This document shows, one piece after another, positions 1 to 33,382 of a stretch of DNA of 33,382 nucleotides (its first letter is position 1; each line of letters starts with the position of its first letter). The DNA is from Bacillus sp. 522_BSPC (GTDB lineage: Bacteria; Bacillota; Bacilli; Bacillales; Cytobacillaceae), in contig NZ_JVDT01000035.1 of the NCBI RefSeq assembly GCF_001076885.1, positions 1-33,382 of the forward strand, given 5' to 3'. The notes beneath the pieces were generated by a model. That model had not been told where the DNA came from and ran no database searches. It worked only from the letters and a program-made list of their open reading frames with translations. The position numbers and the translations under genes were made by a program.

Positions 1-23
1 AAAAGGGAGCTAAAAAAACTCCC
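1..23 (-). terminator. Weak intrinsic terminator after the truncated symporter
   Basis: Read on the minus strand, a GGGAG arm (23-19) and a CTCCC arm (9-5) enclose a 9-base U-rich loop, followed by at least four U at the window edge. It lies 17 bases past the stop of the symporter fragment, so that gene ends here and does not simply run off the window. The stem is short and the U tract is cut by the window edge. Confidence 0.45.
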
Positions 24-40
24 ACAAAAACTTGACTCAA

Positions 41-475
41 TCATGTAATCGGTGTCGCAATACCTGTATAGCAAATTCCTGCTAATATATATGTTGTTGC
101 TGCATAAGCTATTTTGGTATTACCATCTAAATTTGGAGTAACAAAAGTCAAAATAGTAAACACAGCAAATGGAATACTCATCCATAAGAAATATGGGCGG
201 CTCTGTCCATATTTAGATTTTGTACGATCAATTATCATGCCCCATATTGGCGCATCAACCGCATCTACTAATCTAGCAATCAGCAATAGTGTTCCTGCCA
301 CCCCAACGGACAATCCAAATACATCTGTGTAAAAATAAAGCAAATAACTACTAATAATACAATATAATAGATTCCCGCCTGTATCTGTTAGCGCATAACT
401 AATTCTTCTGTGAAAAGGAACCCTGTCATCCAGTAAATGTGGATTTCTTTCCTTTTTTAGTTGTCTTTCTTCCAT
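41..475 (-). pseudogene. GPH-family (glycoside-pentoside-hexuronide) sugar:cation symporter, N-terminal fragment
   Basis: The 144 residues match the N-terminal part of GPH-type major facilitator symporters, which bring glycosides, pentosides or hexuronides in with H+ or Na+. About four membrane segments are visible (near residues 29-52, 58-80, 96-114 and 121-142). The family loop between helices 2 and 3 is present as DAPIWGMIIDRTKSKYGQSRP-like sequence (residues 74-94) with its Asp, Arg and Gly positions. Full-length members have about 450 residues and 12 helices; this frame stops at the end of helix 4 and a terminator-like hairpin follows, so it is probably inactive. The start is well supported by an AGGAGG-type site a few bases upstream. 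It has its own promoter and cre site and lies divergent from an AraC-type activator, which fits a formerly regulated sugar importer. A short functional product cannot be excluded. Confidence 0.65.
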
Positions 476-501
476 ACTCTTAACCTCCTACATTCAAAAT
501 A

Positions 502-515
502 AGTAAACGCTTACC
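502..515 (-). promoter_or_regulatory. cre-like CcpA site downstream of the symporter promoter
   Basis: The core GTAAACGCTTAC (503-514) has the GTAAN-CG-NTTAC symmetry of a catabolite responsive element (known consensus TGWNANCGNTNWCA). It lies a few bases downstream of the predicted -10 of the symporter promoter, where bound CcpA would block transcription. Inferred from pattern only. Confidence 0.55.
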
Positions 516-520
516 TTTTA

Positions 521-549
521 ATCTATAGATTTATTTTAAGGGTTTTCAA
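521..549 (-). promoter_or_regulatory. Predicted sigma-A promoter of the symporter gene
   Basis: On the minus strand, TTGAAA (549-544) is followed after 16-17 bases by TATAGA/ATAGAT (about 527-521). The start point would lie just before the cre-like site at 502-515. The inverted repeat at 562-585 sits immediately upstream of the -35, as expected for an activator site. Confidence 0.45.
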
Positions 550-561
550 AACAAAAAAGTA

Positions 562-585
562 CCACTAAAAAAGTAGATTTAGTGG
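562..585. promoter_or_regulatory. Inverted repeat, candidate AraC-type operator
   Basis: The arms CCACTAAA (562-569) and TTTAGTGG (578-585) are a perfect 8-base inverted repeat with an 8-base spacer. It lies between the divergent symporter and AraC-type genes, about 12 bases upstream of the symporter -35. That position suits an activator binding site. Binding by the neighbouring AraC protein is inference. Confidence 0.4.
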
Positions 586-648
586 TTATATCCGACAATA
601 GCTATGAAAAAAAGACGAAAAAAACATCCTTATGGAAACGATTTATTA

Positions 649-677
649 TGGTATAATCGTCTATGTAAGCGATTGTA
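649..677 (+). promoter_or_regulatory. Extended -10 promoter with a cre-like site at the start point, upstream of the AraC-type gene
   Basis: TGGTATAAT (649-657) is an extended -10 with only a weak -35 near 630. The sequence TGTAAGCGATTGTA (664-677) resembles a cre site and begins where transcription should start. CcpA could therefore repress the activator gene as well as the symporter. The last two cre positions do not match the consensus. Confidence 0.4.
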
Positions 678-751
678 TTTCCTTATCCAAAAAACATAGT
701 GGATAAATCCGACTTTTGGTACACAAAAATGTTTGCGTAAGGAGTGATTAT

Positions 752-1705
752 ATGGATGAAATATATCAAATTCCTATCAGTGTTCCATTAATGTATTTTA
801 AATGTGGACAATTTGTTAGTAATGCCGGATGGAAGCATAAACCTATGTGTTTAAATGGCGATTATGAACTCATTTTAGGTCTACAGGATACGATTTATTT
901 AGAAATAGATAATACTAGATTAGAGGTAAAACCTGGGGATGTATTATTAATTCCTCCTGCTATTCACTATCAAGGATTTGCAGCTTCAAAGGAGAATGCA
1001 AGCTTTTACTGGATGCACTTTTTCCCCCGAAAAGATGTAAATAAAATGAGTAAAGCTCAATTATCACATTATTTATTCACTCAAGATATTCATCCAACAA
1101 ATGATGTGCTAAATAGTTCTGTTTTTCTACCATCTTATTTTCATTTGAAGCAATCCACAAAGGCTTTAATTCTTATGAAACAAATATTGGATATTTCTCA
1201 TAGTAATTATTATAGTACCTATGCTGTTGATTATTTGGTTACCTCTTTGCTACTGGAACTGACGAATCAATACACACAGCTGTTACTTCAATCCCATCAT
1301 CAGGACAGTGAATCCTCTCAAAAATTCACACAGATTCTTGAATGGGTTCGAGTCAATATTTATAAAGATTTAACGGTAAAAGAAATTGCTGAGAAATTTT
1401 CTTTTAATCCAGACCATTTGACGAGAATGTTTAAAAAGAAGATAGGGATGAGCACAATCAAGTATATTAATACTTTAAAAATAAACAAAGCGAAAGAAAT
1501 GCTATGTATTACCAATAAAACCATAAAAGAAATCGCATACGAGCTCCACTTTATCGACGAGAAATACTTTATGAGGCTATTTAAAAGCTATGAAGGAATG
1601 ACTCCAACTCAATACAGAGATGCCTATACCCGAATCTATCTTAATAATAAATTTGTTGATCCTGAAATTCCTCTTCCCCATCACTTAAAGCATTTAGAAG
1701 GATAG
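752..1705 (+). CDS. AraC-family transcriptional regulator
   Basis: This 317-residue protein has the usual AraC-family plan. The N-terminal half (about residues 10-160) is a cupin-like ligand domain with a VKPGDVLLIPPAIHYQG-type turn. The C-terminal 100 residues (about 205-300) hold two helix-turn-helix units, one around LTVKEIAEKFSFNPDHLTRMFKK and one around KTIKEIAYELHFIDEKYFMRLFK, closing with the GMTPTQYR signature. I start it at 752 because GGAGTG at 741-746 is well spaced to that ATG; the earlier in-frame ATG at 716 has no such site. It is transcribed away from the GPH symporter, so it is most likely a local activator that responds to that transporter's sugar. The ligand cannot be read from the sequence. 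Confidence 0.88.
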   Translation: MDEIYQIPISVPLMYFKCGQFVSNAGWKHKPMCLNGDYELILGLQDTIYLEIDNTRLEVKPGDVLLIPPAIHYQGFAASKENASFYWMHFFPRKDVNKMSKAQLSHYLFTQDIHPTNDVLNSSVFLPSYFHLKQSTKALILMKQILDISHSNYYSTYAVDYLVTSLLLELTNQYTQLLLQSHHQDSESSQKFTQILEWVRVNIYKDLTVKEIAEKFSFNPDHLTRMFKKKIGMSTIKYINTLKINKAKEMLCITNKTIKEIAYELHFIDEKYFMRLFKSYEGMTPTQYRDAYTRIYLNNKFVDPEIPLPHHLKHLEG

Positions 1706-1719
1706 GAAAGGAAAAAATA

Positions 1720-1754
1720 GAGGGACGGTTGTGGTAAAACATGCCCCGTCCCTC
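1720..1754. terminator. Hairpin of the GGGACGG repeat type; terminator between converging genes
   Basis: Perfect 9-base arms GAGGGACGG (1720-1728) and CCGTCCCTC (1746-1754) enclose a 17-base loop. Read on the minus strand the stem is followed by UAUUUUUU, a good intrinsic terminator for the 609-residue gene whose stop is 7 bases away. On the plus strand it closes the AraC-type gene, with no U tract. The arms match the outer arms of the family A repeats elsewhere in the window, but the loop differs. Confidence 0.7.
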
Positions 1755-1761
1755 CACTTCC

Positions 1762-3591
1762 CTACTTCAACAACTGCTTAGCTAATTTCCGTTCTTCTTT
1801 TTCTTTTGTAGTTGTTGCTATTGTTTTAAGACTTTGCTGTATTTGAGCTTGTTGACTAAATGTTGATGTCCATTCTGTAAGTATGATTAATGCATGCCAG
1901 CGTAAGCTTTCATTTTCTGATTCGAGCGCTCCTTGCACTAATGGAAATCCTACGCCCTCGTATTCATGTAAATCTTGAATGATGAATTCCAGACAATTCT
2001 GTTCTTCTATCGATAAGCTTGGTAAAGAAAAATGTGTTTCTGCAAAGGCACAGAGATTTTTAATAGGGTTTAGTTCTTTCGTTTCCATTATAGTGAAATA
2101 TAACATGCTATTAGTTGGTTCCTTCTTTAGCCATTCAAATAATAGAGTGGTGATGTCTAATTGATAGAATCGCGCAATCTCTATTGCTCGGAAATCAACC
2201 TTCTCGCTCTCTTGTAAAGTATCCACCGCAAGCTGGGACCATTTAGGATTTTGAATGAATGGTTGAACCGCTTCTTGAATCGCAGTACGTTCATGCTGTT
2301 TCCATTGCTCCTTCAATCGATCTTCCCAAATTTCTTCCTCTACATTTATATATTTACTTATTTTAACAATCGGATAGAAATCCTCCAAGGTGTCACAGTG
2401 AGTATGGGCATGGTGAAGGAAACGAGTCAACACAGTACCAGCATAAGGGTAGTTATCAATACCATCTGGATTAGTCTCATCCAATAAACAATCCATAATT
2501 ATAGTTGCTCCAGTGTATAGCTCCTTCGAAATGTTCTTTTCATAGAGTGCCACGTCTAGCTCTCCCTTTGTTGCACAACGAAGGGCTAGGTGCTCAATAA
2601 ATCTTCTGTTTTCACAGCCTTTTGTTAGCAGCCAATATTTCATTTCTGGTGTTTTGGCCTCCACTAACTCAATCGCTGTCATTCTCCCCAAGCCTTGGAC
2701 AGACTGAACCAGTTTCCAAATTTGGTCATTTACTCCCTTCCCTCCACTTCTAATTGCGAAAATGGCATATGCCGTAAATTCATCGTGTAAGCCAATTGTA
2801 TATAAGAGCTCTTGATATTCTTCACAATTAGTAAAGCCCAGAACAAGAATAGCGAATTTGACTACATCTCTATGAGCAGCATGCTCAAGCAGCCATAATG
2901 CCTCTTGCTTTACCACAGTCTCATCCAATTCCACTTGCCCTAATTGCTGTATAATCTCATCTCGATAAATGGCAATATGGTCAAAAATAATTTGGTCATA
3001 TGTCGCTTTCCTTGTTTTTGCAGTAGGATTTTCCAGCTGCTCGTTGAAAAGCTTCATAAGCTTAGTCGCAAAAAATGGTGTTGGCGGTTCATTCACGATG
3101 ATATCAAAAAGGCCAGGATCTAATTTCGGTTTATCTACACCAAAAAAGTATTCATCATCTGGCAATTGCCCATCTACTATTCTATTATTTTCTTGAACTT
3201 GCTTTTGGATAAACGGAACAATTTTTTCTTTATGCTCCCACGGAAGAAATTCGAGTTTTTCTGATTCATTCATAATGGTCTCATTATCGATTTTGATAAT
3301 ACAGTTAAGACTCATATAGCCACCAATTTTGACAGATACTTTATGAGTTTTCCCATCTTCCAAAGTAAGAATCCCTGATAATCTAGTATAAGGAAGAAGA
3401 TGAGAAAAGATAGATTTGCGCTTATTCGCATCAACTGTCTCCCCATCTATGATAAGAATTTCCTCTTTCATTTTATTAACCACTTCTATACGATGCCCTT
3501 TATAATCAATCGTCCAACCCTTGTGAACTTCTTTTTCAATATCCTTTTTCAAGTTTTGCATTTCATGTTTGAATTCATCTCGAAACCCCAT
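1762..3591 (-). CDS. Unrecognised 609-residue cytoplasmic protein, beta-rich N-terminus and helical-repeat C-terminus
   Basis: I do not recognise this family. No signal peptide or membrane segment is visible. The first 30 residues are charged and coil-like. Residues about 30-110 alternate short beta-type stretches (GHRIEVVNK, EEILIIDGETV, HKVSVKIGGYMSLNCIIKID). From about 150 the protein is almost wholly helical, with paired amphipathic helices reminiscent of HEAT or ARM repeats (for example near LALRCATKGELDVALYEK and ESLRWHALIILTEW), which suggests a scaffold or binding role rather than catalysis. The start has a G-rich site (GGGGGCC) just upstream. It follows araR on the same strand, but araR has its own terminator, so it is probably a separate unit. 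It ends at a strong hairpin. Confidence 0.7.
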   Translation of the reverse strand: MGFRDEFKHEMQNLKKDIEKEVHKGWTIDYKGHRIEVVNKMKEEILIIDGETVDANKRKSIFSHLLPYTRLSGILTLEDGKTHKVSVKIGGYMSLNCIIKIDNETIMNESEKLEFLPWEHKEKIVPFIQKQVQENNRIVDGQLPDDEYFFGVDKPKLDPGLFDIIVNEPPTPFFATKLMKLFNEQLENPTAKTRKATYDQIIFDHIAIYRDEIIQQLGQVELDETVVKQEALWLLEHAAHRDVVKFAILVLGFTNCEEYQELLYTIGLHDEFTAYAIFAIRSGGKGVNDQIWKLVQSVQGLGRMTAIELVEAKTPEMKYWLLTKGCENRRFIEHLALRCATKGELDVALYEKNISKELYTGATIIMDCLLDETNPDGIDNYPYAGTVLTRFLHHAHTHCDTLEDFYPIVKISKYINVEEEIWEDRLKEQWKQHERTAIQEAVQPFIQNPKWSQLAVDTLQESEKVDFRAIEIARFYQLDITTLLFEWLKKEPTNSMLYFTIMETKELNPIKNLCAFAETHFSLPSLSIEEQNCLEFIIQDLHEYEGVGFPLVQGALESENESLRWHALIILTEWTSTFSQQAQIQQSLKTIATTTKEKEERKLAKQLLK

Positions 3592-3734
3592 GTCGGCCCC
3601 CTTTTTTTTCTTTTTTGTTAAAAATGGATAGTATAGTATATTAATCCATTTTCTACTATTTATTATTCTTCCTTCTATTAAATACTATCTTTCTCCTAGT
3701 GGAAAGACTATTAAGTAAAATAGCTAGAAAAAAA

Positions 3735-3782
3735 ACGGTTCTTGTGAGTCGAATGAGCTCACAAGAACCGTCCCTCTGCTTC
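3735..3782. repeat. Family A hairpin repeat serving as the araR terminator and encoding its last residues
   Basis: Perfect 14-base arms ACGGTTCTTGTGAG (3735-3748) and CTCACAAGAACCGT (3758-3771) surround a 9-base loop, followed by a tail CCCTCTGCTTCCC that recurs in other copies. On the minus strand the stem runs straight into eight U, a textbook intrinsic terminator. The araR stop codon (3761-3759) lies inside the right arm, so part of the stem is translated. Other copies: 9058-9101 and 10986-11028; half-copies: 15047-15072 and 16547-16570. Confidence 0.85.
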
Positions 3783-4865
3783 CCTTATATCTTTAACTGT
3801 TTCGCCTTCTATTAATTTCGGTTGGTAATAATTTTCGTTTGGTAATTCTTTTTTTCCTTGTAATTTTTTAATGATCCAATCAGCTGCATCGTGTCCCATT
3901 TGTTCTTGGGGATGTGTTAATGTGGTGAGTTTAATGTTTGCATTTTTGGCAATATAAGAATTATCCTGCCCAATAATAGATAGTTTTTCTGGAATCGAGA
4001 TAGTAAGTTGTCTGCATACATTTACAACCTCTAATGCAACTTCATCGTTATAGCATACAATAGCAGTCATATTTTCTAAATTTTCATCTAAGAACGTCTT
4101 CAAGTTTCTATTTAAATCTAACTTTGTCTCCGTAGTATAAGAAAAAACATGCTCTGCCTGAAATCGCAGTTTGGCTTCTCCCAAGGCTTTTATATATCCT
4201 TTCATACGAAACTTTCCTTGTAAATCATCCATTTTTGCTATAAGCCCTATCTGGGTGTGTCCTTTTGAAATTAATTCGTTTGTAGCGAGATAGCTAGATT
4301 GCACATCATCTAAACAAAAGAAGGGAACCTCTAACTCTTCGTAATAAGCATTGACCATTATAAATGGAACCTCTTGTTCTTTAAAGGATAAATAGTAAGC
4401 AATATTAGGGTTGTATAAATTACTTTTCGTCGGCTCTACAATTAATCCATCTACACCAAAGGATAGCATCATTTCTAATGCTTTCTTTTCTTGCTCCACA
4501 TCATTATTGGTACTAGCTAATAATAACGAATAATCTTCTACATTTAATCTCCCTTCAATCCCGCGGATAATTGACGGAAAAATGTAATCAGAAATATAGG
4601 TTGTTATAACACCAATTGTTTTACTATTGGATTTCCCGCTCGTTTTTGACTGATATTGATTACTAACATAAGTACCAGATCCTTTTTCGCTTCTCAGGTA
4701 TCCATCATTCGCCAATTCTAGAATCGCCTTTCGAACAGTATGACGGCTCACTTGGTACTTTTCTTGCAGGCTTGATTCAGTAGGAATTTGTTCTCCAACA
4801 CGATAGTCCCCAGAAAGAATTTTACTTTTTATTTCATCAATGATGATTTGATACTTTAATTTCAT
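3759..4865 (-). CDS. araR: Arabinose operon repressor AraR (GntR HTH fused to a LacI-type sensor)
   Basis: The 368 residues show the AraR plan: an N-terminal GntR-type winged helix (residues about 4-70, with TESSLQEKYQVSRHTVRKAI and the wing GSGTYVSNQ) and a LacI/GalR-like periplasmic-binding-type domain (about 80-360) that should bind L-arabinose. In the family, arabinose releases the repressor from palindromes resembling ATTTGTACGTACAAAT; four such candidates lie between this gene and araB. The gene is divergent from araB-araD-araA, the standard arrangement. The start has AAGGAAGTG upstream. The last eight residues (EAEGRFL and its neighbours) and the TGA come from the hairpin repeat at 3735-3782, so the C-terminus looks recently replaced. 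One box covers its own predicted start point, implying autoregulation. Confidence 0.92.
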   Translation of the reverse strand: MKLKYQIIIDEIKSKILSGDYRVGEQIPTESSLQEKYQVSRHTVRKAILELANDGYLRSEKGSGTYVSNQYQSKTSGKSNSKTIGVITTYISDYIFPSIIRGIEGRLNVEDYSLLLASTNNDVEQEKKALEMMLSFGVDGLIVEPTKSNLYNPNIAYYLSFKEQEVPFIMVNAYYEELEVPFFCLDDVQSSYLATNELISKGHTQIGLIAKMDDLQGKFRMKGYIKALGEAKLRFQAEHVFSYTTETKLDLNRNLKTFLDENLENMTAIVCYNDEVALEVVNVCRQLTISIPEKLSIIGQDNSYIAKNANIKLTTLTHPQEQMGHDAADWIIKKLQGKKELPNENYYQPKLIEGETVKDIREAEGRFL

Positions 4866-4916
4866 TTAACGCACTTCCTTCAATGTTGTTATCCATTCAA
4901 ATTTGATAATCACGAT

Positions 4917-4932
4917 ATTTGTATGGTCATAT
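4917..4932. promoter_or_regulatory. Candidate AraR box over the araR start point
   Basis: ATTTGTATGGTCATAT is a partial match to the AraR palindrome, with the left half ATTTGTA intact. It overlaps the predicted araR -10 (4936-4931) and the start point, where bound AraR would repress its own gene. Confidence 0.45.
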
Positions 4933-4972
4933 TCTAGCATATGTATGAATAAAATAAAATAAAATAAAATAA
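4931..4972 (-). promoter_or_regulatory. Predicted araR promoter with an AAAAT microsatellite in and above its -35 region
   Basis: On the minus strand an extended -10, TGCTAGAAT (4939-4931), precedes araR. No good -35 is visible; the -35 position falls in a perfect run of four AAAAT units (4951-4970, partial units on both sides). The A/T tract could act as an UP element, and slippage by five bases would alter it. Confidence 0.5.
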
Positions 4973-4988
4973 CACCTATCAAACCAGA

Positions 4989-5004
4989 CAAATTACATAC
5001 AAAT
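4989..5004. promoter_or_regulatory. Candidate AraR box (upstream, intermediate)
   Basis: The right half TACAAAT and the central ACATAC match the AraR palindrome; the left half is degenerate. It lies between the araR and araB promoters and may be an auxiliary site for DNA looping. Confidence 0.35.
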
Positions 5005-5092
5005 ATCAACATCATCTTTTACTATTATTTTATTGGTTATCGAATCAGTTCTTGTTAAAAAATTAATAGAAACATCAATCGTGTTCTTTGGC

Positions 5093-5108
5093 ATTTGTGT
5101 GTACATTT
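5093..5108. promoter_or_regulatory. Candidate AraR box 1 of the araB promoter
   Basis: ATTTGTGTGTACATTT keeps the ATTTGT half and the central GTAC of the AraR palindrome. Its centre is 31 bases (about three helical turns) from the next box, on the same face of the DNA, which suits cooperative binding. Confidence 0.5.
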
Positions 5109-5118
5109 ATACTTTTAA

Positions 5119-5139
5119 TTGACATAAGTACGTACATAT
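5119..5139 (+). promoter_or_regulatory. araB -35 element overlapped by candidate AraR box 2
   Basis: TTGACA (5119-5124) is a perfect -35 hexamer, directly overlapped by ATAAGTACGTACATAT (5124-5139), which contains the perfectly symmetric core GTACGTAC. A repressor bound here would exclude RNA polymerase. The matching -10 is not clear (candidates are TATATT at 5137 or sequence near 5142), so the exact start point is uncertain. Confidence 0.55.
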
Positions 5140-5194
5140 ATTAAGGTGAATATGTACTAATGAAACAAATGAATCTCCATTCGATTACAATTGA

Positions 5195-5208
5195 TGAAAT
5201 CGCTATCA
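5195..5208 (+). promoter_or_regulatory. Perfect-consensus cre site abutting the araB ribosome binding site
   Basis: TGAAATCGCTATCA fits the CcpA consensus TGWNANCGNTNWCA at every defined position. It ends at the first base of the AAGGAGGG ribosome binding site (5208-5215). It is far downstream of the promoter, so CcpA would act as a roadblock to elongation. Confidence 0.75.
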
Positions 5209-5220
5209 AGGAGGGAATAT

Positions 5221-6834
5221 ATGAAAACCAATCAAACAAATACAAAACAAGCAATTGTTGAGGGATTAACTTCACTTGGGATTGAATTCGGTTCCACGAG
5301 AATTAAGGCAGTCTTAATTGATCATAACTTTGAAACCATCGCATCTGGAAGCTATGAGTGGGAAAATCTTTTAGAAGATGGATTTTGGACGTACAACCTA
5401 GTCGATATTATCAACGGTCTCCAAACAGCTTATAGTGAAATGAAGCAAGAGGTTGAACGCAACTATGGTGTCACCATACGAACGGTTGGTTCTATTGGAT
5501 TTTCTGCGATGATGCATGGATATATGGCCTTTGATAACACTGGCGAACTACTTGTACCCTTTCGGACATGGCGCAATACTACAACTAGCGTTGCCGCAAA
5601 AAAATTAACAGATGCCTTTCAATTCAATATTCCAGAACGATGGAGCATCGCCCATCTTTACCAAGCAATATTGAATGATGAACAGCATATTCCACGAATC
5701 GAGCATATTACCACTTTAGCTGGCTATATCCACTGGCTATTGACTGGCGAAAAGGCACTTGGCATTGGGGACGCTTCAGGAATGTTCCCAATAAATGAAG
5801 CATCACAGGATTACAACCAAGCTATGATTGAACAGTTTGAAGCATTAATTGCTGCGAAAGAATACCCTTGGAAGCTAAAAGACATTCTTCCTAAAGTTGC
5901 AACCGCAGGGGAACAAGCAGGTGTATTAACAGAGGTAGGGGCAAAAATTCTCGATCGATCTCGTAATTTACAGCCAGGGATTCCATTATGTCCCCCTGAA
6001 GGCGATGCGGGAACAGGGATGGTCGCAACAAACAGTGTGAGAAAACGCACTGGAAACGTCTCTGTCGGAACTTCTGTTTTCGCAATGATTGTTCTAGAAA
6101 AAGAGCTTTCAAAGGTTTATCCAGAAATCGACTTAGTAACAACGCCAGATGGCAGCCCAGTTGCAATGGTTCATGCAAACAACTGTACAAGTGATCTAAA
6201 TGCATGGATGCGATTATTCCGTGAATCTTTAGAGGCGATGGGCCAAAAGGTTGATATGAATAAATTATTTGAAGCTTTATTGAGTACTGCTTTGGAAGCG
6301 GATCCAGATGGTGGTGGACTACTAAGCTATGGTTATTATTCAGGTGAGAATATTACAGGTTTAGAAAGCGGGCGCCCTCTCTTTGTCCGGTCACCAGAAA
6401 GTACATTTAATTTAGCGAACTTTATGCGCACACATCTCTTCTCTGCATTTGGTGCATTGAAAATTGGCATGGATATTTTAACGAAACAAGAAGATGTGGC
6501 AATCGATAGCATTTTAGGTCATGGTGGTTTATTTAAAACCCCTGTTGTCGGTCAAAAAATTGTTGCCGCTGCCATGAATACTCCCGTTTCCATAATGGCA
6601 ACTGCAGGAGAAGGCGGAGCGTGGGGAATGGCTATTCTTGCTTCTTACATGAGGAACAAAGATGAAAATGATAGTTTAGAAGACTTCCTCGACAAGCAAG
6701 TATTTAAAGAGGTTGATAAGCAAGAAATGTATCCAGATCGCTTTGACGTAGAAGGATTTGAAGCATTTATTGCCCGTTATAAAAAAGGGTTAGCTATTGA
6801 GAAAGTAGCCGTCGAAAATATGATTCACGAGTAA
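5221..6834 (+). CDS. araB: L-ribulokinase, Lactobacillus-type FGGY kinase
   Basis: This enzyme phosphorylates L-ribulose to L-ribulose 5-phosphate with ATP, the second step of arabinose breakdown. The 537 residues form a two-domain FGGY sugar kinase. The N-terminal phosphate loop [15 protein letters not shown] is near residues 20-34. The second domain shows [12 protein letters not shown] and [11 protein letters not shown] (about residues 260-290) and a C-terminal glycine-rich ATP-site loop, GEGGAWGMA, near 460. It is shorter than classical AraB (about 560) and lacks its usual N-terminal pattern. From memory it resembles the araB product of the Lactobacillus plantarum araBDA operon closely. 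I start it at 5221, where AAGGAGGG gives ideal spacing; the upstream in-frame ATG at 5191 lies inside the regulatory region. AraR and CcpA control are indicated by the boxes upstream. Confidence 0.88.
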
Positions 6835-6851
6835 GGAGATGAAGATTTAAC

Positions 6852-7547
6852 ATGTTAGAACAGCTAAAAGAAGAAGTATTTTATGCAAATTTAGAATTGC
6901 CTAAGCATGGGCTTGTGAAATATACATGGGGTAACGCTAGTGCCATTGATCGTGAAAGTGGTTTATTTGTTATCAAACCGAGTGGCATTAACTATGAAAC
7001 AATGAAACCAAGCGATATGGTTGTTATTGATTTAGATGGGAATGTAGTAGAAGGAGACTTTAGACCTTCATCCGACACAGCTACTCACGCAGTACTTTAT
7101 AAGCATTATCAAGAAATCGGAGGCATTGTGCATACTCATTCTACTTGGGCAACAATATGGGCTCAAGCAGGGCTGGACCTCCCGGCATTGGGCACCACTC
7201 ATGCAGACACCTTTTATGGGTCTGTTCCATGCGCTCGCTATTTAACCCAAGAAGAAATCGATCGTAGCTACGAAGCGGAAACTGGTAACGTAATCATCGA
7301 AACCTTCAAAGAGCGTGGATTAGATATTTTAGCTATTCCTGGAGTATTGCTGCATGGACATGGTCCTTTCACATGGGGCAAAGACGTGCATTCTGCTGTC
7401 ATGAATAGCGTCGTGTTAGATGAGGTTGCAAAAATGAATTTATTTACACGAGAATTAAATCGTTTTTCAGAAGAATTACCTCAACGAATCTTAGATAAAC
7501 ACTATTTACGCAAACATGGCAAAAATGCCTATTACGGTCAAAAGTAA
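6852..7547 (+). CDS. araD: L-ribulose-5-phosphate 4-epimerase
   Basis: This enzyme converts L-ribulose 5-phosphate to D-xylulose 5-phosphate, which enters the pentose phosphate pathway. The 231 residues match the class II aldolase/epimerase family in length. Visible signatures are WGNASAIDRESGLFVIKPSG near residue 27 (phosphate and substrate binding), the paired metal histidines of VHTHSTWATIWAQ near residue 95, and a third metal histidine in LLHGHGPFTWG near residue 170. It begins 17 bases after the araB stop with GGAG in between, so the two are co-transcribed. Identification is secure. Confidence 0.96.
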   Translation: MLEQLKEEVFYANLELPKHGLVKYTWGNASAIDRESGLFVIKPSGINYETMKPSDMVVIDLDGNVVEGDFRPSSDTATHAVLYKHYQEIGGIVHTHSTWATIWAQAGLDLPALGTTHADTFYGSVPCARYLTQEEIDRSYEAETGNVIIETFKERGLDILAIPGVLLHGHGPFTWGKDVHSAVMNSVVLDEVAKMNLFTRELNRFSEELPQRILDKHYLRKHGKNAYYGQK

Positions 7548-7593
7548 AATAACTTAAACTACTAAACTAATAAATGGAAAAGAGGGAAATAGA

Positions 7594-9012
7594 ATGTCAA
7601 CTAATAAAATATTTTGGTTTGTTGTCGGTTCACAACATCTATATGGAGAAGAAGCGTTAGGAGAAGTAAAAGCAAATGCCCAAAGAATGACTGATGCTTT
7701 AAATGAAAGCGGAGTCTTGCCTTACCCACTCGTTCTACAGGATTTAGCCGTTAGCTCAGATAAAATCACAAGCATTATGAAAGAAGTCAACTACCGAGAT
7801 GAAGTCGCAGGTGTCATCACTTGGATGCATACTTTCTCTCCTGCGAAAATGTGGATTCGCGGAACAAAACTATTACAAAAACCATTACTTCACTTAGCAA
7901 CACAATACAATGAAAGTATCCCTTGGGCAACCATTGATATGGACTTTATGAATCTAAACCAAGCAGCTCATGGTGACCGTGAATATGGTTTTATCAACGC
8001 TCGTTTAAACAAACAAAATAAAGTGGTTGTCGGCTACTGGCAGCGAGCACTTGTTCAACAACAAATAGCTGATTGGATGGATGTTGCAGTAGCTTATAAT
8101 GAAAGCTTTAATATTAAGGTTGCTCGTTTTGGAGATAACATGCGTAATGTTGGTGTTACAGATGGAGATAAGATAGAAGCTCAAATACAATTCGGATGGA
8201 CAGTAGACTATTTTGCCATCGGTGACCTTGTTCAATACGTGAACGCTGTTACAGAAGATGAGATAAATGATCTATTTGCCGAATATGAAACACTTTATGA
8301 ATTTGATTATGGCACATACAGTAAGGAAGAATGGGAATCTAGTGTAAAAGTCCAAGCAAGCTACGAAATTGCGATTAAGCGCTTCCTTGATGACGGTGGA
8401 TACAACGCCTTCACTACGAACTTCGAAGATTTATATGGCATGAAACAACTTCCAGGTCTTGCCGTTCAACGTTTAATGGCACAAGGTTACGGCTTTGCTG
8501 GTGAAGGAGATTGGAAGACTGCTGCTCTTGATCGTTTATTAAAAGTAATGAGTCATAACCAATCAACAGGATTTATGGAAGATTACACATACGAATTAGC
8601 CGAGGGACAAGAAGCCGTTCTTCAATCTCATATGCTTGAAGTAGACCCAACTTTAGCAAGCAACAAACCAAAGATTATTGTTTCTCCATTAGGTATTGGC
8701 AATCGTGAAGACCCAGCTCGTCTAGTATTTGATGGAAAAGCTGGTGATGGGGTAGTTGTTTCCATGGCAGACTTTGGTACCCATTTCAAACTTTTAATTA
8801 ATGAAGTTACTGCATTTGAGCCAAACATACCAGCACCAAACCTACCAGTAGCTCGCGTTCTATGGGACATTAAACCAAATTTCCAAGATGGTGTTAAAGC
8901 TTGGATCGAAAATGGCGGCGGTCACCATACAGTAGTATCCTTAAATTTGACAACAGACCAAATTATTTCCTATGCAAAACTAGTTGATTTAGACTATGTT
9001 GTCATTAAATAA
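7594..9012 (+). CDS. araA: L-arabinose isomerase
   Basis: This Mn-dependent enzyme converts L-arabinose to L-ribulose, the first step of the pathway. The 472 residues are close to the usual 474-500. Family signatures include [14 protein letters not shown] at the N-terminus, the [15 protein letters not shown] substrate loop near residue 75, [13 protein letters not shown] near 300, and MLEVDPTLA and GGGHHTVVS toward the C-terminus; the Glu and His residues in these are the metal ligands in known structures. It follows araD by 46 bases with GAGGG before the ATG. No transporter gene follows, so arabinose must enter by a system encoded elsewhere. Two hairpin repeats begin one base after the stop and probably end the operon. 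Confidence 0.97.
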
Positions 9013-9013
9013 T

Positions 9014-9042
9014 GGGACATGGGGACAGGCCCCCTTGTCCCA
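9014..9042 (+). repeat. Family B hairpin repeat directly after araA
   Basis: Arms GGGACA and TGTCCC plus inner GGGG/CCCC form a hairpin with a 6-base loop, starting one base past the araA stop codon. It matches the copies at 13128-13154, 16630-16657 and 26313-26340 (the last two inverted). Confidence 0.8.
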
Positions 9043-9057
9043 CTTTATAAAATAAAA

Positions 9058-9101
9058 GGAACGGTTCTTATGAGTTGAATAATCTCAAAAAGAACCGTTC
9101 C
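9058..9101. repeat. Family A hairpin repeat, ara operon terminator region
   Basis: Arms GGAACGGTTCTT (9058-9069) and AGAACCGTTCC (9091-9101) with an inner GAG/CTC enclose a loop related to that of the araR copy. It lies 15 bases after the family B copy and before the convergent small gene at 9122-9295. The following CTCTGTTTCTCC is the recurring tail of this family. Confidence 0.82.
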
Positions 9102-9121
9102 TCTGTTTCTCCTTCATTATA

Positions 9122-9295
9122 TCAACCCATTCCTCCTGGTCCACCGCTGGAATTAACGCGATTGTAATGGACAACTTCTCCTAATTTTTCTGCTTGTTTG
9201 TTTTCATCAGGGGTCGTCATGCCAGATTTCTTTTCGAAATATAACACTAACCCTACCACTATGGCTATTGGTGCAAATAACAATAAGAATATCAT
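9122..9295 (-). CDS. Small single-span membrane protein, 57 residues
   Basis: A complete short frame with a strong ribosome binding site (GGAGGTG ending six bases before the ATG). The product begins MIFLLLFAPIAIVVGLVLYF, a clear membrane segment at residues 2-20, followed by a charged tail (EKKSGMTTPDENKQAEKLGE) and a glycine-rich end (SSGGPGGMG). The tail is probably cytoplasmic by the positive-inside rule. It converges with araA, with the two repeats between. I do not recognise the family and infer no function. The ribosome binding site, the sharp hydrophobic to charged layout and the lack of any competing frame make it credible. Confidence 0.72.
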   Translation of the reverse strand: MIFLLLFAPIAIVVGLVLYFEKKSGMTTPDENKQAEKLGEVVHYNRVNSSGGPGGMG

Positions 9296-9511
9296 TGTAA
9301 CACCTCCGAAATCATCTTAGTATATATATACGCTTTTGGCTTTCCATTAGTTTCATTTATTTGTATAGATATACTTTTCCGTCTATTGGAGACATGATTC
9401 CCCCAAACTAGCCCATGCTGTAAATACACCCAAGGAATGCAGGAGATCCCTCCCATCCTGTCAAATTATAACTGGACAATCTAAGTATGATTGATCTTTA
9501 GTAACTTCTTA

Positions 9512-9793
9512 TTAGCTTATTACTTTTAGAAGATGATGGATGTCTTCTGTTGAATTTGCGTAAAAATCGGCGTGATTATTGGATCTTATCGTGAAATAAA
9601 CATTATGCAATTTCCCAGCGTAGCCGTAAGTTAATAGATTTGCGCATTGATGAGGATTTAGCTGTATTTGGATTGTAATCGCATTTGAATGATAATGCCC
9701 TTTGGAATCAAAGCCTGTCTCCTGAATGGAATTTACTTGTGCATTTTTATCAAAACTGTCGATGGCGGAAAACGTTTGATTATTGGTATACAT
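9512..9793 (-). CDS. Hypothetical 93-residue soluble protein
   Basis: The frame begins MYTNNQTFSAIDSF and has AAGAAGGGAAGA about ten bases upstream, a reasonable ribosome binding site. There is no signal peptide or membrane segment. The central part (AITIQIQLNPHQCANLL) looks like a beta strand and helix, and the C-terminal third is rich in His, Asn and Asp (RSNNHADFYANSTEDIHHLL). I do not recognise the family. It is a single-gene unit divergent from the EamA transporter. Coding is likely but not proven. Confidence 0.6.
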   Translation of the reverse strand: MYTNNQTFSAIDSFDKNAQVNSIQETGFDSKGHYHSNAITIQIQLNPHQCANLLTYGYAGKLHNVYFTIRSNNHADFYANSTEDIHHLLKVIS

Positions 9794-9922
9794 TTCGTTT
9801 TATCTTCCCTTCTTTCTTTTATAGCTTTATCTTACTCTAGTTGTATGTAAAACGCTTAACATTGTTTACTATTTCACATATTTTTCATAATCTCCATACA
9901 AAGGAATGGAAAAAGAACCCCT

Positions 9923-9951
9923 TTGACAACTAGCATAGTTGTTTTTATAAT
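9923..9951 (+). promoter_or_regulatory. Consensus sigma-A promoter of the EamA transporter gene
   Basis: TTGACA (9923-9928) and TATAAT (9946-9951) are both perfect hexamers at the optimal 17-base spacing. The start point should be near 9958, leaving a leader of about 124 bases before the start codon. Confidence 0.85.
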
Positions 9952-9984
9952 AAAGGACGAAATGAATAATAAAACCTTATTTTT

Positions 9985-10058
9985 AGGACGTGGATTTTTC
10001 TAGAGGAAACTCTATTTTCGCCACACAATTGTCTGCAGACCGTTGTGTGGCTATTTTA
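9985..10058 (+). ncRNA. Structured leader: candidate transcription attenuator or riboswitch
   Basis: The leader holds a small hairpin TAGAG-GAAA-CTCTA (10001-10014). A stronger one follows: GCCACACAA (10020-10028) with TTGTGTGGC (10043-10051), then UAUUUUA. The second looks like an intrinsic terminator placed before the gene. GTGG at 9990-9993 could instead pair with CCAC at 10021-10024, enclosing the GAAA hairpin and breaking the terminator stem, giving two exclusive folds. GGAC (9986-9989) could also pair with GTCT in the terminator loop (10031-10034). I cannot assign a known class. Regulation is inference. Confidence 0.45.
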
Positions 10059-10081
10059 CGTTCACTGGGAGGAAAATCAAT

Positions 10082-10972
10082 TTGAAAAAATGGCATTATG
10101 CTTTCATCGTTTTTTTAGGAGGCTGCTGTTATGGAATTCTATCGACCTTTGTTAAACTTGCCTACACAGCTGGTTTTTCGGCGGCAGAGGTAACAGGAGC
10201 ACAATATTTATTTGGAACCTTAATTACTTGGGGACTTGTTCTGTTTACGAAAACATATAAAGCTACACGTGTGCCAGCTATCAAACTACTATTATCTGGC
10301 ATCCCCTTTGGTTTAACGGGAATCTTTTATTATGAAGCATTACAGACGATAAATGCATCATTTGCAATTATTTTACTGTTTCAGTTTGTATGGATTGGTA
10401 CACTTTTTGAAATGGCTATATATAAGAAAAAGCCTACAAAGGAGAAGATTATTTCTATTATTATTCTTCTATTCGGATCTGTCCTCGCAGGAGGAGTTTC
10501 TTTAGAAGGCAGTATGGACATTTCCTGGCAAGGTGCCGGTTGGGGACTACTTTCAGCCTTCACCTTTGCTACTTTTATTTTTCTTAGTGGATCTGTCGGC
10601 AAGAACACTGCTCCCCTCCTAAAGAGCGGCCTTCTTTCTGCGGGTGGCTTATTCGTTGTTTTTCTTGTATTTCCACCGGTTTATTTAGTTGAATTCCAAA
10701 CGTTAATAGGGGTTGCACCATATGGATTGCTGCTCGGAATTTTCGGTGCCGTTCTCCCTCCTCTACTCTATTCTATCGGAATGCCACAAATCGGGCCGGG
10801 ACTTGGCACTATCTTAACGGCTTCTGAGCTTCCAGTAGCGGTCTCGATGTCTGCGCTTGTATTAGGTGAACAGGTTGGCATGATGCAATGGATCGGTGTT
10901 TCCCTAATATTAGGAGGAATCGCGTTTAGTAATGTGAAGCTTTCCAAAGAAAAAATGATCGTAGAATATTAA
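10082..10972 (+). CDS. EamA/DMT-superfamily transporter
   Basis: The 296 residues form about ten hydrophobic helices in two five-helix halves, each an EamA domain (roughly residues 5-135 and 150-285). The second half ends with the ALVLGEQVGMMQWIGVSLILGGI motif typical of the drug/metabolite transporter superfamily. It should be a secondary carrier in the cytoplasmic membrane for small metabolites; the substrate cannot be predicted. I start it at the TTG at 10082 because TGGGAGG (10066-10072) is well spaced to it. An in-frame ATG at 10043 lies inside the terminator-like hairpin and has no ribosome binding site. It converges with the PhoD-like gene across a family A repeat. Confidence 0.86.
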   Translation: MKKWHYAFIVFLGGCCYGILSTFVKLAYTAGFSAAEVTGAQYLFGTLITWGLVLFTKTYKATRVPAIKLLLSGIPFGLTGIFYYEALQTINASFAIILLFQFVWIGTLFEMAIYKKKPTKEKIISIIILLFGSVLAGGVSLEGSMDISWQGAGWGLLSAFTFATFIFLSGSVGKNTAPLLKSGLLSAGGLFVVFLVFPPVYLVEFQTLIGVAPYGLLLGIFGAVLPPLLYSIGMPQIGPGLGTILTASELPVAVSMSALVLGEQVGMMQWIGVSLILGGIAFSNVKLSKEKMIVEY

Positions 10973-10985
10973 GAAGAATACACAA

Positions 10986-11028
10986 GGGACGGTTCCTGTG
11001 AGTCAAATGAGCTCACAAGAATCGTCCC
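10986..11028. repeat. Family A hairpin repeat overlapping the phosphatase stop codon
   Basis: Arms starting GGGACGGTTC (10986) and ending GAATCGTCCC (11028) pair over 17 bases with two imperfect positions around a 9-base loop. It is followed by TTTTCCTGCC, a tail variant. It separates two convergent genes and can form in either transcript. The minus-strand gene stops inside the right arm (11015-11013). Confidence 0.82.
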
Positions 11029-13079
11029 TTTTCCTGCCTTAAAAATTGATGGGTATAGCCTTCTTTATGAAAAGCCAACCCGCCTAAATTATTCTTCATT
11101 TCAATCAACGAACCATTTGGTAAAACCTCATGGGCAATAATTTCCTTCCATAGATAAGGAGAGTTTGCTTCCTTTTCATGAATGACATAATCATGTCCGC
11201 AATACCGGGACAGCTTCTCTTCCTTTGCCCGACTTTGTCTAAACTGGAGAATGCTTTTTAAAGCAAACCCCGATAATCCATCAAAAGACTGATTTTTTAT
11301 GGGGCTACTTGTGATTTGATGTAGGCTTCGGTTCTTTTCTTGCTGAAAATAGACTTCTGCTAGAATAGAAGAGGCCATATGTGCATCTCCAGATAAGATA
11401 ATACACATACTTGGATTCCATGCCGCTATTTGTTGATGGAAAAAGAAAAAGCCTCTTCCGTTGAATTTCCACCATTCCAAATCTAAGCTTCGCTGCAGTG
11501 ATGGCAAGATATTAGTAAGAGGCAGGATATAATTTTTCAAAAAAGATTCAATCATATGAACGCCGTATAATGGAGTAGCAGAAATAATTACTAATGTCGT
11601 ATGAGATTGCCAGCCGCTCGCAAATAATAAATCCGATAAATGCCTCCATTCATTTTTGCGAATTAAATTTGGTCCATTTGTCCGCTGTTTAAGCACATTT
11701 CCGACAACATAAGTTTGTTCCGCTGGATAGGCTCGTTGGGTTCTGGTATCTAATACAAGGCTTCGTGGATTGGTTGGTGCAACATAGCTCCAACCACGAA
11801 AGGATAATAGTGTGTATAGCCACTCTTCATATGCTGGGGTATTCGCTTTTAGCTTTTTCGTATAATTGCTTATTTTTGGAATGAATGACTCTGGAAAAGC
11901 AGCCGGATCATTTCCCCAGCCTTGAAAAGCCCAATAGGCAGTTAAAGCATTGGCAATAACATGATTTCCGAGCGGTGAACTAGCCACTTTTTCCTGCCAT
12001 TCCTTTGTAATATTCCAGTCATCTGTTACATCATGATCATCAAATATCATATAAGTAGGGATATTCGCCAATAAACGGCGTACATTTGGCAGACATTGCT
12101 GGAACATTTCCGTTTCCTTTTGCTGTTCAGTGTATTCTTTTTTTAATGTACTTATTTTTCTTTCATTTACTTTATCCTTCGCTTTCTCTCCTTCCAGATA
12201 AATCTGATTATCTTTTAAATAGTCATCAAATCCCTTTAGATACTCCATCCTTCTTGCCAGCTCCCAAATTTCAGGATTCCAGCTCATGACGTACATAGCT
12301 GCGTACTCTCCAAGTGCCAAAAGGTGATTTGCAGCATTTCGCGAAGTAAATTGGCAGTATTTATTGATAATTTCTTGTCTCCCATTTATTTGATTGATGG
12401 CTGTTTGGAGTGCTTTGTTTTTAAGGTCCTTACATAATTCCCTCCATGGTTCTTCCTTCCCTATTAGCTGCTTACCCAATAAGGATAAAAAGGGCGCTAT
12501 TGGCGCTGGGACATCATCTGCATATATTTGATCGCCTGTTAGAAAAAGAGCACTTGGCCTTTTCTCCAAATGAAAATAGGACTCCTGCAGTTTTTCATCC
12601 CCCAAACATAATGCATCTTCTCCAATTCCATGCAGCTTGCGACAGGATCCATATAATATATTTCGTTCATCTGTTTCTGGAATAAAAAATGTGGGATAGT
12701 GTAGGGTTCCATAGCAAATAGATGCTGGATTATTGGGGGATAATAATTCGAAATCACTTAAATCATACGTATCGATACCTTTTTTAAATTCCATATTGTA
12801 TCCTATCAAGGTTTGAGTGGGAAACCTTTCTGATTGTGGCTGGATTTTAATCAAATAGATATATAAATGTTTCCCTAACCGAACAATTTGTGTATCAGCT
12901 TTACTTGCAATTGGCTGATAATCATATTCTTCTGTCTCTTGATTGCGTTGAATGGCATAAAGATTTGCGTTTAATCGATATTTCTCACTTAATGCAATCC
13001 ACAGATAGGCGCAAGTTTCCTCCACTCTGCGCACCATTGGGCCAGACAAAATTAACGGCAGATTCATCATTACCACCAT
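11013..13079 (-). CDS. PhoD-like metallophosphatase (alkaline phosphatase D family)
   Basis: The 688 residues carry PhoD-family metal motifs: YGSCRK near residue 144, FLTGDQIYADD at 179-189, FDDHDVTDDW at 346-355 and SGDAHM at 563-568. Known PhoD enzymes use such residues to hold Fe and Ca ions and hydrolyse phosphomonoesters or diesters. No Tat or Sec signal peptide is visible, unlike B. subtilis PhoD, so this member is probably cytoplasmic; related long cytosolic versions exist. Residues about 280-330 are a charged helical insertion. Several close starts are possible (13079, 13070, 13067); GGTGG just before the latter two makes them plausible. The C-terminus GRFL and the stop come from the repeat at 10986-11028. 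The substrate is unknown. Confidence 0.85.
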   Translation of the reverse strand: MVVMMNLPLILSGPMVRRVEETCAYLWIALSEKYRLNANLYAIQRNQETEEYDYQPIASKADTQIVRLGKHLYIYLIKIQPQSERFPTQTLIGYNMEFKKGIDTYDLSDFELLSPNNPASICYGTLHYPTFFIPETDERNILYGSCRKLHGIGEDALCLGDEKLQESYFHLEKRPSALFLTGDQIYADDVPAPIAPFLSLLGKQLIGKEEPWRELCKDLKNKALQTAINQINGRQEIINKYCQFTSRNAANHLLALGEYAAMYVMSWNPEIWELARRMEYLKGFDDYLKDNQIYLEGEKAKDKVNERKISTLKKEYTEQQKETEMFQQCLPNVRRLLANIPTYMIFDDHDVTDDWNITKEWQEKVASSPLGNHVIANALTAYWAFQGWGNDPAAFPESFIPKISNYTKKLKANTPAYEEWLYTLLSFRGWSYVAPTNPRSLVLDTRTQRAYPAEQTYVVGNVLKQRTNGPNLIRKNEWRHLSDLLFASGWQSHTTLVIISATPLYGVHMIESFLKNYILPLTNILPSLQRSLDLEWWKFNGRGFFFFHQQIAAWNPSMCIILSGDAHMASSILAEVYFQQEKNRSLHQITSSPIKNQSFDGLSGFALKSILQFRQSRAKEEKLSRYCGHDYVIHEKEANSPYLWKEIIAHEVLPNGSLIEMKNNLGGLAFHKEGYTHQFLRQEKGRFL

Positions 13080-13127
13080 CCATTTCAGTTCTCTTACATC
13101 CTATTCAGAAAAAGGAGGGGATATGAG

Positions 13128-13154
13128 GGGACAAGGGGTCAGGTTCCTTGTCCC
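13128..13154 (+). repeat. Family B hairpin repeat between divergent genes
   Basis: Perfect 9-base arms GGGACAAGG (13128-13136) and CCTTGTCCC (13146-13154) enclose a 9-base GGTCAGGTT loop. This is the only copy in the window upstream of both neighbours rather than at a 3' end. I see no promoter elements that it interrupts. Confidence 0.8.
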
Positions 13155-13235
13155 ACTCACCTGATTGAAGTATATCCCGTCCTTTGTTATGATGGGGAGA
13201 GGAACCTTATTTCAATAATAATGGAGGAAACTTCC

Positions 13236-13433
13236 GTGAACGATAAGCAGACAAATGAGCAAGAAGGAAAAAAGAAAATTAGCTTACAAGAAGCAATGAA
13301 GCAACAGTTAGCAAATAAAATGCAGCAAGGACAAGGCGAAAAAGCAAGCTTGAGCGGCAATCAGAAAACGAAGAAAATGAAAAGCCAGCTAACGAAAAAA
13401 CCAAATAATCAAAGAAAACGCATGGGTGTGTAA
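13236..13433 (+). CDS. Small basic protein, 65 residues, upstream of ywbE
   Basis: Translation most likely starts at GTG 13236, eight bases after a GGAGG (13223-13227). The in-frame ATG at 13221 overlaps that site and is unlikely. The product is very rich in Lys, Gln and Asn, with one helical stretch (ISLQEAMKQQLANKMQQ, about residues 15-31) and a disordered basic tail ending NNQRKRMGV. Such composition suits RNA or ribosome binding, but I do not recognise the family. Its TAA shares one base with the ywbE ATG (TAATG), so the two are translationally coupled. Confidence 0.68.
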   Translation: MNDKQTNEQEGKKKISLQEAMKQQLANKMQQGQGEKASLSGNQKTKKMKSQLTKKPNNQRKRMGV

Positions 13434-13630
13434 TGAACGGGCAAAATAGAAAAGACATCACTCCAGGCGTTCACGTTGAAATTGTCCTAAAACAAGACCA
13501 AAGAACCGGGAAGCGAACAGCAGGCATTGTAAAAGATATATTAACAAAGTCAGCCTCCCATCCACATGGAATTAAAGTTCGTTTAGAAGATGGACAAGTA
13601 GGACGAGTGCAGTTGATTAAAAAGGGATAA
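13433..13630 (+). CDS. ywbE: YwbE family protein (DUF2196)
   Basis: The 65 residues match the conserved YwbE family throughout: an N-terminal PGVHVEIVLKQDQRTGK strand pair, then the hallmark GIVKDILTKSASHPHGIKVRLEDGQVGRVQ. The fold is a small beta barrel of unknown function; the basic surface and the PHGIKVRL core suggest nucleic-acid or ribosome association, which is inference. The ATG overlaps the stop of the previous small gene. A strong terminator follows directly, so the two genes form a complete bicistronic unit. Confidence 0.93.
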   Translation: MNGQNRKDITPGVHVEIVLKQDQRTGKRTAGIVKDILTKSASHPHGIKVRLEDGQVGRVQLIKKG

Positions 13631-13636
13631 AAAAGA

Positions 13637-13681
13637 ACAATCACGTTTTAAGATTTTTATAACGTGATTGTCCTTTTTCTT
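13637..13681 (+). terminator. Intrinsic terminator of the ywbE operon
   Basis: Perfect 11-base arms ACAATCACGTT (13637-13647) and AACGTGATTGT (13661-13671) with a 13-base loop are followed by CCTTTTTCTTTT. It begins seven bases after the ywbE stop. Confidence 0.9.
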
Positions 13682-13758
13682 TTATGGGGCTTAACCTTTT
13701 TAGCTTACTTGCAGAATTAATGATGAGAAAATATCTCTTTTTCTTGTCCTGTAAGAAA

Positions 13759-14937
13759 TTAATCTCTCAATTCAACCGAGTAATACCGTTCAGCTGGTTC
13801 ATCTGTATTTTTCTCAAAAAACAATTTATATTCTCCTAAATCATAATATAGGTAATATCCACTACTTACTTCACTATAATCCTGACTAGTTGGTTTTCCT
13901 AAGTATTCGATAATTTCATCCCCCGTTAGGAAAATGGGAAGGTAATAGGAATTTATTGGAGAATCTGAATACTCTTCATAATCATAAGGAACGCCAAATC
14001 CAGCTTGATAATCATCATAATAGATAAGATAGCCTCCTTCTGTTGATACTCTCCAGTCAGGCTGTCCAATTTGATCTTCTATAAGAGAACCAATTGGATC
14101 ATGTAGGGATATATCAATACCTGCAATCATTCCATTTTTTGCATTTGGCAAAAAGTCCGAATGCCTTATCTTTTCATTATTTAACAATGCAGCAGATTGA
14201 TCTAATTCAACTGCTTCTGCAGAATCTAATTCGCCCGCTTCAGATTCACTAGATTCCAAAACGTCATCATAATGATCCTCTTCCTTTACTTCCTCTAACG
14301 GTCCCTCATCCCAATCATTTACACCATATAAATCAAATCCTGTGATTTTAGAAACTACAACATGATAATTTGGAAACTCTCCCTCTTCTTCTTCCCCAAA
14401 AAAGTCCGTAATACTATTTGATATCATAATCATCGCATAGCCTTGTTCCTCTGTTAAACGATAGTAATAGATTTCTTTATAATCGGTTGTTGTATAACGG
14501 AGAGCATCGTTTTTTCTCTCTTTTTCCTCATGATCTTCATCTAAAAATGAGCTGTCTGTCGGAAGTAGTTTCTCTCCCAAACTACGAATTTCCTCCTTCG
14601 CTCCTTCTATATAAAAATTCATAGCTTCTATTTTTTCTTTCTGGTCATAGTTTATGTATATCGTTTCTCTTTCTTCCTTTAACAGCAAAAAATCCTTCTG
14701 ACCATTTGATTCATATATTGGTTCACCATACAAAGAATAGGCTACTTGTATATCCTCCCCAAGCTTCGGATACTCTAGCTCTAGTAATAAGGACACTTCA
14801 TCTTTACCTAAAATCTCCTTACTCTTTTCTACTGGTGCAGAAATATTCAGATATATAACATCAAGCTTCCACAATATAACTAACGTTAGCAGCACCGTTA
14901 ATACTACTATATTCATAATGATTAAAATCTTTTTCAC
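13759..14937 (-). CDS. Membrane-anchored protein with a DUF4309-like C-terminal domain
   Basis: The 392-residue product has one N-terminal membrane segment (about residues 3-25, rich in Ile, Leu and Val) with basic residues before it. It is therefore probably anchored with the rest outside the cell. Residues about 30-190 form an unrecognised domain. A very acidic linker follows (about 205-245, with EEVKEEDHYDD and ESSESEAGELD). The last 120 residues (GMIAGIDISLHDPIGSLIEDQIGQP onward, ending YKLFFEK and YYSVELRD) resemble the DUF4309 family found in Bacillus extracytoplasmic proteins of unknown role. I choose the GTG at 14937 because GAGG is six bases upstream; the GTG at 14949 is an alternative. 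It stands alone, convergent with ywbE. Confidence 0.75.
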   Translation of the reverse strand: MKKILIIMNIVVLTVLLTLVILWKLDVIYLNISAPVEKSKEILGKDEVSLLLELEYPKLGEDIQVAYSLYGEPIYESNGQKDFLLLKEERETIYINYDQKEKIEAMNFYIEGAKEEIRSLGEKLLPTDSSFLDEDHEEKERKNDALRYTTTDYKEIYYYRLTEEQGYAMIMISNSITDFFGEEEEGEFPNYHVVVSKITGFDLYGVNDWDEGPLEEVKEEDHYDDVLESSESEAGELDSAEAVELDQSAALLNNEKIRHSDFLPNAKNGMIAGIDISLHDPIGSLIEDQIGQPDWRVSTEGGYLIYYDDYQAGFGVPYDYEEYSDSPINSYYLPIFLTGDEIIEYLGKPTSQDYSEVSSGYYLYYDLGEYKLFFEKNTDEPAERYYSVELRD

Positions 14938-15046
14938 TGTTCCCCTCACTACTTTCTATATCTTTTGTACTGCTATTAGTCTATCATATATGGAAGAAAG
15001 TTGAAAAAACACATTTGTTTTTAACTAGTTGTTCTTTTAATTAAAG

Positions 15047-15072
15047 AAGGAACCGTCCTTCTGCTTGCTTCT
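15047..15072 (+). repeat. Family A half-copy upstream of the FAD monooxygenase
   Basis: AAGGAACCGTCC followed by TTCTGCTTGCTTC corresponds to the right arm and tail of the family A repeat; the left arm is missing. The same half, in the same orientation, lies just past the other end of the gene (16547-16570). Confidence 0.6.
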
Positions 15073-15194
15073 ATTTCATAAAAGCAATGTTATCGTTTAA
15101 TAGAATGATGACTGCTCTCAATTTACTAGAAGATTGGAATCCGATAAAAGAAGCATTACATATGCTGAAATCAGATAGAAAGAAGGAAATGTGG

Positions 15195-16541
15195 ATGACA
15201 GAGACAAACAAGGCAATTATCATCGGAGGAGGCATTGCTGGGAAGCTTGCAGCCAGAGTGTTATCAGACAAATTTAAAGAGGTAATTATCCTAGAAAAGG
15301 ACCAAAAAAGTATGGATCCAACACCACGAAAAGGTGCAAGACAGGGAGAACATCTGCATGCCCTTCTTCACGCTGGACAATATGGAATGGAGGAACTTTT
15401 TCCGGGTATTACAGAAAAATTCTACAGCAGTGGTGCTATCAAGATTAATTCCACAATGGATTTATCATGGTATCATCATGGCGGATGGAAGCTACGTTAT
15501 GACGGAGGATATACAACGACCCTCCAAACTCGCCCACATCTTGAATACCATATTGAGCAATACTTAGAGCAGATTCCTAATATTACATCCAAATACCAAG
15601 TAACTGTTAAAAACTTTTTATATCAAACAGACGAGTACAGAATCAATGGAGTTAAAATACAATTACCAAACAAAAAAACCGAACAAATCTATGCTGATCT
15701 CATTGTGGATACTAGTGGTGCAACCAGCTTAACATCCACTTGGCTGCATAAAAAAGGAATCACAATTCCCCAAGAAAAAGTAGAAATCGGTTTAACGTAT
15801 GTAAGTCAAAAATTCAATCTTCCTGAAAATCCCAAGAGAGACTGGAAAATAAAATTAATCTATCCTTATCCTCCCCAGGAAAAAGTGGGCGGAACGATTT
15901 CAAAAGTAGAAGGTGATCAATATATTGTTACGATGATCGGCTATCTTAACGCTATTTCCGAAAAAGAAATTATAAAAAAAGATGATGGATTTTTAGAGCT
16001 TGCAAAAAAATTACCTAAACTAGATATCTATCATGAGCTGCTCCATGCAACACCCTTAACTACCCCCTCTATTTACCGGGTTCCACAGATTAAGTGGAAA
16101 CGAATAGACAAGGTAAAAGCATTTCCAAGTGGGCTTTTGCTAATGGGGGATACGATTTGCAGAATTGATCCTGTCTTTGGTCAGGGGATGAGTATTGCTG
16201 TATTAGAAGCACTGGCGCTGCAGAAAATACTTCAAGAGCAGAAGGGTTCCTTGCAGGAAACCATTACCGCTTTTCATAATAAAGTTGCAAAGATTATTGC
16301 CCCGATTTGGAAGATGGTTATTACCGAGGATTTCCGCTATCCCGATATCATAGGAAAGAAACCAATAGAGTTAAAGATTCAACAATGGTATGCCAAGCAA
16401 ATTTACCTATTGTCTACGGAAAAACGGGATATCTATGATCATTTTATAAAAGTCATGAATTTAGTAGAACCCATTAGCTTCTTAATGAAGCCACGGATTT
16501 TAGGTAGTGTATTAAGATTAAGGCGCATTTTTGTGAAATAG
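15195..16541 (+). CDS. FAD-dependent monooxygenase-type oxidoreductase
   Basis: The 448 residues show the flavoprotein hydroxylase plan. A Rossmann dinucleotide loop, IIIGGGIAGKLAA, lies at residues 8-20 and ends in an acidic strand with E34. The FAD ribityl-binding motif GLLLMGDTICRIDPVFGQGMS (residues 313-333) carries the conserved GD and the DP-x-x-G-x-G-M. The charged GARQGEHLHALLHAG stretch near residue 47 is typical of the geranylgeranyl-reductase and halogenase-like branch. The substrate is not predictable. I start it at ATG 15195, eight bases after AAGG; longer starts (15087, 15189) lack a spaced site. It is a single gene between two half-copies of the family A repeat, which raises the question of insertion. 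Confidence 0.82.
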   Translation: MTETNKAIIIGGGIAGKLAARVLSDKFKEVIILEKDQKSMDPTPRKGARQGEHLHALLHAGQYGMEELFPGITEKFYSSGAIKINSTMDLSWYHHGGWKLRYDGGYTTTLQTRPHLEYHIEQYLEQIPNITSKYQVTVKNFLYQTDEYRINGVKIQLPNKKTEQIYADLIVDTSGATSLTSTWLHKKGITIPQEKVEIGLTYVSQKFNLPENPKRDWKIKLIYPYPPQEKVGGTISKVEGDQYIVTMIGYLNAISEKEIIKKDDGFLELAKKLPKLDIYHELLHATPLTTPSIYRVPQIKWKRIDKVKAFPSGLLLMGDTICRIDPVFGQGMSIAVLEALALQKILQEQKGSLQETITAFHNKVAKIIAPIWKMVITEDFRYPDIIGKKPIELKIQQWYAKQIYLLSTEKRDIYDHFIKVMNLVEPISFLMKPRILGSVLRLRRIFVK

Positions 16542-16546
16542 GATGA

Positions 16547-16570
16547 AGAATCGTTCCCCTGTTTCCCTCC
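16547..16570 (+). repeat. Family A half-copy just after the FAD monooxygenase stop
   Basis: AAGAATCGTTCCCCTG and TTTCCCTCC correspond to the right arm and tail of family A, beginning five bases after the stop codon. The left arm is absent. It lies in direct orientation with the half-copy at 15047-15072. Confidence 0.6.
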
Positions 16571-16578
16571 AAATTAAT

Positions 16579-16610
16579 AAAGAAGCAAAAGAACTAGCCT
16601 TTGCTTCTTT
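16579..16610. terminator. Bidirectional hairpin terminator between converging genes
   Basis: Perfect 11-base arms AAAGAAGCAAA (16579-16589) and TTTGCTTCTTT (16600-16610) have a 10-base loop. It can end the FAD monooxygenase transcript on the plus strand and, with the U-rich TTATTAATTT after the stem, the protease transcript on the minus strand. Confidence 0.75.
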
Positions 16611-16629
16611 ACTCTACTTATTTAGAGCT

Positions 16630-16657
16630 GGAACAAGGAACCTGCCCCCTTGTCCTA
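16630..16657 (-). repeat. Family B hairpin repeat abutting the protease stop codon
   Basis: Read on the minus strand it runs from TAGGACAAGGGGGCAGG to TTCCTTGTTCC and directly follows the protease TAG, sharing the sequence TAG. It is a slightly decayed copy (one arm mismatch). Confidence 0.75.
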
Positions 16658-19024
16658 CTATTTAAATAATAAAATCTTACCTACCGTACCGTCATTGCTT
16701 TCGCCAACTACGCGAATTTTCAATCCAGTAGTAGGGATGTTACGCCCTGCTTCTAGGTTTCCTGGATTGCTGTAATCTGCGCTGTCATCAAAGAGTGGAG
16801 TTCTCTTTGTAAAGTTATCTTTCAATGTTGTGCCATTAATAGCGGAATAATCTAAAAGCATTTTGCTTGATTTACCTAAGCTAAAGGCTGCATCGTTTAA
16901 TTGATAACGTGTAGTTCCAACCACTCCATCACTCCAGTAATTAGTATGCTGATCAGCATCGACTACTCCTAAATAACCATCTCCAGGATGAATTCCTGTC
17001 CAGTTATCTCCATATGCTTCATCTACGTACCAAACAACAAGACCTGGATCGTAGCTCATTAAGCTAGCACCGCGGCGAATATGAGAAAGGCCTGCATCTA
17101 CTCCATTGTGGGATCTCCATTCTAATAGATAATAATGTTTAGAATAGAATTTACCTTCATCCTTCTTAAATCCATCCAAAGTAAAGACAGAGTCACCTTC
17201 TGCATCATCTATTACTACTTCTGCACCATCAACTGTTACCTTAATATCATCTACATAGAATCCAGAATTAGCTACAGCTACGTCTGTCCAATAATTAAAT
17301 TCTACTTCCACCTTTTGTCCAGCATATGCGCTTAAATCAAAGGATGCATCCACCCATTCTCCATTTGTGCTTCCTGTAATACCATTACCTGGGTTTTGAG
17401 CATTTGGATTTTCCGTTGTTGTAATGTTCCCTTTAATGGACGTTCCATTTACTTTTACAGATGCATAATCCCAATCTGCTTCAATATCATACCAAGTTTT
17501 AAACGTTAACTCTGCACTTGTTGCATTCGTTAGGTCTAATGTAGTTTTCATGGAATTATCCAAATTATTTCCACTGCCACCAAAATACTCATATTGACCA
17601 CTTGCTGGTATGTTTACATCGGTTGTTTTATCCGGAAGATTAATACGAACAGCATCATTATTTGTTCCTTTTGTTACTGCTTCGTCTAATAAAAGCTCTG
17701 TTCCTTTGCTTGTAATATCTTCCACATTTAAGGTTGGACCACTTAACCAATTACCTCCATGTGCTCCTTGCAAATATTCCTTTGCATAAGCACTGAATCC
17801 ACTTGGTTCTGTTCCAGGAACATCACCAGCCCAGCTTCCACTTGCCATAATCGACCAATAAGCTACTGCTTCACCGCCACCACTATATTGCGTATCATAC
17901 TCGTCAGGCAAACCTAAATCATGGCCGAATTCATGAGCAAATACACCAGCTGCTCCATCTTCGGGTTCAATTGTATAGTCATACGCACCAAGTAAACCAC
18001 CAAAACGATCACTATTAGAAGTTCCACCAGGTACAGCAACTAGGTTTCCTAGATTCCAGCGATGGGACCAAATAGCATCTCCTCCCAATGCACCACCACC
18101 TGCTTCTTCACCAACACCTGCATGGATAACCATTAAATGATCGATGATACCATCTGGCTCATTATAAACACCATCACCATCATAATCATCACGATCCCAT
18201 ACATCGTATTCGCTTAAATTTACATTAGGGTCTTGTCCAGCCTTTGTTAATGCTTCATATACTAGCTCACGAGGACGTGCATCACTATCATCTGGTCCAG
18301 GATAATTCCCTCCATAATAAGCTGCTTCATGATCAGCTGTATACCAGCCAGCAACTTCCCCTTCTACCGTATAGCTTCCGCCAGATTGCTCTTCATAAAA
18401 TTGTTTCATCGAGACAAGGTTTTCGCCATTCGGACCTTCATAGCCATCTTCTCCAAAAATCATATTTTGGAAATGGTCATGTGTGTAGTCTTCATAGAAC
18501 ATATCTGTTTCCTCTTTGGTAATTGAGCTTTTTTCATAATCCGGGAAATCTATTGCTAAAACAAGCACTTTATCTTCACGAACTTCCCCGTTATATGCTT
18601 CTTCTTCTACTGAATCAACCTTATTTTTCTTTGCCTGCCCTAATTTATTTCCCTTGCCTTTTTGAAGACTAGTAGATGCTTCTTTTTCGCCCTTTGTTTC
18701 TAATTCAGCTAAGGCTTTTGGCAATTTATCCTTTGTTTCCTTTTTGACCCCTTCCGCTTTACCCTTTAAATATTTTTGCAGAGCTTCTTCTGCTTCATTT
18801 TGGCTTGCATTTTTTGCTAATTTTCCTTCTTTTTTCAGCATCTCAATGATTCGCTCATCATTAGCAATGCCTAAATCAATCGGGGCCCCTCCATAATTGG
18901 AGGCAACTTCCTTATAAACTGCTTCTGCAGCAGCCTTCTCAGGAGGCCCATATAATCCTAGTGAGAGGGTACTTATTCCAAGTACCGCTGCCAATGCTGT
19001 TTTTTTAAGCTTCTTCTTAACCAC
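16658..19024 (-). CDS. inhA: Secreted M6 metalloprotease, immune inhibitor A family
   Basis: The 788-residue precursor begins with a Sec signal peptide (VVKKKLKKTALAAVLGISTLSLGLYG), probably cleaved before residue 40. A charged propeptide follows to about residue 140. The M6 catalytic domain carries the zinc motif HEFGHDLGLPDEYD (from about residue 364), with the two His and the Glu base intact. After the catalytic part, a MAM/jelly-roll-like stretch (about 470-640, ending YVDDIKVTVDG) and a C-terminal domain match InhA-type enzymes, which degrade host antimicrobial and matrix proteins in B. cereus-group bacteria. The length agrees with the family. I start it at GTG 19024, eight bases after AGAGGGGG; the upstream ATG at 19069 would put 15 odd residues before the signal peptide. 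It is a single-gene unit. Confidence 0.92.
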   Translation of the reverse strand: MVKKKLKKTALAAVLGISTLSLGLYGPPEKAAAEAVYKEVASNYGGAPIDLGIANDERIIEMLKKEGKLAKNASQNEAEEALQKYLKGKAEGVKKETKDKLPKALAELETKGEKEASTSLQKGKGNKLGQAKKNKVDSVEEEAYNGEVREDKVLVLAIDFPDYEKSSITKEETDMFYEDYTHDHFQNMIFGEDGYEGPNGENLVSMKQFYEEQSGGSYTVEGEVAGWYTADHEAAYYGGNYPGPDDSDARPRELVYEALTKAGQDPNVNLSEYDVWDRDDYDGDGVYNEPDGIIDHLMVIHAGVGEEAGGGALGGDAIWSHRWNLGNLVAVPGGTSNSDRFGGLLGAYDYTIEPEDGAAGVFAHEFGHDLGLPDEYDTQYSGGGEAVAYWSIMASGSWAGDVPGTEPSGFSAYAKEYLQGAHGGNWLSGPTLNVEDITSKGTELLLDEAVTKGTNNDAVRINLPDKTTDVNIPASGQYEYFGGSGNNLDNSMKTTLDLTNATSAELTFKTWYDIEADWDYASVKVNGTSIKGNITTTENPNAQNPGNGITGSTNGEWVDASFDLSAYAGQKVEVEFNYWTDVAVANSGFYVDDIKVTVDGAEVVIDDAEGDSVFTLDGFKKDEGKFYSKHYYLLEWRSHNGVDAGLSHIRRGASLMSYDPGLVVWYVDEAYGDNWTGIHPGDGYLGVVDADQHTNYWSDGVVGTTRYQLNDAAFSLGKSSKMLLDYSAINGTTLKDNFTKRTPLFDDSADYSNPGNLEAGRNIPTTGLKIRVVGESNDGTVGKILLFK

Positions 19025-19406
19025 TAATAAATCCCCCTCTAGCAAGTATGTAATTATTACAAGATTCAATATTCTAAATTAATATTCAATTATCCTTTTT
19101 ATTTTTTTAAAATAGTACTTTTATATCAGAAAATTTTCTGTTTTTAAAATTTTCTCTTTCGATTACCTATAAACATTTCAACTTCCTTACTAGATTGATT
19201 GTTTTCCATTCATTTTCTTAGAAACTATTCTTAAATAAGTTCATTCACTTCATAAATTAGACTATTTCTTTTCTAACGGGTAAACTTATTTTGTGTCTCA
19301 AACTATATGAAAATATTAATGTGAAGAGGAGTTACTATAGTGAAAAAAGAGCTTCTTTAAAAAAATTTATCAAAAAACCAAGAATATTCCTAAATAGCCA
19401 ACAAGA
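19025..19406. other. AT-rich intergenic region upstream of the protease
   Basis: This stretch between the mannosidase operon and the protease has no convincing gene. It holds a perfect 14-base palindrome, CAGAAAATTTTCTG (19127-19140), about 100 bases upstream of the protease start, and several A/T runs. No clear promoter could be fixed. A six-codon frame (19340-19360) with a GAGGAG site is too short to call. Confidence 0.5.
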
Positions 19407-19430
19407 AAGCAGGAGAATTCCCCCCTGCTT
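19407..19430 (-). terminator. Hairpin after the mannosidase operon
   Basis: Arms AAGCAGG (19407-19413) and CCTGCTT (19424-19430) enclose a 10-base loop. Read on the minus strand the stem is followed by TCTTGTT, a weak U tract. It begins 15 bases past the alpha-mannosidase stop. Confidence 0.6.
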
Positions 19431-19444
19431 GTGATACTGCCATT

Positions 19445-22069
19445 CTATTTGGCGCTATATTCAATTTGAAGTGTCATATAGTCATAAGGCTTTATCAAGG
19501 ATTCTCTATTAATTTCCTCTTCTAAAGCATTCACTATTGTAGCATTTGCTATCAAACTATCATCCACCTTAACTTCATTCGAAGTCGGATTTGCTAATCG
19601 AATAACAAATGCATTTGCACGTCGATAGGATGGATAAATTGCAGATACAATTAAATGATCGGGTAATTCAAGTAATGAAAACACAGATGATAATGGCTCT
19701 ACCTTTCTTTGTGGCCATATTTTATTATCTAATCGATTAATAAATACATTTAGTAATTGTTTTTGATAGGATATAGACGGATTTAATCTTTCATAAGATA
19801 TTTTTGCTGTCTCCATTTCATCAAATGGTTGCCCTGCTACACGAATTGCAAATGTGAATTGGTTAATCCCGAGCTCTTGAGCCAATGGAGTCGGCATCAT
19901 AATATGCCCTTCGTTAGTCGTATCCCCAGATGCTCGCCCTGGTCTCCAAGCTAAGTTTGGCTTACCTAGTTGCCCAGTGGTTGCCATGAGTGTAATAAAT
20001 AATTTATTTTTGACTCGCTCATATTCTTTTAGACCATCTGCATAAACCGTAATATGATATGCTTCATCCTCAACCGTTACACTTTTATCAAAAATCTCTA
20101 AGTTTACCGGTTTTTCAACATATTTCGTATGCCAGTCTTCTGGAATAAAATCAGGTTGATTTCTAACAAAACCATTTTGGATTTGAGCAATTGACTTCTC
20201 ATCCTTATTTCCCACATCAATTTGTAATCTTAATCGATGTGATAATACTTGGTTGTTCACACTTATTTTCCCCTCAATTAAATCCTCATTCCCCTTTTTG
20301 AGAATTAATTCTAATTCAAAACTTAATTCCCCAGTTTGAGGATTGGAGGATAGCCTATCTTCTAAATCATACGGAATCTCCATTACACCATAAAGCACCA
20401 TCGACTGTTTAGTTGAGTCTTCGAATGCCTTCGCTTCTTTATAGTAGAGTTCAATCTCTTTATCACCAGCTAACGGAGAGTAATCATAAGTATCGCCGTC
20501 ATTTGCTGCATCGACTAATTTAACAAAATCTTTAAATAATAAACCAGTAGTTGTTTCAAGTGTTAATTCGTTATTTTCATATACCAGCTTGTAAACATCA
20601 TTTTGAATTCGTGTCGTACTAACTTCCTGCTTCTCCTCTAACGCTCGATTAGTACTCTCTAAAAATTCAATCACCTTATACCCAAGCGCAGGTAATTCAA
20701 CGTTAATACATACATCTAATTCATAGTAAGAAGGTTCATCAAAATAATCAAACCCAGTTGCGACTAACTTCATGATATTTTTACGCTCTGGATAATAGAC
20801 TTCTTTAACAATTACTGCTTGCTGACTTTCTGTAAAAGTAATATTTTTACTACGGGTAACAATGTGAACCACTTTCTCCCCTATAAATGGTTTTGGATCT
20901 GTATTAAAAATTAAAACTTGATTTGGCTTTAAATCGAGCCTATCAGCAATTTTTTTCGCTATTAAATTCTCCAGTCCATCAGCTATTTCATTAGCCTCTT
21001 TAATACGATGAAAGATATCTTCCGCTACATTATCTGACACACAGCCCCCAATACTATCATGGGCTTGATTTTCAAGCACTTTTTTCCATAATCTTTGAAG
21101 AAGTCCGTTGCTAATTTCTATATTATTTTTTTTAGCAATAACCATTAATGGTTCGATTCTCCGTAATATCTTTTGCTCTAATTTAAAATTCTCTAGCTTC
21201 ATTTGCGTACGAACTGATCCTATTGAGCGATGTGCTCTGGAATAAACAGGTTCTCTCAACTCTCCTTGATACTTAGGTAAGTTCTCCTTCTTACGAATAG
21301 TATCAACATATGTTGGATAATCACTAATTACATTCTCATAGTTACTTACCTCGTTTAAAGCTTCCACCACTTTATCAAAGTCACGTACAATGTTTTTCTG
21401 ATCAATTCCTGAAGGGATTAAAATATCTTGATTATCTCCGTGTTCTTGAAGAAATGTAATGGATGGATCCAATTTTTCTTTAACGAATTCCTCAATATTT
21501 TCTTGCGCTTCTACCGTCATCAACCCTGTCATATAGCCAAAAGGGAAATTCATAGCATAAACAAAACGATCCCCTAATCCTTTCCAAACGAAATATGGTG
21601 ATTCTACCAACTTTTCAAAATTAATACCTCTCCAACACATAAAGTTATCTATTCCTACTTGATTTAGTAATGTAGGTATTTGGGCATTAAATCCAAATGT
21701 ATCAGGTAAATAACCAACCATCATTGGTTCACCATATTTTTTCATCGTATCATTAATCCCAATAATCAAATTTCTAAGAATAGATTCGGCATCTACTAAT
21801 AGTGCATCGGTTTGAGTAAACCATGGACCAACAAATAATCTCTTTTCTTCGACAAGTTTTTGAATAACAGGTAACTTATCAGGATTTAATTCAATATACT
21901 CATCAACAATAGAAGATTGGCCATCCAAGCAAAAGTTGACATTTGGATTGCTTTCTAGTTCATCTAATACTTCTGTAAAAACTTGATCACTTAAGACTTT
22001 GGCATCTTCTGTTGTAAAATACCATTCTCTATCCCAATGCGTATGTTGTACAATATATGATTTTGTCAT
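19445..22069 (-). CDS. mngB: GH38 alpha-mannosidase, probable mannosylglycerate hydrolase
   Basis: The 874-residue cytoplasmic enzyme has the GH38 layout: a catalytic domain (about 1-260) opening with QHTHWDREWY, where H9/H11 and D13 are in the zinc site. The WFTQTD sequence includes D88, the likely nucleophile. A helical middle domain contains ENQAHDSIGGCVSDN (about 345, another zinc-site His) and a long beta-rich C-terminal part follows. Length and N-terminal pattern agree closely with E. coli MngB (877 residues), which splits 2-O-(6-phospho-alpha-mannosyl)-D-glycerate into mannose 6-phosphate and glycerate. It is the last gene of a PTS operon, so its substrate is very likely phosphorylated on import. 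Other phosphorylated alpha-mannosides are possible. There is no signal peptide. GGGAGAAC precedes the ATG. Confidence 0.88.
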   Translation of the reverse strand: MTKSYIVQHTHWDREWYFTTEDAKVLSDQVFTEVLDELESNPNVNFCLDGQSSIVDEYIELNPDKLPVIQKLVEEKRLFVGPWFTQTDALLVDAESILRNLIIGINDTMKKYGEPMMVGYLPDTFGFNAQIPTLLNQVGIDNFMCWRGINFEKLVESPYFVWKGLGDRFVYAMNFPFGYMTGLMTVEAQENIEEFVKEKLDPSITFLQEHGDNQDILIPSGIDQKNIVRDFDKVVEALNEVSNYENVISDYPTYVDTIRKKENLPKYQGELREPVYSRAHRSIGSVRTQMKLENFKLEQKILRRIEPLMVIAKKNNIEISNGLLQRLWKKVLENQAHDSIGGCVSDNVAEDIFHRIKEANEIADGLENLIAKKIADRLDLKPNQVLIFNTDPKPFIGEKVVHIVTRSKNITFTESQQAVIVKEVYYPERKNIMKLVATGFDYFDEPSYYELDVCINVELPALGYKVIEFLESTNRALEEKQEVSTTRIQNDVYKLVYENNELTLETTTGLLFKDFVKLVDAANDGDTYDYSPLAGDKEIELYYKEAKAFEDSTKQSMVLYGVMEIPYDLEDRLSSNPQTGELSFELELILKKGNEDLIEGKISVNNQVLSHRLRLQIDVGNKDEKSIAQIQNGFVRNQPDFIPEDWHTKYVEKPVNLEIFDKSVTVEDEAYHITVYADGLKEYERVKNKLFITLMATTGQLGKPNLAWRPGRASGDTTNEGHIMMPTPLAQELGINQFTFAIRVAGQPFDEMETAKISYERLNPSISYQKQLLNVFINRLDNKIWPQRKVEPLSSVFSLLELPDHLIVSAIYPSYRRANAFVIRLANPTSNEVKVDDSLIANATIVNALEEEINRESLIKPYDYMTLQIEYSAK

Positions 22070-22097
22070 AAAAGTTCTCCCACACTCTCATCTATAA

Positions 22098-23141
22098 TTA
22101 GATATCCGCTTGATGTTGTTGTTCTTTCTTTCTAAACTTCATCAGCTTAAGTCCATTCACCATCAACGCAGTAATTAAACCACCTACTAAAATAGCAATA
22201 CAGTATAAGAAAATATTAGATGTAAAAGGAATAGCCATAAAGGTTGCAAGCATTGTTTCTTGTGTGACTCCAAAAGCACCATTTATCGCACAGCCTGCCG
22301 CAGTACCTACGATAATACTTGGTATCACACGTAATGGATCAGCAACCGCAAATGGAATCGTTCCCTCAGTTATACCGACAATTCCCATAATTATAGCTGT
22401 TTTCCCGTTATCGCGTTCACTCTCTGAATATAGTTTTTTATTTAGTAATGTAGCTAAAAACATACCGAATGGTGGAATAGCAATTGCGAGTAGCATTGCA
22501 GTACTAGCTGCATATCCACCTGAGGTAAAGGAGGCTACACCAAATGCATAAGCAATTTTGTTTACTGGTCCTCCCATATCAAATGCCATCATTGCACCAA
22601 GAATAGCCGCTAATATTGCAGCGTTTGCACCAGACATACCATTTAACCACTCTGTAAGTGCTTCCGTTAATGCGGTAATAGGTGTGCCTAGGATATACCA
22701 AAAAATAAGTCCAACAACTGCCGTTGCTACAAAAGGAATAATAATTAGCGATTTTAAGCTCATAATCTGCGCAGGAACTGGGATTTTTTTTAAATAATTC
22801 ACTAGATAACCTACTGCAAGTCCTGCAATCATACCGCCAATGAACCCAGTACCCATTTCATTTGCAATCATCCCACAAATAAAAGCAGGAGCTAAGCCGG
22901 GACGATCAGCAATTGCATATGCAATGTAACCAGCAATCATTGGTACAATAAATTGTAGTCCAGTCTGACCAATCATACGAATAACGCCCCAGAATGTATC
23001 AGTTTGATCCCATACATTTGTACCTCCAAAAATTACCGCAATGGAAGTGAGTAATCCGGCTGCTGTTACAAGGGGGATCATATAAGATACGCCACTTTGA
23101 AAATGATTTAGCATTTCTTTACCCAATTTTTTCACGTTCAT
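22098..23141 (-). CDS. PTS fructose-family EIIC permease
   Basis: The 347 residues hold about nine hydrophobic helices and the Fru-family EIIC signatures: HFQSGVSYMIPLVTAAGLL near the N-terminus, AYAIADRPGLAPAFICGMIANE near residue 75, GAMMAFDMGGPVNKIAYAFG near residue 190, and the conserved GITEGTIPFAVADPLRVIPS near residue 255. It forms the membrane channel and receives phosphate from the adjacent EIIB. In E. coli the mannosylglycerate carrier MngA is one A-B-C fusion; here the three parts are separate genes. It starts 35 bases after the EIIB stop with GAGGAGG upstream, and 28 bases separate it from the mannosidase. Confidence 0.93.
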   Translation of the reverse strand: MNVKKLGKEMLNHFQSGVSYMIPLVTAAGLLTSIAVIFGGTNVWDQTDTFWGVIRMIGQTGLQFIVPMIAGYIAYAIADRPGLAPAFICGMIANEMGTGFIGGMIAGLAVGYLVNYLKKIPVPAQIMSLKSLIIIPFVATAVVGLIFWYILGTPITALTEALTEWLNGMSGANAAILAAILGAMMAFDMGGPVNKIAYAFGVASFTSGGYAASTAMLLAIAIPPFGMFLATLLNKKLYSESERDNGKTAIIMGIVGITEGTIPFAVADPLRVIPSIIVGTAAGCAINGAFGVTQETMLATFMAIPFTSNIFLYCIAILVGGLITALMVNGLKLMKFRKKEQQHQADI

Positions 23142-23176
23142 TTTTCCGTCCTCCTCGTTGATTTATAAAACTCCTT

Positions 23177-23491
23177 TTATTTTTGACCAAGTTCTATCGC
23201 TTTTTGTATAGTCGTTGCTCCATCTTTCACAACTTCAGAAGTACCTACTTCAATAATTTTTTTGCCATTAAAACGTTCCCGTTCAGCTACATTAGTGTCT
23301 ACCGCAAAAATAACTGCATCCGCTTCTTCAATTTCTTGCGATTTTAGTTTATTTTCAATTCCCATTGCACCCTGAGTTTCTACTTTAATAGCTACGCCAT
23401 TCTTTTTCGCATATTTTTCAAGGTTTGCTTTCGCCATATACGTATGAGCAATTCCTGCAATACAAGCTGTTACAGCCACTAATTTAGTCAT
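23177..23491 (-). CDS. PTS fructose-family EIIB
   Basis: The 104 residues are a free Fru-type EIIB domain. The phosphocysteine is C10 in the loop TACIAGIAHTYMAK, followed by KVETQGAMG, both diagnostic of the fructose family. It takes phosphate from EIIA and passes it to the sugar in the EIIC channel. TAGGAGG stands a few bases before the ATG. The gene lies 28 bases after EIIA, in one operon. Confidence 0.94.
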   Translation of the reverse strand: MTKLVAVTACIAGIAHTYMAKANLEKYAKKNGVAIKVETQGAMGIENKLKSQEIEEADAVIFAVDTNVAERERFNGKKIIEVGTSEVVKDGATTIQKAIELGQK

Positions 23492-23519
23492 TTTTTTTCC
23501 TCCTAAAATTCACTAAAGT

Positions 23520-23978
23520 TTATTTTTCTAAAAATGATAAAACATCATACAAAGCATCCACACTGTCCGCTTGTTTAATACTTTCCACAAAATCGTCATC
23601 CATCAATTTACCCGACAAATCTGCTAATAGCCTTAAGTGTGTGTCTCCTTTATCTTGATCCTTAATTGCTAACAAAAACACTATACTTACTGGTGCCCCA
23701 TCAAGCGAATCCCATTCTACTGGTTGCTGTAGGCGTGCAACAGCAACAGTAGATTCTTCAACTGCGCCACTTTTCCCATGTGGAATAGCTAAGTTATTAC
23801 CAATTCCAGTAGTCATTTGTTGCTCTCGATCAATTACATCTTTTATAAAGATTTCTAGATTTGAGACATAGTTATTGTTAAATAATAGATTCGCTAATTT
23901 CTCAATCACTTCTTCTTTACTGTTAGCTACTAAATTTAACGTAATATTATCTTTATGAATCTTCTGTTTTGTCGTCAT
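23520..23978 (-). CDS. PTS fructose-family EIIA
   Basis: The 152 residues form a PTS_EIIA type-2 domain. The phosphoacceptor is H67 in GIGNNLAIPHGKSGAVEES, and the HLRLLADLSGKLMDDDF sequence near the C-terminus is also typical. It receives phosphate from HPr. Its ATG overlaps the stop of the regulator gene by four bases (ATGA), with GGAGAT inside the regulator's last codons, so the two are translationally coupled. Confidence 0.94.
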   Translation of the reverse strand: MTTKQKIHKDNITLNLVANSKEEVIEKLANLLFNNNYVSNLEIFIKDVIDREQQMTTGIGNNLAIPHGKSGAVEESTVAVARLQQPVEWDSLDGAPVSIVFLLAIKDQDKGDTHLRLLADLSGKLMDDDFVESIKQADSVDALYDVLSFLEK

Positions 23979-25894
23979 AAGCTTATCTCCTTCAAAAGTG
24001 ATTGAATGTCATTTTCATCCCGAGCTGCCACTAATCGCTTCATAACAGAATAATTAGAGACCAGTTCATTAAAATAGGCATAAACCTCATTAATGGAATC
24101 TTTAACTGTTCGATTAAGCGCAAAGAAAAATACAATGTGTACTTTTTCATCTCCCCAAGCAATACCTGTTGAATTGATATAAATTGATATACTTGGCTGC
24201 ACATTATAATCTACTTCTGCATGTGGCATTGCAAAGATCCCCATAGCCGTTGATGACAAATTTTCACGCTTTAATGCACTTTCAAATACGCCATCCCTTG
24301 CATACCCTAGCTGAATGAGCTGGTTACTAATTGTTTGCAATACCGACTCCATTGTTTCCACATCTTCTGAGAAGAAAAGCAACTCTTGTTTTATTAACTC
24401 ACGAAAAGCAAGATAAGAACGTTCAAATTTATTTCCTACTTGTTCTTCTACTAGCTTAATGTCATGTTCTGTCATTAACGGACTTACGACAACAACAGGA
24501 ACAGGACTATTTTCAATTGGGATTGTGCTAATAATTAGTTCTTCCGATAGATCTGTATGTTGTAACTCTCTAAGTGACAGTACCTTTGTTATCATCAGCT
24601 TTTTCGAAAATGTCTTCTTTAAGCGTTGTTCCAATAGCTTTGATGTTCCATATCCACTACTACAGACGAGCACTACTTTCTTGACGATTGCTGGTTCTCG
24701 ATCAAAGAAAGCCTGAATATGCAATGTAATATACGCTATTTCGTCATCAGTGAGATGAATTTTGAATACCTTTTCTAATTCTCCAGTTAATTCAACGGCA
24801 ACTTCAAAAGAACGTTGGAAAGTTGTACGGATTTTATCTGTATATGGATTGTAGATATTTAATCCTAGCTGCAATCGTTTTACTGCAGCATTTAAATGCA
24901 CAATAAGATTCTTAATTAATTCTTGATCAGGATGATACGTATCTAAAGTTTGTATAATCAAGCTCCTTAATTGTGCGCTAAGATCTAATACATCAACATT
25001 AGCGAAAGCTTTATTATTTAAGGTGTTTTTCTCAATTGCTGAAATATGGATATTAATATACTCTTGTTCATATTTTGGAATGTTAATATGAAAAACTTCT
25101 TCTAATGCGTTTATCAGTAATAATGAACTTGATAGTAACATTTCTTCCTCTTCAATTGGCTTATCAATATAAAAGTCTTGCTTAATTCGCTCAATAGCTA
25201 TAACTAAATGAATTGCTAGAGATTGATATTCATAATCTGTGACATTCAAACCCGATTCCTCAATAAAATTATTTAGAATATCCGCAACCTTATCTAAAGT
25301 GTTGAAATTGATAAAATCCTTGGTTCCAGCCGACATAATAATATTGAGTTTTAGGCTTTGTTTCTTTTTTTTAGTTGCCCTTACACCACCCCAATAGTAA
25401 TTAATAACATTAGACATTAATTTTCTTCTATCATTTTCATTTGCTTTCAGCTTCAACCCATTACGGTTACTGATAATATCCAAATTATTTTTGGCAAATG
25501 TCTTTCTCACCTCACGCATGGTATGTTCCATTGTTGTTCTACTTACATGAAGCTCATCAGCTAAATCTTGAATCTTAACATATCCATCGCTATTCAATAG
25601 TTGAGAATAAACAAACATCTCTCTGTCTTCGATCGAATCCACAGGTTTCATATTCAAATGATTCAACAATTGTTTGATTTCTTCTTTTTCCCCAATTATT
25701 GTGACACCTTCACGTGGCTTAATAGATAAGGATAAATTTGTTTGAATCAATATATCCTGAACGTCTTCAAGATATTTGCGCACTGTTTTTGTTGAAACAT
25801 TCATCATCGCTGCAATTTCATTGTGAGTCGTAATTCCCTTGTCTAGAATAAATTGAATGATTTTCCTATATTTATCCTCGTAAGCCTGCTTCAT
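23975..25894 (-). CDS. PRD-containing PTS-controlled transcriptional activator (MtlR/LicR/ManR type)
   Basis: The 639 residues show the full five-part plan of this regulator class. There are two N-terminal helix-turn-helix segments (about 5-60 and 85-140). PRD1 carries H229 and H283, and PRD2 carries H333 and H392. An EIIB-like domain has C411 in VCSSGYGTSKLLEQ, and a C-terminal EIIA-like domain has H558 in AMPHAEVDYN. All phosphorylation residues are present, so it should be activated by HPr through the PRDs when preferred sugars are absent and inhibited through its EIIB/EIIA parts when its substrate is missing. It is the first gene of the operon it probably controls. GAGGTG precedes the ATG at good spacing. 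Confidence 0.92.
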   Translation of the reverse strand: MKQAYEDKYRKIIQFILDKGITTHNEIAAMMNVSTKTVRKYLEDVQDILIQTNLSLSIKPREGVTIIGEKEEIKQLLNHLNMKPVDSIEDREMFVYSQLLNSDGYVKIQDLADELHVSRTTMEHTMREVRKTFAKNNLDIISNRNGLKLKANENDRRKLMSNVINYYWGGVRATKKKKQSLKLNIIMSAGTKDFINFNTLDKVADILNNFIEESGLNVTDYEYQSLAIHLVIAIERIKQDFYIDKPIEEEEMLLSSSLLLINALEEVFHINIPKYEQEYINIHISAIEKNTLNNKAFANVDVLDLSAQLRSLIIQTLDTYHPDQELIKNLIVHLNAAVKRLQLGLNIYNPYTDKIRTTFQRSFEVAVELTGELEKVFKIHLTDDEIAYITLHIQAFFDREPAIVKKVVLVCSSGYGTSKLLEQRLKKTFSKKLMITKVLSLRELQHTDLSEELIISTIPIENSPVPVVVVSPLMTEHDIKLVEEQVGNKFERSYLAFRELIKQELLFFSEDVETMESVLQTISNQLIQLGYARDGVFESALKRENLSSTAMGIFAMPHAEVDYNVQPSISIYINSTGIAWGDEKVHIVFFFALNRTVKDSINEVYAYFNELVSNYSVMKRLVAARDENDIQSLLKEISL

Positions 25895-25921
25895 ATTATC
25901 ACCTCATCTGAATACGGTTTC

Positions 25922-25927
25922 ATTATA
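25922..25927 (-). promoter_or_regulatory. Probable -10 of the mannosidase/PTS operon
   Basis: A perfect TATAAT (minus strand, 25927-25922) lies about 28 bases before the regulator ATG. No good -35 is found at 16-18 bases, as expected for a promoter that needs an activator. Confidence 0.45.
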
Positions 25928-25972
25928 TCTCAATATTAGTTACCTTCCATACAGCATCTTTTACCTTTTTAA

Positions 25973-26010
25973 TGTGGAAATTAAGAGAGGGGAAACGCTA
26001 TCATTCCACA
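25973..26010. promoter_or_regulatory. Inverted repeat with an embedded cre-like site upstream of the PTS operon
   Basis: Arms TGTGGAA (25973-25979) and TTCCACA (26004-26010) frame a cre-like GGGAAACGCTATCA (25990-26003; on the minus strand TGATAGCGTTTCCC, matching all but the last consensus position). The centre is about 65 bases upstream of the -10. The repeat may be the PRD regulator's operator and the inner site a CcpA site, a natural switch; both are inference. Confidence 0.45.
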
Positions 26011-26218
26011 CCATCATTTTTTCTATTTCAATAGATTACGTGACTATCTTCCTATTATAGACTGACTCCTATTCATAAGTCCCTTATCTTATAGGACTAT
26101 CTGCAGTGAATTCTTAAGCTTACCTTTTGATGTCAGCCCAATTCTTTATACTCCGTATATCTCACGTTGCATTAATGAATCTATTATGATTTATATATAT
26201 TATCGCTTTGGTTTCACC

Positions 26219-26246
26219 CAAAAAAAAGAAACCTAAGTGGTTCCTT
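26219..26246 (-). terminator. Intrinsic terminator of the ABC/lyase operon
   Basis: On the minus strand AAGGAACC (26246-26239), loop ACTTA, and GGTTTCTT (26233-26226) pair with one G-U, followed by seven U in all. It lies about 100 bases past the last permease stop, with a family B repeat in between. The stretch 26011-26218 holds nothing else I can support. Confidence 0.72.
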
Positions 26247-26312
26247 TTGTTTTAACGAATCCAGTAAAATGCATAACCATCCCCCCACATCTCGACTCCT
26301 CGATACCAGCGT

Positions 26313-26340
26313 GGGACAAGGAACCTGACCCCATGTCCCA
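26313..26340 (-). repeat. Family B hairpin repeat after the last ABC permease gene
   Basis: Arms GGGACA (26313-26318) and TGTCCC (26334-26339) enclose AGGAACCTGACCCCA, the inverted form of the family core. It begins eight bases past the permease stop codon when read on the minus strand. Confidence 0.8.
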
Positions 26341-26347
26341 ACCAACC

Positions 26348-27166
26348 TCACTTCAACCCCGTCAGCGTAATTCCCTTTATAATATGGCGTTGGAAGATCA
26401 AGAAGACGATGATGAGTGGAACGACGGCTATCGTTGCGCCTGCCATGACGATTTCCCAATAGGTTTGGTTTTCGCCGGAGAAAAAGGCAAGTCCGACAGG
26501 CAGTGTTCGCATTTCTTCTGTTTCGATGACGATAAGGGGCCATAGATAGGCATTCCAGTTTCCTAGGAAAGTGAAAATACAAAGTGCTGATAAGGCTGGA
26601 TAAACCTGTGGGATGGCGATTTGAAAGAAAATCTTGAATTCATTTAATCCATCGATTCTTGCTGCATCAAGCAAATCATCTGGGATAGATTCCATAAACT
26701 GCTTCATCAGAAAAATGCCAAAAGCTGATATGACGCCTGGAAACATAATTCCCCAGTAAGTATCGACCCAGCCTAAATCGGTAGACATGATATACCAAGG
26801 AATAATTAGCATTTCGGTCGGAATCATAAGAGAGCTTAGGATGAATAAAAAGATAATATTTTTCCCAACAAACGAAAATTTAGCGATAACATAGCCAACA
26901 AGAGTGTCAAATAAAGCAACACTTAAGGTAGTAATAATTGCAACGATAAAACTATTAAAAAACCATTTATTAAATAGCGTATCTACCATGATTTTTCGAT
27001 AATTGTCTAAAGTAGGATGGTCAGCAAGCAGCTTTAGTCCATATACTTCAGATGGCGGTTTAAAGGATGTTGATACCATCCAAATAAATGGAAACAACAT
27101 AAAAATTGCACCCACGGTTAGTAGAATATAGACAATCGATTTTTTAAAGTACCTTCTTTTTTTCAA
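26348..27166 (-). CDS. CUT1-type sugar ABC transporter permease (MalG-like)
   Basis: The 272 residues have six hydrophobic helices and the ABC permease loop DAARIDGLNEFKIFFQIAIP (about 165-185), which docks on the ATPase. The ending IKGITLTGLK (VxGxTxGAxK-like) is typical of MalG-type partners in the carbohydrate uptake 1 family. It pairs with the preceding permease and the lipoprotein binding protein. It starts at a TTG with GGGGGTG upstream, 20 bases after the previous gene. No ATPase gene is present in the operon; in Bacilli a shared MsmX-type ATPase often serves such systems. Confidence 0.93.
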   Translation of the reverse strand: MKKRRYFKKSIVYILLTVGAIFMLFPFIWMVSTSFKPPSEVYGLKLLADHPTLDNYRKIMVDTLFNKWFFNSFIVAIITTLSVALFDTLVGYVIAKFSFVGKNIIFLFILSSLMIPTEMLIIPWYIMSTDLGWVDTYWGIMFPGVISAFGIFLMKQFMESIPDDLLDAARIDGLNEFKIFFQIAIPQVYPALSALCIFTFLGNWNAYLWPLIVIETEEMRTLPVGLAFFSGENQTYWEIVMAGATIAVVPLIIVFLIFQRHIIKGITLTGLK

Positions 27167-27186
27167 GTCTTCACCCCCACACCTTT

Positions 27187-28104
27187 CTAGTATTCAAATT
27201 TCTTCGTTAATACCTTCATTTGAATAATGGTTATGATTAAAATAATAATAAATAACAGAACGGTTGCCGCAGAAGCTAGGCCCATATCAAAGTGCTGGAA
27301 TGCTAATTCGTAAATATAAAGCACAACCGATATCGTTGAATTCAGTGGTCCACCCTGTGTCATATTTTGGACCTGTGTAAAGGTTTGTAAGAAGCTAATA
27401 CTTCCAATGACAGCGGAAAATACGATTGTCGGATTTAATAAGGGCAAAGTAATATGAATAAATTTATTCCAGCTATTCGCCCCATCTATTTCTGCTGCTT
27501 CATAGAACATTTTCGGAATATTTTCAAGGCCAGCTAAGAAGATAATCATCTGGAAGCCTAAGCCTTGCCATATCATTGTTAAGATAATAATATAAATCGC
27601 CTGATCCGGTGATTTTAGAAAAAGCTGGGCCTCAAAGCCCCATTTCATCAGGATATCATTCACAATCCCGTTGTTCATTAGAATCCATTTGAAAACCCAG
27701 CTTACGGCAACAATGCTTGTCACATAAGGAATAAAGTATATCGCTCGGAACACACCGACAAATTTATTGATTCTTTGCAGCAGTAAAGCTACCCCTATCC
27801 CGCACAGCAACTGCCCAATGACACCAAATACAACATAGATGAACGTATTTACTAGTGCTTTTCGAAAAATTTCATCTTTAAAAAGAGTCATATAATTATC
27901 CATTCCAACAAATGGTTTTTCCTCCGAAAGAATATCCCATTCCCGGAATCCTATATTAAAGGTATAAAGTGTTGGCAAAAATCGAATCGAAATAAAAAAG
28001 AGAAGAGGAATAAGCAAGCAAGTATACACAAATATATATTTTTGCTGTTTTAACGTGAATCTAGCAGTCTTTTTTTTGACAATAGAATCGTTCTTACTAG
28101 TCAT
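27187..28104 (-). CDS. CUT1-type sugar ABC transporter permease (MalF/UgpA-like)
   Basis: The 305 residues show six membrane segments, the first at about residues 27-48 after a basic N-terminus. The EAA-type loop is EAAEIDGANSWNKFIHITLP near residue 205. It is the MalF-side partner of the next permease. AAGGAGGGGG precedes the ATG. A large hairpin lies between it and the binding protein gene, which should lower permease expression relative to the binding protein. Confidence 0.93.
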   Translation of the reverse strand: MTSKNDSIVKKKTARFTLKQQKYIFVYTCLLIPLLFFISIRFLPTLYTFNIGFREWDILSEEKPFVGMDNYMTLFKDEIFRKALVNTFIYVVFGVIGQLLCGIGVALLLQRINKFVGVFRAIYFIPYVTSIVAVSWVFKWILMNNGIVNDILMKWGFEAQLFLKSPDQAIYIIILTMIWQGLGFQMIIFLAGLENIPKMFYEAAEIDGANSWNKFIHITLPLLNPTIVFSAVIGSISFLQTFTQVQNMTQGGPLNSTISVVLYIYELAFQHFDMGLASAATVLLFIIILIITIIQMKVLTKKFEY

Positions 28105-28123
28105 GGAGCCCCCTCCTTTCTGA

Positions 28124-28154
28124 ATAAAGAAAGACGAAATTCGCCTTTCTTTAT
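28124..28154 (-). other. Long hairpin between binding-protein and permease genes
   Basis: Arms of 15 bases, ATAAAGAAAGACGAA (28124-28138) and TTCGCCTTTCTTTAT (28140-28154), pair throughout in RNA (one G-U) with almost no loop. It starts ten bases past the binding-protein stop. Such hairpins often protect the upstream mRNA from 3' exonucleases or partly terminate, raising binding protein over permease. Confidence 0.8.
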
Positions 28155-28164
28155 CCCATCAGAT

Positions 28165-29448
28165 TTACTTTTTACTCCAATAGTCATCGTAAAGCTTCTG
28201 TGATTTAGCCGCAAATTCATTATAAGCATCCTCAATAGAAACCCCATTTAGCAATACTTCATTCACCGCATCAATAACATACTGTCTCTGCGCGGTTTCG
28301 TCGACATAGAATTGTGCATTCGCATAAGGAAGCTGTTCAATAAATGGACCATATAGCGGATCATTTACGTATTTATCTTGTGTTGCTACCGCTTCTTTTG
28401 CTGGCAGTTCCCCTACCTCATCAATCCAGCGTTCCATCACTTCATCACTTGTTAAAAACGCTAAGAATTTTTTCGATGCTTCTAATTTTTCCCCTTCTAC
28501 TTTTGCAGTAATGCCATTTGCCCAGAATGATGATTGGGTTGCTTTCTCTTTATAGGATGGCAGTGGCGCAACTCCATAATTTAAATCAGGTGCATCTGTA
28601 GCCAATGTTCCCAGACGGAAGGAGCCATCAATATTCATCGCTGCATTGCCTGTTTTAAATGCTGTTACATCATCTGTATAAAATCCGCTTTCCCCAACCT
28701 TATGCTTGGATCCAAATTCCACTAAATACGTAAATGCTTCTAACCCAGCAGGAGTATCATCCCAAAGAATTTGCTTCCGATCCTCACTTAATCCTTGACC
28801 ACCAGCCTGATAAACTAAGGCATCATAAAACCAGTTGTTCAACTGAGCTCCTATTTCGTATGCCATCCCTTCTGTTACTAACTTTCCATTTTCTCTGACT
28901 GTCAGCTTTTTCGCATAATCTACTAATTCATCCCATGTTTCTGGTGGACTGTTCGAATCTAAGCCTGCTTTTTCGAAAAGATCTTTGTTATAAAAAAGCG
29001 CCAGTGTACGAACAGCCGTTGGAATTGCCCAATACTTATCATCCAATTTCGCTGCATTTACTAAGGAGAAGTATTCACTTTCAATTTGATCTACCGGGAA
29101 TGTATCTTCCGGAAGAGGCTGTAAATAACCTGAATCAATGTATTTCGGAAGCCAGCCATAATATAAATTAATGACATCTGGACCTCTTCCAGCTGGAACT
29201 AATGTAGCCACTTTTTCATTGTATTGCTCATAAGGGAAGGTTGTTTGCTTTACTTTGATACCTGGATTTGCTTCTTCAAATTCTTTAATAAGCTCATCCA
29301 TTAAATCAACTTTAGCCTTATAGGCATATTGCCAGTATTCAATGGTTACTGTATCCCCTTCTTCTCCCCCAGATTCCTTTCCTTTTGAACAGCCAACAAC
29401 TACCATTAACACTATGAGAAAAAGAAAAACACCTAACATTTTTTTCAA
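28165..29448 (-). CDS. Extracellular sugar-binding lipoprotein of an ABC transporter (SBP family 1)
   Basis: The 427 residues begin with a lipoprotein signal peptide (MKKMLGVFLFLIVLMVVVGC) whose lipobox cysteine is C20. The mature protein should thus be attached to the outer face of the membrane. The rest is a type 1 solute-binding fold: TIEYWQYAY near residue 35, EFEEANPGIKVKQTTFPYEQY near 57-77, and GNAAMNIDGSFRLG near 265, all typical of CUT1 oligosaccharide binders. The start is a TTG after AGGAGGGG. It delivers the ligand to the two permeases encoded next. The ligand may be a sugar conjugate rather than a plain sugar, given the enzymes upstream. Confidence 0.92.
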   Translation of the reverse strand: MKKMLGVFLFLIVLMVVVGCSKGKESGGEEGDTVTIEYWQYAYKAKVDLMDELIKEFEEANPGIKVKQTTFPYEQYNEKVATLVPAGRGPDVINLYYGWLPKYIDSGYLQPLPEDTFPVDQIESEYFSLVNAAKLDDKYWAIPTAVRTLALFYNKDLFEKAGLDSNSPPETWDELVDYAKKLTVRENGKLVTEGMAYEIGAQLNNWFYDALVYQAGGQGLSEDRKQILWDDTPAGLEAFTYLVEFGSKHKVGESGFYTDDVTAFKTGNAAMNIDGSFRLGTLATDAPDLNYGVAPLPSYKEKATQSSFWANGITAKVEGEKLEASKKFLAFLTSDEVMERWIDEVGELPAKEAVATQDKYVNDPLYGPFIEQLPYANAQFYVDETAQRQYVIDAVNEVLLNGVSIEDAYNEFAAKSQKLYDDYWSKK

Positions 29449-29471
29449 TAGAACCCCTCCTATTAAACAAG

Positions 29472-30953
29472 TTATTTATTATTACTTAACACGTTGTAGC
29501 TGTTATGGTGTAGTAGCTGTTTATAAGAAGTAAATTTCTGTCTATATGTTTCTACTTCTTTAGAAAAAGCCTCTACATGTTGAGTGGAGCGTATCCGCTG
29601 CCTCTCTGTTTCTTTCGGATTAGGACCTCCTAGTACGGAGCGAACAAGGACAAATTGATAGGGATCAATCGCATTTTTATAATGTGCTTCTGTAAAAACA
29701 AGTGGTGTACCCAATATTTCCTTGGCAATTTGTTTAACCAATTCAGCAGAGCCATCATTTATTTTTTTCCCAGAGCTAGATAATTGTTGGACTAAAACAC
29801 TGGCAATTTGATGAGAATCACGGAAGGATAAATGGCATTCTCTTACAAGCACATCTGCTAATTCCGTGACGGTGGAAAAGCCTTCACAGCACCGGGTAAA
29901 GAGCTTATCTACATTCACCTCCATAGATTTAAGAATTTCTGTCAGTAATTCGATGATTTGATAAGAATGAGAAAAGCCATTAATAAGAATAGGTTGGATG
30001 TCATCCCCGATATCGACAATGTCCCCAAAAGGTGCATTATGTGGCATCATAAATACGGCGTTTATTTCTCCAATTGTTCTACTAATAAGGGATTTGGTAT
30101 GTTCTAAGGATGATGGATTTCGTTTTTGAGGCATGATGCTTGATGTTTGCACTAAGCTTTCATCTAGCCTGATTGCATCTACTTCATTTGTCGTAAAAAA
30201 CATAAGATCATGTGTAAAGCGGGACAAGGTGCTTAAGGCAATTTTGATTACACTAGCTATTTCAAGCATATAATCTGCGGCACTAATCGAATCATAGGAA
30301 TTTTCCATCGCTTTATCAAAAGCTAATTGTGTTGCCATAAAAGGACGGTCAATTGGAAAGCCAGAAGTACCTAGAGCAGCAGCACCCATTGGCGACTGAT
30401 TTATTCTTTTTAAAAGAGAAAAGCCTCTCTCCAGATCTCTCTCTAAGCTACTATCTATGGCTAAAAGATAATGGGCCAAAGTAGTCGGCTGTGCTTGCTG
30501 ATTATGTGTATAGGCTGGCATAATCGTTCGTTCATGTTCTTTTGCAAGACCCAGCAATACCTTTTTTAATTCGATAAGCACGGTGAGAAAATGCAAAAGC
30601 TTTTCACGAGCTAACATCCTGTACATGGTAGCATCCATATCGTTTCGACTGAAGGCAATATGCATATTCCCTACAAGCTCTTCGCCGATTTCTTGTTTTA
30701 AATCTTCTTCTATCATAAAAAATAAGTCTTCAAAGATAGGATCATAATTCTTTCCATAGCCTTTCGCTAATATGCCTTGATTCGCTTTAATGATTTTTTC
30801 GGTATCTGCGATTTTTAAGATTTTTTGGCGGGCTAACATGGTAGCATGTGCGATATTAATTTCTAATAAGTAGGGAAGGAAATGTTGCTTGGTAAAATCG
30901 TAGGTAGGTTCTAGGATATGATTTACATATATATGTGATCTACTGTCTGGCAT
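29472..30953 (-). CDS. Argininosuccinate-lyase-like enzyme of the aspartase/fumarase superfamily
   Basis: The 493 residues carry the three active-site regions of argininosuccinate lyase relatives: SRNDMDAT (102-109), AYTHNQQAQP with H150 (147-156), and the mobile loop signature SSIMPQKRNP (271-280) with the catalytic serine. Enzymes of this fold remove a C-N or C-O linked group by beta-elimination, usually releasing fumarate. It differs from true ArgH: the usual N-terminal WGGRF motif is missing, GSSxMPQKKNPD has become TSSIMPQKRNPS, and it sits in an ABC uptake operon rather than with argG. A conjugate of succinate or a similar acid is the likely substrate, as known for EDDS-lyase-type relatives. 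Its ATG lies 14 bases inside the preceding amidohydrolase gene, with GGGAGTG upstream, so the two are tightly coupled. Confidence 0.85.
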   Translation of the reverse strand: MPDSRSHIYVNHILEPTYDFTKQHFLPYLLEINIAHATMLARQKILKIADTEKIIKANQGILAKGYGKNYDPIFEDLFFMIEEDLKQEIGEELVGNMHIAFSRNDMDATMYRMLAREKLLHFLTVLIELKKVLLGLAKEHERTIMPAYTHNQQAQPTTLAHYLLAIDSSLERDLERGFSLLKRINQSPMGAAALGTSGFPIDRPFMATQLAFDKAMENSYDSISAADYMLEIASVIKIALSTLSRFTHDLMFFTTNEVDAIRLDESLVQTSSIMPQKRNPSSLEHTKSLISRTIGEINAVFMMPHNAPFGDIVDIGDDIQPILINGFSHSYQIIELLTEILKSMEVNVDKLFTRCCEGFSTVTELADVLVRECHLSFRDSHQIASVLVQQLSSSGKKINDGSAELVKQIAKEILGTPLVFTEAHYKNAIDPYQFVLVRSVLGGPNPKETERQRIRSTQHVEAFSKEVETYRQKFTSYKQLLHHNSYNVLSNNK

Positions 30954-31887
30954 TCAGCTGCTTCACTCCCATCTCTAAATTGAGTAAACGGCGTGCATTG
31001 TTCCCAAAGATATTCTCCATATCATCCTCTCTCATATTAATTTCTCTGCATACTCTTACCTGATCTTGTAAATATCGATAGGAAAAGCCTCTCGGAAAGC
31101 CATTGGAATCTGTGCCAAATATAATTCTTTCTGGTCCAATCAATTCAAATGTTTTTCGAAAGAGCGTCTCTAAATCTAATGGATATGGCATCCATCTTAC
31201 CCACTGATTAGAGCCAGATGTATCGACATAAACATTTGGGCAGCTCCAGCATAAATGTAACAGCTCTTTGAAGTAGCCTGCACCAAAATGAGGAATAATG
31301 ATTGGAAGATCTGGGAATTCTCTTGCTACTTGAAAAATCGCAAGGGGAGACATATTTTGATGTTCCACTATTCCACCAGCTCTGCCTAACAATCCAAAAT
31401 GAATTAAAACTGGCAGTTGGTTATCTGATAAATATTGCCAAACTGGCATTAAGGCTTCATCATGCAACGGTCTATTCACAAGGGGCCCAAACATTTTATA
31501 GCCTTTTAATCCTAATTGTTCAATCGCTCTTTTTAGCTCGGGCAGAGCATCGCTACTTTCGATAGAATGATGAGCAAACCCGATAAATCGGTCTGAATGC
31601 TCGCTAATTTTCGCAGCCATATCATCATTGTCTTCTGCCGTAAGAAAGTTCATGACTTCTACACCATATGTATCGAGCTCTGCTAGCCATCGATCCATGA
31701 GCGGGATTGCTTTTTGCTCGTCTGTTTCCTCTGAAGGATGGGGAAAATCCCAAGTTAACCTCATTCTTTCTGATCTTTCTGCATTATAGGCATCCCCCGT
31801 TTTGGATCTTTTAATAAAACTACTGCCTTTTTTCGCAGGTAAATGCCCATGAATATCAACCACTTTAAAAGCATTTTGAAAGAGCAT
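30940..31887 (-). CDS. Amidohydrolase-2 family metal-dependent hydrolase or decarboxylase
   Basis: The 315 residues form a TIM-barrel amidohydrolase of the Amidohydro_2/ACMSD-like type. Metal-ligand positions are visible: VDIHGH (H13, H15) on strand 1, a histidine in PVLIHFGL near residue 175, another in IIIPHFGAGYF near 205, and the aspartate of IIFGTDSNGFPRG near 265. Family members hydrolyse lactones or amides, or decarboxylate carboxylic acids. The reaction here is unknown. AAGGGAG precedes the ATG, 26 bases after the ROK gene. The 14-base overlap with the lyase implies that both enzymes act in one pathway, probably on the compound imported by the ABC system. Confidence 0.86.
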   Translation of the reverse strand: MLFQNAFKVVDIHGHLPAKKGSSFIKRSKTGDAYNAERSERMRLTWDFPHPSEETDEQKAIPLMDRWLAELDTYGVEVMNFLTAEDNDDMAAKISEHSDRFIGFAHHSIESSDALPELKRAIEQLGLKGYKMFGPLVNRPLHDEALMPVWQYLSDNQLPVLIHFGLLGRAGGIVEHQNMSPLAIFQVAREFPDLPIIIPHFGAGYFKELLHLCWSCPNVYVDTSGSNQWVRWMPYPLDLETLFRKTFELIGPERIIFGTDSNGFPRGFSYRYLQDQVRVCREINMREDDMENIFGNNARRLLNLEMGVKQLNARQ

Positions 31888-31913
31888 GTATATCTCCCTT
31901 CTAATCTATTTTT

Positions 31914-33095
31914 TCAACTAGACAATAATGCATGTTTTTTCATACAAAGAACGGTTGCGCCAAGCAAGGAAGCATGCGGCAGCTTTGTTAGCATTACCGT
32001 TGTTCTACTTTGTTCAGGCAGATAATGCTCGATTCTCGCTTGTAGTTTTGGCAAAAACCAATGGCCTGATTTGGAAATCCCTCCCCCTAATACGATGCAT
32101 TCAGGATTAAGCAATGCAGCAACATTTATTAAAGATACAGCAAGATGATCCAAAGCCTCGTTAATGATTTTAGCCGCTAGTGCTTCTCCTTCGATTGCCT
32201 TTTGAAATATTTTCTCCGCGTTCTCCTTCTTTGTAGCAGAACCGCTTTGATACTGTTTCACAATAGACGGACCACCTACCTGATTTTCGAGAAAACCATA
32301 GCCCTCAAACACCGATTCAAATCCTTGGCTTGCCTGATCTTTATTAGTAATCATGTAGCCTATTTCTCCAGCTGCATATTGACCACCGCGAAATAATTCT
32401 CCATTAATTACAATTCCGCAGCCTACTCCTGTTCCAATCGTTATTAAAACTACATGGGATTTATCTTTAGCAGCACCTTTCCAGCACTCTCCCAACACCG
32501 CCATATTCACATCATTTTCAATGTAAATCGGGAAAGGAAAATGCTCTGCCATCTCCCTTTTCAATGGATAGTGGAGCCACCCTAAGCTTGGTGCTTCCAT
32601 CACGATTCCCTGATTCGAATCAGTAATTCCCGGCGCACCAATCGCCAAAGCCAACACTTTCGTATGACATATATTTTTGTCTTCTAGCATTGCATTTACT
32701 TCATTAACTAGTAAAAGAATAAAATCTTTCTTCAATCCATCCTGTGTATCGATTTTTCGATGAAGAATCAAGCCACCATCCAAATCCATAATCGCTAGTT
32801 CTGTCGAGGTTCCGCCAATATCAATGCCAATGGTATATTTAAATTGTTTATCAAAGACTAAATGAACCGGTTTTCGTCCCCCTCTCTTTGCTGCCTTTTT
32901 GCTTTCTTTTTCAATTATCCAGCCTTCTTCCACCAGTTCATCTACCAATGCCGATATAGTCGGTTTACTTAGCTTCAACCTTTTTGCCAAACTTGCTCTG
33001 GAATAAAGATTATCTCCTTCGATAATTTCTTGTAGCACTTTTCTTTTATTAATTGTCTTCAAGTAGTTGGGAGTTCCTGATTGCAATATACTCAT
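31914..33095 (-). CDS. ROK-family transcriptional regulator (XylR/NagC type)
   Basis: The 393 residues have an N-terminal winged helix (about 15-65, YSRASLAKRLKLSKPTISALVDELVEEGWI) and a ROK sugar-kinase-like domain from about residue 80. The ATP-site loop is kept as GIDIGGTSTELAIMD, and IGTGVGCGIVINGELFRGG and CIVLGGGIS are also typical. The usual CxCGxxGCxE zinc cluster is absent and the ExGH motif reads GEIGYM, so metal and sugar binding probably differ from the norm. I start it at 33095, five bases after GGAGG; the ATG at 33107 overlaps that site. It is the first gene of the operon and very likely its repressor. The effector is unknown. Confidence 0.88.
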   Translation of the reverse strand: MSILQSGTPNYLKTINKRKVLQEIIEGDNLYSRASLAKRLKLSKPTISALVDELVEEGWIIEKESKKAAKRGGRKPVHLVFDKQFKYTIGIDIGGTSTELAIMDLDGGLILHRKIDTQDGLKKDFILLLVNEVNAMLEDKNICHTKVLALAIGAPGITDSNQGIVMEAPSLGWLHYPLKREMAEHFPFPIYIENDVNMAVLGECWKGAAKDKSHVVLITIGTGVGCGIVINGELFRGGQYAAGEIGYMITNKDQASQGFESVFEGYGFLENQVGGPSIVKQYQSGSATKKENAEKIFQKAIEGEALAAKIINEALDHLAVSLINVAALLNPECIVLGGGISKSGHWFLPKLQARIEHYLPEQSRTTVMLTKLPHASLLGATVLCMKKHALLSS

Positions 33096-33207
33096 CCATT
33101 CCTCCATTCATGGCAGTTAGTAAACCTTCCTTACTTCTTGAATAGTCTATGACTCGCTAGAATGTAATATGTTTGTAAATTTTCCGAGGGACAAATAGTG
33201 GTTTATT

Positions 33208-33225
33208 ACTTTTTTGAAAAAAAGT
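33208..33225. promoter_or_regulatory. Palindrome upstream of the ROK operon, candidate operator
   Basis: ACTTTTTT (33208-33215) and AAAAAAGT (33218-33225) are perfect 8-base arms around a 2-base centre. It lies roughly 20 bases upstream of a weak minus-strand promoter (TTGTCC near 33194, CATATT 17 bases on). A/T-rich palindromes are common operators for ROK regulators, but simple sequence makes chance possible. Confidence 0.3.
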
Positions 33226-33239
33226 TAACTATAGAAGTA

Positions 33240-33382
33240 TCTTTATGGGGATGAACGATTTTTTTCTGATGAGGAAAGCTAAATGTGGGGTTGCTTTTTG
33301 GGGTGAACGCCTCTTTTACAACATGATGCAATGCTAGATGTGGTTTTCATTTCCGGGATGAACGCCTTTTTCACTACTTTCA
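33240..33382. repeat. Degenerate tandem repeat, period about 55, running off the window
   Basis: TGAACG recurs at 33252, 33304 and 33359 in a GGG(A/G)TGAACG context, and GCTAAATGTGG (33278) recurs as GCTAGATGTGG (33333), exactly 55 bases apart. TGATG also recurs between units (33267, 33324). Copies two and three align along their full length; copy one is more diverged. No frame is convincing here. Confidence 0.65.

Follow-up and report, generated by a model that had tools for sequence, protein, structure and literature searches.

An ArgH-superfamily lyase outside the argininosuccinate lyase group in a Bacillus sugar-uptake operon, with amino-sugar genes around its relatives

What would a sugar importer do with a relative of argininosuccinate lyase? 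The question is raised by an operon of Bacillus sp. 522_BSPC (contig NZ_JVDT01000035.1; our window is the whole 33,382-nucleotide stretch analysed). ORF calling and domain search placed six genes on the minus strand at 26219..33095, with the same order and domains as the co-directional operon described in an earlier note on this DNA. The first gene (31914..33095) encodes a ROK-family repressor with a winged HTH and a ROK domain, NagC/Mlc-like but below the cut-offs for those families; its reading frame spans 31914-33107, and the ATG at 33095, behind GGAGG and identical with the boundary given in the earlier note, is the likelier start, in a stretch conserved across two aligned sister species. 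The second and third encode an Amidohydro_2 metal hydrolase (30940..31887) and a lyase with Lyase_1 and ASL_C2 domains (29472..30953), whose start overlaps the end of the amidohydrolase gene by 14 bases (30940..30953). They are followed by an SBP_bac_1 lipoprotein, the solute-binding protein of a CUT1 importer (28165..29448), and, by domain and profile searches, two CUT1 permeases of UgpA/MalF type (27187..28104) and UgpE/MalG type (26348..27166). Intergenic distances in gene order are 26, -14, 23, 60 and 20 bases, as the earlier note had it (gaps of 20-60 bases and one enzyme overlap), and each of the six shows purifying selection (dN/dS 0.011-0.153 vs one sister species, G009). A site scan placed a terminator-like stem-loop with a T run 3' of the last permease (26224..26248, minus strand); because such sites occur in the region at near their chance number (7 found vs 5.4 expected), this stem, read 26248-26224, counts by position alone. 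Promoter-like sites in the region were fewer in the scan than chance would give.

The operon contains no glycosidase, kinase, isomerase or ATPase, as previously claimed, although kinases and NagB are present in some relatives' clusters. It also has neither PIG-L nor deaminase, leaving the amidohydrolase as its only gene of the kinase, deaminase or N-deacylase types sought around the lyase. The absent ATPase, at first considered an oddity, is probably ordinary: the genome encodes UgpC-type ATPases elsewhere, which share up to 65% identity with an ATPase encoded in a relative's cluster. Also elsewhere in the genome are a single glucosamine-6-P isomerase/6-phosphogluconolactonase family member and three short PIG-L genes, one adjoining bshA; a search run without a positive control found no long PIG-L there.

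We then asked what the lyase is. It passes the curated argH equivalog score (TIGR00838; 331.6 vs 279.5 bits), hence the name "argininosuccinate lyase". Public records give that name to genes of its clade. From tree, residues and genome context together, we conclude that the window lyase is not ArgH and belongs to a separate clade of the ArgH superfamily. In a 37-row tree the lyase clade and ArgH each formed one group (support 100/98 and 100/99), and an AU test rejected holding the window lyase with the 10 ArgH rows (p 3.5e-92). The substrate loop has changed: a Tyr present in 10/10 ArgH rows is replaced in 102/102 clade rows, by Asp in 101; a Gln, likewise in 10/10 ArgH rows, is Glu, Gly or Ala in 102/102; and, across the 102 clade rows, the position of the ArgH Lys is taken either by Gln or by a residue that is mostly hydrophobic, according to where a gap is placed. 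We take these three to be the arginine-side residues of ArgH. Fumarate-side motifs are kept (SRND, TH, SSIMPQKxNP), with S271, S272, K277, N279, T149, H150 and S102-D105 at 99-100% in the 102 clade rows. Nor is the gene beside argG or the genome's only ArgH-type gene, for a separate argG-argH pair lies at G000:C180 (argG recognised from sequence). True ArgH identity is thus rejected, and the earlier description of a catabolic uptake operon with an ArgH-like but non-ArgH member of a fumarate-releasing superfamily is supported.

The best solved-structure match of the window lyase is PDB 6g3d (202 bits), an entry titled argininosuccinate lyase that we take to be the EDDS lyase of Chelativorans. 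This protein branches on the ArgH side (98/92), on a long branch that makes its placement unsure, and differs at the clade residues H285, N306, D311 and Q320; in this tree the window lyase groups with neither ArgH nor EDDS lyase. The best NCBIfam match is PRK06705/NF005218, also "argininosuccinate lyase", at 384.9 bits and far below its cut-off of 883.

Gene neighborhoods indicate that the lyase clade is widespread and travels with amino-sugar genes. We counted neighbors by six-frame HMM searches, ORF calling being weak on GC-rich loci (17/129 lyases missed). The 110 loci comprise 102 placed in the clade by tree and 8 outside the tree counted by default (L067, L134, L141, L151 and L160, with over-long frames; L128, L129 and L130, with no extracted lyase of 380 residues), after 5 near-duplicates were dropped. 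They were chosen by similarity to the window, not at random (the best 80 of at least 546 relatives), with many from metagenome assemblies and some of short length; neighbor families were modelled from the same neighborhoods, and detection favors in-clade loci. The relatives' lyases are mostly 32-52% identical to that of the window and may differ from it in substrate.

ABC genes occur in 78/110 loci (no ABC match in the other 32) and a ROK gene in 60/110, showing a recurrent association of the lyase with ABC and ROK genes; to this extent the gene set is conserved. A long PIG-L deacetylase is the commonest enzyme partner (49/110), and the amidohydrolase is found in 16/110; an earlier BLAST count over 102 loci gave 47 and 12. 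Within 9 kb of the lyase we found an N-deacylase-type gene in 68/110 loci, a sugar kinase in 36/110 and a glucosamine-6-P-deaminase-type gene in 8/110, two of these weak (L126, 41 bits, probably 6-phosphogluconolactonase; L125, 65 bits, best model GlmS). Genes of these three kinds near the lyase are what we looked for in a catabolic amino-sugar cluster. Of the 63 ABC loci flanked on each side by 5 kb of sequence, 13 had no recognised hydrolase, including five of the eight deaminase loci. Fourteen out-of-clade loci gave four ATPase matches but no ABC, kinase, deaminase or hydrolase match by BLAST, and one weak amidohydrolase match (36 bits) by HMM.

Profile scores in relatives vary in firmness. 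One NagB passes TIGR00502 (281.6 vs 236.9). A SIS protein has NagB-II as best model (313 vs a cut-off of 430), and the sole NCBIfam match of a BadF kinase is GlcNAc kinase (93 vs 370). The best models of two scanned PfkB kinases were ribokinase or ribose-1-phosphate kinase, and that of a scanned ROK kinase was fructokinase. A short Deinococcus PIG-L ranks MshB first, then Mca, BshB2 and BshB1, without reaching any of their cut-offs; for the long PIG-L of G099, Mca at 31 bits is the single match; and a PIG-L with a NEW3 domain occurs in relatives' loci.

That lyase and amidohydrolase form a conserved core, as had been proposed, is rejected on their pairing in 16/110 loci; within the genus the amidohydrolase is absent in one species and survives as a fragment in a second, and 18/25 Bacillota genomes with an amidohydrolase match had no lyase match (398 genomes searched; the overlap of seven was counted by hand from searches with differing E limits). 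Without the lyase it lies beside a GH125-like protein in some genomes. The earlier note asked whether ABC genes always adjoin the pair; where the pair occurs, a CUT1 binding protein is present in 16/16 loci. No locus has both a long PIG-L and the amidohydrolase (p 4e-5, 110 loci); an underpowered phylogenetic pair test of 14 pairs, with none changing the same way and a median of 2 opposite, was not significant. Given this mutual exclusion, the amidohydrolase seems to be a deacylase that substitutes for PIG-L and not a fixed partner of the lyase, and we propose that it is a cytosolic N-deacylase or amidase. H13, H15, H163, H200 and D260, presumably its metal-site residues, are invariant in 9 sequences.

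What, then, might the operon break down? The earlier note suggested a sugar or opine-like compound carrying an amino-dicarboxylate. The sugar-dicarboxylate half was a good guess; the opine half finds no support among the neighbors, where PIG-L, NagB and NagK-type genes indicate amino sugars, and PIG-L as commonest enzyme partner points to N-acylglucosamine rather than an opine. According to the accessible part of a 2014 review (PMC4101496), every LmbE/PIG-L enzyme identified by then acts on an N-acetyl- or N-acylglucosamine core, but the PIG-L fold is not confined to such enzymes, since the structure matches of one PIG-L protein include a 4-oxalmesaconate hydratase (5cgz). A malyl conjugate can be opened by a fumarate-releasing lyase. 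We therefore consider it probable that the substrate belongs to a class of N-acyl amino sugars bearing a lyase-cleavable dicarboxylate, and quite possible, if short of probable, that it is N-acylglucosamine joined to malate, the backbone of bacillithiol. It is the gene neighborhoods of relatives that speak for the amino sugar; malate and bacillithiol we infer. The CUT1 importer, sharing a UgpC-type ATPase whose gene lies elsewhere in the genome, would take up the conjugate; the genes are seen, and the ligand and ATPase pairing are predicted. The amidohydrolase would strip the N-acyl group, the job of PIG-L in many relatives, and the lyase, by chemistry established for its superfamily, would beta-eliminate the malyl C-O bond to yield fumarate and glucosamine, acting as an N-(acyl)glucosaminyl-dicarboxylate (malate) lyase. 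Glucosamine would be phosphorylated and then deaminated by enzymes encoded elsewhere, of families seen in-cluster in some relatives, and the ROK protein would repress the operon until its sugar appears.

More tentatively, the whole clade might consist of glucosaminyl-malate lyases and supply the enzyme still missing from bacillithiol breakdown, with several phyla, presumably including bacteria that use glutathione, scavenging bacillithiol or its backbone, deacylating it by PIG-L in or outside the cell or by the amidohydrolase, and splitting it by beta-elimination. Bacillithiol is Cys-GlcN-malate according to the accessible part of one paper (PMC4360819), and the accessible part of a 2014 review has Bca cleaving bacillithiol conjugates and GlcN-malate "presumably" recycled (PMC4101496). 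In a literature search with most subscription journals outside its reach, we found no paper listed as describing this gene set or bacillithiol breakdown.

Other readings weigh differently against these data. Linkage of the dicarboxylate through N suits the lyase no less than linkage through O, and the substrate could be glucosamine or aminodeoxyfructose N-linked to aspartate or succinate (a Heyns or Amadori product of aspartate), with C-N cleavage as by ArgH and EDDS lyase, or else a malyl ether of an N-acyl hexosamine. ArgH-superfamily members generally cleave C-N bonds of N-substituted aspartates, the best structure match is EDDS lyase, and the kinase and SIS/NagB neighbors fit, as do the five of eight deaminase loci without a recognised deacylase; but PIG-L, in 49/110 loci, would be jobless on a plain Heyns or Amadori compound, and we regard such another amino-sugar conjugate as unlikely, if a real contender. 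The same structure match could suggest uptake and cleavage of aminopolycarboxylates of EDDS or aspergillomarasmine type. That is improbable, since EDDS lyase sits with ArgH, subject to its long branch, and differs at the four marker residues, and PIG-L, NagB and kinases would be left unexplained.

An aromatic-ring or lactone pathway, with a CMLE-like lyase and the Amidohydro_2 protein as decarboxylase, lactonase or hydratase, draws on the decarboxylases among that protein's PDB matches. It would also explain the swap with PIG-L if both folds have 4-oxalomesaconate hydratases: LigJ is one of Amidohydro_2 fold, and 5cgz is one of PIG-L fold. ROK, CUT1, sugar kinases, NagB and PIG-L with NEW3 are carbohydrate-type genes, and make this pathway quite improbable. 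Most improbable is a second argininosuccinate lyase serving the uptake and use of argininosuccinate or arginine-like compounds: it would account for the curated score and the two domains, against which stand the AU rejection, the loop Tyr and Gln changes, argGH elsewhere and the sugar-type neighbors.

Clade genes recorded as argininosuccinate lyase would have a different function, and a single class of substrates can be put forward for testing. Were the substrate GlcN-malate, the operon would bear on the fate of extracellular bacillithiol and of GlcN-malate released by Bca, and the ArgH superfamily would gain a member able to open sugar conjugates through beta-elimination, a reaction for which we know of no example in it.

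The window lyase shares with ArgH its superfamily, domains, catalytic motifs and a passed curated score, but differs in clade, substrate-loop residues and distance from argG. EDDS lyase resembles it as best structure match and as a fumarate-releasing non-ArgH lyase, yet lies outside its clade with other marker residues; PRK06705/NF005218 is its best NCBIfam match but far under cut-off. BshB, Bca, MshB and Mca are the top models, below cut-offs, for the short Deinococcus PIG-L of a lyase cluster, and act, in the accessible part of the 2014 review, on N-acylglucosamine substrates (PMC4101496), although they are biosynthetic or detoxifying. Importer and regulator families are those of CUT1 sugar operons with ROK proteins of NagC/Mlc type, but here the sugar would be freed by a lyase instead of a glycosidase.

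The lyase of interest lies in a single minus-strand operon of six genes, encoding a ROK regulator (31914-33095), an Amidohydro_2 protein (30940-31887), an ArgH-like lyase (29472-30953), an SBP_bac_1 lipoprotein (28165-29448) and two CUT1 permeases, one of UgpA/MalF type (permA, 27187-28104) and one of UgpE/MalG type (permE, 26348-27166). The lyase and Amidohydro_2 genes overlap by 14 bases, and a terminator-like stem lies 3' of the last gene. The six-gene operon described in an earlier note is thus real, and the same genes stand in identical order in a sister species, G009; the finding also reaches further than was stated there, since the lyase belongs to a distinct family that the same kinds of gene accompany in several phyla. 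All six genes are under purifying selection between the two species (dN/dS: permE 0.011, permA 0.024, binding protein 0.026, amidohydrolase 0.049, lyase 0.084, ROK 0.153). Two further species of the genus have a decaying operon: in G012 the amidohydrolase is reduced to a 102-residue frame, and in G008 no amidohydrolase was found and ROK gives short matches split over two frames. At the decaying loci (L034, 9445-9753; L035, about 9503-9999) the amidohydrolase is truncated or not found, lyase and transporter are retained, and ROK is broken in one of the two; the G012 lyase match contains one TAA, and its open frame is 485 residues long. Adjoining the window operon, minus-strand translations at 19445-25894 read as a GH38 alpha-mannosidase, PTS IIC and IIA and a PRD-type regulator, possibly for mannosylglycerate-like use. 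From translations only, 5191-9012 (plus strand) resembles araB-araD-araA, and 16658-19069 (minus strand) a big secreted M6 (immune-inhibitor-A type) metalloprotease.

The window lyase, as judged from its sequence, is not ArgH. It scores above the cut-off of the argH profile (331.6 vs 279.5 bits), and is therefore automatically annotated as argininosuccinate lyase. The 5.1-Mb genome has a second ArgH-like copy, 34% identical to it, which is likely the ArgH of this genome because it lies directly behind a gene reading as argG. The comparison with ArgH that the earlier note had called for separates the two: a maximum-likelihood tree of 37 rows resolves the window's clade (18 rows, support 100/98) and ArgH (10 rows, 100/99) as one group each, and placing the window lyase inside ArgH lowers the log-likelihood by 173 units (AU p 3.5e-92). 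The split is reproduced in a FastTree of 127 rows, 102 of which fall in the clade (support 98). The clade retains the SRND, TH and SSIMPQKxNP motifs, and differs in a loop that reads AYNKDLQEDKE in Thermus thermophilus ArgH vs GDIVDIGDDIQ in the window. Where all ten ArgH rows have the loop Tyr, 101 of 102 clade rows have Asp; the Gln, likewise present in all ten, is replaced by Glu (82), Gly (17) or Ala (3); and the Lys aligns with a mostly hydrophobic residue or Gln, the choice hanging on a gap. We take Tyr, Gln and Lys to hold the arginine half of the substrate; a literature search on this role found no paper. Other clade markers are H285, H305, N306 and Q269. L028 and L032, from the same bacterial family, form another ArgH-like group, whose long branch lies outside both ArgH and the clade.

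Loci were drawn from 101 relatives (29 having a match at 1e-60) and 398 Bacillota genomes (20 at 1e-70), own genome included in both, from the best 80 of at least 546 matches among named genomes, and from eight annotated plasmid regions. By record title, the clade rows from these loci include Bacillota, Acidobacteriota, Chloroflexota, Deinococcota, Pseudomonadota (alpha, gamma) and Acidimicrobiia, many rows being metagenome assemblies. Within 9 kb of the lyase, 110 non-duplicate loci carry ABC genes (78), ROK (60), a long PIG-L deacetylase (49), PfkB (26), an amidohydrolase (16), BadF (14), a NagB or SIS protein of deaminase type (8) or a creatininase (5); any amide-type hydrolase occurs in 68. 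BLAST found none of these families at 14 out-of-clade loci, except an ATPase in four. Importers are of two types, CUT1 (SBP_bac_1) or an SBP_bac_6 lipoprotein with fused permease and ATPase; some Acidobacteria and gammaproteobacteria have a sodium:solute symporter or TonB-type receptor instead (Pfam for L124 and L126, others by eye). Of 63 ABC loci (5 kb either side), 13 showed no recognised hydrolase, and these 13 include five of the eight deaminase loci (L050, L067, L147, L154, L180); a deacylase and a deaminase gene therefore rarely lie in one cluster among the 110. The acidobacterial locus L125 (11482-15501) holds lyase, GlmS-isomerase-like SIS protein, ROK and amino-acid permease. Two clade members from the window's genus (L039, L041) have no ROK, PIG-L or CUT1 matches and adjoin genes reading as a sulfonate-type ABC importer and flavin monooxygenase, with a TauD-like dioxygenase on the opposite strand (by eye); they may have a different substrate.

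The lyase-amidohydrolase pair, taken by the earlier note as the core of the system, was wrongly emphasized, as the amidohydrolase occurs at only those 16 loci. ABC genes do accompany the pair, with a CUT1 binding protein at 16 of 16, and are found at 78 of the 110 lyase loci. Amidohydrolase and long PIG-L never occur at one locus (both 0, PIG-L only 49, amidohydrolase only 16, neither 45; Fisher p 4e-5; for the 63 ABC loci flanked by 5 kb each way 0, 36, 11, 16; p 2e-5), these p-values being inflated by relatedness; a small phylogenetic pair test (14 pairs, not significant) gave none the same way and a median of 2 opposite. Amidohydrolase presence needs at least seven changes on the FastTree, and five presumed metal-site residues are invariant across nine sequences. 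Among the 398 Bacillota genomes 25 have the amidohydrolase, 20 the lyase and 7 both (odds ratio 10.8, p 7e-5); in two of the seven (G271, G290) it lies elsewhere and PIG-L occupies the lyase locus. In other genomes it stands alone, or it has CUT1 genes and a protein resembling GH125 as neighbours; the latter arrangement reads as another glycoside cluster, none such being known to us. We infer a movable N-deacylase of small glycosides. The GH125-like association was seen in other Bacillota at L231 (8920-11289), L238 (8811-10685), L240 (5768-7648) and L239 (2849-5950), and carbon-nitrogen hydrolases accompany the family at L238 and L241.

Several relatives carry amino-sugar signals. The NagB beside the lyase in G061 exceeds the glucosamine-6-phosphate deaminase cut-off (281.6 vs 236.9); a Roseomonas SIS protein has NagB-II as top model (313 vs cut-off 430) and lies behind a ROK-family kinase whose top model is fructokinase; and the BadF kinase of G068 has a single match, GlcNAc kinase (93 vs cut-off 370). 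Two PfkB kinases scanned resemble ribokinase or ribose-1-phosphate kinase, with no bearing on glucosamine. According to PMC4101496, all PIG-L enzymes known by 2014 use N-acetyl- or N-acylglucosamine. The PIG-L-fold hydratase 5cgz, found among structure matches here, is an exception. A small Deinococcus PIG-L matches MshB best, followed by Mca, BshB2 and BshB1, none of these scores reaching its cut-off, and the long PIG-L of G099 has a single weak match, Mca (31 bits). By eye, long PIG-Ls begin with a signal-peptide-like stretch in many Bacillota, Acidobacteria and gammaproteobacteria and lack one in the alphaproteobacterial sequences listed, so the acyl group may be removed either before uptake or after it.

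An N-acyl amino sugar replaces the opine-like substrate class of the earlier note, with glucosaminyl-malate the leading, directly testable candidate; we infer substrates and step order from the observed genes, families, clade and context. Counting against such a pathway, the window operon has no PIG-L, kinase or deaminase, 13 of the 63 ABC loci show no recognised hydrolase, and an N-linked conjugate would suit the lyase equally well. As for glucosaminyl-malate, the host probably makes bacillithiol, because its genome has bshA (576.7 bits vs cut-off 273.7). Alphaproteobacteria carrying the cluster use glutathione, and would be scavengers. Enzymes of this superfamily convert X-CH(COO-)-CH2-COO- to X-H and fumarate; if X is an N-acylglucosamine, the only natural match that we know well is bacillithiol's malyl glycoside. 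This chemistry and match, with the product of Bca, suggest a sequence in which the conjugate would be taken up, deacylated and split by beta-elimination into fumarate and glucosamine, the latter then being phosphorylated and deaminated: bacillithiol is Cys-GlcN-malate (PMC4360819), and its cleavage by Bca would give GlcN-malate, which in the words of PMC4101496 is "presumably" recycled.
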